From contig NZ_JAUSLE010000028.1 of the NCBI RefSeq assembly GCF_030646845.1, positions 1 through 64,000 of the forward strand: a stretch of 64,000 nt of DNA, written 5' to 3'. The translations under genes and the position numbers were made by a program. Below are positions 1-64,000 of the stretch, piece after piece. The notes below the pieces were generated by a model. The model saw only the letters and a program-made list of their open reading frames with translations, made no database searches and was not told the origin of the DNA. This DNA comes from Rhodoferax sp. (lineage in GTDB: Bacteria > Pseudomonadota > Gammaproteobacteria > Burkholderiales > Burkholderiaceae_C). Numbering within the stretch: the first letter of the stretch is position 1; each line of letters starts with the position of its first letter.

Positions 1-253
1 GCAGGCGCATGACCAGGCTTTGCAGGTAGGCAATCACCACGCCGGCGCCAATGCGCTCCAGGCCATGAACGCCGCCGAAATAGCCCACTGCAGGTACCTC
101 GCGCCCGGGATTTCCCAGGGTGATCACATGAACGGGGTAGGAGCCACCTGCGGGCAGATTGACTTCGCAGGCGATGCGTGATTCCAGTCGGCCTGCGCCC
201 AATTCAATGATGCGTTCCAGCGCTTCCAGTTCGGGCAATTTAGGTGGGGGCAC
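1..253 (-). CDS. M14-family zinc metallopeptidase (aspartoacylase/succinylglutamate desuccinylase-like), N-terminal part
   Basis: Only the first 84 or so residues lie in the window; the gene runs off the left edge. The visible protein has the motif GGVHGLERIG, whose HxxE is the first zinc-binding signature of M14 carboxypeptidase-like enzymes, followed by a helix AGVVIAYLQSL as in bacterial M14 proteins of unknown substrate. A stop lies in frame not far upstream of the only usable start, a GTG at 253 (reading VPPPKLPELE). The enzyme would hydrolyse a peptide or N-acyl bond with Zn2+; the substrate cannot be told from this fragment. The family call is fairly safe, the start less so. Confidence 0.7.
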   Translation of the reverse strand, partial: MPPPKLPELEALERIIELGAGRLESRIACEVNLPAGGSYPVHVITLGNPGREVPAVGYFGGVHGLERIGAGVVIAYLQSLVMRL

Positions 254-359
254 GGTTGTTTTTGGCGCATCGCGGCAAGGCTGGCGGCATCACCGCCGAG
301 CATACAGGCCCTGCCGCCCCAAGTGCAAAACCTGTGCACATTGCCGTCTGAATTTCAAA

Positions 360-393
360 CTGACACAAAGGTGTCATATCACGCGCGTAACTT
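360..393 (+). promoter_or_regulatory. Candidate PHO box and -10 element
   Basis: Positions 360-377 read CTGACACAAAGGTGTCAT, two 7-mers resembling CTGTCAT with the 4-base spacing of a PhoB box. A possible -10 element (TAACTT, 388-393) lies 10 bases downstream, the usual geometry when a PHO box replaces the -35. The same stretch is also an inverted repeat TGACAC-AAAG-GTGTCA. It would drive the short membrane peptide at 433. Assigned by motif only. Confidence 0.4.
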
Positions 394-432
394 GCAGGGC
401 GACAACCCAATGGCCGTCAAAGCTCACACATC

Positions 433-552
433 ATGTTGCACAAACCCGCCTTCTTTCGCGTACTGGTCATCCCCGCCTGCATCGTCTGGGGTGTTCTCGA
501 ATTCCTGGCCTTGCAGCGTTCCCGTTTGCAAGGCCGACGTGCACACTCTTAG
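433..552 (+). CDS. Small single-pass membrane protein (39 aa)
   Basis: A 39-residue frame starting MLHKPAFFRV, with one hydrophobic helix (about residues 8-28, rich in V, L, I, W) and a basic tail (QRSRLQGRRAHS). The charge pattern suggests a single-pass inner-membrane protein. The start lies 55 bases downstream of a candidate PHO box, so phosphate starvation may induce it. It converges on the CHAD gene, ending 3 bases before it. There is no strong ribosome-binding site. Function unknown; a longer frame in another phase (323-559) lacks a membrane helix and is less plausible. Confidence 0.5.
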   Translation: MLHKPAFFRVLVIPACIVWGVLEFLALQRSRLQGRRAHS

Positions 553-555
553 CCG

Positions 556-2061
556 CTAACCCGGCCAAGTCTGCCCCACGACGACACCTCGCAAGAACTC
601 CACCAGGCCCCGGTCCGCTTCCAGCTTGGCGACCAGCGCACCCGCTTGCAGCACATCGCGGGTGGCCCCTATGTTCGTCTGCAGGGTGGTTGCCTGCAGG
701 TACCAGCGCTTCGTGCGTCGTTTGGGCAGAAGTGGGCGCAATGCCTCGATGCCGTAGCGCAGTCGCTTGGCCAGAATCCGGACACGGTGCTGACTCTCGG
801 GGCTGCCGGCCTCCTTGCGCGCGACTTTCAATTGCGCATGCAGACGGACGATGCGGCGCGCAGCCCAGCGGCGCAAGGCTATTTCCAGCTCAACCCCGGC
901 AGCGTCTGACCCACTCGATGCAGACAGGCCTTCCAGCCATTGTGTGATCTCAAGCAATGTGGCACCGACCGCGGGCTCCTGCAGTGCGTAGCGCACCGAT
1001 TTGCGCCGAAGGTCGGCGGCATCCAGCAAGGCCTGCGTCATTGCCTGCCAGGCGTCTGCACGCCGGGCGTCTCCGGCCATGTAGCCGTCCGCAAGCGGCG
1101 GCAGCGTATCAATCCGGGCAACATCGAGATCCCGCAGTTCGCCCAGGAAGCTCAGCAGTGTTTGCAGCGCCTGCCAGGTCGGCAGCGCGTCGAGCGCCAG
1201 CACTGGCTTGAACAGCCGCAATGCACTTTTGAAGCGTCGCCAGCCGACCCGGGCCTGGTGCACCACTTCAGCATCCTCCGAGCTGCGCAGCGCGTTCAGG
1301 TTGGCGGTGAACTGGCAGAACATTTCGCGCAGAACCCGCTGCGCAGCCTCAGGCAATGACAGATCAGGCGTCAGCGTTGGCGGCTGGGCACGTAGCGCAG
1401 CGTCCATGCCATTCTGTGCCAGGGCGTAGCCGCGCTCCGACTTGCTCACGGTCAGCGGCAGCACGGCAAGCGTGCGGGCAATCTGCCGGGCAATGTCGAA
1501 CAAAGCTGCCGGCTGACCCGACAGCAGTTCGAGCTCCAGCTCGCAAATGGGGGTGGTTTTGTCGCCGGCTGCAATCTGACCGACATCCAGCGCCACCTCG
1601 ACCACACTGCCATCGCGCCGGCGCACCAGCCAGGTAGTCCGCGCGAAGCTGGTCACAAAGCAGGGTGCCAGCGCCCCAAACACGCTGCCATCGGGGTCAA
1701 TGCCCGACCATGGCGTGGCCTTGAGGGCAGACCGTGACAACGCTGCACCCGGCACGGGAACTTCCCATTCGCCACGCTGCGCCAATGCCGAGTCGCTGCG
1801 GCCACCGGTCTTGAGCGTCTGCAGCCATTGTGGCTGCGCCTCGCTGCCAACGCGCCGTATGCGCAAGGCAACGCGCTGCTGCTGCAAAAGCTGCTCGGGC
1901 GTATCGAAGTACACGTTGTGCAGATGGTGCTGGCTCGCCTTGCGACGCGCTAACACGGGCGTCCGGGCGAGTTGCCTGGCCAGACTCGACGGATCGGAAG
2001 TTGGTAGCGCCAGCTTGAGTTCGATCTCCTGCGAGTCGTTGCGGGGAGCCGCTGGTTTCAT
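556..2061 (-). CDS. CYTH and CHAD domain-containing protein
   Basis: A 501-residue protein. The N-terminal CYTH (triphosphate tunnel metalloenzyme) domain carries the signature EIELKL near residue 12 and charged beta-strands such as VALRIRR; this fold binds or hydrolyses triphosphates. The C-terminal half is a CHAD domain with conserved basic helices (VHQARVGWRRFKSALRLF, HRVRILAKRLRYGIEAL), which is known in the family to bind polyphosphate. I start at the ATG at 2061 because AGAGGGG lies about 9 bases upstream; an ATG at 2118 adds 19 residues that do not look conserved. The nearby candidate PHO box fits a phosphate link, but the gene is convergent with it. Confidence 0.88.
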   Translation of the reverse strand: MKPAAPRNDSQEIELKLALPTSDPSSLARQLARTPVLARRKASQHHLHNVYFDTPEQLLQQQRVALRIRRVGSEAQPQWLQTLKTGGRSDSALAQRGEWEVPVPGAALSRSALKATPWSGIDPDGSVFGALAPCFVTSFARTTWLVRRRDGSVVEVALDVGQIAAGDKTTPICELELELLSGQPAALFDIARQIARTLAVLPLTVSKSERGYALAQNGMDAALRAQPPTLTPDLSLPEAAQRVLREMFCQFTANLNALRSSEDAEVVHQARVGWRRFKSALRLFKPVLALDALPTWQALQTLLSFLGELRDLDVARIDTLPPLADGYMAGDARRADAWQAMTQALLDAADLRRKSVRYALQEPAVGATLLEITQWLEGLSASSGSDAAGVELEIALRRWAARRIVRLHAQLKVARKEAGSPESQHRVRILAKRLRYGIEALRPLLPKRRTKRWYLQATTLQTNIGATRDVLQAGALVAKLEADRGLVEFLRGVVVGQTWPG

Positions 2062-2207
2062 TGGATGCACCCCTCTGTTTGAATGTTCAGGATTGTCCTG
2101 AAATCGGTTGATGAGCATGCCTCACTGACGCCGAGAGGTCAAGGATGTCTGACTCAAAAAACTGTCACCAAATGAGCTTACTATTTGAAAAATCGTTGGA
2201 GGAAATC

Positions 2208-2417
2208 ATGTCTCGAAACCTCGACAACCTGAAAAGGCTGTTCCAGAAATTGCAGGCTCGCTATGGCGGTGACGATGCCATCGTCCTGCAGGTCAAACAG
2301 GCCCTTGAATTCCGTGAAGCCTTTGAGTCACGGCACTCGTGGTGGTTTGCCCCTCGGCATGAGCGCCGCTCGGGCAGGGCCCCTGAACGGCAATTGGATC
2401 CCGTGTCAGGCAGTTGA
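2208..2417 (+). CDS. Hypothetical protein (69 aa)
   Basis: I choose the ATG at 2208 because GGAGGAA sits 3 bases upstream; an ATG at 2145 has none. The 69-residue product begins MSRNLDNLKRLFQKLQARYG, an amphipathic helix with regular leucines, then a hydrophilic tail with SRHSWWFAPRH. No known domain is recognised. The stop is followed 28 bases later by the proposed GTG start of the endonuclease-like gene, so the two are probably co-transcribed. Divergent from the CYTH-CHAD gene. Confidence 0.55.
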   Translation: MSRNLDNLKRLFQKLQARYGGDDAIVLQVKQALEFREAFESRHSWWFAPRHERRSGRAPERQLDPVSGS

Positions 2418-2445
2418 CGCGCGGATCAGCCCTGTCGCCCGAAAC

Positions 2446-3297
2446 GTGAGACTCGTTACGTGGAATATCCAATGGGGCCGCGGCGCCGATGGCCGTGTGG
2501 ATCTTGACCGGATCGTGGCCCATGCACGCCGATTGGCGGATTTCGACGTCCTGTGCCTGCAGGAAATAGCGGCAGCTTACCCCGAACTGCCAGGCTGCGA
2601 TGGCAGTGACCAGTTCCAGCAGCTGGCCGACCGTCTGCCGGGTTTTACAGCGATCGCAGGCGTTGCCACCGACACACCCCATCCGGCTGGCGGCCGGCGC
2701 AGCTTTGGCAACATGATTTTTTCCCGCTTTCCCGTGCTCCAGGTATTCCGCCATCTCTTGCCCTGGCCAGCCGATCCCGGCCTTCCCAGCATGCAACGGA
2801 TCGCCCTGGAGGCGACGCTTGATACGCCATTGGGTTTGATCCGTGTCACCACGACGCATCTTGAATACTATTCAAGCCAACAACGCGCGGCGCAGGTCGA
2901 GCGGCTGCGCGAGTTGCATCAGGAAGCCGTCGCCCACGCCGCTGGACTGCGACCCGGTGCAGTGGCCGAAGGCCCGTTCTTCGCCGTGCCACGTGCGGCA
3001 GCATCGATTTTGACCGGTGACCTCAACTGTCGCCCCGAGTCCGCTGAGCGCTCCCGGCTGCTCGCGGCGATGGACGACGCCACGCCCCCGTACCGGGATG
3101 CGTGGAGCATCACCCACCCCGGTGTGCCCCATGCCCCGACCGTGGGCCTGTATGACAAGACCCAGTGGCCCGACCCGCCGTTCACTTTCGACTTCATCTT
3201 TGTCAGCGACGACCTGACGCCCCGCGTGAAGGAAATGCGGGTGGATGCGATGAGTGACGCTTCAGACCACCAAGCGGTTCTGCTCGTGCTTTCCTGA
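2446..3297 (+). CDS. Endonuclease/exonuclease/phosphatase family protein
   Basis: A protein of about 283 residues with the full DNase I-like metal-dependent phosphoesterase signature: TWNIQWG near the start (metal/phosphate Asn), DVLCLQEI (metal Glu), VTTTHLEYYS, LTGDLNCRPES (GDLN, active-site Asp/Asn) and SDASDHQAVLLVL at the end (catalytic Asp-His). The family includes nucleases, phosphatases and sphingomyelinases; no signal peptide is visible, so it is probably cytoplasmic. I use GTG at 2446 because the catalytic fold starts there; the frame is open back to 2263, overlapping the previous gene. Convergent with the patatin gene, 17 bases apart. Confidence 0.82.
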   Translation: MRLVTWNIQWGRGADGRVDLDRIVAHARRLADFDVLCLQEIAAAYPELPGCDGSDQFQQLADRLPGFTAIAGVATDTPHPAGGRRSFGNMIFSRFPVLQVFRHLLPWPADPGLPSMQRIALEATLDTPLGLIRVTTTHLEYYSSQQRAAQVERLRELHQEAVAHAAGLRPGAVAEGPFFAVPRAAASILTGDLNCRPESAERSRLLAAMDDATPPYRDAWSITHPGVPHAPTVGLYDKTQWPDPPFTFDFIFVSDDLTPRVKEMRVDAMSDASDHQAVLLVLS

Positions 3298-3314
3298 GCC
3301 CTGGTGAAGTTCGC

Positions 3315-4400
3315 TCACGCCAACCACTTCTTCATATCGACCGTTGACCGGCTTCCAATGCCTTCGGAATGCGCCGAAAGCCAGGCGCTTGCACACTCGC
3401 GGCCCTGTCCCCGCAGGACGTCAAGAAACGGGCCGTGTGCCAGCAGCTTGGTCTCGGTGCGCTGCAGACTCTCCAGGTGGCTGGCGTCGATCATATGAAA
3501 CCGCATTTTCTGCAGCCGCCGCTCGAGCCGCCCCATCGTCAGGAATGTCGGGCTTGAGAATTCAGTCGCCTGCGCGAACATGCGCATCTCGCGCATGAAG
3601 TTGGCGCTGAATGCCAGCTCGACGATGCGCGCCTCGATCTCCGGCAAGGTGCGCGGCGTGCCTTCGCGCTTGAGCGGACTCAGCAGCACCAGCATGACAT
3701 CGCGCGAGTCACACTCGTAGAACAGCGGGTAGACCGCAGGATTGGCCGAGTAACCACCGTCCCAATACGGCTCGCCATCGATCTCCACCGAGTGGTGGAT
3801 CGTGGGCAGGCAAGCGGAGGCGAGCAGCACATCAACACTCAGTTCCGTTTCGCGAAAAATCCGCAGCTTGCCGGTGTTCGCCTGCGTGGTGCCGACGAAC
3901 AGTTTGAACGGACTGCGTGCGCGCAATTGTTCGAAGTCGACCTGCCGGTTGAGCAGACTCCGCAAAGGGTTCAAGTCCAGCGGGTTGAGCTGCGACGGTG
4001 AAAAGTAGCCGGCCCACTTCACGAACAGTTTGCTCGCTGGCGAGAGGCTGAACGCGTCGCCCTCGCCCTGGGTCACCATGCCCGAGGGCATCTGCTTGCC
4101 GACTTCCGTCCAGAAGTCCGCCAAACCCTGGCGCGCGCCATCGCGCCCGCCCTTCATCCAGCCGTCCGCAAAGACCACCGCGTTCATGGCCCCGGCACTG
4201 CTGCCGCTCAGCCCCTCGAACCGGATGCGCGGGTCCTCCAGCAGCGCGTCCAGCACGCCCCAGGTGAACGCCCCGTGCGCGCCACCGCCCTGCAGGGCAA
4301 GGTTGAGCCGGGAAGGTGACGAGCGCAACCAACGCTTCAGCAGGGCAAGCCCCGACTGCGCAGTGACGCCTGGGCGTCGGAGTGTTTCGCTGTCGATCAC
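3315..4400 (-). CDS. Patatin-like phospholipase family protein
   Basis: A patatin-fold serine lipase of about 361 residues. It has the oxyanion loop LALQGGGAHGAF, the nucleophile elbow GSSAGAMNA (Ser in GxSxG) and the catalytic Asp in WDGGYSANPAVYPL, so the Ser-Asp dyad is complete. It probably hydrolyses acyl esters of phospholipids. There is no signal peptide. I prefer the GTG at 4400 because AAGGAG lies 5 bases upstream; an ATG at 4421 adds seven residues without a ribosome-binding site. Base composition matches the rest of the chromosome and no nucleotidyltransferase is adjacent, unlike the second patatin in this window. Confidence 0.85.
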   Translation of the reverse strand: MIDSETLRRPGVTAQSGLALLKRWLRSSPSRLNLALQGGGAHGAFTWGVLDALLEDPRIRFEGLSGSSAGAMNAVVFADGWMKGGRDGARQGLADFWTEVGKQMPSGMVTQGEGDAFSLSPASKLFVKWAGYFSPSQLNPLDLNPLRSLLNRQVDFEQLRARSPFKLFVGTTQANTGKLRIFRETELSVDVLLASACLPTIHHSVEIDGEPYWDGGYSANPAVYPLFYECDSRDVMLVLLSPLKREGTPRTLPEIEARIVELAFSANFMREMRMFAQATEFSSPTFLTMGRLERRLQKMRFHMIDASHLESLQRTETKLLAHGPFLDVLRGQGRECASAWLSAHSEGIGSRSTVDMKKWLA

Positions 4401-4654
4401 ATGGACTCCTTCCCCTTGCATGGACGGCCATGCGGTTAGGTCAGTATAGGGTTTTCCCTGATGTGCGATTCACGGATGTTGACGGCCATGCAAAGGGCTG
4501 CAAGTTCGCCTGCATGGATGGTTGGCAGTTGATAAAAATCAAAAAATCGAATGGTCGCAAGCCTATGCTGGCGTTCCCCGTCCCCTCCTAATGCTGAGCC
4601 CGGCGCAAGACACATTTCCGGTATTAGGCCCACCACAACTTCAAGGAGATGAGC

Positions 4655-5662
4655 ATGCAAGCCAGCAAGGAAAAACTACTCTGGATGTACGAGACGATGG
4701 TCGAAATCCGGAACTACGAAGAGACCATGGTCAACGTCTATCTGGAAGACAAACTGCCGCCCAAGATTCAAAAAGGCCTGGCGTTTGACATCGGCTCCGG
4801 CCCCGTGCCCGGCGAGATGCATCTGGCGGCTGGGCAGGAGCCGGTGGCTGTGGGCGTTTGCGCCCATCTCAATAAAGAAGACACGGTGGTGGGCACGCAT
4901 CGGCCGCATCACTTTGCGATTGCCAAGGGCGTGCCGCTCGACAAGATGACGGCCGAGATGTTTGGCAAGGTCACCGGGCTGGGCAAGGGCAAGGGCGGCC
5001 ACATGCACCTGTTTGACCCTGACCACAAGTTCAGTTGCAGCGGCATCATCGGTGCCAGCTTGCCGCCGGCCTGCGGCGCCGGTCTGGCCGCCAAAAAAAT
5101 GGGCAAGGACTGGGTCGCCATCGCGTTCTTTGGCGAAGGCGCTGCCAACCAGGGCTCGTTCCATGAGTCACTGAACCTGGCAGCCCTGTGGAAGCTGCCG
5201 GTGATCTTTGTCTGCGAAGACAACAAGTGGGCAATCTCCGTGCCCAAGACCAGCGCCACCTCTATCGACTGGGTGGCCGACCGCGCGTCGGCCTATGGCA
5301 TGCCCGGCATCAAGGTGGCGAACAATGACGCGCTGGAAGTGTATGAGGCCGTGGCGCCGGCGATTGAGCGCGCGCGCCGCGGTGAAGGCCCCAGCCTGAT
5401 TGAAGTGAAGACCGACCGTTACCTGGGCCATTTCCAGGGGGACGCGGAGGTCTATCGCCCCAAGGACGAGGTCAGCAATCTGCGCAAGAACGATCCGATC
5501 CCGAAGCTGGCCGCCATGCTGAAAAGCCGCAGCCTGATGACCGACGCCGAAGAAGGCGTCATCGTGGCCCGGGCCAAACAGCGGGTGGCCGATGCCTTCG
5601 ACTTCGCCCGCAAGAGTGCCTACCCGGCAGCGCAGGATGCGCTCAATGACGTTTTCGTCTGA
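4655..5662 (+). CDS. acoA: Thiamine pyrophosphate-dependent dehydrogenase E1 component, alpha subunit (AcoA/PdhA-like)
   Basis: The alpha subunit of a heterotetrameric 2-oxo acid/acetoin dehydrogenase E1. It shows the thiamine diphosphate/Mg motif FFGEGAANQGSFHESLN ending in a Leu/Val-rich strand and EDNKW, the conserved GKGGHMHLFD loop, and the phosphorylation-loop region YLGHFQGD. AAGGAG at 4643-4648 is 6 bases from the ATG at 4655; the ATG at 4649 is too close to it. It is the first gene of an operon with the beta subunit, a lipoyl domain and a lipoate ligase-like gene. Acetoin is the best guess for substrate because of similarity to AcoA, but pyruvate or a branched 2-oxo acid cannot be excluded. 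Confidence 0.85.
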   Translation: MQASKEKLLWMYETMVEIRNYEETMVNVYLEDKLPPKIQKGLAFDIGSGPVPGEMHLAAGQEPVAVGVCAHLNKEDTVVGTHRPHHFAIAKGVPLDKMTAEMFGKVTGLGKGKGGHMHLFDPDHKFSCSGIIGASLPPACGAGLAAKKMGKDWVAIAFFGEGAANQGSFHESLNLAALWKLPVIFVCEDNKWAISVPKTSATSIDWVADRASAYGMPGIKVANNDALEVYEAVAPAIERARRGEGPSLIEVKTDRYLGHFQGDAEVYRPKDEVSNLRKNDPIPKLAAMLKSRSLMTDAEEGVIVARAKQRVADAFDFARKSAYPAAQDALNDVFV

Positions 5663-5690
5663 AACCAAACATCGACATCAGGAGCAGAAC

Positions 5691-6731
5691 ATGAGCACGA
5701 CCCGCAAACTCACGATGGCCCAGGCGATCTCGGAGGCCATGGCCCAGGAAATGACACGCGACCCCAATGTGTTCGTCATGGGCGAAGACATTGGATCTTA
5801 TGGCGGCATCTTTGGCGCCACCGGTGGCCTGCTGGAGAAGTTCGGCCCGGACCGCATCATGGACACGCCGATTTCCGAGACGGCCTTCATCGGTACCGCA
5901 ACCGGTGCGGCGGCCGCTGGCCTGCGACCGATTGTGGAGCTGATGTTTGTCGATTTCTTCGGCGTCTGCATGGACCAGATCTACAACCATCTGGCCAAGA
6001 ACACCTACATGGCCGGCGGCAACATCAAGCTGCCGGTGGTGCTGACCACGGCGATTGGCGGCGGCTACAACGATGCCGCCCAGCACTCGCAGTGCCTGTA
6101 CGCGACCTTTGCCCACATGCCGGGCCTCAAGGTGGTGGTGCCATCGAATGCCTATGACGCCAAGGGCCTGATGATCCAGGCCATCCGCGATGACAACCCG
6201 GTCATGTTCATGTACCACAAGGGCATCATGGGCCTGCCGTGGATGGCGTATTTCGAGGGCAGCAGCAACGAGGTGCCCGAGGCGGCGTACACCATCCCGT
6301 TCGGGCAGGCCAAGGTCGTGCGCGAAGGGCAGGACGTCACCATCGTGACGATCAGCCAGATGGTGCAGAAGGCGCTGCTGGCCGCTGATGAGCTGGCGAA
6401 ACAGGGCATCAACGCCGAAGTTATTGATCTGCGCACGCTGGTGCCGCTGGACCGGGCCGCGGTGCTCAAATCAGTGGCCAAGACCGGACGGCTTTTGATT
6501 GCAGACGAGGATTACCTCGGCTTTGGACTCACCGGCGAAATCTCGGCCATCGTGGCGGAAAACCTCGATACCCTCGTGCTCAAGGCGCCCATCAAACGAC
6601 TTGCCGTACCCAATGTGCCGATTCCCTACAGCCGGCCGCTTGAGCAGTTTGTCATCCCGCAGGTGAAAGGCATTGTGGAGGCGGTTCAAAAGCTGATGCA
6701 GGCGCGCATTGCGGAAGGCGTCGCAGCATGA
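5691..6731 (+). CDS. acoB: Thiamine pyrophosphate-dependent dehydrogenase E1 component, beta subunit (AcoB/PdhB-like)
   Basis: A 346-residue E1 beta subunit: N-terminal pyrimidine-binding domain (GEDIGSYGGIFGATGGL, with the catalytic Glu region PISETAFIGTATGAA, residues about 55-70) and C-terminal transketolase-like domain (IDLRTLVPLD, and the LLIADEDY strand). It pairs with the alpha subunit to decarboxylate or cleave the substrate and pass the acyl group to a lipoyl arm. AGGAG lies just upstream of the ATG at 5691. The stop overlaps the start of the lipoyl gene (ATGA), indicating translational coupling. Confidence 0.88.
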   Translation: MSTTRKLTMAQAISEAMAQEMTRDPNVFVMGEDIGSYGGIFGATGGLLEKFGPDRIMDTPISETAFIGTATGAAAAGLRPIVELMFVDFFGVCMDQIYNHLAKNTYMAGGNIKLPVVLTTAIGGGYNDAAQHSQCLYATFAHMPGLKVVVPSNAYDAKGLMIQAIRDDNPVMFMYHKGIMGLPWMAYFEGSSNEVPEAAYTIPFGQAKVVREGQDVTIVTISQMVQKALLAADELAKQGINAEVIDLRTLVPLDRAAVLKSVAKTGRLLIADEDYLGFGLTGEISAIVAENLDTLVLKAPIKRLAVPNVPIPYSRPLEQFVIPQVKGIVEAVQKLMQARIAEGVAA

Positions 6732-6979
6732 TCGGGATCACGCTGAGCCCTGACGCGTGGAAGGATGTCGATTCGGCAACAGAGGCGCTGGTTGACAAAT
6801 GGCTGGTGGCCGAAGGCGATGCCGTGCGCGCCGGCCAGTTGTTGGCCAACGTCGTTCTCGTCAAGGCCAACCAGGACATCGTGGCACCAGCCGACGGTCG
6901 CATCGAGAAGATCCTGGTGCCGGCCGGTGAAACCTTCGCGCAGGGCAAGCCAATTGCCATGCTGAAGGGCCTGCCGTAA
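6728..6979 (+). CDS. Free-standing lipoyl (biotinyl/lipoyl-attachment) domain protein
   Basis: An 83-residue protein that consists of one lipoyl domain and nothing else. The hairpin bearing the modified lysine reads NVVLVKANQDI, so Lys46 is the attachment site; the usual DKA context is replaced by VKA. The second half, IVAPADGRIEKILVPAGETF, is the matching symmetric repeat of the fold. In standard complexes this domain is fused to an E2 acyltransferase core; here no E2 core or E3 follows. It overlaps the beta subunit by four bases, and the next gene is a lipoate ligase-like protein that could modify it. Confidence 0.85.
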   Translation: MIGITLSPDAWKDVDSATEALVDKWLVAEGDAVRAGQLLANVVLVKANQDIVAPADGRIEKILVPAGETFAQGKPIAMLKGLP

Positions 6980-7674
6980 ACACGGCGGCGCAAGAGCAGG
7001 CGTGGAACAGCCATCAGCTCTCGCTGCCGGTTGCTGCACCGCGTTGGCGCGTCTGGACCTACGCCGCACCCGCCGTTGTGCTGGGCTGTTCCCAGCGCTC
7101 CCTGCAGGATGACATCGAACACCGGCTGCAAGGTCGGGCCGAAGTGACGGCGCGTGAGTCAGGGGGCGGTGCCGTTCTGACCGGGCCCTGGCTGGTCAGC
7201 ACCTCGGTCGTTTTCCCGCCGGGGCATCCCTGGGTCTGCGACGGGCTGATCGACAGCTATCGGCGCCTGGGGCAGTTGCATGTGGAAGTACTCAAGGAAT
7301 TTGGCGTGCCGGCCCGCGCCCTGCCACCGCAGGAACTGCCGCGCACCCCTGATTCAAGCGCGGTCAATGCAGTGGGCTGGGCCTGCTTCGGCGGTCTGTC
7401 GCCGTGGGAGCTTGTCAGTGCCGAAGATCGCAAGCTGGTGGGGCTGGCGCAGCGACGGTGCCGAGCCGGCGTACTGCTCGTGGCCGGCACCCTCGTGGGC
7501 GCGGTCGACTGGCCTTTGCTCTGCGGCGCCATGGGCTACCCGCAGCATGAGCATCTGCTTCGGCGCCGCACCGTTTGCGCGGAAGAGCTTGCTGGTTGCG
7601 CGATTGAACCTGAGCGCTATGCTGCTGCCCTGATGCAATGGCTTGAACGCGAACTCTCCACAACCCCGGCGTGA
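6976..7674 (+). CDS. Lipoate-protein ligase A-like protein, start codon uncertain
   Basis: The protein resembles LplA/BirA-fold ligases: VWTYAAPAVVLGCSQRS, then RESGGGAVLTGPWLVSTSVVFP, which is the lipoyl-adenylate loop of LplA, then GWACFGGLSPWELVSAEDRKLVGLAQRR and AGTL. It would attach lipoate to the neighbouring lipoyl domain. The conserved N-terminus continues upstream of the first standard in-frame start (GTG at 7078), which would cut through the fold. Back to an in-frame stop at 6928 there is no ATG, GTG or TTG. The natural place for a start is GTA at 6976, exactly over the TAA stop of the lipoyl gene; a GTGA overlap may have mutated to GTAA. My start is therefore provisional. Confidence 0.7.
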   Translation, partial: VNTAAQEQAWNSHQLSLPVAAPRWRVWTYAAPAVVLGCSQRSLQDDIEHRLQGRAEVTARESGGGAVLTGPWLVSTSVVFPPGHPWVCDGLIDSYRRLGQLHVEVLKEFGVPARALPPQELPRTPDSSAVNAVGWACFGGLSPWELVSAEDRKLVGLAQRRCRAGVLLVAGTLVGAVDWPLLCGAMGYPQHEHLLRRRTVCAEELAGCAIEPERYAAALMQWLERELSTTPA

Positions 7675-7689
7675 AGAGTTTCAACGTCG

Positions 7690-7836
7690 CTAAAGTCGTC
7701 GGCCTTGAATGAGACGAATCAAAATCACCACGACGGCGACGACCAGCAGGATGTGGATGAATCCGCCCATGGTGTACGAGGTGACAAACCCCAGAAGCCA
7801 AAGGACAACCAGGATGACGGCAATGGTCTCAAGCAT
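7690..7836 (-). CDS. Lmo0937-family small membrane protein
   Basis: A 48-residue protein with two hydrophobic helices (MLETIAVILVVLWLLGFV and IHILLVVAVVVILIRLI) joined by the turn TSYTMGGF, ending in GRRL. This layout is that of the lmo0937 family of tiny inner-membrane proteins of unknown function, common in environmental bacteria and often stress-induced. I use the ATG at 7836 because AGGAGAAG lies a few bases upstream; a longer frame to 7887 adds a hydrophilic stretch without support. Convergent with the lipoate ligase-like gene, 15 bases apart. Confidence 0.78.
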   Translation of the reverse strand: MLETIAVILVVLWLLGFVTSYTMGGFIHILLVVAVVVILIRLIQGRRL

Positions 7837-8111
7837 TTTTCTTCTCCTATTGCGACAAGTTGCCGGATAGTAAGCCGATCGACTCACTGCTGTCCAGCGG
7901 TTTTGCGGCGGTGTGCTGCTGATGCGGACTCGGCATCCTCTTCACGGATCTGGGCATCGCCTTTGTTTGCGTGTTGTCAAAGCCCATGGTTTTTCCTGCA
8001 TGCGGTGACTTGTCGGCTGCGCTACTTCGCATTACCATTATTTTTGGGTGGCAGGCCAGGTTGCCGGCCAGTCAAGTTCAAGCACACATCAACGCTCACT
8101 GGAGGTTCCTC

Positions 8112-8426
8112 ATGATCATGCGTACCACTCTCGCCGCTGCTGTCACCGCCGTGGCTCTGCTCACCGCGTCCGGCTGTGCGGTGACCCGCGGCCAGGAAAC
8201 CGTCGGCGCCTACATCGACGACGCCGCGATTACCACCGCCGTGAAGGCGCGCTTCGCCGAGAACAAGGAAGTCGCCGCGACCAGCATCAGCGTCGAAACC
8301 CTCAATGGCACCGTCATGCTGTCAGGCTTTGCCAAGAACGCCGCGGAGAAGAGCACGGCCGAAACCATCGCGCGGGGCGTGAAAGGGGTGAAGGCAGTGA
8401 AGAACGAGATCACTGTGCGCCCGTAA
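8112..8426 (+). CDS. BON-domain lipoprotein
   Basis: A 104-residue protein. Residues 1-21 are a lipoprotein signal peptide ending in the lipobox ASGC, so the mature protein should be lipidated at Cys21. The rest is one BON domain (VGAYIDDAAITTAVKARFAE, the core glycine strand LNGTVMLSGFAKN, and the final VKGVKAVKNEITV), as in OsmY-like periplasmic proteins thought to contact phospholipids or stabilise the envelope. GGAGG lies 8 bases before the ATG. It stands alone between two small-protein genes; a weak hairpin follows. Confidence 0.85.
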   Translation: MIMRTTLAAAVTAVALLTASGCAVTRGQETVGAYIDDAAITTAVKARFAENKEVAATSISVETLNGTVMLSGFAKNAAEKSTAETIARGVKGVKAVKNEITVRP

Positions 8427-8436
8427 ACGTCCGCGC

Positions 8437-8463
8437 AGGCGCGCATCGGGGGTCGATGCGCCT
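8437..8463 (+). terminator. Hairpin downstream of the BON lipoprotein gene
   Basis: AGGC-GC-GCATCG (8437-8448) pairs with CGATGC-GCCT (8454-8463) around a short G-rich loop, giving a stem of about 10 bp with a two-base bulge, 11 bases after the stop. No T-run follows, so it may protect the 3' end or act as a weak terminator. Confidence 0.4.
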
Positions 8464-8637
8464 GTGTCAGCCATGAGTCAAGGTCGTATCGATAATGCGG
8501 TGCGGTACAGCATGGCGCTGATCTGTTGCGACAGTTTTTGAACGGAGTCGATTCTCTTTGGGGTCGTGTCGTACCACACGGCTAAAAATAACAAGTCACG
8601 GTGCGTGCAGGGCGTGACATCCCATCGAGGACGACTC

Positions 8638-9231
8638 ATGTTTTTTTCAGGTATCGCACGCGCCAGCCGCGTGTCGGTGGTGTTGGCAGCACTCTCTCTT
8701 GCGGCCGCGGGCAGTGTTGCCGCTGCGCCAACTTCGACCAAGTTCGAACCCTCCCAGACAGTACAGGGGACCCCCCTGGCGCTCAACGGCGCGGGCACCC
8801 GCTACCGGGCTATCTTCAAGGTGTATGACATGGCCTTGTACACCCAGGGCAAGGTTGGCACGCCGGAAGCGCTGCTGGCGCTGCCCGGCCCCAAGCGGTT
8901 GAACTTTGTTGCACTGCGCGATGTGCCTGGCACCGATCTGGGCCTGGCCTTCATCAAGGGTCTGGCAGCCAACTCGACACCTGAACTGACGCAGAAACAC
9001 ACGGCATCAAGCACCCGCCTGATCGAGATATTTTCCGGCCGCCCCAAGCTGGCCACCGGGGACAGTTTCGCCATGGAGTACCTGCCCGGCAAGGGCACCA
9101 CTTTCTACATCGTTGGCCAGCCCCAGGGCGCGCCGGTGGGCGATGCCGAGTTCTTCGGAATGGTGCTGAAAATCTGGGTCGGCGCCAACCCGGCCGACTT
9201 CAAACTCAAGGACGCCTTGCTGGGTCTGTAG
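8638..9231 (+). CDS. Chalcone isomerase-family periplasmic protein
   Basis: A 197-residue protein with a cleavable signal peptide (hydrophobic VSVVLAALSLAAAGSVAAAP, residues about 11-30). The mature part has the bacterial chalcone-isomerase-like pattern: NGAGTRYRAIFKVYDMALYT, RLNFVALRDVPGTDLGLAF, then GDSFAMEYLPGKGTTFYIVG and FFGMVLKIWVG. In bacteria this fold is not usually a flavonoid enzyme; it may bind fatty acids or other small ligands in the periplasm. GAGGA lies 7 bases before the ATG. The gene seems monocistronic: a GC hairpin follows the stop. Confidence 0.82.
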   Translation: MFFSGIARASRVSVVLAALSLAAAGSVAAAPTSTKFEPSQTVQGTPLALNGAGTRYRAIFKVYDMALYTQGKVGTPEALLALPGPKRLNFVALRDVPGTDLGLAFIKGLAANSTPELTQKHTASSTRLIEIFSGRPKLATGDSFAMEYLPGKGTTFYIVGQPQGAPVGDAEFFGMVLKIWVGANPADFKLKDALLGL

Positions 9232-9236
9232 CTTGC

Positions 9237-9253
9237 GGCGCCAGTCTGGCGCC
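9237..9253 (+). terminator. GC hairpin after the chalcone isomerase-family gene
   Basis: GGCGCCA (9237-9243) and TGGCGCC (9247-9253) form a perfect 7-bp stem with a 3-base loop starting 5 bases after the stop codon. The following bases are pyrimidine-rich but not a T-run, so termination efficiency is uncertain. Confidence 0.45.
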
Positions 9254-9340
9254 TGCCCTTGCCTGCCCGAGTGCCGGGCCGGGCCCGCCGTGTTTGCGCC
9301 CATAATGGCCCGCAAACAATTCAGGGACGGGACAACCAGA

Positions 9341-11161
9341 ATGGCAACCCTCATACCGGCGCTTGGCGCCTGCGCATCGCGCATGGAGCCGGGCGAGCGT
9401 CGGCTGGCCGAACGGCTGGAACACAAGCTCGACGACGACTACCTGCTCTGGTACGACGTGCCGATGGGCCCGCGCAACGCCCACCCCGACTTTTGCGTGA
9501 TGCACCCGCGCCGCGGCATTCTGGTGCTGGAGGTGAAGGACTGGAAGCTCGCCACCATCCAGCAGGCCGACAAACTGACGTGGACCATCATCCCCGACGG
9601 CATTCCCAAGACCGTCATCAATCCGCTGGAGCAAGCCCGCCAGTACGCGCACCAGGTGGTGGGCGCACTGGAGCGCGACCCGCAACTGGTGCAGGCGGAT
9701 GGCGCCCACGCCGGCAAGCTGGCATTCCCCTGGAGCTATGGCGTGGTGTTTACCAACATCACGCGCAAACAGTTTGAAGCCGCTGAACTGCAGCACGCCA
9801 TCGAACCGCACCGCGTGCTGTGCCAGGACGAAATGCTGGAGAGCGTGGGCGCCGAAGAACTGCAAAGCCGCCTGTGGGACATGTTCCCCTACATGATGCG
9901 TGGCGTGATGAGCCTGCCGCAGCTGGACCGCGTGCGCTGGATCATGTTTCCGCAGGTGCGCGTACAAACGCAAAGCGCCCTGTTTGACGACACCGACGCG
10001 GACGCCGAGATGCCCAGCATCATGCGCGTGATGGACCTGCAGCAAGAGCAGCTGGCCCGCAGCCTGGGCGACGGCCACCGCGTGATCCACGGCGTGGCGG
10101 GCTCGGGCAAGACCATGATTCTGGGCTACCGTGCGGAGTATCTGGCGCAAGCCAGCACCGCCAGCAGCAAACCCATTCTCATCCTGTGCTTTAACGAGCC
10201 GCTGGGCGTGAAGCTGCACAGCGTGATGGACGCCAAGGGCCTGAGCGACAAGGTGCATGTGCGGCATTTTCATAAATGGTGCCGCGACCAGCTGGTGGCT
10301 TTTGGGCAAACCCTGCCGGCCCAGATGGGCAGCCAGCAGTATGTGGAAGAGCTGGTGCAGCGCGTCATTACCGCCGTAGACCGCAAGCAAATCCCCAGCG
10401 GCCAGTACCAGGCCGTGCTGATTGACGAAGGCCACGACTTTGCCCCCGAATGGCTCAGATTGGTTACCCAAATGGTGGACCCCACCACCAACAGCCTGCT
10501 CCTGCTGTACGACGATGCGCAAAGCATCTACGAGCGTGCGCGCAGCAAGCAGTTCAGCTTCAAAAGCGTGGGCGTGCAGGCGCAGGGCCGCACCACCATT
10601 CTGAAAATCAACTACCGCAACACCAAGCAGATTCTGCAAACCGCCAATCTGATTGCGGCCGACCTGCTAACCGCGGATGACCGCGACGACGACGGCATCC
10701 CGCTGGTCAAACCCGTCAGCTGCGGGCGCGAAGGGCAAGCGCCCATCCTCATCAAGCTGCCCAGCCTGCATGAAGAGGCTTATGCCATTGCCGACCAACT
10801 GAGCCACGCCCACAAAGAGGGCCACGCCTGGGGCGACATGGCCATCCTGTGCGCGGACTGGAAAACCATGGACCTGTGCGCCGACGCCCTGCGCCAGCGC
10901 AAGCTGCCGTTCAATGTGCGCAAGCGCACCGGCGAATACAACCCCGCAGCCGACGCCATCCAGATCATGACCATGAAGGTCAGCAAAGGCCTGGAGTTCC
11001 CCGTGGTGGCTCTCCCCGGCGTGGGGCACATGCCCGCCAAGGGCGAAGACGAGCAGGAGGCCGCGCGGGTGTTTTATGTGGCGGCGACGCGAGCGACGCA
11101 GAGGTTGGTGATTGGGGTGGGCGGGGATGGGGGATTTGCGCGGAGGTTGGCGGGTGAGTAG
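9341..11161 (+). CDS. NERD-domain protein with UvrD/Rep-type superfamily I helicase
   Basis: About 606 residues. The N-terminal 110 or so residues are a nuclease-related NERD domain (EPGERRLAERLEHKL, PDFCVMHPRRGILVLEVKDWK, with the ExK active-site pattern). A superfamily I helicase follows: Walker A GVAGSGKT, motif Ia ILILCFNEPLG, motif II LIDEGHDF, motif III LYDDAQSIY, motif IV NYRNTKQIL, motif V MTMKVSKGLEF and motif VI YVAATRATQRL, so ATPase function looks intact. Likely role is DNA repair or defence against foreign DNA. I start at the ATG at 9341; ATG 9305 is also possible. Base composition is chromosomal, unlike the cassette that follows 105 bases downstream. Confidence 0.85.
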   Translation: MATLIPALGACASRMEPGERRLAERLEHKLDDDYLLWYDVPMGPRNAHPDFCVMHPRRGILVLEVKDWKLATIQQADKLTWTIIPDGIPKTVINPLEQARQYAHQVVGALERDPQLVQADGAHAGKLAFPWSYGVVFTNITRKQFEAAELQHAIEPHRVLCQDEMLESVGAEELQSRLWDMFPYMMRGVMSLPQLDRVRWIMFPQVRVQTQSALFDDTDADAEMPSIMRVMDLQQEQLARSLGDGHRVIHGVAGSGKTMILGYRAEYLAQASTASSKPILILCFNEPLGVKLHSVMDAKGLSDKVHVRHFHKWCRDQLVAFGQTLPAQMGSQQYVEELVQRVITAVDRKQIPSGQYQAVLIDEGHDFAPEWLRLVTQMVDPTTNSLLLLYDDAQSIYERARSKQFSFKSVGVQAQGRTTILKINYRNTKQILQTANLIAADLLTADDRDDDGIPLVKPVSCGREGQAPILIKLPSLHEEAYAIADQLSHAHKEGHAWGDMAILCADWKTMDLCADALRQRKLPFNVRKRTGEYNPAADAIQIMTMKVSKGLEFPVVALPGVGHMPAKGEDEQEAARVFYVAATRATQRLVIGVGGDGGFARRLAGE

Positions 11162-11163
11162 TG

Positions 11164-11229
11164 ATATCAATATTACTGATTCTGGCCAGAATTGATATTG
11201 GGCTACGCCCACTCGAGGAAGTAGTGGGC
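11164..11229 (+). promoter_or_regulatory. Nested inverted repeats upstream of the CBASS-like cassette
   Basis: ATATCAAT (11164-11171) and ATTGATAT (11191-11198) form a perfect 8-bp inverted repeat. Inside lies a second perfect palindrome, ATTCTGGCCAGAAT (11179-11192). A third pair, GCCCACT (11207-11213) and AGTGGGC (11223-11229), could form an RNA hairpin ahead of the patatin start at 11267. This looks like an operator plus leader hairpin, but no regulator gene is encoded in the cassette. Confidence 0.45.
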
Positions 11230-11266
11230 CAAGTAGACTTGTTAAAAACAAACCAGGGAGCAAACA

Positions 11267-12229
11267 TTGACTGAAATCACGACGGTGTCTTCGCTGACGG
11301 CCGAACACCAAAGCGACGGCGTATTCCGTATCCTCTCTCTTGACGGTGGCGGTGCGAAGGGCTTCTATACCCTTGGCGTACTCAAAGAGATCGAGGCAAT
11401 GCTGGGTTGCCCGCTCTACAAGCGATTCGACCTCGTGTTCGGCACGAGTACAGGTGCGATCATCGCTTCGCTCATCGCGCTCGGGTACGAGGTTGATCAA
11501 ATACACGACCTCTACAAAGAGCATGTCCCACGCGTAATGGCTCAGAAGTCCCCCGCAGCTAAGACGGCTGCGTTGAGTAGTCTGGCAAAGCAAGTATTTA
11601 AAGAGAAGACCTTTGAAGATGTCATGACCGGCATAGGCGTAGTCACCACTAGGTGGATGACTGAACGACCGATGATTTTCAAGGGCAAGGTGGCGCAAGC
11701 CCATGGCCGTGTTGGAACATTCAAGCCTGGATTTGGGGTCAGCGTCGCAGATGCAGTGCAGGCATCTTGCTCAGCCTACCCTTTCTTTGAGAGAAAAATA
11801 GTCACCACGGCTGCGGGTGACAAGGTCGAGTTGATCGATGGCGGTTACTGCGCAAACAATCCAACTCTCTACGCAATTGCCGATGCCGTCGTGGCGCTCA
11901 AGAAGGAGCGCAAAGACATACGCGTGGTCAGCGTTGGTGTCGGGGTGTATCCAGAACCTAAGCCCGGATTCCTAATGTGGGTGGCGAAAAAGTGGCTTGC
12001 GGTTCAATTGCTGCAGAAAACGTTGGAGATAAACACGCAGTCAATGGACCAACTTCGTGAAATTCTCTTTAAAGATATCGAGACTATTCGGATCAGTGAC
12101 ACATTCGAGCGGCCAGAGATGGCAACTGATTTGATGGAACACAACGTTGACAAGCTTAATGTCTTGCGCCAACGGGGAAGCGAGTCGTTCGCTTCACGAG
12201 AAAAGCAGCTCCGAAACTTCCTGATCTGA
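11267..12229 (+). CDS. Patatin-like phospholipase, probable CBASS effector (CapV/CapE-like)
   Basis: A 320-residue patatin: oxyanion loop LDGGGAKGFYTLG (residues 26-38), nucleophile elbow FGTSTGAIIAS (Ser61) and catalytic Asp191 in IDGGYCANNPTLYAIADA. In CBASS systems of the CapV type such an enzyme is switched on by a cyclic nucleotide and degrades the inner membrane, killing the infected cell. Start is TTG at 11267, with AGGGAG 6 bases upstream. The CD-NTase starts 8 bases after its stop, so the two form one operon. GC content is visibly lower (near 50%) than the flanking genes, a sign of transfer. The CBASS role rests on the paired gene. Confidence 0.85.
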   Translation: MTEITTVSSLTAEHQSDGVFRILSLDGGGAKGFYTLGVLKEIEAMLGCPLYKRFDLVFGTSTGAIIASLIALGYEVDQIHDLYKEHVPRVMAQKSPAAKTAALSSLAKQVFKEKTFEDVMTGIGVVTTRWMTERPMIFKGKVAQAHGRVGTFKPGFGVSVADAVQASCSAYPFFERKIVTTAAGDKVELIDGGYCANNPTLYAIADAVVALKKERKDIRVVSVGVGVYPEPKPGFLMWVAKKWLAVQLLQKTLEINTQSMDQLREILFKDIETIRISDTFERPEMATDLMEHNVDKLNVLRQRGSESFASREKQLRNFLI

Positions 12230-12237
12230 TTGGATAA

Positions 12238-13137
12238 ATGAAAATGGGAATACCTGAATCGCAGCTGGACACGTGGTCGCATCAAGGATCTATCACACAG
12301 TCGGCTACCACTTACAACACCATCAAGAACGCACTGGAGCATGCTGGTACGGGGTACGCTGGAAAAAACTACAAGGTGTTTCTGCAGGGTTCTTACGGCA
12401 ATGACACGAACATCTATTCCGAGAGCGACGTAGATGTCGTGATCCGACTTGATGATGTGTACTTCAGCGATGTTACGAACCTGTCCCCTGAAGAAAAGAG
12501 CGCCTTCGACAATGCGTTTGTCGCTGCGACATACACATACGACGAGTACAAGAAGGACGTGCTTAAGGCGCTTACAGACAGGTTCGGTACTGACGCGAAA
12601 GTTGGCGACAAGGCTATCGCAATCGCAGCCAATGGAGGCAGGCGAAAGGCGGATGTAATTGCCGCGATGCAGTTTCGTCGCTATTGGAAGTTCAAGGGTA
12701 CTTACGATGAAAGATATGACGAGGGTATATGTTTCTTGAATGGGGATGGTGAGCGAATTGCCAACTATCCAAAGCAGCATTCGACGAATCTGACAACGAA
12801 GCATCAGGATTGCAACAAGTGGTTGAAGCCGATGGTTCGTATCCTCAAGAACCTACGAAGCAAGCTGGTCGCAGATGGCTCGCTGAAGGCCGGGGTTGCG
12901 CCGTCGTACTACCTTGAAGGGCTTCTCTACAACGTGCCAAGTGACAAGTTCGGAAGGAGCTATCACGATTGCTTTGTAAACGCAATGAACTGGATTCAAA
13001 GTGAAGCGGACAAAGATAACTTGTTATGTGCCAATGAGCAGTACTACTTGCTTCGGGACGGCTCACACACCTGCTGGGAAAAGTCCAGCGCAGAGGCGTT
13101 CCTGAACGCAGCTATTGGGGCATGGAATGACTGGTGA
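12238..13137 (+). CDS. CD-NTase, CBASS cyclic-oligonucleotide synthase
   Basis: A 299-residue CD-NTase-type nucleotidyltransferase. Active-site elements: [11 protein letters not shown] (GS at 51-52), SDVDVVIRL (Asp64 and Asp66) and the third carboxylate in [10 protein letters not shown] (Asp139), so the catalytic triad is intact. The C-terminal half is helical ([30 protein letters not shown]), as in OAS-like folds of CBASS cyclases. It would make a cyclic di- or trinucleotide on phage infection to activate the upstream phospholipase. No E1/E2/JAB, HORMA/TRIP13 or other accessory gene follows, so this would be a minimal type I system. Low GC, same as the partner. The clade and product cannot be decided by eye. 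Confidence 0.88.
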
Positions 13138-13316
13138 CGCGACAGTGCGCTGGCTGAGTGAGCCCGCTCCAGGAGTGAGGATCACCATGTGATGATTCTG
13201 CTCGGGCGCTTACGGATTGGCTATGAGCCAAACGCCTCATGGCAAGGTGAATTCAAGTTGCAGGGAGAGGCGCGGGATGGCGTCGATGGTGCGCGGGGCT
13301 GGGGTTTACGGTGCGA

Positions 13317-13373
13317 TCCTGATTTGATAGCGGCTTGCGCAGGTAGGACGAGGGCTGGAGCCCGATTTGGCAC
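13317..13373 (+). repeat. Comamonadaceae interspersed repeat, copy 1
   Basis: Copy of a repeat of about 57 bp with core TTGATAGC...TGCGC, then GGGCTnnAGCCC and ATTTGGCAC. It sits at the truncated end of the Fic remnant. Between the CD-NTase stop (13138) and this repeat I see no gene or structure I can support. Confidence 0.75.
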
Positions 13374-13426
13374 ACAAGTCGTACCCCGTACTGCGCTCGC
13401 CATCTTCCAGCCTGCGGAGCACTTGA

Positions 13427-13627
13427 CCAGCGTTGCCAGAACTGGGCTTTGTCCAGCATGCGGGCCAAAGTGGCATCTGCGCCCAGCACGGCGCGCGACA
13501 GGCAGCCCAAGAACCAGCTGAGCCAGGGTGTCACGTCCAGCGGTCCTTTTTGGGTGGCCTCCAGTTGGCCGTAATAGTATTTGCGTTCGCGCTGTATCTG
13601 GGCGCTAAAGCTGTAGAAGCGTTGGCG
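13427..13627 (-). pseudogene. Remnant of a Fic family protein (C-terminal part only)
   Basis: The minus strand reads, without interruption, a peptide starting RQRFYSFSAQIQRERKYYYG, then LEATQKGPLDVTPWLSW, FLGCLSRAV and DKAQFWQRW. This is the conserved region just after the Fic/AMPylation domain in DUF4172-type Fic proteins. A TGA lies immediately upstream in frame (13628-13630) and no Fic HPFxxGNGR motif is present, so the catalytic domain is gone. Downstream of FWQRW the reading runs into non-homologous sequence and then the interspersed repeat. Conclusion: a decayed toxin-like gene fragment beside the CBASS cassette. Confidence 0.72.
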
Positions 13628-13686
13628 TCAGCGATGGGGGCGCTTATTCGCCGCAATTTGTGCGGTGAATGCATGCAGAGTCAGTT

Positions 13687-14586
13687 TCAAAGCCGTTCAG
13701 CAAACCGCCGCGACAGCAAGAACTCCACAAACGTAGCCGTATTCAGTGCCAGCCATTGGCGCGCCGGGTACACCGCATACAGCGACGGCCCACTGGGCAG
13801 GCGGTAGGCCGGGAGCAGTTCGACCAGTGCACCACTGGCCAGCTCCTGCTCCACCAAAAGGCGGTCCAGCACGGTGACGCCCGCCCCGGCACAGGCCGTG
13901 GCCACTAGGGCCATGCCGTCGTTGATGCGGATACGGCCCTGCACCCGGACCAGGGTGGTGGTGTCGTCCAGCATGAAGGTCCATTCGTCGAACACGCGGT
14001 TGTCGCGCGTCCACAGCAGGCATTCGTGCTGCGCCAGATCCTGGGGCACTGCGGGCACCCCGGCGCGTGCCAGGTAGGCAGGTGCCGCCACCAGCACGCG
14101 GGGGTTGTCGGCCAGTTTGCGCGCCACCAGCGTGGAGTCGTCGAGATGCGCCACACGGATGGCCACGTCGATCTGCTCGGCGATCAGGTCGCTCATGCGG
14201 TCTTCCACCAGCAGCGTCAGCTCCACCAGGGGGTGCAGTTGCGTAAATTCGGTGATCAGGGGCACCAGATGGCGCTGCCCCAGCGGGCGCGGGCAGGCCA
14301 CGCGCAAGGGGCCGCGCACCTCCTGCTGGAACTGGCCAGAAATTTGCGCCACGTTGCTCAGGGCGCGGTCAATCTGCTGGGCTTGCAGCAGCACCACCTT
14401 GCCCACCTCCGTCAGCGTTAACTTGCGCGTGGTGCGCTGGATCAGGCGTGCGCCGAGGTCGGCTTCCAGCCGGGCCAGCTGGCGCGAAAGGACAGACTTG
14501 CCGCAGCCCTGCCGGGTGGCCGCAGCGCTGATGCTGCCCGCATTGACGATGGCCGAGAAGGTGGTGAGGAGTTGGGGATTGAGCAT
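13687..14586 (-). CDS. LysR family transcriptional regulator
   Basis: A 299-residue LysR protein: N-terminal winged helix-turn-helix (LLTTFSAIVNAGSISAAATR, SVLSRQLARLEADLGARLIQRTTRKLTLTEVG), then an effector-binding domain of the CrgA type (GPLRVACP, LTLLVEDRMSDLIAEQIDVAIRV). It is divergent from the nitroreductase gene, with a perfect LysR-type operator in between, so it most likely controls that gene and itself. The inducer is unknown; quinones or nitroaromatics are possible given the target. Confidence 0.88.
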   Translation of the reverse strand: MLNPQLLTTFSAIVNAGSISAAATRQGCGKSVLSRQLARLEADLGARLIQRTTRKLTLTEVGKVVLLQAQQIDRALSNVAQISGQFQQEVRGPLRVACPRPLGQRHLVPLITEFTQLHPLVELTLLVEDRMSDLIAEQIDVAIRVAHLDDSTLVARKLADNPRVLVAAPAYLARAGVPAVPQDLAQHECLLWTRDNRVFDEWTFMLDDTTTLVRVQGRIRINDGMALVATACAGAGVTVLDRLLVEQELASGALVELLPAYRLPSGPSLYAVYPARQWLALNTATFVEFLLSRRFAERL

Positions 14587-14601
14587 GGCTAGCGGTTTAT
14601 T

Positions 14602-14618
14602 GTTGCTCTAAAAGCAAC
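14602..14618 (+). promoter_or_regulatory. LysR-type operator between regulator and nitroreductase
   Basis: GTTGCT-CTAAA-AGCAAC is a perfect inverted repeat with 6-base arms and a 5-base centre. It fits the T-N11-A pattern of LysR boxes and lies 16 bases upstream of the regulator start, on the nitroreductase side. Confidence 0.6.
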
Positions 14619-14709
14619 TCAATTGTGCTTTATTGGGGCTTCTCAGGCAACGGTATTGCTTCTACATTCGATACCAACATACCCCAACCCCTATCCAAGG
14701 AAGCTTTGC

Positions 14710-15411
14710 ATGACCCAGTCCGCCACTCTCGCAGCACCCGCAAACACCGAACTCCCCAGCACCCAGGAGATGCCATCGGACGCCATGATCGAGCGCCTGC
14801 AGTGGCGCTACGCCGCCAAAAAGATGGACCCCGCCAAAGCGGTGCCCCACAACAAAGTGGAGCGCATTCTGGAAGCCGCGCGCCTGGCACCCACCTCCAG
14901 TGGCTTGCAGCCCTACGAGATCATTGTGGTGACGAGCAAAGAGGTGCGCGAGCGCATCAAGCCCATCGCCTGGAACCAGGGCCAGATCACCGATGGCTCG
15001 CATCTGCTGGTGTTTGCGGCGTGGGACAACTACACGGTCGAGCGCATCAACATGATGTTCGACCTGACCAACACCGTGCGCGGCTTTAAAAACGAGGGCT
15101 GGGAGAACTACCGCAACATGCTGCTGGGCATGTACCCGCAGCGCGATGCCGAGGTAAACCACCAGCATGCGGCGCGCCAGGCCTACATTGGCATGACCGC
15201 TGCCATGCTGGCCGCCGCCTTTGAAGAGGTGGATTGCACCCCGATGGAAGGCTTTGACCCCAAGGCGCTGGACGAGATTTTGAACCTGCGCGAGCGGGGC
15301 CTGCGCAGCGTGGCCATTTTGCCGCTGGGCTACCGCGAGGCAGACAAGGACTGGCTGGTGAACCTGACCAAAGTACGCCGCCCGCGCGAGCAGTTCATCA
15401 CGGAAGTCTGA
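14710..15411 (+). CDS. NAD(P)H-dependent oxidoreductase, nitroreductase family
   Basis: A 233-residue flavin enzyme of the nitroreductase fold. Visible signatures: LQWRYAAKKMDPAKAVP (FMN phosphate contact through RYAAKK), ILEAARLAPTSSGLQPYEI and the C-terminal GLRSVAILPLGYREADKDW, as in NfsB/YfkO-like NAD(P)H dehydrogenases. It probably reduces quinones or nitro compounds. AAGGAAG lies a few bases before the ATG at 14710. Divergent from the LysR gene and likely under its control. Confidence 0.88.
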   Translation: MTQSATLAAPANTELPSTQEMPSDAMIERLQWRYAAKKMDPAKAVPHNKVERILEAARLAPTSSGLQPYEIIVVTSKEVRERIKPIAWNQGQITDGSHLLVFAAWDNYTVERINMMFDLTNTVRGFKNEGWENYRNMLLGMYPQRDAEVNHQHAARQAYIGMTAAMLAAAFEEVDCTPMEGFDPKALDEILNLRERGLRSVAILPLGYREADKDWLVNLTKVRRPREQFITEV

Positions 15412-15479
15412 TCACCGAAGGCCCGATCCCGCTGGCGTTCTGAGACTGAAATCAACCCTCAGAACCGCAGAGTGATTTG

Positions 15480-15538
15480 CTCTGATTTTGATAGCTACTG
15501 GCGCACATTTCACGGGGGCTACAACCCAATTTGGCATT
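15480..15538 (+). repeat. Comamonadaceae interspersed repeat, copy 2
   Basis: The copy reads TTTTGATAGCTACTGGCGCA, then CGGGGGCTACAACCCAATTT and GGCATT. It lies between the convergent nitroreductase and ATPase genes, and its last bases overlap the TAA stop of the ATPase gene. Confidence 0.8.
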
Positions 15539-16712
15539 AACCCTGTGCCAACAGCGCGGCCAGCTCCTGCAAGCCAATCGCCTGCGCCCCATGGCGCAGG
15601 GGGATGCGCTCTTGCCCCGGGTACACCACGTAGCACTGCGCAATCTGCAGGTCGTCGCAGGCAATGGCGAAGCCCTTTTCCGGGCTGGGCGCCACGGAGC
15701 GTTTGATCTCGATGGCCATCTCGGGTTTGCCGCCTTTTTCCAGCACCAGGTCAATTTCCGCGCCGACCTGGGTGCGGTAGAAGTAGGGCACGCGGCGGCT
15801 GCCGGCGGCCTGGATCAGGTTCTCAATGCAATGGCCCTCATAGCTCAGGCCGCACACGGGGTGGCCCAGCAGGTCGTTCAGAGTTTCCAGTTCCAGCAGG
15901 CCGTGCAGCAGGCCGCTGTCGCGCACATAGACCTTGGGCGACTTGACCAGCCGTTTGCCCAGGTTGCCGCCCCAGGGCCGCAGGCGGCGCACCAGCTGCA
16001 GGTCCACCAGCAGGTCGATGTAGCGGTCTATGGTGGGGTTGGCCACGCCCAGCGCGCTGGCAATGCGCGCCTGGTTGAGTACACTGCCCTGGTTGTGCGC
16101 CAGCATGGTCCACAGTCGGCCAATGGTCTCGGCCGGCAGGCGGGGCGCAAACATGGGCACGTCGCGTTCCAGGTAGCTGCGGATAAAGTCGCGCCGCCAG
16201 TTCAGGCTTTGGGTATCGTCAGCAGCTAACAGGCTGTCGGGGAAACCGCCGCGCAGCCACAGGGTGCTGTCGGCAATGCCAGCCGCAGCGGCTTCACCGG
16301 TGTTGAGCGGGGCAATGTCGAGGTAGGCCACGCGCCCGGCCAGTGTTTCGCTGGATTGGCGCATCAGGTCCAGCGCCGCCGAGCCCAGTAGCAAAAACTG
16401 CCCGCTGCGCAGGCCGGCTTGCCGGTTGTCGTCAATGATGCCGCGCAAGATTTCAAACACGCCGGGAGCGCGGTGGATCTCGTCCAATATGACCAGCTTG
16501 CCCTGCTGGGCTCGCAAGTAGGTGTCGGCATCTTCCAACCGAAGACGGTCGGCGGGGCGCTCCAGGTCCAGGTACACCGCGCCGCCGGGCCAGTCCTTGG
16601 CAAGGGTGCGGGCCAGCGTGGTTTTGCCCACTTGGCGCGGCCCCAGCAGCACCACAGCAGGGGTTTGGAGCAGTTTCTGGCGGACGGTGGATTCAAATTG
16701 GCGACTTATCAT
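15537..16712 (-). CDS. ATP-binding protein, AAA ATPase with DUF4143 domain
   Basis: A 391-residue protein. N-terminal AAA domain: Walker A LLGPRQVGKTTLART, the strand GKLVILDEIHRAPG (Walker B) and LLLGSAALDLMRQSSETLAGR. The C-terminal DUF4143 domain, with a PD-(D/E)XK-like core, reads YFYRTQVGAEIDLVLEKGG and EMAIEIKRS. Such proteins are widespread, often mobile, and have been linked to defence or toxin functions without a settled role. Stop overlaps a repeat. Upstream, an AT-rich palindrome of 35 bp abuts the start, suggesting self-control. No clear ribosome-binding site. Confidence 0.87.
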   Translation of the reverse strand: MISRQFESTVRQKLLQTPAVVLLGPRQVGKTTLARTLAKDWPGGAVYLDLERPADRLRLEDADTYLRAQQGKLVILDEIHRAPGVFEILRGIIDDNRQAGLRSGQFLLLGSAALDLMRQSSETLAGRVAYLDIAPLNTGEAAAAGIADSTLWLRGGFPDSLLAADDTQSLNWRRDFIRSYLERDVPMFAPRLPAETIGRLWTMLAHNQGSVLNQARIASALGVANPTIDRYIDLLVDLQLVRRLRPWGGNLGKRLVKSPKVYVRDSGLLHGLLELETLNDLLGHPVCGLSYEGHCIENLIQAAGSRRVPYFYRTQVGAEIDLVLEKGGKPEMAIEIKRSVAPSPEKGFAIACDDLQIAQCYVVYPGQERIPLRHGAQAIGLQELAALLAQG

Positions 16713-16713
16713 T

Positions 16714-16748
16714 ATTGCAATTTTAACGAATTAAGTTAATTTTGCAAT
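16714..16748 (+). promoter_or_regulatory. AT-rich palindrome at the DUF4143 ATPase start
   Basis: ATTGCAA (16714-16720) and TTGCAAT (16742-16748) are perfect arms, with TTAAC and GTTAA nested inside at symmetric places. The whole is a near-perfect 35-bp dyad in otherwise GC-rich DNA, beginning 2 bases upstream of the ATPase start. It is likely an operator/promoter, perhaps autoregulatory. Confidence 0.55.
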
Positions 16749-16874
16749 GCAAATATGAATCTCCCTGGTATTGAAGGGCACCCGTTCGTCATTTGAGTGA
16801 CCGGCCGTTAACCAACCAGCAAGTACCATGGCAACGAATCAACCTGCCCGCCATGGGCGCCAACGGAGAAAGTT

Positions 16875-17252
16875 ATGTTCAGTCATGTGATGTTCGGTGT
16901 GAATGACCTTGAGGTCTCGAAGAAGTTTTACGACGCGCTGCTTGGCACGCTGGGCATTGCCCCCGGGGTTGCCAACAAGAGCCGGTATTTCTATCGCAGC
17001 CCCACCGGTACCTTCGGCATCACCACGCCCATCAATGGCGAGCCCGCGACCCACGGCAATGGCAGCACGCTCGGGTTTACCGTGCAGTCGCCGGAACAAT
17101 GTGACGCGTTCCATGCGGCCGGCATCGCCAACGGCGGCACCACCTGCGAAGAACCCCCGGGCTTTCGCGACGGCGCGGTGGGCAAGCTCTACCTGGCGTA
17201 TCTGCGCGACCCGGACGGCAACAAGATCTGCGCGCTGCACCGCCCGACATGA
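16875..17252 (+). CDS. VOC family protein (glyoxalase/dioxygenase superfamily)
   Basis: A 125-residue vicinal oxygen chelate protein: MFSHVMFGVNDLEVSKKFYDALLG at the start, FGITTPINGEP, and the C-terminal module LYLAYLRDPDGNKICALH with the metal-ligand region. Likely a metal-dependent lyase/isomerase or binding protein of unknown substrate. GGAGAAAG precedes the ATG. It overlaps a possible ATG of the next gene (ATGA), and the zinc-ribbon gene follows closely, so the two probably share a transcript. Confidence 0.85.
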   Translation: MFSHVMFGVNDLEVSKKFYDALLGTLGIAPGVANKSRYFYRSPTGTFGITTPINGEPATHGNGSTLGFTVQSPEQCDAFHAAGIANGGTTCEEPPGFRDGAVGKLYLAYLRDPDGNKICALHRPT

Positions 17253-17263
17253 GGAGCAGCAGC

Positions 17264-17515
17264 ATGACCCAAGACTTGAATCAACCCGACGAATCGAAAA
17301 AACCGGCGCTGTGCGACTCGTGCGCTGGCATCCAGCGCAACTGGCGCGGCGCGCCCGGCCACCCCGAGCTGATGCAAGGCGTCAACCGCAAGGAACCGCG
17401 CAGCCACGGCCAGGTCACCATCACCAAGTACCGCTGTGAACGCTGCGGCACACAGTGGGAGTACGAGAACAACAAGGTCAACCTCCACGCGGGCTGGTCG
17501 GTGGTGGGCGAATAG
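17264..17515 (+). CDS. Small zinc-ribbon protein
   Basis: An 83-residue protein with two CxxC pairs, CDSC and CERC about 45 residues apart, which should bind one zinc. The rest is polar, with GHPELMQG and TQWEYENNKVNLHAGW. No known domain name comes to mind. I start at the ATG at 17264, preceded by GAGGAG, rather than at 17249, which overlaps the upstream stop. Lies between the VOC gene and the glutathione transferase on the same strand. Confidence 0.7.
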   Translation: MTQDLNQPDESKKPALCDSCAGIQRNWRGAPGHPELMQGVNRKEPRSHGQVTITKYRCERCGTQWEYENNKVNLHAGWSVVGE

Positions 17516-17577
17516 CTTTCCAGCCAAAATAGGCGCATCAGGGCGCTCGTCGCCCGCTTCCCTTTCAAGGAGCCACC

Positions 17578-18282
17578 ATGACCGATCTCTCCAGCTTCCC
17601 CATCACCAAAAAATGGCCCGCCCAGCATCCCGAGCGGCTGCAGCTCTACTCGCTGCCCACGCCCAACGGGGTCAAGGTGTCGATCATGCTGGAGGAGACC
17701 GGCCTGCCGTATGAGCCGCATCTGGTGAGCTTTGAGAGCCACGACCAGCTGTCGCCGGAATTCCTCTCGCTCAACCCCAACAACAAGATTCCGGCCATCA
17801 TCGACCCCAACGGCCCGGGCGGCAAACCGCTGGCGCTGTTCGAGTCCGGCGCGATCCTGATTTATCTCGCGGAGAAGACGGGCCTGTTTCTTCCGCAGGA
17901 TGCGGCGCAGCGCTACGAGACGATCCAGTGGCTGATGTGGCAGATGGGCGGCGTCGGCCCGATGATTGGCCAGCTGGGCTTCTTTCACAAGTTCGCCGGC
18001 AAGGACTATGAGGACAAACGCCCGCGTGACCGCTACGTGACCGAGGTCAGGCGCCTGCTGGGCGTGCTGAACCAGCGTCTCGCTGGCCGCACCTGGATCA
18101 TGGGTGACGCCTACACCATTGCCGACATTGCCACCTTCCCGTGGATGCGCAACCTGATCGGGTTCTATGGCGCAGGTGACCTGGTGGGCATGCCGGATTT
18201 CCCGCATGTGACGCGGGCGCTGGACGCGTTTATTGAGCGCCCGGCGGTAGCGAGCGGTCTAGAAATACCTGCTCGCTCCTGA
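17578..18282 (+). CDS. Glutathione S-transferase, YghU-like
   Basis: A 234-residue GST of the nu/YghU type: N-terminal thioredoxin-like domain (LQLYSLPTPNGVKVSIMLEE, SLNPNNKIPAIIDPNGPGG, LFESGAILIYLAEKTG, where the ES pair binds glutathione) and C-terminal helical domain (WLMWQMGGVGPMIGQLGFF, YTIADIATFPWM). In YghU this architecture gives disulfide reductase activity. Its TGA stop (18280-18282) lies in an interspersed repeat, and the last residues (LEIPARS) may have been altered by it. An AAGGAGCC stretch precedes the ATG. Confidence 0.9.
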   Translation: MTDLSSFPITKKWPAQHPERLQLYSLPTPNGVKVSIMLEETGLPYEPHLVSFESHDQLSPEFLSLNPNNKIPAIIDPNGPGGKPLALFESGAILIYLAEKTGLFLPQDAAQRYETIQWLMWQMGGVGPMIGQLGFFHKFAGKDYEDKRPRDRYVTEVRRLLGVLNQRLAGRTWIMGDAYTIADIATFPWMRNLIGFYGAGDLVGMPDFPHVTRALDAFIERPAVASGLEIPARS

Positions 18283-18333
18283 TTTGATAGCTATTCAGGC
18301 AGACAACACGGGGGCTGGGTGCCGAATTTGCTC
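18277..18333 (+). repeat. Comamonadaceae interspersed repeat, copy 3
   Basis: Reads TGATTTGATAGCTATTCAGG, then CGGGGGCTGGGTGCCGAATT and TG. Lies between the convergent GST and DUF2917 genes and supplies the GST stop codon. Confidence 0.8.
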
Positions 18334-18338
18334 TGAGC

Positions 18339-18653
18339 TCAGGCAGCTTGCAGCGCGAAAGTCACTTTGGCGCCTGAGGCCGCGTGCGTTCGGCCCATCC
18401 GGCGTACCGGGGCGACGGACGGCACCATGGCCAGACTGAGGGACGAAGGCCGCAGCGCATAGATCAAGGCGCGGCGATGTTCGGTCGCCGTAAAGCTGTC
18501 CCCGGCGTCAAGGACGACATCGCGCGTGTCGCCATCCAGCGTGACCCACACACTGCCCTCGTGGCAGGCGATTTGGACCCCGGCGGCGTCGGACACGTTG
18601 AACATCGCCTGGTGGGCGAGGGACAGGTCAAACTGGTTGGAAGTGGTGTTCAT
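18339..18653 (-). CDS. DUF2917 domain-containing protein
   Basis: A 104-residue protein starting MNTTSNQFDLSLAHQAMF. The core, VQIACHEGSVWVTLDGDTRDVVLDAGDSF, is the DUF2917 beta-fold (cupin-like strands ending in DxGDSF). AAGGACTGCC precedes the ATG. It diverges from a LysR regulator with a palindrome between them; DUF2917 genes next to LysR genes recur in Burkholderiales. Function unknown; the C-terminal 40 residues are basic and disordered-looking. Confidence 0.8.
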   Translation of the reverse strand: MNTTSNQFDLSLAHQAMFNVSDAAGVQIACHEGSVWVTLDGDTRDVVLDAGDSFTATEHRRALIYALRPSSLSLAMVPSVAPVRRMGRTHAASGAKVTFALQAA

Positions 18654-18665
18654 GGCAGTCCTTTC

Positions 18666-18688
18666 ATATTCGGTGTGAGAATGAATAT
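18666..18688 (+). promoter_or_regulatory. Candidate LysR operator between DUF2917 and LysR genes
   Basis: ATATTC (18666-18671) and GAATAT (18683-18688) are perfect arms separated by 11 bases in an AT-rich stretch, the usual place and shape of a LysR-type box controlling both divergent genes. Confidence 0.5.
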
Positions 18689-18734
18689 ACTGACCGACTC
18701 CTAATCTATCAAACGGTGAATTGGAATCTCTAGC

Positions 18735-19715
18735 ATGCAGCCAAGGAATGCCAAATCTCCCGCCTCCGCGACTGTTGTGCGGGGCATCCGGCGCGCGGAA
18801 CTGCCGCCGCTGAACCTGCTTTACAGCTTCGAGGCGGCGGCGCGCACACTGAGCTTCACCCATGCGGCCACCGAGTTGTTCCTGACGCAATCGGCCGTCA
18901 GCCGGCAGATCCAGCAGATCGAGAGCGGGCTCGGCACCGCGCTGTTCGAACGGCGCCACCGCGCGCTCGCGCTCACCGAAGCCGGCAAAGTCATGCAGCG
19001 CGCGGTCAACGATTGCCTGGAGCGCCTGCGCGATGCCACCGCCATCGTGCGCGCTGCCCAGGCACCACGGCAGGTAGCCATCACCACCACACCCGGTTTC
19101 GCCTCGCTGTGGCTGATTCCCCGGCTGGCCCGCTTCACTGCCAGCCATCCTTCGGTGGACGTGCGGATTTCCGCCACGATGGACCTGTTGGACTTGCAGC
19201 GCAGCGGCATTGATGTGTCGGTGCGCCTGAGCACCATCAGCCGGGGCGTTGGCACTGCCCTGTTTGAGGAGCAGGTGCTGCCCGTCTGCGCGCCGCAACT
19301 GCTGAAGAACCCCGCGCTCCCCTTGAAGAAGCCGGCCGACCTGGCCAGGCACACCCTGCTGGCCATCGACACGCCGCAGGGCCAGCCGCTGAACATCGAC
19401 TGGGAGCCCTGGTTCAAGGTGATGGGGCTGCCGGAGTTGCGCATGAAGAACACCTTGCGGTTCACGCAATATTCCGATGTCGTGGCGGCGGCTGTGGCCG
19501 GGCAGGGCGTGGCGATTGGCCGCCTGCCGCTGCTTGACGCGATGCTGCGCGACGGCAGGCTGGTCGCGCCCTTCGGTAGCGCAGCATCTCATTTCGGCTA
19601 TTTTGTGAACGTGGCGCCGCGCTCGGCCGGCAATGCCGACGCACAGGATTTCGTGCGCTGGCTGATGGCCGAGGCCGAACTGGCCAAGACACTGGAGCCC
19701 GGGAAAAGCAGATGA
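18735..19715 (+). CDS. LysR family transcriptional regulator, GcvA-like
   Basis: A 326-residue LysR protein of the GcvA group: LPPLNLLYSFEAAARTLSFT and ATELFLTQSAVSRQIQQIES (recognition helix), LFERRHRALALTEAG, then an effector domain starting VAITTTPGFASLWLIPRLA. A basic N-terminal extension of about 22 residues precedes the HTH. Likely target: the divergent DUF2917 gene. DUF1439 follows 28 bases downstream on the same strand and may be co-transcribed. Confidence 0.87.
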   Translation: MQPRNAKSPASATVVRGIRRAELPPLNLLYSFEAAARTLSFTHAATELFLTQSAVSRQIQQIESGLGTALFERRHRALALTEAGKVMQRAVNDCLERLRDATAIVRAAQAPRQVAITTTPGFASLWLIPRLARFTASHPSVDVRISATMDLLDLQRSGIDVSVRLSTISRGVGTALFEEQVLPVCAPQLLKNPALPLKKPADLARHTLLAIDTPQGQPLNIDWEPWFKVMGLPELRMKNTLRFTQYSDVVAAAVAGQGVAIGRLPLLDAMLRDGRLVAPFGSAASHFGYFVNVAPRSAGNADAQDFVRWLMAEAELAKTLEPGKSR

Positions 19716-19743
19716 GTGATCAAACCCTCAACGGAGAACATCG

Positions 19744-20310
19744 ATGCATCGCAGATTCTTTTTGACCGCCGTCGCCTGTCTCGCCCTCGCCGGGGTGGCC
19801 CAGGCGGCGCTGCCGGACGCGCAGCCCCAGCCGCGCTACACCGTGTCGGCCGAGCAATTGCAGCAGGCAGTGGCGCAGCGTTTTCCGAAGCGTTATCCGG
19901 TGGCCGGCCTGTTCGATCTGGCGGTGCAGGCGCCGCGCCTGCGTCTGCTGCCCGAACAGAACCGCGTGAGCGCCGAGATGGCGGTCGAGGCCACCGGCCC
20001 CGCGTTGGGGCGCAGCCAGACGGGCACGTTCGATGTGGACTTTGCGCTGCGTTACGAGGCCAGCGACCGCACGGTTCGCGCCTACCAGCTGCGCTTCAAG
20101 CACCTGCAATTCGCGGGCCTGCAGCCGGCAGTGTCCGAGCTGCTCAATGCCTACGGGCCGGCGCTGGCCGAGCAGTCCTTGCAGGAGGTGGTGTTGCACC
20201 AATTGCGCCCGCAGGACCTGGCCCTGGCCGATGGCATGGGGCTGCAGCCCGGCAGCATCACGGTGACGGACAAGGGCCTGGTGATTGGCTTTGTGGTGAA
20301 GCCGCTGTGA
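19744..20310 (+). CDS. DUF1439 domain-containing periplasmic protein
   Basis: A 188-residue exported protein: signal peptide HRRFFLTAVACLALAGVAQA, cut near residue 22, then VSAEQLQQAVAQRFPKRYPV and LFDLAVQAPRLRLLPEQNRV, the pattern of DUF1439 (YceB-like) proteins, which have a lipid-binding TULIP/BPI-like look. Here the Cys of YceB-type lipoproteins is not at a clear lipobox. GGAGAAC precedes the ATG. Convergent with the penicillin-binding protein gene, with a repeat in between. Confidence 0.78.
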   Translation: MHRRFFLTAVACLALAGVAQAALPDAQPQPRYTVSAEQLQQAVAQRFPKRYPVAGLFDLAVQAPRLRLLPEQNRVSAEMAVEATGPALGRSQTGTFDVDFALRYEASDRTVRAYQLRFKHLQFAGLQPAVSELLNAYGPALAEQSLQEVVLHQLRPQDLALADGMGLQPGSITVTDKGLVIGFVVKPL

Positions 20311-20343
20311 CCGCGAGCGGCGGCTGAGGCCGGTCGTCTTTTG

Positions 20344-20403
20344 CTCCTGAATAGATAGCTGCTTGCGCTTATTTGACGCAGTCTACAAGCCAATTTGGCA
20401 CTT
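20344..20403 (+). repeat. Comamonadaceae interspersed repeat, copy 4
   Basis: Reads CTCCTGAATAGATAGCTGCT, then TGCGCTTATTTGACGCAGTC and TACAAGCCAATTTGGCAC. It fills the gap between convergent DUF1439 and penicillin-binding protein genes and touches the stop codon of the latter. Confidence 0.8.
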
Positions 20404-22808
20404 CAGGGTGCTCGGTCTTCGGTGCCTAGCGGATTCACCTCAGCCGGCACCGGCGTAACGGGTTCAGGCGCGGACCCGGCAGGCGAACTGGCGGGGGCCG
20501 CTGGCGGCACGACATTCACCGGTTCGACAGGCACAGCCGGCAGATCAACCGGCGCGGGCAGGGGCTCGGACAAGAGCTCTGGCTCGGGCGCCTCGTCCGG
20601 GGCCGGCGGGGGCACCGGCCTGGGTTCGGCCGGGCGTCCAGGCTCTTCTGTGATCGTGCCCATGAGCTTGTTGGCCCAGTCGCGCAGGCGCCCCAGCAGC
20701 GGGCCGATCAGGCTCATGTCCTGCGGCTCGGCAAACCGTGCGCGGGCGTCGATGATGCGCGCGCGCAGGGCTTGCGCCGTGAAATCGCCCACGATGGGCA
20801 GCGCACTGTGCGCGCCCTGGCCCCAGTAGTTGCTGCGCAGCGTGACGCGGCCGTCGTTAAAGCCAACCCAGGCGCCAGTCACCAGCTGCGGATGCATCAG
20901 GATGAACCAGCCGTCGGCGTTGTCCTGCGTGGTGCCGGTTTTGCCAGCCACATCGGCCCGTATGCCGTAGCGGCTGCGAATGGCGGCGCCCGTGCCTTTG
21001 TCGACCACGCCGCGCATGGTGTCGAGCAGCGTGTAGTTGACGCGGGCCGACAGTGCGGCCTCAGGCGATGCGGGCCGGAACTCGGCCAGCACGTCGCCCG
21101 CGCGGTTTTCAATACGGGTGACCAGCATCGGCTCCAGGTAGGCGCCACCGTTGGCGATGGTGCCGTAGGCGCTGACCATCTCGAACAGGGTGACCGGGCT
21201 GGTGCCCAGTGCAAGCGACAGCACGGGGTCGAGCTTGCTTTGCCGCACCCCCATGGCGTAGGCCAGTTTGGCCACCCTGGCGGGGCCCACGGCCTGCATG
21301 AGCTGGGCGGTGATGGTGTTTTTTGAATACGCCAGGCCGTCGCGCAGGGTCATTGTGTTGCCGCTGGGCGGGGTGTCGTCGGTGGGGCGCCACACGTCCT
21401 TGCCCGACACGGTGATTTCCACCGCCTGGTCAACCAGGGTGTCATCGGGGCTGGCGCCTTTGTCAAACGCCGCGCCGTACACAAAGGGCTTGAAGGTGGA
21501 GCCGGGCTGGCGCCGCGCCTGCTGCACATGGTCAAACGGGTCCGCGGCGAAGTCACGGCTGCCCACCCAGGCGCGGACCTGGCCGCTGCGCGGGTCCAGC
21601 GCCAGGAAGCCGGCCTGGACCCGGGTTTTTTGCTCGCGCAAGCTGCGCATGAAGGCCGCGTCGGCCAGCAGCTTCTTCAAGGCCGCTTCTTCCGTCAACC
21701 CGGCGTCGCGGGTGGTTTTGAACTCGGGCGTTTCGCGCACCCAGTCCTGCACCAGCGCATTGCCGGCACCCCAGGCAGCGCGCGAACTCCAGGCGGCGTC
21801 GGCAATGCCCTGGAGTTGGCGGCCGTGGCGCGCCACAGCCTGGTTGGCCACGGTCTGCAAACGGGAGTCGATGGTGGTGCGCACCACGAGGCCATCGGTG
21901 TAGATGTTGTAGTCGTTGCTGTCAGCCCAGGTGATGAGCCATTTGCGCAAGTGCTGGGCGAAGTGGGGCGCCGGGCCCAGCGGCGCGGTCTGGCGCTCAA
22001 AATCGACGCGCAGCGGCCGTTTTTTCAGCGTCTCGTACCTGGCTGCATCGAGTTGCTGGCGCTTGACCATTTGCGCGAGCACGGTATTGCGTCGCTGCAG
22101 CGCGCGCTCGGGGTTGAGCACCGGGTTGTAGTAGCTGGTGCCCTTGAGCATGCCCACCAGCGTGGCGCTCTCCAACAGGTCGAGCTGGTCGGCCGATTTG
22201 TCGAAATAAGTGCGCGCCGCCATCTCGATGCCAAAGGCGTTGTAGAGAAAAGGCACGGTGTTGAGGTAGGTCTCCAGAATGTCGCGCTTGCTGTAGAGGG
22301 CCTCGATCTTCAGCGCCGTGATGGCTTCCTTGAGCTTGCGGTTGAGCGTGGGCGCGCGGCCAATTTCCTGCGGGTACAGGTTGCGCGCCAGCTGTTGCGT
22401 GAGGGTGGAGCCGCCTTGCCGGTCACCCGAGAAAGTGCTCACGGCCGCAGCGGCGGTGCGCCGCCAGTCCAGGCCGTGGTGCTGGTAGAAGCGGTGGTCT
22501 TCGGTGGCAATCAGGGCCGTGACGACCGCGGGGGCGATGTCGTCAAGCGGCACCCAGGCACGGTTGGCCCACTTGAATTCGGCCAGCAGCTTGCCGTCGG
22601 CCGAGAGCACCTGCGCCGGCTGCTCCTGCCTGGCCTTGCGGATATCGCTGATGCTGGGCGTGAACGGAATGAGCGCCAGCACATAGAGCAACAACAGCGC
22701 CGGCACGGCGGCCAGCGCCCAAGCGGCCTCGCGCCGGGTGGGGCGGCGCAAACGGCGAAGTTGGTCGGCAGCAAGGGTTTTGAGTTGGGAGAAATTCATC
22801 AAGCGCAT
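20403..22808 (-). CDS. Class A penicillin-binding protein (PBP1-type glycosyltransferase/transpeptidase)
   Basis: An 801-residue bifunctional peptidoglycan synthase. One N-terminal membrane helix (AALAAVPALLLLYVLALIPF region, residues 30-50), then a GT51 glycosyltransferase (ATEDHRFYQHHGLDWRR with catalytic Glu, GGSTLTQQLARNLYP, RKLKEAITALKIE) and a transpeptidase (SxxK: PGSTFKPF; SxN: YSKNTITAQ; KTG: AGKTGTTQDN). All key residues are present. The last 80 residues are a Pro/Glu/Ala-rich periplasmic tail. It follows a TetR gene by 3 bases. An alternative ATG lies at 22799. Confidence 0.92.
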   Translation of the reverse strand: MRLMNFSQLKTLAADQLRRLRRPTRREAAWALAAVPALLLLYVLALIPFTPSISDIRKARQEQPAQVLSADGKLLAEFKWANRAWVPLDDIAPAVVTALIATEDHRFYQHHGLDWRRTAAAAVSTFSGDRQGGSTLTQQLARNLYPQEIGRAPTLNRKLKEAITALKIEALYSKRDILETYLNTVPFLYNAFGIEMAARTYFDKSADQLDLLESATLVGMLKGTSYYNPVLNPERALQRRNTVLAQMVKRQQLDAARYETLKKRPLRVDFERQTAPLGPAPHFAQHLRKWLITWADSNDYNIYTDGLVVRTTIDSRLQTVANQAVARHGRQLQGIADAAWSSRAAWGAGNALVQDWVRETPEFKTTRDAGLTEEAALKKLLADAAFMRSLREQKTRVQAGFLALDPRSGQVRAWVGSRDFAADPFDHVQQARRQPGSTFKPFVYGAAFDKGASPDDTLVDQAVEITVSGKDVWRPTDDTPPSGNTMTLRDGLAYSKNTITAQLMQAVGPARVAKLAYAMGVRQSKLDPVLSLALGTSPVTLFEMVSAYGTIANGGAYLEPMLVTRIENRAGDVLAEFRPASPEAALSARVNYTLLDTMRGVVDKGTGAAIRSRYGIRADVAGKTGTTQDNADGWFILMHPQLVTGAWVGFNDGRVTLRSNYWGQGAHSALPIVGDFTAQALRARIIDARARFAEPQDMSLIGPLLGRLRDWANKLMGTITEEPGRPAEPRPVPPPAPDEAPEPELLSEPLPAPVDLPAVPVEPVNVVPPAAPASSPAGSAPEPVTPVPAEVNPLGTEDRAP

Positions 22809-22811
22809 GCT

Positions 22812-23462
22812 CTACAAGCCCTTTTCGACCATGTCCAGCAGCCGCTGCCCGATGCGCTGCATCTGGGGCCCGACGACGCTGGCCAAGGGGCCGTCGATGA
22901 CCAGCATGGCCAGGCCATGCACGGCCGACCAGGCGAGAAACTCCGCGCCCGGGCGGCGTTCCGGCGGCATCACGCCGGCTTGCACCAATCGGTCCAGTGC
23001 GGCGCCCAGCAGTTCAAACGGATTCAGGCCGCCGGGGCCGGCCGTGGGCAGCTCGGGTGTGCCTTGCAGCAACTTGTCGGACGCAGCGAAGGCGGTGCGG
23101 AACAAGCCCGTCTCAGTCTGGGCAAAGCGCAGGTAGGCGGTGCCAACGGCACGCACGCTGGCGCGGGCAAAGTCGGCGGGGGGCAGGTCGGGCGACAGGG
23201 TGGCGAGTTCGTCCTCCATGGCCCTGGCCACGGCCGACAGGGCGGCGGCACGCACCGCCTGCAGCAGGGCCTGCCGGCTGGCAAAGTGCCGGTAGGCCGC
23301 GTTGGGTGCCACGCCGGCGCGCCGGGTGGCTTCGCGCAGCACCACGGCGTCAGGGCCACCGCGGCGGGCCAGCTCAATGCCGGCCTCCAGCAAGGTGCGC
23401 CGCAGGTCGCCGTGGCGGTAAGTGCTGCGCGGGGACGGGGCAATTGTTGATATGGCAGTCAT
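22812..23462 (-). CDS. TetR family transcriptional regulator
   Basis: A 216-residue TetR repressor: N-terminal HTH (LRRTLLEAGIELARRGGPDAVVLREATRRAGVAPNAAYRHF) and a C-terminal TetR_C/WHG-type ligand domain (ALDRLVQAGVMPPERRPGAEFLAWSAVHGLA). The divergent VOC gene and two similar operator-like palindromes in between suggest it represses both directions. It is also the first gene of a unit with the penicillin-binding protein (3-base gap), so cell-wall synthesis may share its control. Confidence 0.88.
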   Translation of the reverse strand: MTAISTIAPSPRSTYRHGDLRRTLLEAGIELARRGGPDAVVLREATRRAGVAPNAAYRHFASRQALLQAVRAAALSAVARAMEDELATLSPDLPPADFARASVRAVGTAYLRFAQTETGLFRTAFAASDKLLQGTPELPTAGPGGLNPFELLGAALDRLVQAGVMPPERRPGAEFLAWSAVHGLAMLVIDGPLASVVGPQMQRIGQRLLDMVEKGL

Positions 23463-23476
23463 GGTATTGGCAAATG

Positions 23477-23525
23477 TGGACAGCGTCCATTATCTTTGCT
23501 ATTCTTTTGTGGACGGTGTACACAA
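23477..23525 (+). promoter_or_regulatory. Two tandem TetR-like operators
   Basis: TGGAC-AGC-GTCCA (23477-23489) is a perfect dyad. A related dyad TGGAC-GGT-GTACA (23510-23522), flanked by TTGTG/CACAA (23507-23525), lies 33 bases further, three helical turns away on the same face. They sit between the divergent TetR and VOC genes. Confidence 0.6.
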
Positions 23526-23556
23526 GTAGCGCGGTTCAAGCTGTAAAGGAGCTGCC

Positions 23557-23961
23557 ATGACAACCCAGATCTTCGTCAACCTGCCCGTCAAAGACCTCGC
23601 CCGATCGACCGAGTTCTTCACCCGGCTCGGCTACAGGTTCGACCCCCGGTTCACCGACGAAAAAGCCGCCTGCATGATCGTGAGCGACGATATTTACGTG
23701 ATGCTGCTGCTCGAAAAGTTCTTTCAGACCTTCACCACCAAGCCCATTGCCGACGCCACCCAAAGCACCGAGGTCCTGATGGCCCTGTCCTGCGAAAGTC
23801 GTGCCAAAGTGGACGAACAGGTGCGCAAGGCGCTGGCCGCCGGTGGCACATCCCCCAGAGCACCGCAGGACCATGGCTTCATGTACGGGCACGGCTTTGA
23901 CGACCTGGATGGGCACATCTGGGAACTGTTCTACATGGAGCCCAGTGCCGTCAAGGATTGA
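23557..23961 (+). CDS. VOC family protein (glyoxalase-like)
   Basis: A 134-residue VOC protein: TQIFVNLPVKDLARSTEFFTRLGY at the start, MIVSDDIYVMLLLEKFFQTF, and the final metal-site module GFDDLDGHIWELFYME. Related to lactoylglutathione lyase-like proteins of unknown substrate. GGAG lies 5 bases before the ATG. Divergent from a TetR gene and likely its main target; two PhnB-like VOC genes follow. Confidence 0.87.
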   Translation: MTTQIFVNLPVKDLARSTEFFTRLGYRFDPRFTDEKAACMIVSDDIYVMLLLEKFFQTFTTKPIADATQSTEVLMALSCESRAKVDEQVRKALAAGGTSPRAPQDHGFMYGHGFDDLDGHIWELFYMEPSAVKD

Positions 23962-24051
23962 TATTGCCGCTTTACAGCGCGCCCATGGGCAGCCATAGTT
24001 CGTCGCCCACCACCCGCAGAATCTCTATCCCAACCGCAAAGGAGAACCACC

Positions 24052-24522
24052 ATGAGCACTGTCAAACCGACCCCTGAGGGCTTCCATGCCATCACGCCCT
24101 ATCTTGCCGTCAAGGGTGCGAAGGCCGCCATTCAGTTCTATCAGCAGGCCTTTGGCGCGAAAGAGGTTGGGCGCATTTCGATGCCCGGTGGCGCCGTGGG
24201 GCATGCCGAATTGCAGATCGGGGACTCCCGGATCATGCTGGCGGAGGAGATGCCCGACTGGGGCAACAAAAGCCCGACGACCCTGGGTGGATCGCCTGTT
24301 GGCATAGCCTTGTATGTCGTCGATGTGGATGCCACTTACCAGCGTGCGCTGGACGCTGGTGCGAAGGCGATCGAGGCCGTGAAAGACCAGTTTTATGGCG
24401 ATCGTGCGGGCTCCTTGCTGGATCCGTTCGGGCACAAGTGGCACATCCTGACGCACATTGAAGATCTGTCATTCGAAGAGATGCAGACACGTTGCGACGC
24501 GATGTTTTCCGCCAGCAAATGA
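24052..24522 (+). CDS. VOC family protein, PhnB-like
   Basis: A 156-residue PhnB-type VOC protein: HAITPYLAVKGAKAAIQFYQQAFGAKEVGRI, GHAELQIGDSRIMLAEE, and SLLDPFGHKWHILTHIEDL with the GHxW metal-site pattern. The family is structurally known, but no catalytic role is proven. AAAGGAGAACCACC precedes the ATG. It is the middle of three VOC genes in a row, 90 bases after the first. Confidence 0.87.
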   Translation: MSTVKPTPEGFHAITPYLAVKGAKAAIQFYQQAFGAKEVGRISMPGGAVGHAELQIGDSRIMLAEEMPDWGNKSPTTLGGSPVGIALYVVDVDATYQRALDAGAKAIEAVKDQFYGDRAGSLLDPFGHKWHILTHIEDLSFEEMQTRCDAMFSASK

Positions 24523-24565
24523 TTGCCTGGCTTTCAATCATGCACCTACTGAAAAAGGAGATCCC

Positions 24566-24964
24566 ATGAGAGTCGAGCCCTATCTGTTTTTCAACGGCCG
24601 CTGCGACGAGGCCCTGGATTTTTACAAGGAAGCGCTGGGTGCCGAAGTCACCATGCTGATGCGCATGAACGAGGGTCCCGAACCGCATCCGCCGGACTCC
24701 GGGCAAAAGATCATGCATGCCACCCTGCGCATTGGCGAGACCAGTGTCATGCTCTCGGATGGCAACAGCGCCACGCCCGCCAGTTTCCAGGGGTTCTCGC
24801 TCTCGATCGGGGTTTCCGACGAAGCCCAGGCCGAGCGGATTTTTGCCGCCCTGGGCCAGGGCGGCCAGGTCCAGATGCCGCTGGGAAAAACCTTTTTCTC
24901 GCCCTGTTTTGGCATGGTCGCAGACCGATTTGGCGTGGGCTGGATGATCATCGTGGCGCCCTGA
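24566..24964 (+). CDS. VOC family protein, PhnB/YjdN-like
   Basis: A 132-residue PhnB/YjdN-type protein: RVEPYLFFNGRCDEALDFYKEALGA, KIMHATLRIGETSVMLSDGN, and the end SPCFGMVADRFGVGWMIIV. It follows the previous VOC gene by 43 bases; AAAAAGGAGATCCC precedes the ATG at 24566. Likely co-transcribed with it, and the pair may be a recent or ancient duplication that diverged. Confidence 0.87.
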   Translation: MRVEPYLFFNGRCDEALDFYKEALGAEVTMLMRMNEGPEPHPPDSGQKIMHATLRIGETSVMLSDGNSATPASFQGFSLSIGVSDEAQAERIFAALGQGGQVQMPLGKTFFSPCFGMVADRFGVGWMIIVAP

Positions 24965-25049
24965 GGCATCCGATCGAAGCCCGCCAGGCGCTGAATGCAG
25001 GGCGGTGTGCAATGGGGTAATCTCGACGACACCCCTCGAAAGTACCGCC

Positions 25050-26135
25050 ATGCCCGACACTTCCCGCCATCCCATCCTCCAGATCAAGCCGCTCGGCTTC
25101 CCGTGGGAGACCATCGACCCGTTTCTGTTTTGCGTGTATCACGACGACGCCTACCCGCAGGGCAATGCGCAACTGGGGCCGGGTGCCTCGCTGGCTGGCC
25201 GCGACATGGGGCAGGACTTCAGCCGCAAGGACGGCTGGAGCATGTACCACGGCGCAGAAGTGCCGGGCTTTCCCTCGCACCCGCATCGCGGATTTGAGAC
25301 GGTGACCATCGTGCGCAAGGGGCTGATCGACCATTCGGATTCGCTGGGCGCAGCGGCACGATTTGGCGGCGGTGATGTGCAGTGGCTGACCGCGGGCAAG
25401 GGGGTGGTCCATTCGGAGATGTTTCCGCTGCTGAAAACCGACGCACCGAACCCGCTGGAGCTGTTCCAGATCTGGCTCAACCTGCCCGCATCGTCCAAGA
25501 TGTCGGCGCCGCACTTCACCATGTTCTGGTCCGAGCAGATTCCGCGTCAGCTGGTCACGGATGCACTGGGCCGCAGAACCGAGGTGACGGTGATTGCGGG
25601 CCAGCTGCAGGGCGTGAACGTCAACGCGGCGGGGGCGCCGGTGAGCGGACCGTTGGCGCCGCCGCCCGACTCGTGGGCGGCGCAGTCAGACGCCGACGTG
25701 GCGATCTGGACGATTCGCATGGCGCCCGGCGCCAGCTGGACGCTGCCGGCGGCCAAGGGTCAAGGCACGCGGCGTCAGTTGTATTTTTTCAAAGGCAGTG
25801 CGGTGTCCGTCGCCGGGCAGGGCGTGAGCCAGCATGCCGCCATTGAACTGCGGGGTGATGCAAGGCTTGAATTGAAAAACGACGATCAGGGTGCAGAAGC
25901 CGAGTTTCTGCTCTTGCAGGGGCGCCCGATTGCCGAGCCCGTGGCGCAATACGGGCCATTTGTCATGAACACCGAGGCCGAGATTTCGCAAGCCATTGCC
26001 GACTACCAGCGCACGCAATTTGGCGGCTGGCCCTGGCCCGACAGCGGGCCGGTGCACGGGCGTGACCCGGCGCGCTTTGCGCGGCACCCCGACGGGCGGG
26101 AGGAAAAACCGGCTGCGGTCGCCGCTCGATCCTGA
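25050..26135 (+). CDS. Pirin family protein
   Basis: A 361-residue bicupin of the pirin family. The N-terminal cupin has the metal-binding motif FPSHPHRGFETVTIV (two His) and VQWLTAGKGVVHSEM (His), so the iron site is complete; the second cupin reads LYFFKGSAVSV. Some pirins are quercetin dioxygenases, others regulators. The ATG at 25050 begins MPDTSRHPILQIKPLG; an in-frame ATG at 25005 adds 15 residues. Convergent with the BamE-like gene. Confidence 0.87.
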   Translation: MPDTSRHPILQIKPLGFPWETIDPFLFCVYHDDAYPQGNAQLGPGASLAGRDMGQDFSRKDGWSMYHGAEVPGFPSHPHRGFETVTIVRKGLIDHSDSLGAAARFGGGDVQWLTAGKGVVHSEMFPLLKTDAPNPLELFQIWLNLPASSKMSAPHFTMFWSEQIPRQLVTDALGRRTEVTVIAGQLQGVNVNAAGAPVSGPLAPPPDSWAAQSDADVAIWTIRMAPGASWTLPAAKGQGTRRQLYFFKGSAVSVAGQGVSQHAAIELRGDARLELKNDDQGAEAEFLLLQGRPIAEPVAQYGPFVMNTEAEISQAIADYQRTQFGGWPWPDSGPVHGRDPARFARHPDGREEKPAAVAARS

Positions 26136-26149
26136 AACGGGAACTCCGG

Positions 26150-26674
26150 TCAGCGGAGCTGCGGCCCGGTGTCCACCACGGAGGCGGTGGAGACAACCCG
26201 CAGGTCGCTGTTGAAGATCACCGTGAATATTTTCTTGTCCGATTCATTGGGGCCGTCGATATAGCGCCAGTCGTAATGCCAGGTCTTCTGGAGCTCAAAC
26301 GGGGTGATCTTCATGGGCTTCCCCAGCATCCTTCGCACCTCTTCCATTGCCATTCCAGGCTGGATTTTGGCAAAATTTTCCGGCGTCAACACCTGTCGCA
26401 ATGCGCTCATCTTGCCGTCCGTGCCGATGGTGATCATGTAGTTTTTCGCGCCTTCGGGCTGGCGGTTGTACTCGAAGATCCTGGCGCCGTTGGCACCCTC
26501 CCATATCTTCTCCGGCTCACCGAATTTCATCCGCACATCGCCCTCCGTGGCAACGCCTTCTTCCAGTTCGGCGATGCGCTGAACATCGCAAGCCGACAGG
26601 CCAATCATCAGGAAAAACAAGGACGAGATGACGCGGAATCTTCGAATGACCGGCCCGAAAGCGGTGGAAAACAT
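26150..26674 (-). CDS. BamE/OmlA-like outer membrane lipoprotein
   Basis: A protein of about 174 residues. The signal peptide VISSLFFLMIGLSAC ends in a lipobox (LSAC), so the product is a lipoprotein. The mature part has two short repeats with the SmpA/OmlA pattern: VATEGDVRMKFGEPEKIW and IQPGMAMEEVRRMLGKP, which in BamE binds outer-membrane partners. It is longer than BamE and lacks the BamE phosphatidylglycerol signature as far as I can see, so it is a paralogue. Start could be ATG 26674 or TTG 26680, the latter 6 bases from GGAGGGG. Confidence 0.78.
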   Translation of the reverse strand: MFSTAFGPVIRRFRVISSLFFLMIGLSACDVQRIAELEEGVATEGDVRMKFGEPEKIWEGANGARIFEYNRQPEGAKNYMITIGTDGKMSALRQVLTPENFAKIQPGMAMEEVRRMLGKPMKITPFELQKTWHYDWRYIDGPNESDKKIFTVIFNSDLRVVSTASVVDTGPQLR

Positions 26675-26772
26675 GTTCAAGATGAGCCCCTCCAAAAAGT
26701 TGACGATAACTGAAGAAACTGGCCGCGTCTATCGCTGCGGTACGCCAAGTCTGCACCAGAATGCAGGGCAAG

Positions 26773-26805
26773 AAAAAAGGCTCCTGCCAGTGATTGGCAG
26801 AAGCC
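26773..26805 (-). terminator. Rho-independent terminator of the tkt-gapA unit
   Basis: On the minus strand, GGCTTCTGCCA pairs with TGGCAGGAGCC (one internal mismatch) around ATCAC, followed by TTTTTT. It lies 48 bases downstream of the gapA stop. A clear intrinsic terminator. Confidence 0.85.
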
Positions 26806-26852
26806 TTGCTGCGGTCCCGTCCCGTCGACCGCGGGACTGACGGCGGGTCGAA

Positions 26853-27866
<1,014 letters not shown>

Positions 27867-27903
27867 TTAAAACCAGAAACCTGAGCCACCCCATGCGGGG
27901 CAA

Positions 27904-29943
27904 TTACTTGCGCAAAACCTTTTCCACGGTGTCCGCCACATTCTCGGGCGTAAAGCCGAAGAGCTTGAACAGCACCGGTGCTGGAGCCGACTCACCATAG
28001 GTGTCGATACCGACCACGGCCGCACAGCCGTATTTCCACCAGCCATCCGTCACACCCATTTCGACGGCGATGCGGGGTACGCCGGCCGGCAACACGCTGG
28101 TCTTGTAGGCCTCGCTTTGCTTGTCAAACGTGGTGTTGCTCGGCATCGACACCACGCGCACGGCTATTCTGCGGGTCGCCAGCAGTTCCTGCGCCTTCAG
28201 CGCCAGCTGCACCTCGGAGCCGGTGGCGATGATGACGGCCTGGGTCTTTTTCCGCAGGCCCACTTCGCTCGGCTCGGCCAGCACGTAAGCACCCTTGCTG
28301 ATGTCGCCCAAACCGCCCTTGGGCGCGTAGTTGATGTTCTGGCGGCTCAAGAGCAGCGCGGTCGGCTTGCTCTTGTTTTGCAGGGCCACAGCCCAGGCCA
28401 CGGCGGTCTCGGCCGTATCACCCGGACGCCACACGTCCAGATTCGGAATCAGGCGCAAGGATGCGGCGTGCTCGATTGACTGGTGCGTCGGGCCGTCTTC
28501 GCCCAGACCGATCGCGTCGTGCGTGAACACATGCACTACGCGCAGCTTCATCAGCGCGGCCATGCGGATGGCATTGCGGCTGTAGTCGCTGAAGGTCAGG
28601 AAGGTGCCGCCGTAAGGGATGAAGCCACCGTGCAGCGCAATGCCGTTCATGATGGCCGCCATGCCGAACTCGCGCACACCGTAGTTGATGTGACGCCCGC
28701 CGTTGCCCACACCGGTGAGCGAATCGAAACGAAGACTGGGTGTGCTCTTGGTGTTGGTGAGGTTGGAGCCGGTGAGGTCCGCCGAACCGCCCAGCAGTTC
28801 CGGCAGGGCGGCGGTGAATGATTCCAGCGCCAGTTGCGAGGCCTTGCGCGAAGCCACCGTCTCCGCCTTGGTGTGGGCGGCCACGGCCGTGTCCACCGCC
28901 ACCTGGTTAAAGTTCCTGGGCAACTCGCCTTTCATGCGGCGCACCAGCTCTTTGGCGAGGTCCGGGTAGGCCGCTTTGTAGGCAGCAAACTTGTCGTTCC
29001 AGGCGGCTTCAGCGGCGTTGCCTGCGGCCTTGGCATCCCACGCGGCGTACACGTCTTTTGGAATGACGAACGGCTTGGAGGGCCAGCCCAGCGATGCGCG
29101 GGTGAGCGCAATTTCTTCCGCACCCAGCGGTTCGCCGTGGGCCTTGGCGGTGTTGGCGCGGTTCGGGCTGCCGTGACCAATCGCCGTTTTGCAGATGATC
29201 AGTGTCGGGCGGTCGGTGGACTGCTTGGCTTCTGCAATGGTGCTGGCCACCAGCTCGGCGTTGTGGCCGTCGATGGGACCCAGCACGTTCCAGCCGCAGG
29301 CCACGAAACGCAGCGAGGTCTGGTCGATGAACCAGGGGGCCACTGCGCCGTCAATCGAGATGCCGTTGTCGTCGTACAGGGCAACCAGTTTGTTGAGCTT
29401 CCACGCGCCCGCCAGCGCCACCGCCTCATGGCTGATGCCTTCCATCAGGCAGCCGTCGCCCATGAACGAAAACGTGTGGTGGTTGACGACCTCGTGACCA
29501 TCGCGGTTGAACTCTTTGGCCAGCAGTTTCTCCGCCAGCGCCATGCCTACGGCGTTGGTGATGCCCTGGCCCAGCGGGCCGGTGGTGGTTTCCACGCCGG
29601 GTGTCACGCCTACTTCAGGGTGACCCGCGGTTTTGCTGTGCAGCTGGCGGAAGTTCTTCAACTCGCTCATCGGCAGCTTGTAGCCGGTGAGGTGCAACAC
29701 CGCGTACAGCAGCATGGACGCATGCCCGTTGGAGAGCACGAAACGGTCGCGGTCGAACCAGTGCGGGTTGGCGGGGTTGTGCTTGAGGTGCTGGCTCCAC
29801 AAAGCGACGGCCATATCGGCCATGCCCATGGGCGCACCGGGGTGACCCGAGTTGGCTTGCTGCACGGCATCCATCGCCAGAGCGCGGATCGCATTGGCCA
29901 TGTCGGCGCGGTTTGCGCTGCTTGTTTGTTCTGTATCAGCCAT
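27904..29943 (-). CDS. tkt: Transketolase
   Basis: A 679-residue transketolase: N-terminal [32 protein letters not shown], thiamine diphosphate motif [20 protein letters not shown] ending near YDDN, middle domain [18 protein letters not shown], and [18 protein letters not shown]. It links the pentose phosphate pathway and Calvin-type carbon rearrangements to glycolysis. Start ATG 29943 has GGAG 9 bases upstream; a TTG at 29952 is possible. First gene of the tkt-gapA unit; divergent from the AdoMet decarboxylase gene. Confidence 0.96.
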
Positions 29944-30071
29944 CTGTACCAACTCCGGGAAAGTTCTGGGGGGTGTTAGGGGAAACCCGGCATTTTACCG
30001 GTCGCGGCCAAGCCGCCGATTTGTTCGGTCTGCAAACCGGTGCGCGACCTGCAATGCGTATAGTCTCACCC

Positions 30072-30452
30072 ATGCAAGGACTCCACCTGACCGCCGATCT
30101 TCACCAATGCCGTTGTGACCTGCGATGGCTGGCCGACGCCGCCCTGCTGGGTGAGCGTTGCCTGCAGGCTGTGGCCGCTGCCGGCCTGCAGGCCGTGGCG
30201 CAAGTGTTTCACGCCTTCCCCGCCACCGAGCATGGTCCCGGCGGCGTCACCGCCACCGTGCTGCTGGCCGAGTCGCACCTGTGCGTGCACACCTGGCCCG
30301 AGCAACACGCCGTGACCCTAGATGTTTATGTCTGCAACTTTGGTGGCGACCACTCAGCGAAAGCGCACGCATTGATGGCGGCGCTGATGACGCTGTTCGA
30401 GCCGGGGCACGTGGAGCGACACAGCCTGCTGCGCGGAGCGGTTGCCGCATGA
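30072..30452 (+). CDS. speH: S-adenosylmethionine decarboxylase proenzyme (SpeH-type)
   Basis: A 126-residue, pyruvoyl-dependent AdoMet decarboxylase of the short class. The self-cleavage region reads VLLAESHLCVHTWPE: cleavage before the Ser makes the pyruvoyl group, and the His and Cys that help catalysis are present. The product, decarboxylated AdoMet, feeds spermidine synthesis. Start ATG 30072 gives MQGLHLTADL; there is no ribosome-binding site, and a TATAGT box ends just 7 bases upstream, so the message may be leaderless. It overlaps the murU start (ATGA). Confidence 0.88.
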   Translation: MQGLHLTADLHQCRCDLRWLADAALLGERCLQAVAAAGLQAVAQVFHAFPATEHGPGGVTATVLLAESHLCVHTWPEQHAVTLDVYVCNFGGDHSAKAHALMAALMTLFEPGHVERHSLLRGAVAA

Positions 30453-31231
30453 CGCCGACCAAAGCCATGATCCTGGCCGCCGGGCGTGGCGAGCGCATGC
30501 GGCCACTCACCGACACCACCCCCAAACCGCTGTTACCGGTGCAGGGCAAGCCCCTAATGCAGTGGCCGCTGGAAGCGCTGGCGCGTGGCGGCTTCGCCAG
30601 TGTGGTGGTGAACACGGCCTGGCTGGGGCAACAGATTGCACAAACGTTTGGCGATCATTTCACGCTGCAGCCCCCGTCAAATAAGCTTAACCAGCTATCA
30701 AATTCGGAGCAACTGCACATTGCCTATTCGCACGAGGGGCAGGACTTCGGTGGCGCGCTGGAGACTGCGGGCGGCATCGTGCGCGCGCTGCCACTGCTGG
30801 GCGATGTGTTCTGGGTGCTGGCTGGCGACGTGTTTGCGCCCGACTTTGTGTTCAGCCAGGACGCCGTGGACCGTTTCGCCGCCAGTGACCAACTGGCCCA
30901 TATCTGGCTGGTGCCCAACCCGGCACACAACCTCCGGGGCGATTTTGGCTTGAGCAGCGCGGGCCTGGCACTCAACCAGGCCGACGTGAAATACACCTAC
31001 TCCACCATTGGCCTGTACCGCAGCCAGCTGTTTGCGCCGCCCTGGTGCGACATCCCTGCGGGCAACGCGCAGGGCGTCAAAGCCCCACTCGCGCCGCTGT
31101 TGCGCGCGGCGATGGACAATGGCCTGGTCAGCGCTGAACTCTACCGCGGCGCCTGGACCGACGTGGGCACGCCCGAGCGGCTGCAATCACTGAATCAGGT
31201 CCCTGCAACCGGACCGAACAACCCTGACTGA
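30449..31231 (+). CDS. murU: N-acetylmuramate alpha-1-phosphate uridylyltransferase-like nucleotidyltransferase
   Basis: A 260-residue sugar-phosphate nucleotidyltransferase: AMILAAGRGERMRPLTDTTPKPLLPVQGKP is the NTP-binding loop, LETAGGIV and VLAGDVF (metal Asp) follow, and the C-terminal YSTIGLYR and WTDVGTPERL close the site. MurU acts in peptidoglycan recycling, making UDP-MurNAc. Residues 71-88 (TLQPPSNKLNQLSNSEQ) are encoded by an interspersed repeat and have no counterpart in the fold; the frame is kept. Translationally coupled to the decarboxylase gene. Substrate assignment is from family resemblance. Confidence 0.83.
   Translation: MTPTKAMILAAGRGERMRPLTDTTPKPLLPVQGKPLMQWPLEALARGGFASVVVNTAWLGQQIAQTFGDHFTLQPPSNKLNQLSNSEQLHIAYSHEGQDFGGALETAGGIVRALPLLGDVFWVLAGDVFAPDFVFSQDAVDRFAASDQLAHIWLVPNPAHNLRGDFGLSSAGLALNQADVKYTYSTIGLYRSQLFAPPWCDIPAGNAQGVKAPLAPLLRAAMDNGLVSAELYRGAWTDVGTPERLQSLNQVPATGPNNPD
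30665..30711 (-). repeat. Comamonadaceae interspersed repeat inside murU, copy 5
   Basis: The minus strand reads GCTCCGAATTTGATAGCTGG, then TTAAGCTTATTTGACGGGGG and CTGCAG, matching the repeat seen between genes elsewhere in the window. It is in frame with murU and adds about 16-18 residues. The distal half of the repeat (AGCCCAATTTGGC) is missing. Confidence 0.8.
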
Positions 31232-31265
31232 TCTGGCCCCCATCCGTGCCAACTGGAGCTAACCC

Positions 31266-32663
31266 ATGAACCCCGCTACCACCACCGCCCTCTACGCCCA
31301 ACGCCGTGCCCGACTGGCCGGACTGATCGGGGCCAAGGGCATCGCCATCCTGCCCACCGCGCCCGAGCAACAGCGCAACCGCGACGGTGATTTCCTGTAC
31401 CGGCACGACAGCTATTTTTACTACCTGAGCGGCTTCACCGAACCCAAGGCCTGGCTGGTGATCACCGGCGACGGCAAGACCACCCTGTTTTGCCAGCCCA
31501 AAGACCTGGAGCGGGAAATCTGGGACGGCTACCGCCTGGGGCCCGATGCAGCGCCCGCCCAGCTGGGTGTGGATGCCGCCTTTTCCATCGCCGAACTGGA
31601 TGCCCGGATGCCCGCGCTGCTGGACGGGCGCGATGCGGTCTGGTACCCATTTGCCACCCACAAAAGGCTGGAGACCCGCATGGACGACTGGCTGGGCAGC
31701 GTGCGGGCACGGGTACGTTTTGGTGCCCTTTGCCCGGAGCAGCAGCGCGACCTGTGCGGCCCGCTGGACGAAATGCGCCTGATCAAGGACGTGCATGAGC
31801 AAGCGGTGATGCGGCGCGCGGCGCAGATCAGTGCCGGGGCCCACATCCGCGCCATGCAGCTCAGCGCCCGCATGCTGCGCGAAGGCAACGAGGTGCGTGA
31901 ATACCACCTGGACGCCGAGCTGCTGCACGAGTTTCGCCGCCATGGCTCGCAGTACCCGGCCTATGGCTCCATCGTGGCGGCCGGCGCCAATGCCTGCGTG
32001 CTGCACTACCGCGCCGACACGGCCCCGGTGCGCGATGGCGAGCTGGTGCTGATCGACGCCGGCTGCGAGCTGGATGGCTATGCGTCCGACATCACGCGCA
32101 CCTTCCCGGCTAACGGCAAATTCACCGGGCCGCAGCGCGCGCTGTACGAACTGGTGCTGGCCTCACAAGAGGCGGCCGTGGCCGCCACCCGCGCCGGCGC
32201 CCGCTTTACCGACCCGCACGACGCCAGCGTCAAGGTGCTGGCGCAGGGCATGCTGGACCTGAGCCTGCTGGACAGGAACAAGGTAGGTACGCTGGAGGAC
32301 GTGATCGAGAAACGAGCCTACTTCCAGTTCTACATGCACCGCACCGGCCACTGGCTGGGCATGGACGTGCACGACTGTGGCGGCTACGTGGAGCCGTCGG
32401 AGATCGGCCGGGTCAGCGAACGCAAGGACCCGCTGAGCGGTGAAGTCATCCGGGACCGGCCCAGCCGCATCCTGAGGGCCGGCATGGTGCTGACCATCGA
32501 GCCCGGCATCTATGTGCGGCCGGCCGATGGGGTGCCGGAGCAGTTCCACGACATCGGCATTCGCATTGAAGACGATGCCATCGTCACCGAGACCGGCTGT
32601 GAACTGATCAGCCGCGGCGTGCCGGTGGAGGCCGATGCGATTGAGGCGCTGATGCGGGGGTGA
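31266..32663 (+). CDS. pepP: Xaa-Pro aminopeptidase (aminopeptidase P)
   Basis: A 465-residue M24 metallopeptidase. N-terminal creatinase-like domain with YRHDSYFYYLSGFTEPKAWLVI; C-terminal pita-bread catalytic domain with ligands in LVLIDAGCELDGYASDITRTFP (two Asp), HRTGHWLGMDVHD (His), TIEPGIYV (Glu) and IGIRIEDD (Glu), so both Mn sites are complete. It removes N-terminal residues preceding proline in the cytoplasm. Starts 34 bases after murU, with GGAG 8 bases before the ATG. Confidence 0.93.
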   Translation: MNPATTTALYAQRRARLAGLIGAKGIAILPTAPEQQRNRDGDFLYRHDSYFYYLSGFTEPKAWLVITGDGKTTLFCQPKDLEREIWDGYRLGPDAAPAQLGVDAAFSIAELDARMPALLDGRDAVWYPFATHKRLETRMDDWLGSVRARVRFGALCPEQQRDLCGPLDEMRLIKDVHEQAVMRRAAQISAGAHIRAMQLSARMLREGNEVREYHLDAELLHEFRRHGSQYPAYGSIVAAGANACVLHYRADTAPVRDGELVLIDAGCELDGYASDITRTFPANGKFTGPQRALYELVLASQEAAVAATRAGARFTDPHDASVKVLAQGMLDLSLLDRNKVGTLEDVIEKRAYFQFYMHRTGHWLGMDVHDCGGYVEPSEIGRVSERKDPLSGEVIRDRPSRILRAGMVLTIEPGIYVRPADGVPEQFHDIGIRIEDDAIVTETGCELISRGVPVEADAIEALMRG

Positions 32664-32673
32664 GTGGCGGGGA

Positions 32674-33450
32674 TCAGCTGGCGATGCGCCTGGCGATGAA
32701 ACGGGCCAGCCAGTCGGGCGTCAGGCTCGTCAGACGGTAAAGCCAGATCGCCTGCAAGCCGACGGGCCAATGGACCTTGCCATACGACCCCTTGAAATCG
32801 GCGGCCTTCCAGATCACCCTGGCGACGTCCTCGGCGGTCAGTCGCACGCCGAGACGATCAGCGCTTCGGGCATTCAAGTCCTTGACCATTCCCGTGCGCA
32901 CATACAGCGGCATGATGTCCATGACCCGAATGTCATCCTTTTGCCATTCGACGTTCAAGCCTTCGGTCAGGCCCCGCACCGCAAATTTGGTGCTTGAATA
33001 GGTTGCCAGCGACGCCTGGCCATAGACCGCTGCCGTTGAAGACAGGTTGATGACGCGCGCCCTGGGTGTCGAACTCAGGTAAGGCTTGGCATGAAAACAG
33101 CCATTCAGCATCCCCTTGAGGTTGACGTCGACCAGGGCGTGATGCCGGGACAGCGCGTTGGACTCAAAGGGACCCGAGATCAGAATGCCGGCGTTGTTCA
33201 CCAGCACGTCGAGACGACCACAAAGACTGTGGAATTTCTTGAGGGCCAGATGCCAGTCATCGGAACTGGTGACATCCAGGTGGAGGGGTGTTGCACTTTG
33301 CGCGCCCAGCTCCTGCGACAGGGTCAGGAGCGCAGCCTGATCGATGTCAGCCAGGCCCACGAACCAGCCACGCTGCGCGAACAGGCGTGCGGTCGCGCGA
33401 CCGATCCCGGTGGCCGCGCCTGTGATGAGTATGCAGGATCTAGTGTCCAT
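32674..33450 (-). CDS. Short-chain dehydrogenase/reductase (SDR) family oxidoreductase
   Basis: A 258-residue classical SDR: ILITGAATGIGRATARLFA (TGxxxGIG cofactor loop), VNNAGI, LSSTAAVYG with catalytic Ser, and YSSTKFAV (YxxxK). The residue after the second strand, ADIDQ (Asp), favours NAD(H). C-terminal LYRLTSLTPDWLARFIARR is as in SDRs that act on bulky alcohols/ketones. It overlaps the end of the fused monooxygenase-esterase gene by 11 bases, so they are co-expressed; the SDR could oxidise an alcohol to the ketone that the monooxygenase uses. Confidence 0.88.
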   Translation of the reverse strand: MDTRSCILITGAATGIGRATARLFAQRGWFVGLADIDQAALLTLSQELGAQSATPLHLDVTSSDDWHLALKKFHSLCGRLDVLVNNAGILISGPFESNALSRHHALVDVNLKGMLNGCFHAKPYLSSTPRARVINLSSTAAVYGQASLATYSSTKFAVRGLTEGLNVEWQKDDIRVMDIMPLYVRTGMVKDLNARSADRLGVRLTAEDVARVIWKAADFKGSYGKVHWPVGLQAIWLYRLTSLTPDWLARFIARRIAS

Positions 33451-35926
33451 GGGAATTGCCGCCACGAGGTGAATGGGGAGGTGGGGATGCAACGCGCGCA
33501 CGCGCAAAACGGGCCAGCGTCTGCAGCGCCCGAACGGCAGAGCGAAGGTAGAAGGACTGGAGATGAAAAACATGCCACCGCGCGCGGTGGATTTCGATCC
33601 TGCAATCAACCCCGCATTGCGCCGCGTGGTCGGCAAGCCGGGTGGCATCCGAGAGAAGTATCTCCCGGTCACCAACTTGAATCAGCATCGGAGGCAGGCC
33701 GCCCAGTTGGGTCTTCAGCGGTGAGTGTGCTGGTACCCCCGGCGGACACTGGTACCAGTGCAAACCCTGCGCCAGCCAGCCACGGCGGACCATCGGATCC
33801 GCGTCTGCGTTTTCCGTCAGACTTGCGCCGCTCAACGTGGGGTCGGTGACCGGCGAAATCAGCATCAGTCCCGCCGGCATGGCTTCTCCCCGGTCCCGCA
33901 GGCTGATCGCCAGGGCCAGGGCCAGGGCGCCGCCGGCTGAGTCGCCTGCCAGCACGATGCCGCCAGGGGCATGCCCCTGGCTCAGCAACGCGCGGTAGGC
34001 GGCCGTCACGTCGTCCAGTGCAGCCGGATAGGGGTGCTCTGGCGCCAGCCGGTAGTCGGGTACCCAGACCGACATGCCGCTTTCATACGCCAGGTGTGAG
34101 GTGATGCTGCGATGCGTGTTGGGCCCTCCCAGGCAGAACGCGCCACCGTGAAGGTACAGCACTGCACCCTCCGCCTTGCCGGCGCGCGGCACGACCACTT
34201 CGACCGGCACGCCGGACACCACGGTCTGGGAGCGAACAACTCCACGGCGGCCCGGCATCAGCACCGAAAGAATGGCGGTCCAGCGGCGCTGGCCGGTCGG
34301 CCCGACCGGCGGACCGATGAAGGTCCGAAAAGCAACACGGAGAAAGCCGCGCAGAAAAGCAGCGTTGGCCGCTTCAAGCAAGCCACCCGGTTCGGCGATT
34401 TCAACCGCGGCGGCCTTGCCCGCCGCGACATTTTCAGTGTGCGTGAAACGATAAGCAGCCAGGCTTCCCCGTTGCGTGAGCCAGCGGTAGGAGAGCGTGA
34501 AGCCCGGCCAGTTGTTGCTGTTGTGCCCCCGTGCATCGACGTACCAGCTCTGGCAGCCATTCCACACCGTATCCGCCAGGCGACGCTGAACCCGGGCATT
34601 GAATCGGGTGTAGGGAAGGGTCTGCACTTCGATGGCATTGGCATGGCTGGCGCGCATCGCCTGCAAGCAGCGCATCACATGCGCAATCTGGCTCTCGAGC
34701 ATGTAGACGATGGAGTTGTGGCCAAGGTTGGTGTTCGGACCGTAGAGCATGAAGAAGTTCGGGAACCCCGGCACCGTGAGTCCGAGATAGGCTTGGGCTC
34801 CCTGGCTCCACGCAGCGTTGAGTTCCTGGCCGCCACGCCCCTTGATGCGCATGGGCGCCAGAAACTCGGTCGCGGTAAAACCCGTTCCATAGATGATGGC
34901 GTCGACTGCATGATGCCGGCCGTCGACGGTTTCAATGCCCTCAGGGGTGATCCGCTGGATGCCTTCAGTCAGCAATTCCACATGGGGCTGGGCGAAGGTG
35001 GCCAGGTAGTCGCTGGACAGGAGGATGCGTTTGCAGCCGATGGGATAGTCGGGCACCATCCTGGCGCGCAGCGCTGCGTCCTTGACTTGCCTGTCCAGCA
35101 GCCGGCGAAAGGGCCAGCCGGCAGCGATCTTCATCAGCCCCTTGAATCTGGTGAAGGCCAGGGCCCGCGATTCATAGCGCACATAAAGGCTCAGGCGAAG
35201 CAGCTTCATGAGCCACGGCGCAAAGCTGAACAGCGTTTTCTCCAGATCCGAATAGGCGCGATCGGGCCTTGGAAGAATATAGGCAGGCGAACGCTGAAAC
35301 ACCTTGAGCTGGGCGACCCGGCCCGCAATGGCAGGAACAAACTGGATGGCCGATGCCCCTGTGCCGACGACCGCGACCCGCTTGCCCTCCAGCGCGTAGC
35401 CGTGATCCCAGGCGGCCGAGTGAAACGAATGCCCCTTGAAATCCTCCATGCCTTGCAGGCGCGGATAGGCGGGGCGGCTCAGTTGGCCGGTAGCGGTGAT
35501 CAGCAGATTTGCCGCCAGGCTCGACCCGTCCGTCAGCGTGACCGTCCAGAGGGCGCTTTTTTCGTCGTACTCTGCCTCGCTGACTTCAGCGCCGAAACGG
35601 ATGTGGCGCAACAAATCGTACTTGCGGGCGCAATGCCTGAGGTAGTCAAGGATCTCACTCTGCGGCGAAAAAATCCGTGACCAGCGCGGGTTGGGCTCGA
35701 AAGAAAATGAATAGAGTTGGGACGGCACGTCGCAGGCCGCGCCGGGATAACTGTTGTCGCGCCACACGCCACCCACGTCCGCCGTCTTTTCAAGGATGAC
35801 AAAGTCAGTAATGCCCTGCTTGCGCAGGGCCACAGCCATGCCCAGACCGGCAAATCCAGTGCCGACAATGATGGCGCTGAGCCCGGCGCGGCTGTCTGGG
35901 CTTCGGGTCACATCGGGGTCAGGCAT
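33440..35926 (-). CDS. Flavin-containing (Baeyer-Villiger-type) monooxygenase fused to an alpha/beta hydrolase
   Basis: An 828-residue two-enzyme fusion (numbers below from the TTG at 35944, six more). Residues 28-33 GTGFAG bind FAD; 169-179 FKGHSFHSAAW is the Baeyer-Villiger fingerprint FxGxxxHxxxW; 194-199 GTGASA binds NADPH. From about residue 570 a hormone-sensitive-lipase-type hydrolase follows: oxyanion HGGAF (599-603), nucleophile GDSAGG (667-672), then GDREIL (Asp) and ARWHVF (His). A ketone could be turned into an ester or lactone and then hydrolysed by the same polypeptide. GAGGA is 8 bases before ATG 35926. Divergent from an AraC gene. Confidence 0.88.
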   Translation of the reverse strand: MPDPDVTRSPDSRAGLSAIIVGTGFAGLGMAVALRKQGITDFVILEKTADVGGVWRDNSYPGAACDVPSQLYSFSFEPNPRWSRIFSPQSEILDYLRHCARKYDLLRHIRFGAEVSEAEYDEKSALWTVTLTDGSSLAANLLITATGQLSRPAYPRLQGMEDFKGHSFHSAAWDHGYALEGKRVAVVGTGASAIQFVPAIAGRVAQLKVFQRSPAYILPRPDRAYSDLEKTLFSFAPWLMKLLRLSLYVRYESRALAFTRFKGLMKIAAGWPFRRLLDRQVKDAALRARMVPDYPIGCKRILLSSDYLATFAQPHVELLTEGIQRITPEGIETVDGRHHAVDAIIYGTGFTATEFLAPMRIKGRGGQELNAAWSQGAQAYLGLTVPGFPNFFMLYGPNTNLGHNSIVYMLESQIAHVMRCLQAMRASHANAIEVQTLPYTRFNARVQRRLADTVWNGCQSWYVDARGHNSNNWPGFTLSYRWLTQRGSLAAYRFTHTENVAAGKAAAVEIAEPGGLLEAANAAFLRGFLRVAFRTFIGPPVGPTGQRRWTAILSVLMPGRRGVVRSQTVVSGVPVEVVVPRAGKAEGAVLYLHGGAFCLGGPNTHRSITSHLAYESGMSVWVPDYRLAPEHPYPAALDDVTAAYRALLSQGHAPGGIVLAGDSAGGALALALAISLRDRGEAMPAGLMLISPVTDPTLSGASLTENADADPMVRRGWLAQGLHWYQCPPGVPAHSPLKTQLGGLPPMLIQVGDREILLSDATRLADHAAQCGVDCRIEIHRARWHVFHLQSFYLRSAVRALQTLARFARARVASPPPHSPRGGNSHGH

Positions 35927-36076
35927 CTGTAGTTTCCTCGGCAATCAGGGTGGTCGGCGCATCCGGCCGCTTTGCAAGGGCGCAATTGTTCTGTGGGCAC
36001 GGGTATTCGCCAATGCTTTCAAAGGACAGTCCCATTAGACTTTGGGCCAATTCGTGCCAACCAAGGGTATCTCCTT

Positions 36077-37135
36077 ATGCGTGTCTGGGATTTCATGCGC
36101 AGTCCTGCGAGTGTCCGCCTGCTCGTGGATTTCGGGCTGGATCTCGGACTCCCGCCCGGCGAATTGCTCAAAGGCAGCGATGTGGCGCAGTCGCAGCTGG
36201 AGGACCCGAATGCCGAGCTGTCGGCCGCCCAGGAGTTACGTGTCATCGGCAATCTGCTGCGGCTGTCAGGCAAGCCCGGCAGGCTGGGGCTGGAAGTCGG
36301 GCTCAGATACAACTTGTCGGTCTATGGCTTGTGGGGCTACGGGCTGATCAGCAGCGCGACATTGGGCGACGCCATGAGCCACGCCCTGCGTTTCATCCCG
36401 CTGACTTTCGCGTTCACGTCGATCTCGTACCACATCGAGGATCAGCTGGCCGTACTGGATTTTGACGAGCCCGATCTCGATGACGAAGCCAGAAGGTTCG
36501 TGCTCGACCGCGACATGGCTGCGGCCACCGTGCTTTTCAGAGAACTGGCGGGGGCGGAATTTTCCATCCAGCGCGTGAACCTGCGCGAAACGGCCGAGGC
36601 AAGGCGCGAGAACAGCGATGGTCTGGTGCGCGCCTTCGGCATCGAACCGACCTGCGGCGCCCGGTCCAACAGTCTGGCATTCGACGTGAAGCTGTTGAAC
36701 CGGCCTCTGCCCCAGGCCAATACGATCACCGCCACCATGTGTGAACAGATGTGCCGCGACCTGCTGGAGCGCAGGCGGGCACGGCAAGGTAGCGCCGCGA
36801 TTGTCAGGCAATACCTCGCCATACGCGGCGATCGCCCGGCCGATCTTGCCAGCATGGCCCGCCTGATGAACACCAGCGGGCGCACCCTGAAACGCAGACT
36901 GAAAGAGGAAGGCACTTCTTTCAGAGCGCTGCTGATGCAGTCGCAAAGCAGCAGCGCCGCTGAGCTGCTGCAGGACGGCACCCTGAGCGTTACCGAGATC
37001 GCAAGCCGTTTGGGGTTCAGCGATGCCTCCAGTTTTTCCCAGACCTTCAAACGCTGGTTTGGCGTGGCGCCAAACAATTACCGCAAGGCGCAGGCCGAAG
37101 GTGTGCCGGCAGAGGTGGACGCGATTGAGGGGTGA
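36077..37135 (+). CDS. AraC family transcriptional regulator (Arabinose_bd/HTH_18 type)
   Basis: A 352-residue regulator. The N-terminal 200 residues match the OruR/ArgR-like sensor half (LLKGSDVAQSQLEDPNAELSAAQELRVIGNLLRLSG, RYNLSVYGLWGYGLISSATLGDAMSHALRF). The C-terminal HTH_18 reads DLASMARLMNTSGRTLKRRLKEEGTSF and SVTEIASRLGFSDASSFSQTFKRWFG. It is divergent from the monooxygenase-hydrolase gene, 151 bases apart, and is its likely activator. Inducer unknown; a steroid, terpenoid or alicyclic compound would fit the targets. Confidence 0.87.
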   Translation: MRVWDFMRSPASVRLLVDFGLDLGLPPGELLKGSDVAQSQLEDPNAELSAAQELRVIGNLLRLSGKPGRLGLEVGLRYNLSVYGLWGYGLISSATLGDAMSHALRFIPLTFAFTSISYHIEDQLAVLDFDEPDLDDEARRFVLDRDMAAATVLFRELAGAEFSIQRVNLRETAEARRENSDGLVRAFGIEPTCGARSNSLAFDVKLLNRPLPQANTITATMCEQMCRDLLERRRARQGSAAIVRQYLAIRGDRPADLASMARLMNTSGRTLKRRLKEEGTSFRALLMQSQSSSAAELLQDGTLSVTEIASRLGFSDASSFSQTFKRWFGVAPNNYRKAQAEGVPAEVDAIEG

Positions 37136-37202
37136 TGACGCGGGCGCCGGACAGCGTGACAACTTTGCAGGACCAAAGACGCTTCCCGATGTAAAGTGCA
37201 GC

Positions 37203-40200
37203 ATGGCTTTAACGGTTCGCGCCAGGCATTCTGTGAAAACCAGAATCACACTCACCATGCTGGTTATCTTCCTGGTGGGATTGTGGTCGCTGTCCTACTA
37301 CGCCACCCAGATGTTGCACAAGGACATGGAGCGCTTGCTCGGTGAGCAGCAGTTTTCGACGGCCTCCCATGTCGCGGCGGAAATCAATCGCGAACTGGAC
37401 GACCGGCTGGGAGCGCTCAAGACAATTGCCGAAGCGGGTGGTCCGGCCATGCTGCTCAATGGAGCGACTTTGCAGATGCTTCTGAGAGAGCGCCCGCTTC
37501 TCCACGGGCTGTTCAACGGGGGCGTCGTCGCCTGCCGGCTGGACGGCACCGCCATCGCGGAGGTTCCGCTCTCGGCAGGACGGGTTGGTGTCAATGACAT
37601 GGACATCGATACCGTCGCCGCCGCGCTCAAGGAGGGCAAATCCACGGTGGGCCGGCCGGTCATGGGCAAGAAGCTGCTGGCGCCCGTTTTTTACATGACG
37701 GTGCCCATGCGCGATGCGCAGGGCAGCGTCATCGGCGCCTTGTCGGGGGTGACCAACCTGAGCCAGCCGAGCTTTCTTGAAAGACTGACGGAAAATCGCT
37801 ACGGCAAGAGCGGCGGCTATCTGCTGATCGCGCCGCAGCACCGGCAGATCATCACCGCCACCGACAGGAACCGCAGCATGGAGATGTACCCCGCTGCCGG
37901 CATCATTGCGCTGCTCGACCGTATCATTGACGGCTATGAGGGTTCTGGTGTTGCCGTCAACCCCCACGGCACGGAAGTGCTGGTCTCGGCCAAGGGCATT
38001 CCGGCGGCCGGCTGGATCCTGTCGGCCACACTACCGACCGCGGAAGCCTTTGCCCCGATTCGCGCCATGGAGCAGCGCATGCTGCTGGCAACGCTCATCC
38101 TGACCCTGCTGGCGAGTGGTCTGACCTGGTGGATGGTCGGTCGCCAACTGGCACCGATGCTGGTTGCCGCAAAGACGCTGGCCAACATGTCGGATATCAA
38201 CCAGCCCGCAAAGCCCCTGGTCGTCGAGCGGCAGGATGAAATCGGCCAGCTGATTGGTGGCTTCAATCGCCTGCTTGAAACGCTGGGGCAACGGACGTCT
38301 TTGCTCAAGCAGATTCTTGACACCTCCAGCGTGGCCATCTTTCTGGTCGATCCGCAGGGACGCATCACGCAAGCCAACCAGCGCATGGCAGAGATGTTTG
38401 GATACCCTCTGGATGCCCTGGAAGGGATTGAATACGTGGCCCTGGTCCACCCGTCGGAACGCGAGGTCGGGCGCCAGAAGATGCTGGCCCTGCTGGCCAG
38501 CACCATTGGGTCGGTGGATGTCGAGCGCCGGTACTGGCGCGCCGACCACACCGAGTTCTGGGGGCACCTGACGGGCCAGCGTTTCACCGATGCCAACGGT
38601 GTGAAACGTGGCCTCGTCGGTGTCATCGCCGACATCACCACACGCCGGCAAGCCGAGGAGGCGCTGCGCATCGCCGCCACCGCCTTCGAGTCGCAGGAAG
38701 GCATATTGGTGACCGATATCACACGGGTGATCCTGCGCGTCAATCACGCCTTCACCGCGATCACCGGCTACACCGCCGACGAAGCCGTGGGCCAGAACCC
38801 GCGCCTGCTTAGCTCGGGCCGCCATGACGCCGGTTTTTTTGCCGCCATGACGCACAGCCTGGAGCACGGCGGAACATGGCACGGTGAGATCTGGAACCGG
38901 CGCAAAAATGGCGAGGTCTACCCGCAATGGCTCACCATCACCGCCGTGAAAGACGAGGCCGGGCGGGCAACGCACTACGTCGGCATCTTCACCGACATCA
39001 CCGCACGCAAGATGGCCGAGGACGAGATCGAAAGCCTGGCCTTCTTTGATCCGCTCACCCGGATGCCCAACCGCCGGCTCCTGATGGACCGCCTGGAGCA
39101 GGCACTGGCCGCCGGCGCCCGTCGCCAACGTAAAGGCGCGCTGCTCTTTGTCGATCTGGACAACTTCAAAACCCTCAACGACACGCTCGGTCATGACACG
39201 GGTGACCTGTTGCTGGAACAGGTCGCCCGCCGTCTGGCCGCCTGCGTGCGCGAAGGCGACACCGTGGCCCGTCTGGGCGGTGACGAATTCGTGGTGCTGC
39301 TGGAGGATCTGAGCGAGAACGCGATGGAGGCCGCCACCCAGGCCGAAGCCGTGGGCGAGAAGATTCTCACCGAGCTGAGCCAGAGCTACCGGCTCGCCAG
39401 CCAGGAACATCACAGCACCGCCAGCATCGGCATCACCCTGTTCGGTGAACAGCAGGAAGGCATCGATGAGCCCTTGAAGCGGGCCGATCTGGCCATGTAC
39501 CAGGCCAAGGCCGCCGGTCGCAATACCGTGCGCTTCTTCGACCCGCAAATGCAGGCGGTCGTCACGGCGCGTGCAGAACTCGAAACGGGTTTGCGTGAGG
39601 CCGTTGCAAAAAACCAGTTCCTGCTGCACTACCAGGCCCAGGTGACGGGCGAACACCGGGTCACGGGCGCGGAAGCGCTGGTGCGCTGGCAGCATCCCCA
39701 GCGCGGCATGGTGTCGCCGGCCGAGTTCATCCCGCTGGCCGAGGACACCGGGCTGATCCTGCCTTTGGGCCGTTGGGTGCTGGAGAGCGCCTGCACCCAG
39801 CTGGCGCTGTGGGCCACCCGGGCAGACATGGCCCATCTCACGGTCGCGGTGAATGTCAGCCCCCGCCAGTTTCACCAGCGTGATTTTGTCGAGGAGGTGC
39901 TGGCGACGCTTGAGCGCACCGGCGCCAACCCGCACCGGCTCAAGCTGGAGCTGACCGAGAGCCTGCTGGTGTCCAACATCGAGGACGTCATCGGCAAGAT
40001 GCACGCACTGAAGGGAAAAGGCGTGGGCTTCTCGCTGGACGACTTCGGCACAGGCTATTCATCGCTCTCCTACCTGAAGCGGCTGCCGCTGGACCAGCTC
40101 AAGATCGACCAGGGCTTTGTCAGGGACATCCTGATCGATCCCAACGATGCGGCCATTGCCAGGATGGTTGTCGCGCTGGCCAACAGTCTGGGACTGGCCG

Positions 40201-40334
40201 TCATCGCGGAAGGTGTGGAGACAGCGGCTCAGCGGGACTTCCTCGCCGGCCAGGGCTGCCATGCCTACCAGGGCTATCTGTTCAGCCGCCCGCTGCCGCT
40301 GGACGAGTTCGAGGCCTTTGCGCGCCGGGCGTGA
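37203..40334 (+). CDS. Membrane sensor with Cache, PAS, GGDEF and EAL domains
   Basis: A 1,043-residue cyclic-di-GMP enzyme. First helix at about 13-33 (TMLVIFLVGLWSLSYYA), a periplasmic Cache-type sensor to about 285, second helix near 300-320 (LLATLILTLLASGLTWWMV), a HAMP segment, two PAS domains (about 385-490 and 505-625, each ending in a ...GVIADIT/GIFTDITARK linker), then diguanylate cyclase with intact GGDEF (692-696) and phosphodiesterase with EAL (824-826), DDFGTGYSSLSYLK and EGVET. Both output domains look active. Alone on its strand, followed by a convergent gene. Confidence 0.93.
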   Translation: MALTVRARHSVKTRITLTMLVIFLVGLWSLSYYATQMLHKDMERLLGEQQFSTASHVAAEINRELDDRLGALKTIAEAGGPAMLLNGATLQMLLRERPLLHGLFNGGVVACRLDGTAIAEVPLSAGRVGVNDMDIDTVAAALKEGKSTVGRPVMGKKLLAPVFYMTVPMRDAQGSVIGALSGVTNLSQPSFLERLTENRYGKSGGYLLIAPQHRQIITATDRNRSMEMYPAAGIIALLDRIIDGYEGSGVAVNPHGTEVLVSAKGIPAAGWILSATLPTAEAFAPIRAMEQRMLLATLILTLLASGLTWWMVGRQLAPMLVAAKTLANMSDINQPAKPLVVERQDEIGQLIGGFNRLLETLGQRTSLLKQILDTSSVAIFLVDPQGRITQANQRMAEMFGYPLDALEGIEYVALVHPSEREVGRQKMLALLASTIGSVDVERRYWRADHTEFWGHLTGQRFTDANGVKRGLVGVIADITTRRQAEEALRIAATAFESQEGILVTDITRVILRVNHAFTAITGYTADEAVGQNPRLLSSGRHDAGFFAAMTHSLEHGGTWHGEIWNRRKNGEVYPQWLTITAVKDEAGRATHYVGIFTDITARKMAEDEIESLAFFDPLTRMPNRRLLMDRLEQALAAGARRQRKGALLFVDLDNFKTLNDTLGHDTGDLLLEQVARRLAACVREGDTVARLGGDEFVVLLEDLSENAMEAATQAEAVGEKILTELSQSYRLASQEHHSTASIGITLFGEQQEGIDEPLKRADLAMYQAKAAGRNTVRFFDPQMQAVVTARAELETGLREAVAKNQFLLHYQAQVTGEHRVTGAEALVRWQHPQRGMVSPAEFIPLAEDTGLILPLGRWVLESACTQLALWATRADMAHLTVAVNVSPRQFHQRDFVEEVLATLERTGANPHRLKLELTESLLVSNIEDVIGKMHALKGKGVGFSLDDFGTGYSSLSYLKRLPLDQLKIDQGFVRDILIDPNDAAIARMVVALANSLGLAVIAEGVETAAQRDFLAGQGCHAYQGYLFSRPLPLDEFEAFARRA

Positions 40335-40352
40335 GCCGCGTTCAGCACGCGT

Positions 40353-41246
40353 TCAACGCACCGTCTGCTGCCGCAGATGCTCGGCACGCTTCATGTCCAC
40401 ATACTGCCCCCGGTCCATCTCATGCAACTGCCGTGGATACTGCTCGGTCGCCGAAAACCAGTCCTGCAAACGCTTCTCAACCCGCGTCGCCAGCGGCGCA
40501 CCGGCGGCCCCCAGGAAGGTGTCGATCGCGAGGTAATAGCGCATCGTGTTGCGCTCCATCACGCCCCGCACCCCGCCGATGTGTTGAGGCCGGCCGTCGG
40601 CCCCCTTGCCGGTGACGGTGAACCCTACTTTGCTGCGGGCGACGGTCCCGAGATAGGTCTGCATGGCCAGCCGCGCGGCAAAATTCACGGCGTAGGAGTA
40701 AGTCAAATGCAAAAAGGTTTTGGCGTTCGGCAGCGCCACCGCCTCCAGCCGGATCAGGTAGTCGCTGGTGCCCATCGGGCCGTCTTTGGCGTTGAGCACA
40801 ATTTCAAGGTACTGCGGGGTGGCGGCCGCGACGCCGTAATTGAATTCAACCCGCGCCACGTTGATCAACAGTTCAGATGTCTTCTTGCCGATATTGACCC
40901 GCAGCCTGGTGCCCGGCTGCCCCTCCATCGCATGACAGTACTTCACATTGATGTGCAGCAGCATCACGTCGCACCAGTGATTCGGATCGTTCAACGCGGC
41001 CGTCACCGTGCCAAAGGGGTGATCGACGACTGCGTAGATATCGCCCTTCAATCGGTCCGGCAATTCAGCGGAATCGAGAACCAGCGGCCGTTTGAATTGA
41101 TTCTGGCGCAGCTGTTCCTCCAGCGACGCATGCTTGGCCAGCAGTGTCGCCACCGCATCCGTCTTGGCCATCGCCGCGCACGCAGAACCCGCCACCCAGA
41201 CCAGGAGCAGGCATTTCAGCCAGCTCACCCAAAAACGCTTTTGCAT
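40353..41246 (-). CDS. Conserved exported protein of unknown function
   Basis: A 297-residue protein with a signal peptide (FWVSWLKCLLLVWVAGSACAAMA, cleavage near residue 27). The mature protein has no motif I recognise; conserved-looking parts are VVDHPFGTVTAALNDPNHWCDVMLLHINVKYC and LEIVLNAKDGPMGTSDYLIRLEAV, plausibly a START-like or beta-rich fold. Cys91 and Cys102 or so could form a disulfide in the periplasm. GGAGGGG is 4 bases before the ATG. Convergent with the GGDEF-EAL gene; may relate to it only by position. Confidence 0.75.
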   Translation of the reverse strand: MQKRFWVSWLKCLLLVWVAGSACAAMAKTDAVATLLAKHASLEEQLRQNQFKRPLVLDSAELPDRLKGDIYAVVDHPFGTVTAALNDPNHWCDVMLLHINVKYCHAMEGQPGTRLRVNIGKKTSELLINVARVEFNYGVAAATPQYLEIVLNAKDGPMGTSDYLIRLEAVALPNAKTFLHLTYSYAVNFAARLAMQTYLGTVARSKVGFTVTGKGADGRPQHIGGVRGVMERNTMRYYLAIDTFLGAAGAPLATRVEKRLQDWFSATEQYPRQLHEMDRGQYVDMKRAEHLRQQTVR

Positions 41247-41391
41247 TGCCCCTCCATTACTTCACCAGATTTGCAGAAGATAGTCCGGACAGCCGAACAG
41301 GTCTGTACGCCAGCGAACGCGCCACTGGTATTGGAGGCAGACATGACGTCCAGGGTTCCCGGCACGGGATCAGCGCGTGGCCGCGGCCGGG

Positions 41392-42354
41392 CTACAGCGT
41401 GCCCTGCCGCTTGAATTGCTCGGTGGCCGCCACCAGGGCACGGGCAGTACCGGGCTCGAAGGCCGCGTGGCCGGCGTCGTCGATCATGCGAAAGCTGGCC
41501 TGCGGCCAGGCCTGATGCAGTCGCCACGCCGCGCGCGGCGGGCACACCATGTCATAACGGCCTTGAATGATGGCGGCCGGCAGATGGCGGATGCGGTCCA
41601 CATGGCGGATCAGTTGGTCATCCGCCAGGAAGGCCTCGTGGCGGAAGTAGTGCGCCTCCAGCCGCCCCACACCGAGGGCGACCGTATCCGAGCCAAACTC
41701 GTCGGCCACGTCCGGGTGCGGCAGCAGGTGCAGGCAACTGCCTTCGTAGCGGCTCCAGGTGCGCGCCGCCAGCAGGTTTTGCGCCGCATCATCGCTGAAC
41801 AGGCGCCGGCAATAGGCCTGCAGCAAGTCTGCCCGTTCTGCTTCAGGAATGGGCGCGACAAAGCGTGCGTGCTCCTGCGGGAAGAACCATTGCATGCCGT
41901 TCATGAACCAGTCAATCTCGGGCCGGGTGCACAGGAAGATGCCGCGCAGCACAAAACCCGTGCAACACTGCGGATGGGCCTGGCCATAGGCCAGTGCCAG
42001 CGTCGAACCCCAGGAGCCGCCAAACACCAGCCATTGCGCAATGTCCAGCAGCTGGCGCAGGCGCTCGATGTCTTCAACCAGCAGCTGGGTCGTGTTGTTG
42101 CGGCATTCGCCCAGCGGCGTTGACTTGCCGGCGCCGCGCTGGTCAAACAGCACGATGCGGTAGTACGCGGGGTCGAAGAATTGCCGATGTCTGGGCGACA
42201 GGCCGGCACCGGGTCCGCCATGCAGAAACAGCACCGGCACACCCTGGGGGTTGCCGCATTCCTCCCAGTACAGGGTATGCAGGTCGTCCACCGGCAACCG
42301 GCCGCTGCGGTAGGGCTCGATGGGGGGAAAGACGTCGCTGGGGCTGGGGTTCAT
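41392..42354 (-). CDS. pip: Prolyl aminopeptidase (proline iminopeptidase)
   Basis: A 320-residue alpha/beta hydrolase of the S33 family: EPYRSGRLPVDDLHTLYWEECG, oxyanion region LFLHGGPGAGLSPRHRQFFDP, LFDQRGAGKSTPLGECRNNTT, nucleophile FGGSWGSTLALAYGQAHP (Ser in GxSxG), acid QGRYDMVCPP and His near DDAGHAAFEPG. It releases N-terminal proline. Its ATG overlaps the stop of the TPR gene (ATGA), so it is co-translated with it. Confidence 0.92.
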   Translation of the reverse strand: MNPSPSDVFPPIEPYRSGRLPVDDLHTLYWEECGNPQGVPVLFLHGGPGAGLSPRHRQFFDPAYYRIVLFDQRGAGKSTPLGECRNNTTQLLVEDIERLRQLLDIAQWLVFGGSWGSTLALAYGQAHPQCCTGFVLRGIFLCTRPEIDWFMNGMQWFFPQEHARFVAPIPEAERADLLQAYCRRLFSDDAAQNLLAARTWSRYEGSCLHLLPHPDVADEFGSDTVALGVGRLEAHYFRHEAFLADDQLIRHVDRIRHLPAAIIQGRYDMVCPPRAAWRLHQAWPQASFRMIDDAGHAAFEPGTARALVAATEQFKRQGTL

Positions 42355-43025
42355 GGCCGAGGCATTTTTCTCTGAAGTTCAGCCACGAAACCCTTGTCAA
42401 GCTCATTGGCACGAGGCGTCTTCTCCGCCAGTTTTACCTTCTGCCATGCCTCCCGGTAGTTGCCCAGGTGGTACAGGGTAATTGCCCAGTTCTGAAAATT
42501 CAAGACGTGATCAGGTGCTCGCGCTTGAAGTTTTGCGAACCTGGTCAGGGCATCGGCGACAAGCGCCTTGTTTTCCGTTTGAACACCGATCATTCCCAGC
42601 GCGCGAGCGTGATCCACAGCAAAATCAATGTCGTTACCCACAAGGCGATCTGCCTCGGCGAACAGACGCAGTGCATCACTGTTCTTTTCAAGTGATGCCT
42701 GGGCTGCAGCCATTCCCCAGATCGCGGCCCCGTTGCCAGCATCCAGCAGCCATGCTTGATTGAAACGACGCATCGCTTCATCAGGCTTACCCTGCCGCAG
42801 GAGGCTCCAGCCTCGTTTCGCGGCTTCCGCCGCGCCCTTCTTGCGATCCCCCTGGTAGTGCTTATCGATCTCAGAGATGAATCGCTTGTCCGCATCCTGC
42901 TGCGCTGTTGTCTTTTGTGCCGATCCGTATTTTGGCAATGAATTAATGTCTTGCGCCTTGACCGGGATCGTCGTCGTGACCGCAAGGACAACGCTGACAA
43001 TGAGCGAATTCAATAGTTGACGCAT
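42351..43025 (-). CDS. Exported TPR-like protein
   Basis: A 224-residue protein with a signal peptide (LLNSLIVSVVLAVTTTIPVKA, cut after residue 24). The mature part contains TPR-type helical pairs: GWSLLRQGKPDEAMRRFNQAWLLD, AAIWGMAAAQASLEKNSDALRLFAEAD and VLNFQNWAITLYHLGNYREAWQKVKLAEK. Likely a periplasmic scaffold of unknown partner. CAGGAG precedes the ATG at 43025. First gene of a pair with proline iminopeptidase. AT content is slightly above its neighbours. Confidence 0.82.
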   Translation of the reverse strand: MRQLLNSLIVSVVLAVTTTIPVKAQDINSLPKYGSAQKTTAQQDADKRFISEIDKHYQGDRKKGAAEAAKRGWSLLRQGKPDEAMRRFNQAWLLDAGNGAAIWGMAAAQASLEKNSDALRLFAEADRLVGNDIDFAVDHARALGMIGVQTENKALVADALTRFAKLQARAPDHVLNFQNWAITLYHLGNYREAWQKVKLAEKTPRANELDKGFVAELQRKMPRP

Positions 43026-43117
43026 GAGTACTCCTGACGAATTGCGTTTATCTGCCGCGAGGCCAAGCTGATGGGAAACCTGACGCGGACGAATTTCCAA
43101 AAGCGCGCCACAGCCCG

Positions 43118-44725
43118 TCAGGCAACGAGCCCGGCCCCATGCCCCATGGTAAACGCCTCCTCAAACACCGAGTACCCGGCCCAGTCGCTATGGGCGAAAG
43201 CCAGTCGCTCATGGGCGAACTGCAGTCGCTCCGAATTTTGTAGCTGACTGCGCTTGTTCTGCGCGGGCTGCAGGCCAATTCGATCAAATTTCCGGGGCAT
43301 CGGGATGGCCATGGCGTGGCCATAGCGGGTGATGTCGATGTGGCTGGTTTTGCCCGCCAGATCAGGGTGGGCTGCCGACAGCTCCGCCAGGATCTCGTCG
43401 CGCCACGCGGCCCATGTTCTTTCCAGCAGCTGGCGCCGGCCGGCCAGCGCGCCACCCGGCACATCGCCCAGCGCGCGGTAATAGGTCAGCACCGTGGCGC
43501 CCGGCACCGGCTGCAGGCTCTGGTGCATGGCGTCCACATAGCCCAGGCCCGGCGCACCGTACAGCACGTTGTCCCAGCTCGGCGCCGGCCCGGGGCGGTC
43601 ATGCAAGGGGCTTCTGATGTGGATGTTGGCCACCAGCCAGGGCGCGTACACGGTGCGGGCTGCGGCCTGGCGCAAGAAGTCGGGCGCGTCCTGCACCACG
43701 CGCGCCGCCACGAACACCGGCAGCGCCACGATGGCGCGCCTGGCCTGCCAGCGCTCCATGGTCTGCGTGGCGGTGTTGAAGGCATCCACCTCCACGCCGT
43801 GTTTGACGTTGGCAATGCGCAGCACCACCCGCCCGGCGTGCAGGCGCTCTTGCAACGGGGCTGCGAGGCGCTGCGTGAGCCAGGCGTTGCCCTCGGGCCA
43901 GGTGAGCACGCCTTCGCGCTCGGGCGTCTCCGTACCGGGCGCAGAGAAGCCGTGGCGGCTGGCAAAGTAGTGGATGCCGGCCCAAGCCGACACGGTGGCA
44001 ATGCCCGCACCGAAATCATCGCGGCAGCAGTAGTCCAGGTACCAGCGCAGGTGCGGGTCGCTCAAACCGTTCTGCTCCAGATACGCTATGAAAGTAATAG
44101 CTACCAGCGCATGTTGTACGGGGGCTAGAGGCCTGTTTGATGCTGGAATTGTCCAGCGTGCCGCCTGGCGCGCCTGCGCCACCAGCGCGGCAAACTTCTG
44201 GTACTGCGCCAGCGTGGCAGCACCCACGCCCTGCACCGGCAGCAGACCATCCTGCCACTCGCCATGGAAGAACAGGCGCTCCTGCGGGCTGTGGCACAGG
44301 TGACGCTCATCCATCACCCAGCGGCCCGCGACGCGACGGCGCACCCCCAGTTCTTCCAGCAAGTCCTGTACCTCCGGCGCATGGTCACCCGGCACCGGCA
44401 GGTAGTGCGCGCCCAGCGGGCAGGCGATGCCGTTCACTGCGCCACCGCGGCTGTTGCCGCCGGCGGTGTCTTCCAGCTCCAGCAAGGCAAAGTCGTCCAG
44501 CCCCTTGAGGCGCAAGGCACGCGCCGCTGCCAGCCCCGCCACGCCGCCACCGGCGATCAGCACGTCCGTTTTGTGAATCACCGACGGGGCGGGCCAGTTC
44601 TTGCGGTCACGCAGCAGGTGGCCGCGCTCATGGTTGATGCCGGTGAAGCCGCCGGTGATCTGCTGTTGCTCATCGCAGCCAAACAGCGGCAGGGCTGAGG
44701 CGGCGAGAAAGTGACGCCGCTTCAC
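43118..44725 (-). CDS. FAD-dependent oxidoreductase (amine-oxidase-like), Tat/lipoprotein-exported
   Basis: About 535 residues. The N-terminus, KRRHFLAASALPLFGC, combines a twin-arginine-like start with a possible lipobox Cys, so it may be exported folded with FAD and anchored in the membrane. The FAD fold follows: VLIAGGGVAGLAAARALRLKG and LLELEDTAGGNSRGG, as in amine oxidases; C-terminal GYSVFEEAFTMGHGAG is the second FAD contact. Start GTG 44725 lies 46 bases after the spermidine-synthase-like gene, so polyamine-related chemistry is plausible. Two interspersed repeats lie in frame (about residues 194-213 and 481-499). Confidence 0.82.
   Translation of the reverse strand: MKRRHFLAASALPLFGCDEQQQITGGFTGINHERGHLLRDRKNWPAPSVIHKTDVLIAGGGVAGLAAARALRLKGLDDFALLELEDTAGGNSRGGAVNGIACPLGAHYLPVPGDHAPEVQDLLEELGVRRRVAGRWVMDERHLCHSPQERLFFHGEWQDGLLPVQGVGAATLAQYQKFAALVAQARQAARWTIPASNRPLAPVQHALVAITFIAYLEQNGLSDPHLRWYLDYCCRDDFGAGIATVSAWAGIHYFASRHGFSAPGTETPEREGVLTWPEGNAWLTQRLAAPLQERLHAGRVVLRIANVKHGVEVDAFNTATQTMERWQARRAIVALPVFVAARVVQDAPDFLRQAAARTVYAPWLVANIHIRSPLHDRPGPAPSWDNVLYGAPGLGYVDAMHQSLQPVPGATVLTYYRALGDVPGGALAGRRQLLERTWAAWRDEILAELSAAHPDLAGKTSHIDITRYGHAMAIPMPRKFDRIGLQPAQNKRSQLQNSERLQFAHERLAFAHSDWAGYSVFEEAFTMGHGAGLVA
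43228..43281 (+). repeat. Comamonadaceae interspersed repeat inside the FAD oxidoreductase gene, copy 6
   Basis: Reads GCTCCGAATTTTGTAGCTGA, then CTGCGCTTGTTCTGCGCGGG and CTGCAGGCCAATTCG. It is antisense to the gene and encodes the segment IGLQPAQNKRSQLQNSE in frame. Confidence 0.78.
44085..44142 (+). repeat. Comamonadaceae interspersed repeat inside the FAD oxidoreductase gene, copy 7
   Basis: Reads GCTATGAAAGTAATAGCTAC, then CAGCGCATGTTGTACGGGGG and CTAGAGGCCTGTTTGATGC. Encodes SNRPLAPVQHALVAITFIA in frame on the minus strand. More diverged than the other copies. Confidence 0.72.
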
Positions 44726-44771
44726 GGCGTGACCCCAGCGGCGTAGCGAGCAGGCGCAGTAGCCGCCAGCA

Positions 44772-46328
44772 TCAGTGCGCCACCTTGCCCCACTCCGCCT
44801 CATACGTCGTCACCAGCACCTGGTTCGACAAGCGATTCACCTCGGTCGGCACCCGTGCCATGTCCAGCGGAAAATCAAACAACAAGGGCAGACTCGGCAG
44901 GTTCAAAAAGCGCAACCCCTCAGGCAAGACGGTGGGCAGCCGGTAGGGGCGGCGGCTGGCGACGACAAAGCCCCACTCGCCAAAGCTGGGCACATGGGCG
45001 TGGTAGGGCATTGCGTTGAGTCCCACCGACTCGATGGTGCTGACCACGGTCCAGAAACTCTGGCGTGCCACCAGCGGCGAGGTGGTCTGGATCACGGCAT
45101 AGCCGCTGGCGGCAAGCCGCTTGTCCAGCAGGGCATAGAAGGAGTTGGTGTAGAGCTTGCCGATGGAGAAATTGGTGGGGTCAGGAAAGTCCACCACCAC
45201 CACGTCAAAGGTCTCGGTCGTGGTCTCCAGCCAGCTGAAGGCATCGGTGTTGATGACCCGGACCTTGGGCGACTGCAAGGCGCCGCCATTGAGTTGCGCC
45301 AGCATGGGCTGCGTGGAAAACAGCGTCGTCATGGCCGGGTCCAGCTCGACCAGCGTCACGCTTTCCACCCCGGGGTATTTGAGGATTTCACGCACCGCCA
45401 TGCCGTCGCCGCCGCCCAGCACCGCCACTTTTTTCGGCGCGCCACCGGCTGCCGCATAGGCTGCCATCACCGGATGCACCAGGGCTTCGTGGTAGCGGTA
45501 CTCGTCGCGCTGGGCAAACTGCAGATTGCCATTCAGGAACAGGCGGTAGCCCGCCCGGCCTTCGCCCCCGCTGTGCGTGAGCACAATGCGCTGGTAGGGC
45601 GAAGTGGCAGCAAACACCACGCGGTCCTGGTAAAAGCGGTCTTCGGCCCAGGTGGTGATGTGCTCGGCCCCGGCCATGCCGGCCGCCAGCGCGCCCAGCG
45701 TGGCGACGCAGGCCAGCGCATGCGCCCGGAACTGCCGCAGCTCATGGCGAAACAGCCACAACGCCCACAAGGCCACGGCGGCATTCATCAGGCCAAACAA
45801 CAAGCCGGTGCGGATCAGCCCCAGCTGGGGCACCAAAATCAGCGGGAACGCGAGCGACACGGCCAGCGCGCCGAGGTAGTCGAAGGTGAGCACCTGCGAC
45901 ACCAGGTCTTTCAGCGCCACATTGCGCTTGAGGATGCGCATCACCAGCGGGATTTCCAGTCCCACCAGCGTGCCGACCAGCAGCACCAGCGCGTAGAGCA
46001 GAAAGCGAAAGGAGCCCGGCAGCCAGGCATTGGCGATGAAAAGCAGCGCTGGCAGCGCCCCGCCAACGAGGGCAACCAGCAGTTCTATGCGCAGGAAATG
46101 GGCGGGCAGCTGGCGCTCGAAAAAGCGCGACAGGTACGAGCCCACCCCCATCGCAAACAGGTAGGTGCCGATGACGGTGGAGAACTGCAGCACCGAGTCG
46201 CCCAGCAGGTAGGACGCCAGGGCGCCGGCCGCGAGTTCATAGACCAGCCCGCAGGCCGAGACAATGAAAACCGACGCCAGCAGGGCAACTTCGACCGGAC
46301 GTGGCCCGGTCCGCTCATCGCTACTCAT
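44772..46328 (-). CDS. Membrane-bound spermidine synthase-like aminopropyltransferase
   Basis: A 518-residue protein: about seven membrane helices in the first 220 residues (starting VALLASVFIVSACGLVYELAAGALASYLLG), then a spermidine-synthase-type methyltransferase-fold domain: YQRIVLTHSG, YRLFLNGNLQFAQRDEYRYHEALVHP (substrate loop), VAVLGGGDGMAVREILKYPGV (GGGDG, decarboxylated-AdoMet site), VTLVELDPAM, DAFSWL and VVVDFPDPTNFSIGKLYT. It likely makes or modifies a polyamine at the inner membrane. ATG 46328 overlaps the DUF350 stop (ATGA). Part of the SPFH/DUF4178/DUF350 module. Confidence 0.87.
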   Translation of the reverse strand: MSSDERTGPRPVEVALLASVFIVSACGLVYELAAGALASYLLGDSVLQFSTVIGTYLFAMGVGSYLSRFFERQLPAHFLRIELLVALVGGALPALLFIANAWLPGSFRFLLYALVLLVGTLVGLEIPLVMRILKRNVALKDLVSQVLTFDYLGALAVSLAFPLILVPQLGLIRTGLLFGLMNAAVALWALWLFRHELRQFRAHALACVATLGALAAGMAGAEHITTWAEDRFYQDRVVFAATSPYQRIVLTHSGGEGRAGYRLFLNGNLQFAQRDEYRYHEALVHPVMAAYAAAGGAPKKVAVLGGGDGMAVREILKYPGVESVTLVELDPAMTTLFSTQPMLAQLNGGALQSPKVRVINTDAFSWLETTTETFDVVVVDFPDPTNFSIGKLYTNSFYALLDKRLAASGYAVIQTTSPLVARQSFWTVVSTIESVGLNAMPYHAHVPSFGEWGFVVASRRPYRLPTVLPEGLRFLNLPSLPLLFDFPLDMARVPTEVNRLSNQVLVTTYEAEWGKVAH

Positions 46329-46546
46329 CCATGAATGGCGGCCGCCACGATGATGCAGATGCCCAGCGACATGGCGGCCACCACCAAGGCCAGCGCCTTG
46401 TTCTGCTTCTCGACGATTTCTTCCCACAGGTTGTAGGGCGTGAGCTTGTCAATGATCAGAAAGCTCAACCAGAAAATGAGCACGCCCATCAGCGCAAACA
46501 GGATGGAGCCGAAAAAAGCACTCGTTCTCAACCATTCCATAGTCAT
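46325..46546 (-). CDS. DUF350 domain-containing membrane protein
   Basis: A 73-residue protein with two long hydrophobic helices (SAFFGSILFALMGVLIFWLSFLII and LALVVAAMSLGICIIVAAAIH) flanking the polar loop DKLTPYNLWEEIVEKQN, the hallmark of DUF350/YjfL-type inner-membrane proteins. Typical members have two such units; this one is single. Start ATG 46546 has AAGGAG 7 bases upstream. Coupled to the spermidine-synthase-like gene by a four-base overlap, and 38 bases after the DUF4178 gene. Confidence 0.85.
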   Translation of the reverse strand: MTMEWLRTSAFFGSILFALMGVLIFWLSFLIIDKLTPYNLWEEIVEKQNKALALVVAAMSLGICIIVAAAIHG

Positions 46547-46583
46547 GGTGATCTCCTTCAAAAATAACGATTCAATTGGCGCT

Positions 46584-48107
46584 TCATTTGTGCCCGCCGC
46601 CGCTGGAGAAGCCGCCGAACGAGCCGCCTGAGCTGCGGGCGCTGCTGCTTGAACAATTCTCGGTCTTCGGGTCGCAGCTTGAACAGCGGCTGGTCAACAA
46701 CAGGAACAGCAGGATGATGAGAAAGAGCACGATGACCGTGCCGAAACCGACCCCCTTGGCCGCGCTGCCGGGGCCGGCATCGCTGCGCTTGAGCAGTTCC
46801 TTCTTGTCTTCCAGCTTGAACGCCCTGGCGACCGCATCGCTCTCGATGTTGCTGCCGGCCGACCATGTCACTTCATTCGGCGACTGCTCCATCGACAGCA
46901 GGTTTTTGCCGCTGGCGAAATCGCGGTTCGAGGTCTTCTGGCCGCGACTGACCTGCCAGTAAAACTCGCCCGCTACATAGGTGGTTTCGGCGTTGTAGCT
47001 CTCTTTGAGCTGGTAGCGGCTGCCGAGGTAGGTGGCGCTCTGGCCGTTGTCGCTCATCACCGGCGCGCCGGTGGTGGGCTTGACCACGCTCCAGCCCTCG
47101 GTGGAATCCACCAGAAAGGTGAAGCCGCGCTTGGCGTTGTAGAGCAGGTACTCTTCCCAGCCGAAGTGCTCGTCCGGGTCAGTCGGGTCGAAACCCATGC
47201 GGTGCTGAAAGCCCACCACCTGCCACGGCACGCCCTGCAGGAGGCCCTGGCTGCCCAGCGGGATGAGCGGCGCCACCGGCTCGTCCTGGAGCGCGTGTTT
47301 GAGTTCGGCACCGATGCCCTGCGACAGGTCAATGATGCTGTTGCACGAACCGCAGGTGATGCTCTTGCTGCTGGCCAGCCGCACCGCCACCTGGGCGCCG
47401 CAATTGGGGCAGCTGAACTGGCGGCCCGTCTCGTCCTTGGCGGACTCGTCACGCAGGCCCGAGAGCTTGAGGTCGTCCAGCAAAACCGGTTTTCCGATGG
47501 AAACGCTGGGCGGCTGGGTGCCGTAGTCGATGCTGAGCACCGACTCATCGCGGCCGATGCTGCCATTGCCCTGGCTGCGCAGCTCCACCATGGCAAAGGA
47601 CTGACCCAGCACCGGCAAATGAGGTAACTCGCCCTGCGCCGATATCAGCGCCACCTGCTGGTTGGAGGCAACGCTGAAGGACTTGCCGTTGATGGCGGTG
47701 GTGGCGCCCACGCGGAAGTGCGCGGCGTCCGGCAGGTCGCGCTGCATCGCCAGCGGCGTGCTGAAAACGTAGGCGCCGTTGTCTTCGCTCAGATAGGCGC
47801 TGGTGCCGTCCACCAGCACCGCATGCCACTCGGTCCAGGTGCCCTCGCCGTACTTGTACTGCAGGCGGCCGACCAGCGTGAAGGCCTTGCTGTTCCAGCT
47901 GCCCGACGCCAGGAGTTGCAGTGGGCTGTGGTCATCGAACAGCTCGGCCATCTTGCCGATGCGCGCCAGCGTCTCGCCGCTGCGCACCACCGTGCTCTGG
48001 CAATACGCGCACACCGCGTGGGTGGACTGCGCGCTGCGAAATTCGACCGGCGCACCACAGCCCGGGCACGGAGCCCGGTAGGCGCGTTGAAAGGATTCGG
48101 TAGCCAT
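46584..48107 (-). CDS. DUF4178 domain-containing protein with zinc ribbons
   Basis: About 507 residues. Two zinc ribbons (CPGC...CAYC near residues 14-36 and CPNC...CGSC near 235-260) each precede a DUF4178 beta-domain (FTLVGRLQYKYGEGTWTEWHAVLVDG; WQVVGFQHRM... FGWEEYLLYNAKRGFTFLVD). Near the C-terminus is one membrane helix (FGTVIVLFLIILLFLLLTSR), then a Cys-rich and Gly/Ser-rich tail (GGSFGGFSSGGGHK). It is a tail-anchored protein with cytoplasmic sensor-like modules. ATG 48107 chosen; 48122 also possible. Member of the SPFH-polyamine module. Confidence 0.85.
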   Translation of the reverse strand: MATESFQRAYRAPCPGCGAPVEFRSAQSTHAVCAYCQSTVVRSGETLARIGKMAELFDDHSPLQLLASGSWNSKAFTLVGRLQYKYGEGTWTEWHAVLVDGTSAYLSEDNGAYVFSTPLAMQRDLPDAAHFRVGATTAINGKSFSVASNQQVALISAQGELPHLPVLGQSFAMVELRSQGNGSIGRDESVLSIDYGTQPPSVSIGKPVLLDDLKLSGLRDESAKDETGRQFSCPNCGAQVAVRLASSKSITCGSCNSIIDLSQGIGAELKHALQDEPVAPLIPLGSQGLLQGVPWQVVGFQHRMGFDPTDPDEHFGWEEYLLYNAKRGFTFLVDSTEGWSVVKPTTGAPVMSDNGQSATYLGSRYQLKESYNAETTYVAGEFYWQVSRGQKTSNRDFASGKNLLSMEQSPNEVTWSAGSNIESDAVARAFKLEDKKELLKRSDAGPGSAAKGVGFGTVIVLFLIILLFLLLTSRCSSCDPKTENCSSSSARSSGGSFGGFSSGGGHK

Positions 48108-48129
48108 GGGGTGCGAAGTCACCGTTGCG

Positions 48130-48162
48130 CCTGAGCCTGTCGCAGTCTTCGACAGGCTCAGG
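48130..48162 (+). repeat. Palindromic repeat (CCTGAGCCTGTCG type)
   Basis: CCTGAGCCTGTCG (48130-48142) and CGACAGGCTCAGG (48150-48162) form a perfect 13-bp stem with a 7-base loop. This sequence is of the REP-like family, with core CGAAGGGCGAAC on its edges, often found between genes in Burkholderiales. It sits between the SPFH and DUF4178 genes and may act as an RNA stem that tunes their ratio. Confidence 0.75.
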
Positions 48163-48177
48163 GCGAACGGGAAAAAG

Positions 48178-49212
48178 TCAGACCAGCTTTTTCAGGAGTT
48201 CTGCTTTCTTCGCGTCAAACTCTTCCTGCGTCAGGATGCCTTTGGCTTTGAGCTCGCCCAGTTTCTCCAGCGTGGCCATCACGTCCTCGGCCTTGACCCC
48301 CACCGCTTGCGCTGCGGGTGGCGTCGCGCCGCCCTGCAAGCCAGCCTGCAGGTTCTGCGCCAGCACCTGGCCCAGCGCCACACCGGCACCCAGCCCCATG
48401 GCGTCACCCGCGATGCCGCCGCCGCCCGAGCCGGCGCCTTCGGCAAATTTCGGAATCGCCTGTGCCGTCTGGTACTGCATGAACTTGCCCATGTCGTTAC
48501 CGACCATGCCCATGCCGATTTTCTGGTCGAGTATTTTCTGCAACTCTTCCGGCAGCGAAAGGTTTTGCACCGTCATGCCTTCGAGCGTCAGGCCGATTTT
48601 GGCGAACTCGGGCGTCAGCTGCTGCTTGAGCGCTTGCGCAAACATCAGCTGGTTAGCCGCCAGATCGAGAAACGCAACGCCGCTGCTGGCGATCGCATTG
48701 CTGATGTTTTGCAGCACCAGCCCGCGCAACTGGCCCTCCAGGTCGCCCACGCCATAGCTGTCGCGTGTACCCGAAATCTCGGTGTAGAAAAGCTTGGGGT
48801 CCGACACGCGGTAGGTGTAGTTGCCGAAGGCCCGCACGCGCACGGCGCCAAAGTCCTTGTCGCGAATCGTGATCGGCTGCGGCGTGCCCCACTTCTGGTC
48901 GACCTGCTGGCGCGTGCTGAAAAAGTAGACGTCGCTCTTGAACGGGGACTCAAACAGCTTGTCCCAGTTCTTCAGGTAGGTCAGTACCGGAATGGTCTGC
49001 GTCGTGAGCTTGTACATGCCGGGCCCGAACACGTCGGCAATCTTGCCCTCGTTCACGAACACCGCCATCTGCGACTCGCGCACGGTGAGCGACGCCCCGT
49101 ACTGGATCTCCATGTCGGCCATGGGGAAGCGCCAGGCCAGCGTGCCGTCTGACGCTTCGGTCCATTGAATGATGTCAATGAACTGTTTCTTGATGAAGTC
49201 CATCAGCGCCAT
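48178..49212 (-). CDS. SPFH domain protein with C-terminal SHOCT domain
   Basis: A 344-residue protein of the YdjI/virion-core-like SPFH type: MDFIKKQFIDIIQWTEASDGTLAWRFP, MEIQYGASLTVRESQMAVFVNEGKIADVFGPGMYKL and VRAFGNYTYRVSDPKLFY form the SPFH core; the middle has a Gly-rich linker; the last 30 residues, LGELKAKGILTQEEFDAKKAELLKKL, are a SHOCT domain. Such proteins organise membrane patches. ATG 49212 has AGGAG 6 bases upstream. It is first in a minus-strand module with DUF4178, DUF350, spermidine-synthase-like and FAD-oxidase genes. Confidence 0.87.
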   Translation of the reverse strand: MALMDFIKKQFIDIIQWTEASDGTLAWRFPMADMEIQYGASLTVRESQMAVFVNEGKIADVFGPGMYKLTTQTIPVLTYLKNWDKLFESPFKSDVYFFSTRQQVDQKWGTPQPITIRDKDFGAVRVRAFGNYTYRVSDPKLFYTEISGTRDSYGVGDLEGQLRGLVLQNISNAIASSGVAFLDLAANQLMFAQALKQQLTPEFAKIGLTLEGMTVQNLSLPEELQKILDQKIGMGMVGNDMGKFMQYQTAQAIPKFAEGAGSGGGGIAGDAMGLGAGVALGQVLAQNLQAGLQGGATPPAAQAVGVKAEDVMATLEKLGELKAKGILTQEEFDAKKAELLKKLV

Positions 49213-49301
49213 GGGTTGCTCCTGTAGGTGAGATTGGAATGGGATGATACCCGGCACAGTTGGGCAGCGGCATGCCAGTTTTCTCACCGGCCTGCGCCAT
49301 G

Positions 49302-51179
49302 TCAAATCTGAACCCGGGTCCCCAGTTCAATCACGCAGTTGTTGGGCAGGCGAAAGAAGTCCGCCACGCTGCCTGCGTTGCGGGACATGACGGCAAACAG
49401 GGCTTCACGCCAACGGGCCATGCCGGCGCCCCGGGTCGGCACCACGATTTCGCGGCTGAGGAAATACGAGGTCTCGAACAAGTTGATGGGCAAGCCCTGG
49501 GACTGACAGAGTTCCAGCGCTTTCGGAATATCCGGTGTGTTTTTGAAGCCGTAATTCACCTGCACCTTCCAGAAACCGGACACCAGAGGTTTGACTTGCA
49601 CGCGCTCCTCGAATGGAATCCAGGGCACATCGTGGAATACGACCGTGAGGATCAGATTGCGCTCGTGCAGCACCTGGTTGTGCTTCAGGTTGTGCATGAG
49701 GGCCTGCGGCACGGTATCCGGGTTGGCGACCGCATAGACCGCCGTCCGCGGCGCCCGATGCATACCGTCTGCGGCCAACGCCGTGATGAACGGCAGCAGC
49801 TCGGGATCATCCTGGCGAATGCTGTCAATCAACAGTTCACGTCCGCGCCGCCAGGTGGCCATGATCGTGAAGATGGCCATGCCAAGCACCAGCGGGAACC
49901 AGCCCCCTTGAAAGAACTTGAGCGAACAGGACACCACGAGGAGTGCGTCGAGAGCCAGGAGCGCCCCCGTCGCCGCCAGCGCCACCGGCAAGGGGTAGCC
50001 CCAGCCATGGCGGATAACAAAGAATGTCAGCGCGGTGGTGATGAGCATCGTCACGGTCACGGCAATGCCGTAAGCCGAGGCCAGGGCCGAAGAACTTCCG
50101 AAGCCCACCACGGCCAACAACACGGCCACCAGCAGCATCCAGTTCACTTCAGGTATGTAGATTTGCCCCATCTCCTTGGCTGACGTGAAGTGCACCCGCA
50201 TGCGCGGCAGCAGGCCCAGTTGCACGGCCTGTTTCGTCATGGAGTAGGCCCCCGAGATCACCGCTTGCGACGCGATGACCGTTGCCAGCGTTGCCAGCAC
50301 CACGGCCGGGATGAGCCAGGCTTGCGGGAACAGGCGATAGAACGGGTTCTCCAGGGCGGACGGGTCACGCATCATCAGCGCGCCTTGCCCCATGTAATTG
50401 ATGGCCAGGGCCGGCAGCACCATGCCCATCCAGGCGAACTGGATCGGTCGTTTGCCGAAATGGCCCATGTCGGCGTAAAGCGCCTCCGCACCGGTGAAGG
50501 CCAACACAATGGCGCCCACCGCGACAAACATGTGCCAGCCTTGTGAGCGTAAAAATGCCAGCCCGTTCAAAGGGTTCAGCGCCGCCAGAATGGCCGGTTG
50601 CTGAATGATCTCCACCACGCCGGTGACGGCCAGCACGCCAAACCACAGCATGATCACGGGTCCGAACAGTTTGCCCACCAGCCCCGTGCCATAGCGCTGC
50701 ACCGCAAACAAACCGATGAGCACGGCCACCGAAATTGGCAGCACATAGGGCTTGAAGGCAGGCGTCACCACCTCCAGCCCTTCGACCGCACTCAGCACGG
50801 AGATGGCCGGGGTGATCACGCTGTCGCCATAAAACAGGGCAGCGCCAAACACGCCCATCAGCAGCAGGACGGTACGCCGCTGAGGGGTTTTGCCAGCGGC
50901 ATTGGCTGCAAGCGCCGTCAGCGCCATGATGCCGCCCTCGCCACGGTTGTCGGCACGCAGGATCAGGAACACGTATTTCAGCGTGACGACCAGCATCAAG
51001 CCCCAAAAAATGACGGAGACCGCGCCGATGAGATGGACCGCGTCCAGCGGGATGCCAGTGGCGGGACTGAAGACCTCTTTCATGGTGTACAAGGGACTGG
51101 TGCCGATGTCGCCATACACCACACCCAGGGCGCCCAGGGTGAGCGCGGCCAGGCTTTCCCTCTCCGATTTTTTACTCAT
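49302..51179 (-). CDS. kup: Low-affinity potassium transporter Kup
   Basis: A 625-residue KUP/HAK transporter: N-terminal [25 protein letters not shown] signature, about 12 membrane helices (e.g. [46 protein letters not shown]), [15 protein letters not shown], and a cytoplasmic C-terminal domain ([27 protein letters not shown]). It takes up K+ with protons. Next to it, 68 bases upstream on the same strand, is a KdpE-type regulator, suggesting the transporter is its target. Confidence 0.95.
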
Positions 51180-51247
51180 TGCAATCCATTGACAGTGAAC
51201 AGGGTGTCACTATCGCCCTGGGCGCATCAGGAACGCATAAGGACCGG

Positions 51248-51934
51248 TCAAGCAGCCGCCAGCCTGTAGCCCACACCGGTTTCGGTCAGCAGATGGCGTG
51301 GTTCTGCCGGGTCACGCTCAATCTTGGCCCGCAGCTGCGCCATGTAGAGCCGCAGGTAGTGCGTGTGCTCCGTGAACTCGGGTCCCCAGACATCGGTCAG
51401 CAACTGCCGATGGGTCACGACCCGGCCCGCACTGCGCACCAGGCGCGCCAGCAGCTTGAACTCGGTCGGCGTGAGATGCAGCACTTCACCCTTGCGCTGC
51501 ACCACATGGGCCGCCAGGTCGATGCGCAGGTCTTCCAGCTCATGCACCGTGACAGCGGCGGCCAGGGCTGTACCACGATGGCGCAGCGCGACGCGGATGC
51601 GGGCCAGCAACTCAGCCACACTGAACGGCTTGGTCAGGTAGTCATCGGCACCCGCGTCCAGCAGCTGAATTTTCTGCGCCTCCTGATGGCGGGCGGACAC
51701 CACGATGATGGGCACCGCATTGCGCTTGCGCACCTCACGCACCAGCTGCACCCCGTCGCCGTCGGGCAGCCCCAGATCCAGCACGATGACATCAGGCGGG
51801 TCGTGGCGCAGCAGTGCGCTGGCCTCGCTCAGGGACACTGCCGTTTGAACCTCAAACCCCTCCACCGACAGAGAGGATTGCATCAGCGCCCGTATCTCAC
51901 GATCGTCCTCGACCACCAGAACGTGCAGGCTCAT
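51248..51934 (-). CDS. kdpE: KdpE-like response regulator
   Basis: A 228-residue OmpR/PhoB-type regulator: VLVVEDDREIRALMQSSL (acidic pocket), VIVLDLGLPDGDG with phospho-acceptor Asp53, VVSARHQEAQKIQLLDAGADDYLTKPFS, and a winged-helix DNA-binding domain (LTPTEFKLLARLVRSAGRVVTHRQLL, HYLRLYMAQLRAKIE). Closest in look to KdpE, the K+-limitation regulator. Its ATG overlaps the stop of the kinase gene (ATGA). It lies next to kup rather than kdpFABC, so the symbol reflects family, not proven function. Confidence 0.88.
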   Translation of the reverse strand: MSLHVLVVEDDREIRALMQSSLSVEGFEVQTAVSLSEASALLRHDPPDVIVLDLGLPDGDGVQLVREVRKRNAVPIIVVSARHQEAQKIQLLDAGADDYLTKPFSVAELLARIRVALRHRGTALAAAVTVHELEDLRIDLAAHVVQRKGEVLHLTPTEFKLLARLVRSAGRVVTHRQLLTDVWGPEFTEHTHYLRLYMAQLRAKIERDPAEPRHLLTETGVGYRLAAA

Positions 51935-53430
51935 GACAGCTCCGTGGCGGGTTGCTGCGCTTCGATCGGCAGGATGAGAGAGAAATTGCTGCCACCGCCA
52001 GCGCGCGTCCGCAATGACAATTGCCCCCCATGCGCCTCGGCGATGGCCCGACACAGTGCCAGGCCCAGACCGGCACCGCGCTGGCCCGACTGGTCACTGC
52101 GGGCGTAGGGCTCGAATAGGGTTTTGTGCTCCGCTTCAGGGATGCCGGGTCCCCGATCCTTGACGGACACCGTCAGCGCCTGAGCGTCAGCGCTCACCGT
52201 CAGCTCAATCGCACCGTCGCTGTATTTCAGCGCGTTGTCCAGCAGATTGCCGATCAATTGGCCGAGCAGCACCGGGTCTGCCTTCACCAGCGGCAACCCC
52301 TCGGGCACTCTGGACTTGATGCGGCGCCCGGGGTCACGTTGGCGCACGCGTGCCAGCACGGCGCCGACAATCTCTTCCATCGACTCCCAGTCCCGTTTGA
52401 GTTCCTGCGCCGAGCTTGAGAGGCTCACGAGTTGCAGCGTGTTCTCGGTCACCGTGGACAGGTAGGCGGCTTCGCCGGCAATGCTGCCCAGCAAGCGCTC
52501 CTGCTCAGAGGGGCTTAACTTGTCGCGCTGGGTCTGCAGGGAAGAGGCGGCGCCGACGATGGCTGCCAGCGGCGTGCGCAGGTCGTGCGAGATCGCTGCC
52601 AGGAAAGTGCTTTGCAATTGCTGGCGTTGTGCTTCGCCCTGCGCCGCCAGCATCGAAGCGGTCAGGCGCAGACGCCACAGCGCTTGCGCCAGCAGGGTGC
52701 AGAGTGCTTTCGCATGCGCGCGACCGCTTTCATCACTGGCCAGTGCAGGCTCGACACAGGCGGCGCCCGTCATGTGTCCCTTGTCACCCAGTGGCAGGTA
52801 CCAGGCATTCAGCCCCGGCCAGCGTCCGGTCCCGGGTCCCAACACCGCCGCTTCGGCCATACAGCAGCGCATGCCGTCCCGCACGGAGGCGGCAAGCCCG
52901 GTGGCGGGATCCGGTTCCTTCCCGTCATGCGTCAAGGCCAGCGAACAAGGCCCGGCAAAGGCGACGTCCAGGGCCGCCTGGCCCAGCGCCAGAACCTCCT
53001 GCGCCGTGGTGGCATTTGACAGGTCGCTTGCCAGGCCCTGCAATTGCCGGGCACGTCGCTCGTTCAAACGGGCCATCTCGGTCTCGCGCCGAATCCCGGT
53101 GGCCAGGTGACTGATGACCAGGGCCACCACCAGCATCGTGGCCAGTGCGATGAAGTGTTCCTGGTTTTCGACCTCAAACGTCCAGCGCGGCGGCACAAAA
53201 AAGAAATTTAATGCCGTGACCGCCCCGACCGCGCAGACAGCCGACTCGATCCAGTCCAGTTTGTAGGCGGCAATCACGACCGCCAGCACATAGAGCATGG
53301 CCTGGCTTGTCAGCGATACATACCGGTCCAGCAAAAATCCGCAGGCAGTGGCGGCTGTCAGCAGCAAAGCCACGATGACCCACGCTCGGGCCGAATGAGG
53401 GCTGGGTTCCAGAACTTCAGGGGCGTTCAT
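51931..53430 (-). CDS. KdpD-like sensor histidine kinase lacking the N-terminal KdpD/USP domains
   Basis: A 499-residue kinase. Four membrane helices (about 15-110) with the DUF4118 pattern of KdpD (LYVLAVVIAAYKLDWIESAVCAVGAVTALNFFFVPP), a GAF-like domain, then HisKA (His282 in AAISHDLRTPLAAIVGAASSLQ), N box GNLLDNALKYSD, G1 DRGPGIPEAE and G2 GAGLGLAL. Full KdpD has about 400 more N-terminal residues (KdpD and USP domains that sense K+ and c-di-AMP); they are absent, and the start fits the whole reading. Co-translated with the regulator. Confidence 0.88.
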   Translation of the reverse strand: MNAPEVLEPSPHSARAWVIVALLLTAATACGFLLDRYVSLTSQAMLYVLAVVIAAYKLDWIESAVCAVGAVTALNFFFVPPRWTFEVENQEHFIALATMLVVALVISHLATGIRRETEMARLNERRARQLQGLASDLSNATTAQEVLALGQAALDVAFAGPCSLALTHDGKEPDPATGLAASVRDGMRCCMAEAAVLGPGTGRWPGLNAWYLPLGDKGHMTGAACVEPALASDESGRAHAKALCTLLAQALWRLRLTASMLAAQGEAQRQQLQSTFLAAISHDLRTPLAAIVGAASSLQTQRDKLSPSEQERLLGSIAGEAAYLSTVTENTLQLVSLSSSAQELKRDWESMEEIVGAVLARVRQRDPGRRIKSRVPEGLPLVKADPVLLGQLIGNLLDNALKYSDGAIELTVSADAQALTVSVKDRGPGIPEAEHKTLFEPYARSDQSGQRGAGLGLALCRAIAEAHGGQLSLRTRAGGGSNFSLILPIEAQQPATELS

Positions 53431-53567
53431 GAGGTAGCCAGCGTAACACTCACGGTGTCAGGATTGCATTAGGAAAGCGCGGTTGTGCTGCGCAGAGCGG
53501 CGGTGCCACGCGCCATCTCGTCGCACGCCTCCGATAGCCACTATCAATCACTTAGCCAAAACCAATT

Positions 53568-53583
53568 ATCTATAACTATAGAT
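53568..53583 (+). promoter_or_regulatory. AT-rich palindrome upstream of rubrerythrin
   Basis: ATCTATA-AC-TATAGAT is a perfect dyad with 7-base arms in a GC-rich genome, 72 bases before the rubrerythrin start. Its TATA-rich core could also hold the -10 element. It may be the site of a redox- or iron-responsive regulator; I cannot name it. Confidence 0.5.
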
Positions 53584-53654
53584 TGGTCATATCATTCATC
53601 CCATGCTGATTGAAAACCTCTATCAGAGAACTCTTCAACCCACAGGAGCCCAAG

Positions 53655-54137
53655 ATGACTGCACCACAACGCCCCGAGATCAAGACCATGGCCAACCTGG
53701 AGTCCGCCTTCGCCGGCGAATCCATGGCCCACATCAAGTACCGCTACTTCGCCAAACTGGCCCGCGAAATGGGTGACGAGGACACGGCCCGCACCTTTGA
53801 AGAAACTGCTGACCAGGAGGTGATGCACGCCTTTGGCCACCTGGATTTGCTCTACCCCAAGGCCACCATGACGCCGGCCAAGGCCCTGCAAATCGCCATC
53901 GACGGCGAGACCTATGAGTACACCGAGATGTACCCCGGCTTTCGCAAGACCGCCGAAGCCGAGGGCCACGCTGCCGCCGTGGCCGAGATGGACGAGCAGA
54001 TCGAAGAAAGCAAAGTGCACGCGGCCGCCTTCCGCGCCACGCTGGAAAAAGCCCAGAAGCGCTTTGCCGCGCTGGCCAAGGTGGAAGAGCGCCACGCCAA
54101 CCACTACAAGGCACAGCTGGCCAAGGTGACGGCCTGA
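53655..54137 (+). CDS. Rubrerythrin family protein
   Basis: A 160-residue ferritin-like protein: TMANLESAFAGESMAHIKYRYFAKLA, EETADQEVMHAFGHLDLLYP (ExxH), YEYTEMYPGFRKTAEAEGH and KVEERHANHYKAQL (ExxH), supplying the Glu/His ligands of a di-iron site. There is no fused rubredoxin domain, but a separate rubredoxin gene follows. It reduces H2O2 in the cytoplasm using rubredoxin electrons. AGGAG lies 6 bases before ATG 53655. First of a three-gene unit with rubredoxin and its reductase. Confidence 0.92.
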   Translation: MTAPQRPEIKTMANLESAFAGESMAHIKYRYFAKLAREMGDEDTARTFEETADQEVMHAFGHLDLLYPKATMTPAKALQIAIDGETYEYTEMYPGFRKTAEAEGHAAAVAEMDEQIEESKVHAAAFRATLEKAQKRFAALAKVEERHANHYKAQLAKVTA

Positions 54138-54157
54138 GCCAGGGCGCCGCGCCGTAC

Positions 54158-54214
54158 GCTATTGTTTTAATAGCTAGTTAGGCATATTCGACGGGGGCTG
54201 TAGCCCGATTTAAT
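54158..54214 (+). repeat. Comamonadaceae interspersed repeat, copy 8
   Basis: Reads GCTATTGTTTTAATAGCTAG, then TTAGGCATATTCGACGGGGG and CTGTAGCCCGATTTAAT. Lies in the gap between the rubrerythrin and rubredoxin genes, both on the same strand. Confidence 0.8.
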
Positions 54215-54236
54215 CAATATTTATCTGGAACATCAC

Positions 54237-54401
54237 ATGAAAACCTATCTCTGCATTGTTTGCGGCTTCATCTACGACGAGGCCACTGGCCGGCCGGAAG
54301 ACGGCATCGCACCCGGCACCAAATGGGCCGACGTGCCCGAGAGCTGGGCCTGCCCGGACTGCGGCGTGGCCAAGGCCGACTTTGAAGCCGTCGAAATATG
54401 A
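54237..54401 (+). CDS. Rubredoxin
   Basis: A 54-residue rubredoxin: [19 protein letters not shown] (Cys6, Cys9), [24 protein letters not shown] (Cys39, Cys42), with the Tyr, Pro and Trp of the family. It binds one iron and carries single electrons, here most likely from the downstream FAD reductase to rubrerythrin. No classic ribosome-binding site (CTGGAAC precedes the ATG). The interspersed repeat copy 8 lies just upstream. Confidence 0.95.
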
Positions 54402-54480
54402 CCCCCACGCTTGCCACTTCGTGTGCTGCGCTGCCCCCCGAGGGGGCTAATCTTCCTGGGGGCGGCCCGGCGGAAGATTG
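54402..54480 (+). repeat. GC-rich repeat with two inverted repeats (second Comamonadaceae family)
   Basis: A stretch beginning CCCCCACGCTTGCCACTTCG contains GCCCCC-CGA-GGGGGC (54433-54447) and AATCTTCC (54449-54456) with GGAAGATT (54472-54479). I recognise the CCCCCCGAGGGGGC...GGGGCGGCCCGGCGGAAG form as a repeat common in Comamonadaceae genomes. It separates rubredoxin from its reductase and may attenuate transcription. Confidence 0.7.
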
Positions 54481-54510
54481 TCAACCATTGCTAAATCGGA
54501 GATTTCCTCA

Positions 54511-55677
54511 ATGAGTCCCATCATCATCATTGGCGCCGGTCTGGCGGGCTGGACCACAGCGCGTGAGTTCCGCAAGCTGGACAGCACCACGCCAGTGATG
54601 CTGATCACTGCAGACAGTGGCGACTTCTATGCCAAGCCGTCGCTGTCCAACGCGTTGGCGCAAGGCCGCGCCCCGGCGCAGCTGGTCAGCACGCCGGCGG
54701 CCAAAATGGCGCAGACCCTGGACGTCACGCTGCTGGCCCAGACGCGGGTGGAGGCGATCAACCCGGTGACCCGGACCATCGCCACTTCGCAAGGCGACTT
54801 CGGTTACAGCCAGCTGGTGCTGGCCACGGGTGCGCAGCCGATCCGCGTGCCCGTGGCGGGGGATGCAGCGGACCGGGTGCACTCGGTCAACTCACTGGAT
54901 GACTTCTCGGCGTTTCACGCGCGCTTGACGGACCCACAAGCGACCGGGAAACATGTGCTGATCATGGGCGCGGGCCTGATTGGCTGCGAGTTTGCCAACG
55001 ACCTGGCCGCCGCTGGCCACCAGGTGACGGTGGTGGACCCCTCCACCGGACCGATGGCCGCGCTGTTGCCGGCTGAAGCCAGTGCACAACTGCGCGATGC
55101 GTTGACTTCTGTGGGCGTGACGTGGCACTTCGGCGCCACCGTCAGATCGGTGAGCTTCGTTGCTGACGCTGATGCACAGGATTCGGTGCTCCGGGTGGAT
55201 TTGTCCAATGGGCATGCAGCCTTGGTCGATACGGTGTTGAGTGCTATCGGTTTAAGAGCGGACACAGCGCTGGCAAAAGCCGCCGGGCTGGCCTGCGAGC
55301 GCGGCATCGTGGTAGACGCGGCCCTGCAAACCAGCAGCCCCCACATCTACGCGCTGGGCGACGGCGCACAGTACGCCAGCGCCGGCAACCGGACCCTGCC
55401 CTACGTGATGCCGATCATGAGCGCCGCCCGGGCCCTGGCCGCCACGCTGGCGGGAACGCGCACCGAAGTCGCTTTTCCGTTGATGCCGGTGACCATCAAG
55501 ACCCCGGCGCTGCCGCTGGTGGTGGCAAGCGCTGCGCCCGGCACGCCCGGCGACTGGCGCAGCGCGGAGCCAGGGCTGTGGCAGTTCATGGGAGCGCAAG
55601 GTCAGGCGCGCGGCTTTGTGCTCGCTGGCAAGCAGACCAGCCGGCGCGCGGAGCAGGCGAAACTGATTCTGGCCTGA
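54511..55677 (+). CDS. FAD-dependent oxidoreductase, rubredoxin-NAD(+) reductase-like
   Basis: A 388-residue pyridine nucleotide-disulphide-type reductase: IIIIGAGLAGWTTAREFRKLD (FAD), VLIMGAGLIGCEFANDLAAAGHQVTVVD (NAD(P)H), IYALGDGAQYASAG (second FAD contact). Matches rubredoxin reductases rather than ferredoxin reductases in its length and C-terminus (ALPLVVASAAPGTPGDW). It would pass NAD(P)H electrons to rubredoxin and on to rubrerythrin. ATG 54511 has GGAG 10 bases upstream; a TTG at 54478 is an alternative. Confidence 0.87.
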   Translation: MSPIIIIGAGLAGWTTAREFRKLDSTTPVMLITADSGDFYAKPSLSNALAQGRAPAQLVSTPAAKMAQTLDVTLLAQTRVEAINPVTRTIATSQGDFGYSQLVLATGAQPIRVPVAGDAADRVHSVNSLDDFSAFHARLTDPQATGKHVLIMGAGLIGCEFANDLAAAGHQVTVVDPSTGPMAALLPAEASAQLRDALTSVGVTWHFGATVRSVSFVADADAQDSVLRVDLSNGHAALVDTVLSAIGLRADTALAKAAGLACERGIVVDAALQTSSPHIYALGDGAQYASAGNRTLPYVMPIMSAARALAATLAGTRTEVAFPLMPVTIKTPALPLVVASAAPGTPGDWRSAEPGLWQFMGAQGQARGFVLAGKQTSRRAEQAKLILA

Positions 55678-55855
55678 GGCGCCATGGCGCGGCGGCACAG
55701 TCACACGATTACGCCGGAAAAAGTCACAGCCGAAACACCCTGATACGCGAATTCCCGTACCAGGGTTTGCCATTGGCAGCGCCTACAATTCCATCCCTTG
55801 TAGAGACGCTGACGGGCTGGCCTTTCGGTCATACTGATTGCAGCAGGAGACAAAA

Positions 55856-58165
55856 ATGCCCCAAACACCGGCCAATGCCGAAGAAAAACGCGCCGAGCTG
55901 CGCCGCGCCGCACTCGAATACCACGAGTTCCCCACTCCCGGCAAGATCTCGATTGCCGCCACCAAGCAACTGACCAACCAGCACGACCTGGCCCTGGCCT
56001 ACTCGCCCGGCGTGGCCGCCCCCTGCGAAGAAATCGTCAAGGACCCCAACGCGGCGTTCAAGTACACCAGCCGCGGCAATCTGGTGGCCGTCATCACCAA
56101 CGGCACGGCTGTGCTCGGCCTGGGCGACATTGGCCCGCTGGCCTCCAAGCCGGTGATGGAAGGCAAGGGCGTGCTGTTCAAGAAGTTTGCCGGCATTGAC
56201 GTGTTTGACATCGAGATCAACGAGAAGCACGACCTCGACAAGCTGGTGGACATCATCGCCTCGCTGGAGCCGACCTTTGGCGGTATCAACCTGGAAGACA
56301 TCAAGGCGCCCGACTGCTTTTATGTCGAGCGCAAGCTGCGCGAGCGCATGAAGATTCCGGTCTTTCACGACGACCAGCACGGCACCGCCATCACGGTCGG
56401 CGCGGCCATTCTGAACGGCTTGAAGATCGCCGGCAAGGAACCGAAGGATGTCAAGCTGGTGACCTCTGGCGCCGGCGCTGCCGCGCTGGCCTGTGTCGGC
56501 TTGCTGGTCAAGCTGGGCATTCCCCGCGAGAACGTCTGGGTCACGGACCTGGCCGGTGTGGTGTACGAGGGCCGCGTCGAGTTGATGGACCCCGACAAGG
56601 CGATTTATGCCCAGAACACATCGGCACGATCGCTGGGTGAAGTCATTGACAATGCCGACGTTTTTCTGGGCCTGTCCGCCGGCGGTGTGCTCAAGAGCGA
56701 CATGGTCAAACGCATGGCGCCACGACCCATCATTTTTGCGCTGGCCAACCCGACGCCCGAGATCACGCCGGAGGAAGTGAAGGCGGTGCGCAGTGACGCC
56801 ATCATTGGCACCGGGCGCTCCGACTATCCCAACCAGATCAACAACATTCTTTGCTTCCCCTATATTTTCCGGGGTGCACTGGATGCGGGGGCCTCCACCA
56901 TCACGGTGGAAATGGAAATGGCCGCCGTGTATGCCATTGCCGAGCTGGCCCAGGCCGAGCAGAGCGAAGTGGTGGCCGCCGCCTATGCGGGCGAGCCGCT
57001 GGCCTTTGGCCCGGAGTACCTGATTCCCAAGCCGTTCGACCCGCGTCTGATGATGAAGGTGGCGCCGGCGGTAGCCCAGGCGGCAGCCGACAGCGGCGTG
57101 GCCTTGCGGCCCATCCAGGACATGGACGCCTACCGCGAGCGGCTGCAGAGCTTTGTCTACGCCTCGGGCACGGTGATGAAGCCGATTTTCACGGCGGCCA
57201 AGAAGGCGCTCAAGAAGCGCGTGGCCTACGCCGAGGGCGAAGAAGAGCGGGTCCTGCGCGCCGCCCAGATTGTGGTGGACGAGCGGCTCGCCCTGCCCAC
57301 CCTGATTGGCCGTCCGCTGGTGATTGCCGAGCGCATCGAGAAATTCGGCCTGCGCCTGCGCCAGGGCGTTGATTACAGCGTGGTCAATGTGGAGCAGGAC
57401 CACCGCTACCGGGATTTCTGGCAGACCTACCACCGCATGACCGAACGCAAGGGCATCACGGCCCAGGTCGCCAAGATCGAGATGCGCCGCCGCCTGACCC
57501 TGATTGGCGCCATGCTGCTGCACAAGGGCGACGTGGACGGGCTGATCTGTGGCACCTGGGGCAGCACGGCCATGCACCTGCAGTACCTGGACCAGGTGAT
57601 TGGCAGGCGTCCGGGGGTCAACACCTATGCCTGCATGAATGGGCTGATGTTGCCCGAGCGCCAGCTGTTCCTGGTGGATACCCACGTCAACTACGACCCC
57701 ACTGCCGAGCAATTGGCCGAAATCACCACGCTGGCGGCCGAGGAAATGATGCGTTTCGGCATCCGGCCCAAGGCCGCCTTGCTGTCCCACTCCAACTTCG
57801 GCAGCAGCAACCAGCCCAGCGCCGTCAAGATGCGCCAGGCACTGGACTTGCTGCGGGTCCAGGCGCCCTGGCTGGAGGTAGACGGCGAAATGCACGGCGA
57901 CCTGGCCCTGGACGGACGGGCCCGTGCCGCCCTCATGCCCAACAGCACGCTCGCTGGAGACGCCAACCTGCTGGTGCTGCCCAACATCGATGCCGCCAAT
58001 ATTGCTTACAACCTGCTGAAAACAGCAGCAGGAGGCAACATTGCCATTGGCCCGGTGCTGCTGGGGGCGGCCAAACCGGTGCATATTCTGACGGCCAGCA
58101 CCACTGTGCGCCGGATTGTCAATATGACAGCACTCACCGTTGCCGACGCCAATGCGACCCGCTAA
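55856..58165 (+). CDS. maeB: NADP-dependent malic enzyme with phosphotransacetylase-like domain
   Basis: A 769-residue multidomain enzyme. N-terminal malic enzyme: [48 protein letters not shown] (Asp/metal), [20 protein letters not shown] (NADP) and [12 protein letters not shown]. The last 330 residues resemble phosphate acetyltransferase ([30 protein letters not shown]-like end), which in MaeB is inactive but senses acetyl-CoA. It makes pyruvate and NADPH from malate. AGGAG is 6 bases before ATG 55856. Followed by no T-run terminator; a perfect dyad lies before the next gene. Confidence 0.95.
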
Positions 58166-58284
58166 TTGATGTAGCTCAAGTTAGCGCACACTTACAAACC
58201 CTGCAAACCCCTCCCGATTGCCTAATATTTGGGCAGTCGCTTGCATTATTTCCGTAAATACGCGACACTACGAACCTTGAAATT

Positions 58285-58300
58285 TCCGGGTAAACCCGGA
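58285..58300 (+). promoter_or_regulatory. Perfect palindrome upstream of the RNase gene
   Basis: TCCGGGT-AA-ACCCGGA is a perfect dyad of 7-base arms, 23 bases before the RNase start, followed by a T-rich stretch. It could be an operator or, in the RNA, a hairpin. No ribosome-binding site is visible at the RNase start. Confidence 0.4.
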
Positions 58301-58323
58301 GTGTTGTCAGAAAAGTTTTTTTC

Positions 58324-58716
58324 ATGCCGCGTCTAACAAGCTTGAAGTTAGTACTTACTGGCTTTTTGCTTCTGACCGGTCTAGCCTTCGGTTTGGTGCA
58401 GGCCAAGGGGCCTGCCGCTGCGGATGCCAAGGCCACCATAACGGTGGCTGAATTGTCCAGGCAAGGCGCCCAGACCTATGCCCTGATTCATCAGGGTGGT
58501 CCGTTTGCACATGAAAAGGATGGGGTTGTATTTGGAAACCGGGAGCGTTTGCTACCGGCCCGCAAACGTGGTTACTACCGCGAATACACCGTTGCAACAC
58601 CGGGTTCGCGCGACCGGGGAGCCCGGCGCATTGTGTGCGGGGGGCCACCACAAACACCGGACGCCTGTTATTACACGGCCGATCACTATGCAAGCTTCCG
58701 CAAGATCGTTCCGTGA
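58324..58716 (+). CDS. Secreted barnase-type ribonuclease (RNase N1/Sa family)
   Basis: A 130-residue protein. Signal peptide to about residue 27 (SLKLVLTGFLLLTGLAFGLVQA). The mature enzyme has the microbial RNase core: GYYREYTVATPGSRDRGARRIVCGG and DACYYTADHYASFRKIV, giving Glu87, Arg101 and His121, the barnase catalytic residues. Two Cys (105 and 115) may form a disulfide. It cuts RNA at guanosine. The barstar gene follows 36 bases downstream on the same strand, so the cell is protected. No clear ribosome-binding site. Confidence 0.87.
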   Translation: MPRLTSLKLVLTGFLLLTGLAFGLVQAKGPAAADAKATITVAELSRQGAQTYALIHQGGPFAHEKDGVVFGNRERLLPARKRGYYREYTVATPGSRDRGARRIVCGGPPQTPDACYYTADHYASFRKIVP

Positions 58717-58752
58717 TTTTGATTTTTTGCCATTTTGGAAAGTGAAGCGGGA

Positions 58753-59202
58753 ATGAATATGTCACTTACTCAAGAAACACCAGCGCCACAGCGTGCTGCG
58801 CCGGACGTGCCGCTACGCGGCATACGGCCAAATATTGTCCAGTCGATCCGCGCCTTCCGGGTGCAGGAGTTGCAGGATGCGGCCCAGTCCCTGGGACAGC
58901 ATTTTCTGTATGCCAATCTGGCCAATGCCCAGACCAAGCAGGACGTGCTGGACCTGATCGCCCAGCAATTCATGCTGTCTGCGCATGTTGGCAAGAATTT
59001 CGATGCGCTGTATGACAGCATGACAGACCCGCTGCACAAGTCCGGCCCACAGCCTGGCTTTATCGCGGTACTGGAGCACATCCCGGCCAATACCAAGTTC
59101 GACAAGGAAGCACGCGAGCAGTTGCTCGATATCTTCCGGGACGCGGCCGATTATTGGTCGGATCGAAAGATTCCGTTCCGATGTTTCTATTCTTTTCTGT
59201 AG
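58753..59202 (+). CDS. Barstar family inhibitor
   Basis: A 149-residue protein with a barstar-like core: FRVQELQDAAQSLGQHFLYANLANAQTKQDVLDLIAQQFML, then AHVGKNFDALYDSMTDPL, matching the GKNWDALxDxLxDL motif that faces the RNase active site. It has no signal peptide, so it neutralises the barnase in the cytoplasm before export. The N-terminal 30 residues are an extension not seen in classical barstar. Start ATG 58753 chosen over 58735 and 58759, with GCGGGA upstream. Confidence 0.87.
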   Translation: MNMSLTQETPAPQRAAPDVPLRGIRPNIVQSIRAFRVQELQDAAQSLGQHFLYANLANAQTKQDVLDLIAQQFMLSAHVGKNFDALYDSMTDPLHKSGPQPGFIAVLEHIPANTKFDKEAREQLLDIFRDAADYWSDRKIPFRCFYSFL

Positions 59203-59402
59203 CCCGTTCTGCACACACCAGCCAAGCAGAACGGGCGAACGAGGCAAAAGGCACAAACGCGGGCAGCGAAGCCGTGTCTGGCATTGAACTCACCACCGAA
59301 TCCGGTGAAAAAATGCCAACCGACAAACTATTGGACATCTCTCCGATGGCGCTGCGCATGAGCAGCCCCTTCAATGCCGGGTACTGGCTGACTGCTGCCT
59401 GA
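59181..59402 (+). CDS. Uncertain small reading frame overlapping the end of barstar
   Basis: A frame starting at ATG 59181 overlaps the last 22 bases of barstar and gives a 73-residue peptide, hydrophobic at the start (MFLFFSVARS), then polar, ending SPFNAGYWLTAA. It ends just before the shared terminator. No homologue is recognised and no ribosome-binding site is seen; it may be chance or a decayed piece. Confidence 0.25.
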   Translation: MFLFFSVARSAHTSQAERANEAKGTNAGSEAVSGIELTTESGEKMPTDKLLDISPMALRMSSPFNAGYWLTAA

Positions 59403-59419
59403 TAACGGCAAGCAACCGT

Positions 59420-59451
59420 AAAAAAGGCTCACCGGATGGTGAGCCTTTTTT
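59420..59451 (+). terminator. Bidirectional intrinsic terminator
   Basis: GGCTCACC-GGAT-GGTGAGCC (59426-59445) is a perfect 8-bp stem flanked by A-run on the left and TTTTTT on the right, so it ends transcription from both sides: barstar on plus and rsmA on minus. Confidence 0.92.
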
Positions 59452-59477
59452 CTTGGGTGCTGATCATGGCGCGGGCG

Positions 59478-60263
59478 TCAGACAGATGCCGGTTGCCTGC
59501 CGCCCTGGATCTGCCCGGCCAATGCCAGATACTCGGCCACCGGGACTTCCTCGGCCCGGCGCTGTACGTCGAACTCGCCCGCAAAGCCTTTCTCCTGCAG
59601 CCACTTGCCCAGGGTGTGGCGCATCAACTTGCGACGCTGGCTGAAGGCCACCTGCACGATTTCGCTGAGCAGTTTCTCGTCCACCAGCGCAGCGTTCTCT
59701 CGCGGCACCATGCGCACGACAGCACTGTCCACCCGTGGCGGTGGCTCGAAACTTCCGGGCGGCACAAACAGCACGTTTTCCATGGCGTAGCGCCACTGCA
59801 GCATGACACTCAAGCGGCCATAGTCCGAGGTCGCCGGGCGGGCCACCATGCGGTCAATCACTTCCTTTTGCAGCATGAAGTGCTGGTCTTCGATGACGTC
59901 CACGAAGCCGAGCAAATGAAACAGGATGGGGGTGGAGATGTTGTAGGGCAGGTTGCCCACGACTCTCAGCTTGGTGGCCCCCTGCGCGTGCGCGAGTTCG
60001 GCAAAGTCAACCTTCAGTACGTCGGCCTCAATCACCGAGAGCTGTGCATGAGCCCGCAGGCGCGCCGCCAGGTCGCGGTCCAGCTCAATCACGGTGAGGT
60101 GGCCCAGGCGCTCCACCAGGGGTTGCGTCAGCGCCGCCAGACCGGGCCCAATTTCCACCATGGCCTGTCCGGGCTTGGGTGCAATCGCGTCAACGATGGC
60201 TTCAATGATGCTGCCATCGGCCAGGAAATGCTGGCCGAAACGTTTGCGGGGAATGTGTTTCAT
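59478..60263 (-). CDS. rsmA: 16S rRNA (adenine(1518)-N(6)/adenine(1519)-N(6))-dimethyltransferase
   Basis: A 261-residue KsgA/RsmA methyltransferase: [34 protein letters not shown] (AdoMet loop), [31 protein letters not shown] (NLPY catalytic motif) and SAVVRMVP. It dimethylates two adjacent adenosines in the 3' hairpin of 16S rRNA, a late ribosome assembly step. ATG 60263 begins [11 protein letters not shown]. It follows surA by 77 bases on the minus strand, and the pdxA gene that often lies between them is absent. Ends at a shared terminator. Confidence 0.95.
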
Positions 60264-60340
60264 GCGGGGAACGTGGGGGCTGCCGCCGCGCCGGGCAGCG
60301 CCGTACGCGAAGCGACAAGCGTGGGGGTTGTCATATATTT

Positions 60341-61714
60341 CTACTGGGGCGGTTCGCGCATTTCCACATAGGCACGGGCACGCAATTCTTGCGCCCAGGT
60401 GGCGTAAGCATCGTCGAGCTTTTTCTCGCGCAACATGGCGCGCACGGCCTCGCGTTGCTCGCGCGGGCCCAAGGCAACATTGCGGCGCTCGGTCAGCTGA
60501 ATCAAATGGACACCAAAGCGCGACACCAGCGGGTCGCTGATCTGACCGGGTGCCAGCCGGTTCATGACCTCCTCGAACTCCGGCACAAACATGCCGGGAT
60601 TGGCCCATCCCAGATCGCCTCCCTGCGCCGCACTGCCGTCTTGTGAGTTGTCACGGGCCAAGGCTGCAAAATCGGCCTGCCCCGCCAGAATGCGCTTCTT
60701 GAATTCACTGAGCCTGGCGCGGGCAGCCGCCTCGCCCAGTTGTGGACTGACACGTAACAGGATATGCCGCGCCCGACTCTGCGTCACGGTCATGACAGGC
60801 ATTCCAGCACTTTTCTTCTCAAGTACCTTGAGGATGTGAAATCCCGCACCGGAACGCACCAGCGCCGAGAGGTCGCCGACACCCAGATTTTGTGTTGCCT
60901 CCAGGAACAGCGGGGGGTAGCGGTCAACCGTGCGCAGGCCCAACTGGCCGCCATTGGCGCGGTCTGAGGCACTGGAGAGTTCACGCACCAGGGTAACGAA
61001 GTCTTCGCCAGCCCGGGCCCGCTCCAGCGCGCGCTGGGCCTTGGCCTGGAGGGCTGCAATCTGCTCTGCGGTGGCCCCCTCAGGCACTGCCACCAGGATC
61101 TGTGCCAGGTTGATTTCCTGAACTGCAGGCGCGTTGCTCTTCTGCTGCTCCTGCAGGTATTGGTCCACCTCGAGGTCAGAAACGCGCACGCGTGGCTCCA
61201 CATCGCGCTCGCGCAGACGCGTCAACATGATCTGGTCCCGCAACTGGGCGCGGAACTGGCTGAGCGCGACCCCATCCTTTGCCAGGCGACGGTGCAACTC
61301 GGCCACATCCAGCTGGTTTTGCCGTGCAACGTCCTGCTCCGCCTGATCGATGGCCGCCTCGTCCACGCGTATGCCGGCTTCGCGCGCCAGCTGAAGCTGC
61401 GCCTTTTCGTTGATGAGACGCTCCAGCACCTGTCGCGCCAGCAGGTTGAGGTCGGGTTGGGGCCGGCGCTGCTGGGCCAGCTGCTGCGTCACGCGCTGCA
61501 GCGCCACGCGCACCTCGTTGTTGGTGATGGGCTCGGAGTTGACCACGGCCACAATGTAATCAGCCTGAAGCTGAGCACCAGGCTGCACGCGAAGGGCGGG
61601 CGTCGCAGCCGCGGCGCCGACACCCCCGGCTGGCCGCAAGCCCTGCGCCTGCGAGGTGACGGAGGCAAGAATGGCAAGGCTGGCCACGGTCAGGGCCATG
61701 AGGCGATGGGTCAT
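60341..61714 (-). CDS. surA: Periplasmic chaperone/peptidylprolyl isomerase SurA
   Basis: A 457-residue periplasmic protein. Signal peptide [20 protein letters not shown] (cut near 24). N-terminal SurA chaperone segment ([47 protein letters not shown]) and two parvulin domains: [14 protein letters not shown]...[16 protein letters not shown] and [14 protein letters not shown]...[18 protein letters not shown], ending [11 protein letters not shown]. It folds and escorts outer-membrane proteins such as LptD, encoded immediately upstream with a 6-base gap. Confidence 0.95.
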
Positions 61715-61720
61715 GATGGG

Positions 61721-64000
61721 TCAATCGTAATTGCTGAATCGGCTGGGAGCGCTGGTTTGCTCTCGCAGGTATTGGTAATTTGGAATATTCTCTTTCAGGG
61801 TCTTCAGTGGGTTGACGCCCAGACGGGTGAACCCGACAAATTCAAGCTGGAACATGATGCGCTGCGTGGCAGACGAGGTACTGGTCTGCAGCCGCTCCAG
61901 CACCGCACGGCCCAGCCAGCAGCCGGCATCGTACTCAAAGCCGATGACTGCGTCGACCAGTCTGCCCTCATTCAGGCTGTAGTTGAGTCGGCCCACGCTG
62001 TACCAGCGTCCCTCGCCCTGGCCCCGTCCGGCTCCCAGCTCCTGCCCCCGGTCGCCCCAGAGATCATTCACCGGCCACTGCCAGCCCACGTCCAGCTGCT
62101 CGCTGAGGTCACGCTGGTAGCGGTAGGCGGCGGACACCACCCGGTAGTTGCCCGGGCTGTAGCGCGCACCAATGGTGGCACGCACGGACTGTTCTGTCTT
62201 GGGGTTGAACTGCACGGTGGAGTCAAAAGCCCATTTCGGGTTCCAGTTGACAGATGCCCCCAGCAGCACGTCGCTGATGCGGTCAACCACCGGAGCGCCG
62301 CCGGGCAGGGTCACGTTCTGATCCTTGAAGCGCAAGCGCTGTGCGACGCCAAAGCGTGCTGCCTCGGCGCCGGTATCCGGGTCCAGCAGGCGCGTGGTCA
62401 CCCCGAGCGTCAGCAGGTTGCTGTCAGAAATGCGGTCGTTGCCAACGAAGGCGTTTTCGGTATAGATGGTCGCGAAATTGAAGTCATTCGCACCCGTGTC
62501 GTAAACGGGCAGCAGGCTCTGGTCGCGGTACGGTGTGTTGACGTAGAAGGCCCGCGGTTCGAGGGTCTGGCGAAAGGCCCGGCCAAAATAGCTGGCGTCG
62601 CGTTCAAACACCAGACCACTGTCCAGACTGAAGGTGGGCACCACGCGGCTGGCGGAGTTGGCGCCGTTGGCCAACGGCGCATCCAGCTGGTAATTGCTGA
62701 CGTGCAACTGCAGCTTGGGCGTGATGAACCCGGCGGGCGCCATCCAGGGACGACTGACCTGCAGCAGCGAGTAGGCGCGCTGGCCATTGGCATTGGGCTG
62801 CGCCGACAGCAGGCTGTCTGCCTGAAACCGCGAGTAATCGGCAACCACCGAGTAGTCGATCCCGTTGGCTGTGCTGCGGGCATAGCGCGTGGTCAACTGG
62901 GGTGCAAGGTCATAGGGCTGCGCGATCGGTGCCGCCGGGTCTTGCAGCGTCTGCCACTTGAGCATGCGCACGCTACTGGCGAAATAGCCATTGGTCCAGG
63001 ACAGCGAGGCGTCATTGGCCAACAGGCGCTGCGTCAGTGACGCCCCGGTGCGGGAGAAGTCGCGCCAGTAATTGTCATCACTCACCCGGTTCAGGTTGAG
63101 ATTCAAGGCCAGACCGTTGTCCGTCAGCCGGTTTTTCAACGTGCCCTGATGGGCATAGGACAGGCCCCAGCGATTGCGCTCGCGCAGCTGATCGGAAGGC
63201 ATCAGATCAAGGCGCATCTGTCCCGCATAGTCCGCTTCAAGATAACGAAACTCGCTCGCCAGATTCACCCCGCGCTTGCTCATCACACTGGGGGTGAAGG
63301 TTGCATCGCGGTTTGGCGCGATATTCCAATAGTACGGGACAGACACCTCGGCCCCGTTGACGTTGTCCAGCCCCAGGGTCGGGGGCATGAAACCTGACTT
63401 GCGCCGGTCGCTCAGCGGAAAGGTGATGTAGGGGATCGGCAGCAGGGGTACCCCTTTGAACGACAGTAACGCCCCTTGCGCCGTACCCACGTCTTCTTCG
63501 TTGTCCATGCGGATCGTGTTGGCACGCAGGATCCAGTCCGGCATCCAGCTCGGGCCCGGCAGGCGGCGGCAGGTGGTGTATGTGGCGTTGCGGATGACCG
63601 CCCGTTTGTCATCGATGAAATCAACACGGTCGGCTTCGCCATGCGCGTCATTGTTGAGAAAGTGGTAGCTTGTCTCGTTGAAAAATCCCTCGAAGGTGTC
63701 GAGCTTGAGCTCCAGCAGCGACCCTTCGTACACATTGCCTGCGCGGTTGATGTGGACATTGCCAAGGGCTTTGGCCAGGTCATCCGGCTGGTAGTACTCC
63801 AGCCGGTCCGCCTTGATCACCATGTCGCCACGGCGCAGCACGGCGTCGCCCTCCACCACGGTTTCCAGGTCGGGGCGTCCGTACAGGCGGTCGCCAATGA
63901 TGAAGGTGGGCAAGGCGCTGCGCGAGGAGGGGGAAATCTGCTCGTCCAGCAGAGGGCTGCTTTTGAGAAACAGCGGCGCCTCATCCGCGGCCGCTGATAC
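61721..64000 (-). CDS. lptD: LPS-assembly protein LptD, N-terminus cut by window edge
   Basis: The frame is open past the right edge of the window; 759 residues are visible. N-terminal jellyroll (OstA/LptA-like) domain: VVEGDAVLRRGDMVIKADRLEYYQPDDLAKALGNV. Then the beta-barrel, e.g. YWRDFSRTGASLTQRLL, TLEPRAFYVNTPYRDQSLLPVYDTG, and the end FVGFTRLGVNPLKTLKENIPNY. Cys residues in YTTCRRLPG and YDAGCWLGRAVLERLQ are those expected for the LptD disulfides. It forms the outer-membrane LPS translocon with LptE. surA follows directly downstream. Confidence 0.95.
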   Translation of the reverse strand, partial: VSAAADEAPLFLKSSPLLDEQISPSSRSALPTFIIGDRLYGRPDLETVVEGDAVLRRGDMVIKADRLEYYQPDDLAKALGNVHINRAGNVYEGSLLELKLDTFEGFFNETSYHFLNNDAHGEADRVDFIDDKRAVIRNATYTTCRRLPGPSWMPDWILRANTIRMDNEEDVGTAQGALLSFKGVPLLPIPYITFPLSDRRKSGFMPPTLGLDNVNGAEVSVPYYWNIAPNRDATFTPSVMSKRGVNLASEFRYLEADYAGQMRLDLMPSDQLRERNRWGLSYAHQGTLKNRLTDNGLALNLNLNRVSDDNYWRDFSRTGASLTQRLLANDASLSWTNGYFASSVRMLKWQTLQDPAAPIAQPYDLAPQLTTRYARSTANGIDYSVVADYSRFQADSLLSAQPNANGQRAYSLLQVSRPWMAPAGFITPKLQLHVSNYQLDAPLANGANSASRVVPTFSLDSGLVFERDASYFGRAFRQTLEPRAFYVNTPYRDQSLLPVYDTGANDFNFATIYTENAFVGNDRISDSNLLTLGVTTRLLDPDTGAEAARFGVAQRLRFKDQNVTLPGGAPVVDRISDVLLGASVNWNPKWAFDSTVQFNPKTEQSVRATIGARYSPGNYRVVSAAYRYQRDLSEQLDVGWQWPVNDLWGDRGQELGAGRGQGEGRWYSVGRLNYSLNEGRLVDAVIGFEYDAGCWLGRAVLERLQTSTSSATQRIMFQLEFVGFTRLGVNPLKTLKENIPNYQYLREQTSAPSRFSNYD

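Follow-up and report, generated by a model that had tools for sequence, protein, structure and literature searches.

A phospholipase–CdnE gene pair as a probable two-gene type I CBASS operon of the DS-2 lineage without the diadenylate cyclase gene

Does a phospholipase gene followed by a nucleotide cyclase gene form a complete anti-phage system when the nearest relatives of the pair carry a third gene? Here, we addressed this question for a gene pair found in a window of 64 kb (the whole stretch of Rhodoferax DNA analysed). On the plus strand, a gene at 11267–12229 encodes a patatin-like phospholipase effector of 320 aa (CBASS; NCBIfam DS2_1) with a TTG start and Ser61/Asp191, and, after an intergenic sequence of 8 bases (12230–12237), a gene with an ATG start at 12238–13137 encodes a clade-E-like CD-NTase of 299 aa (CdnE; NCBIfam DS2_2), a predicted cUMP-AMP synthase. 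Both reading frames, and the gap between them, are as described in the original prediction, and the two genes are likely carried on one transcript. We consider it highly probable that they constitute the operon of a type I CBASS from the phospholipase/CdnE lineage of DS-2, two-gene and free of a diadenylate cyclase (DAC) gene, which was acquired horizontally into a slot for defence genes. Two elements go beyond the original prediction, namely the link to DS-2, with nearest loci that carry the DAC gene, and a recurrent defence slot behind a helicase gene.

The TTG start of the patatin gene holds: an E. coli relative has its annotated ATG at the aligned position, and GGGAG precedes the TTG. By contrast with the original prediction, which gave the cassette a structured leader, folding of this segment barely beats that of shuffled sequences (z −1.51, with 15 of 200 shuffles equalling it), and on these figures we rejected the leader as a regulatory RNA. 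No sigma-70-like promoter was recognised on the plus strand between 11000 and 13700. The lower GC content attributed to the pair was borne out: the cassette stands at 0.511 (patatin gene 0.523, cyclase gene 0.501), below every one of the 1168 overlapping windows of equal length in the rest of the 64 kb (minimum 0.568, mean 0.631, sd 0.019).

A type I CBASS, as defined in PMC10419184, consists of one cyclic-nucleotide synthase and one effector, and the window holds a CD-NTase with its catalytic residues and an adjacent effector, with no ancillary gene seen among the neighbouring ORFs. Indeed, the patatin dyad is intact, with Ser61 in a GTSTG motif and Asp191 in a DGG motif, and among relatives Ser61 is kept in 61 of 62 rows (the exception being a gap) and Asp191 in all 62. 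Similarly, the cyclase residues G51-S52, Asp64/Asp66 and Asp139 lie where they had been placed and are identical across 66 of 66 cyclase rows. The patatin matches Pfam PF01734 (1.9e-29), with the CBASS-type phospholipase effector PDLC00755 as its best PADLOC model (5e-170), and the cyclase matches Pfam SMODS PF18144 (27.9 bits against a cut-off of 26.5), with the oligonucleotide cyclase PDLC00788 as its best PADLOC model (1.7e-131). Accessory E1/E2/JAB or HORMA/TRIP13 genes, the absence of which had been noted, were not found among nine neighbouring ORFs (5592–19592; no PADLOC hit at 1e-4), and two further neighbours belong to other families, a NERD-UvrD helicase and an AAA/DUF4143 ATPase. The type I reading is thus supported by the assignment of the pair, by PADLOC and the NCBIfam equivalogs, to an anti-phage phospholipase and nucleotidyltransferase, and by the recurrence of the pairing, since a patatin gene immediately precedes the cyclase gene in 61 of the 64 related genome loci. 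The other three comprise L081 and L088, with no patatin gene in reach, and L106, cut by the contig end; in L054, L069 and L105 the match is partial.

Both window proteins exceed the cut-offs of the NCBIfam equivalogs DS2_1 (NF053870; 520.8 bits, cut-off 400) and DS2_2 (NF053871; 462.7 bits, cut-off 350), so that two of the three DS-2 components are present. To judge from their name and three-gene make-up, the NCBIfam DS2 models would stand for the DS-2 system of PMC13092281, where it is described as a phospholipase, a cGAS and a DAC, and is proposed as possibly a new CBASS type with two cyclases. According to the same source, DS-2 no longer defended once the predicted catalytic residues of its DAC were mutated, and 15 of 30 DAC homologs adjoin a CBASS. 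In the E. coli locus L128, the genes are named by NCBI as anti-phage phospholipase, nucleotidyltransferase and protein, and its third gene scores as NF053872 (DS2_3). For the third-gene copies of L043 and L127, Pfam lists the sensor domains DACNG and DACNH and no catalytic DAC domain, and the identity as a DAC is therefore taken from PMC13092281.

Neither a DS2_3 (DAC) gene nor a remnant of one was found in the window, where the L043 and L127 proteins as queries gave a best E value of 0.95. Nor was the gene found in the genome of the window (G000) with the L127 protein as query, in a search of five genomes in all that recovered three of three known carriers and left the gene-free L048 negative. 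In the 60 relatives, searched without a positive control, no DAC gene was detected. A DAC gene lies nearby in 11 of the 64 related genome loci (L043–L046, L058–L060, L075, L083, L091 and L101); in L060 and L083 it has the opposite orientation. Of the remaining 53 loci, 44 show none in the DNA examined and nine break off no more than 600 bases from the cyclase gene, too close to be judged. The window cyclase is 81% identical to that of the DAC-bearing locus L075. Given that DAC mutants lost defence, a DAC-free pair from the adjoining branch may have no activity or a different mode of action.

The question is then whether the two-gene state is original or reduced. The 67 loci considered for phylogeny comprise the 64 genome loci, L127, L128 and the window, 62 of them with both proteins long enough. 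In the 62-row tree, the window is sister to a clade of eight rows, all with the DAC gene, and in a more careful tree, built from 36 of these rows, both the DAC clade and the grouping of the window with it receive support values of 100/99. On the 62-row tree, the DAC label requires five changes. A gain in the sister clade takes one step, while a gain before the split followed by a loss in the window takes two, so that an originally two-gene locus in the window is the simpler explanation. That the locus is instead the remnant of a three-gene DS-2 which has lost its DAC gene, and with it its defence, appears unlikely to us, even if it is the best of the competing explanations. It would fit the presence of the third gene in all eight sister-clade rows, including the E. 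coli DS-2 locus, the loss of defence reported for DAC catalytic mutants in PMC13092281, and a gene remnant in the DNA behind the cyclase gene. However, the window falls outside the DAC clade, which makes a loss one step costlier than a gain in that clade, 44 related loci likewise show no DAC gene in the DNA examined (nine more being truncated near the cyclase gene), no trace of a DAC gene was found in the window, and both reading frames are open with their active-site residues present. As far as sequences can tell, an early two-gene branch is thus likelier than a broken DS-2. Such a two-gene sister makes possible a comparison that bears on why DS-2 requires its DAC: if the pair defends alone, the DAC would be a later addition that became indispensable in one branch.

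The signal nucleotide of the pair may be predicted from its cyclase. The nearest solved relative is the distant Rm-CdnE (PDB 6e0k/6e0l; 9.9e-56, 192 bits), 6e0l being identified as RmCdnE in PMC10442399. That paper describes, in CdnE enzymes, a conserved acceptor-site Asn (Rm N166) that picks uracil and an (R/Q)xW motif in the C-terminal loop that limits the donor site to pyrimidines, and, in Rm-CdnE, a donor site with Cys252 and Glu265 that accepts adenine; these specificity rules derive from CdnE enzymes distant from that of the window. Counting residues along the pairwise PDB alignment places N176, C264 and T278 of the window cyclase opposite Rm N166, C252 and E265, respectively. Asn is found at position 176 in all 66 rows, and Cys at position 264 in 65 of 66 (the other being a gap), whereas position 278 is Thr in 31 rows, Val in 28, and Arg or Gln in none; the window reads T278-C279-W280 and so has no (R/Q)xW. 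On account of N176, C264 and T278, we predict cUMP-AMP, and not cGAMP, as the product, which gives a definite form to the original proposal that the signal may differ from that of DncV. The prediction agrees with the name of the effector structure PDB 9iom, 'cUMP-AMP-activated phospholipase', which the patatin matches over residues 3–320 (6e-175, 583.8 bits) and whose chain aligns to the phospholipase of the E. coli DS-2 locus L128 with no mismatches over 320 residues. Our literature search found no paper tied to 9iom. Upon phage infection, the CdnE would join UTP and ATP into cUMP-AMP, which would activate the patatin to cut membrane phospholipids, and the cell would die or stall before phage maturation, a course corresponding to abortive infection.

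It is very improbable, in our view, that the pair signals by cGAMP to a CapV-type phospholipase in the manner of DncV/CapV. The effector does belong to the same family, as reflected in weak matches to CapV structures (e.g. 8zr9) and in a match to the NCBIfam model CBASS_lipase, but this match reaches 140.7 bits and stays below the cut-off of 200, while the DS2_1 cut-off is clearly surpassed. Moreover, the five PDB sequences that match the cyclase at E values up to 1 are all CdnE-type and none is DncV, and N176 predicts uracil at the acceptor site. The cyclase also matches the NCBIfam model CBASS_cyclase_b under its cut-off. A housekeeping nucleotidyltransferase set beside a lipase by chance, to which a sub-cut-off match to NTP_transf_2 might point, can be practically dismissed, as no housekeeping model was passed (archaeal CCA, 16.6 bits against a cut-off of 281.3), the PADLOC and NCBIfam defence-family scores are strong, cyclase and patatin genes recur together across the related loci, and the pair is absent from near relatives. 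The original prediction had named two findings that would overturn it, a housekeeping identity of the second protein and conservation of the pair in all relatives at chromosomal GC, and neither was observed.

Loci related to the cassette are spread over Pseudomonadota, Bacteroidota, Verrucomicrobiota, Chloroflexota and other phyla. Among the 36 same-genus genomes within the 60 relatives searched, the window's own genome matches and 34 show no match, so that the pair is not conserved in the genus. The one remaining genome, G010 (L002), has a weak match of 25% identity to the cyclase in a frame of 374 aa, perhaps another CD-NTase. Distant blastn matches were obtained in 18 of 5426 E. coli genomes, and 51 plasmid records match, one at 80–90% identity and 50 below 60%; no match was found in 50,697 phage records. 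We infer that the cassette was gained horizontally. Repeats that might bound the insert (two direct pairs, one of 15 nt and one of 12 nt, and an inverted pair of 12 nt) were taken as chance. Other features of the related loci deserve mention. In L128 (4026–10897), on an E. coli chromosome, the annotation shows the DS-2 set directly followed by a CBASS of the DncV type, which has a phospholipase of its own as well as an E2/UBC gene, so that two phospholipase CBASS stand in tandem. L049, L051, L052, L056, L057 and L082 have, upstream of the patatin gene and on the opposite strand, a gene for a protein of about 300 aa; that of L051, the one of the six that was scanned, has a WYL domain and is a possible regulator.

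To the left of the pair, a NERD-UvrD helicase gene (9323–11161, plus strand; PADLOC, Pfam) anchors the insertion slot and lies outside the CBASS. We rejected the helicase as a CBASS part, because it occurs in none of the 64 related loci within up to 6 kb on each side. Of 60 genus genomes, 23, that of the window included, have a near-full-length copy, the one in G025 containing a single internal stop. We compared 20 of the other 22 helicase loci (L107–L126), in which the genes directly downstream vary. Of 17 downstream proteins, hand-chosen from 14 of these loci (L114, L115, L116, L120, L122 and L125 not being among them), 15 match PADLOC at 1e-5, and the matches include DRT3, type I and III restriction, PD-T4-1, Gabija A and B, PifA-like, PDC-S01, PDC-S02, PDC-S06, Fic and others, in addition to a weak match to Avs1b. 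The two without a PADLOC match at this threshold are a GIY-YIG protein (L108) and a NERD protein (L123). By blastp, L115 and L116 have genes related to the one for PDC-S02 in L110. As a control, one of ten proteins encoded upstream of the helicase, a Fic gene, has a PADLOC match, the upstream ORFs being partly noisy. Since the downstream proteins were hand-chosen and the upstream ORFs noisy, these counts give a strong hint, and not a measured enrichment, that the slot behind the helicase holds exchanged defence genes in the genus; it is a place in which to seek more of them.

On the right side of the insert, tblastn revealed a remnant of a Fic-family gene (13366–13624, minus strand), which is 80% identical to a gene of G060 over 74 aa, with a further 19 aa at 84%, and 72% identical to a gene of G024 over 74 aa. 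The G060 and G024 genes are blastp relatives of L126_2, scored as Fic by Pfam; the remnant's own ORF has no Pfam hits. In both genomes the gene follows the helicase and its cargo, which is Gabija in G060 and a GIY-YIG gene in G024. Flank alignment yielded no empty site, the right side of relatives being too divergent, and we delimited the slot by the helicase on the left and the Fic remnant on the right instead. Further to the right, the AAA/DUF4143 ATPase gene (15537–16712, minus strand) matches the PADLOC candidate PDC-S01 (8.6e-86), and in G022 (L009) a stretch 86% identical to it lies directly behind the helicase, so that the ATPase may belong to the helicase slot. On the left, a chalcone-isomerase-like gene (8566–9231) is located between a gene at about 7971–8426, BON-like by eye, and the helicase; DNA resembling the BON-like gene sits immediately before the helicase in L006, L007 and L014.

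Downstream of the helicase gene, six of the 20 loci (L110, L115, L116, L117, L120 and L121) hold displaced copies of its 3′ end, seven in all, a count that leaves out a 35-base match in L112. Six of them start within about 10 bases of the motif-V-coding ATGAAGGTCAGC point, and the L116 copy starts about 16 bases further in. Five lie behind a PDC-S02 gene or its remnant, while the other two (the first copy of L120 and that of L121) have a similar left flank in common, so that perhaps just two independent junctions are represented. The window has no displaced copy. The pattern looks as if cargo enters by recombination at the ATGAAGGTCAGC point. Taken together, these observations allow a broader but tentative reading, which we hold to be possible rather than probable. 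In it, the window would carry a working DAC-free sister of DS-2, the second cyclase having been added elsewhere to an already complete two-gene system and become essential there, and would carry it in the helicase slot. Equally tentatively, the slot would have its defence cargo swapped by recombination near the fixed ATGAAGGTCAGC point, displaced 3′ ends being left behind, and it might, with the same reserve, be a defence-cargo slot undescribed in the literature searched.

Compared with known systems, the pair resembles the type II CBASS of DncV/CapV in combining a patatin effector with a CD-NTase, but differs from it in having no E1-E2 or JAB gene among the neighbouring ORFs, an effector under the CBASS_lipase cut-off and a CdnE-like cyclase. 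With Rm-CdnE, which makes cUA, the window cyclase shares the acceptor-site Asn and the donor-pocket Cys, whereas Thr takes the place of Rm Glu265 in this distant homolog. The cUMP-AMP-activated phospholipase of PDB 9iom, 9ion, 9iop and 9ioq is matched along nearly the whole window patatin, as a separate ortholog. DS-2 has a DAC, whereas no DS2_3 gene was found in the window, and with an E. coli locus bearing the DS-2 gene names the window shares its gene order and 72% DNA identity.
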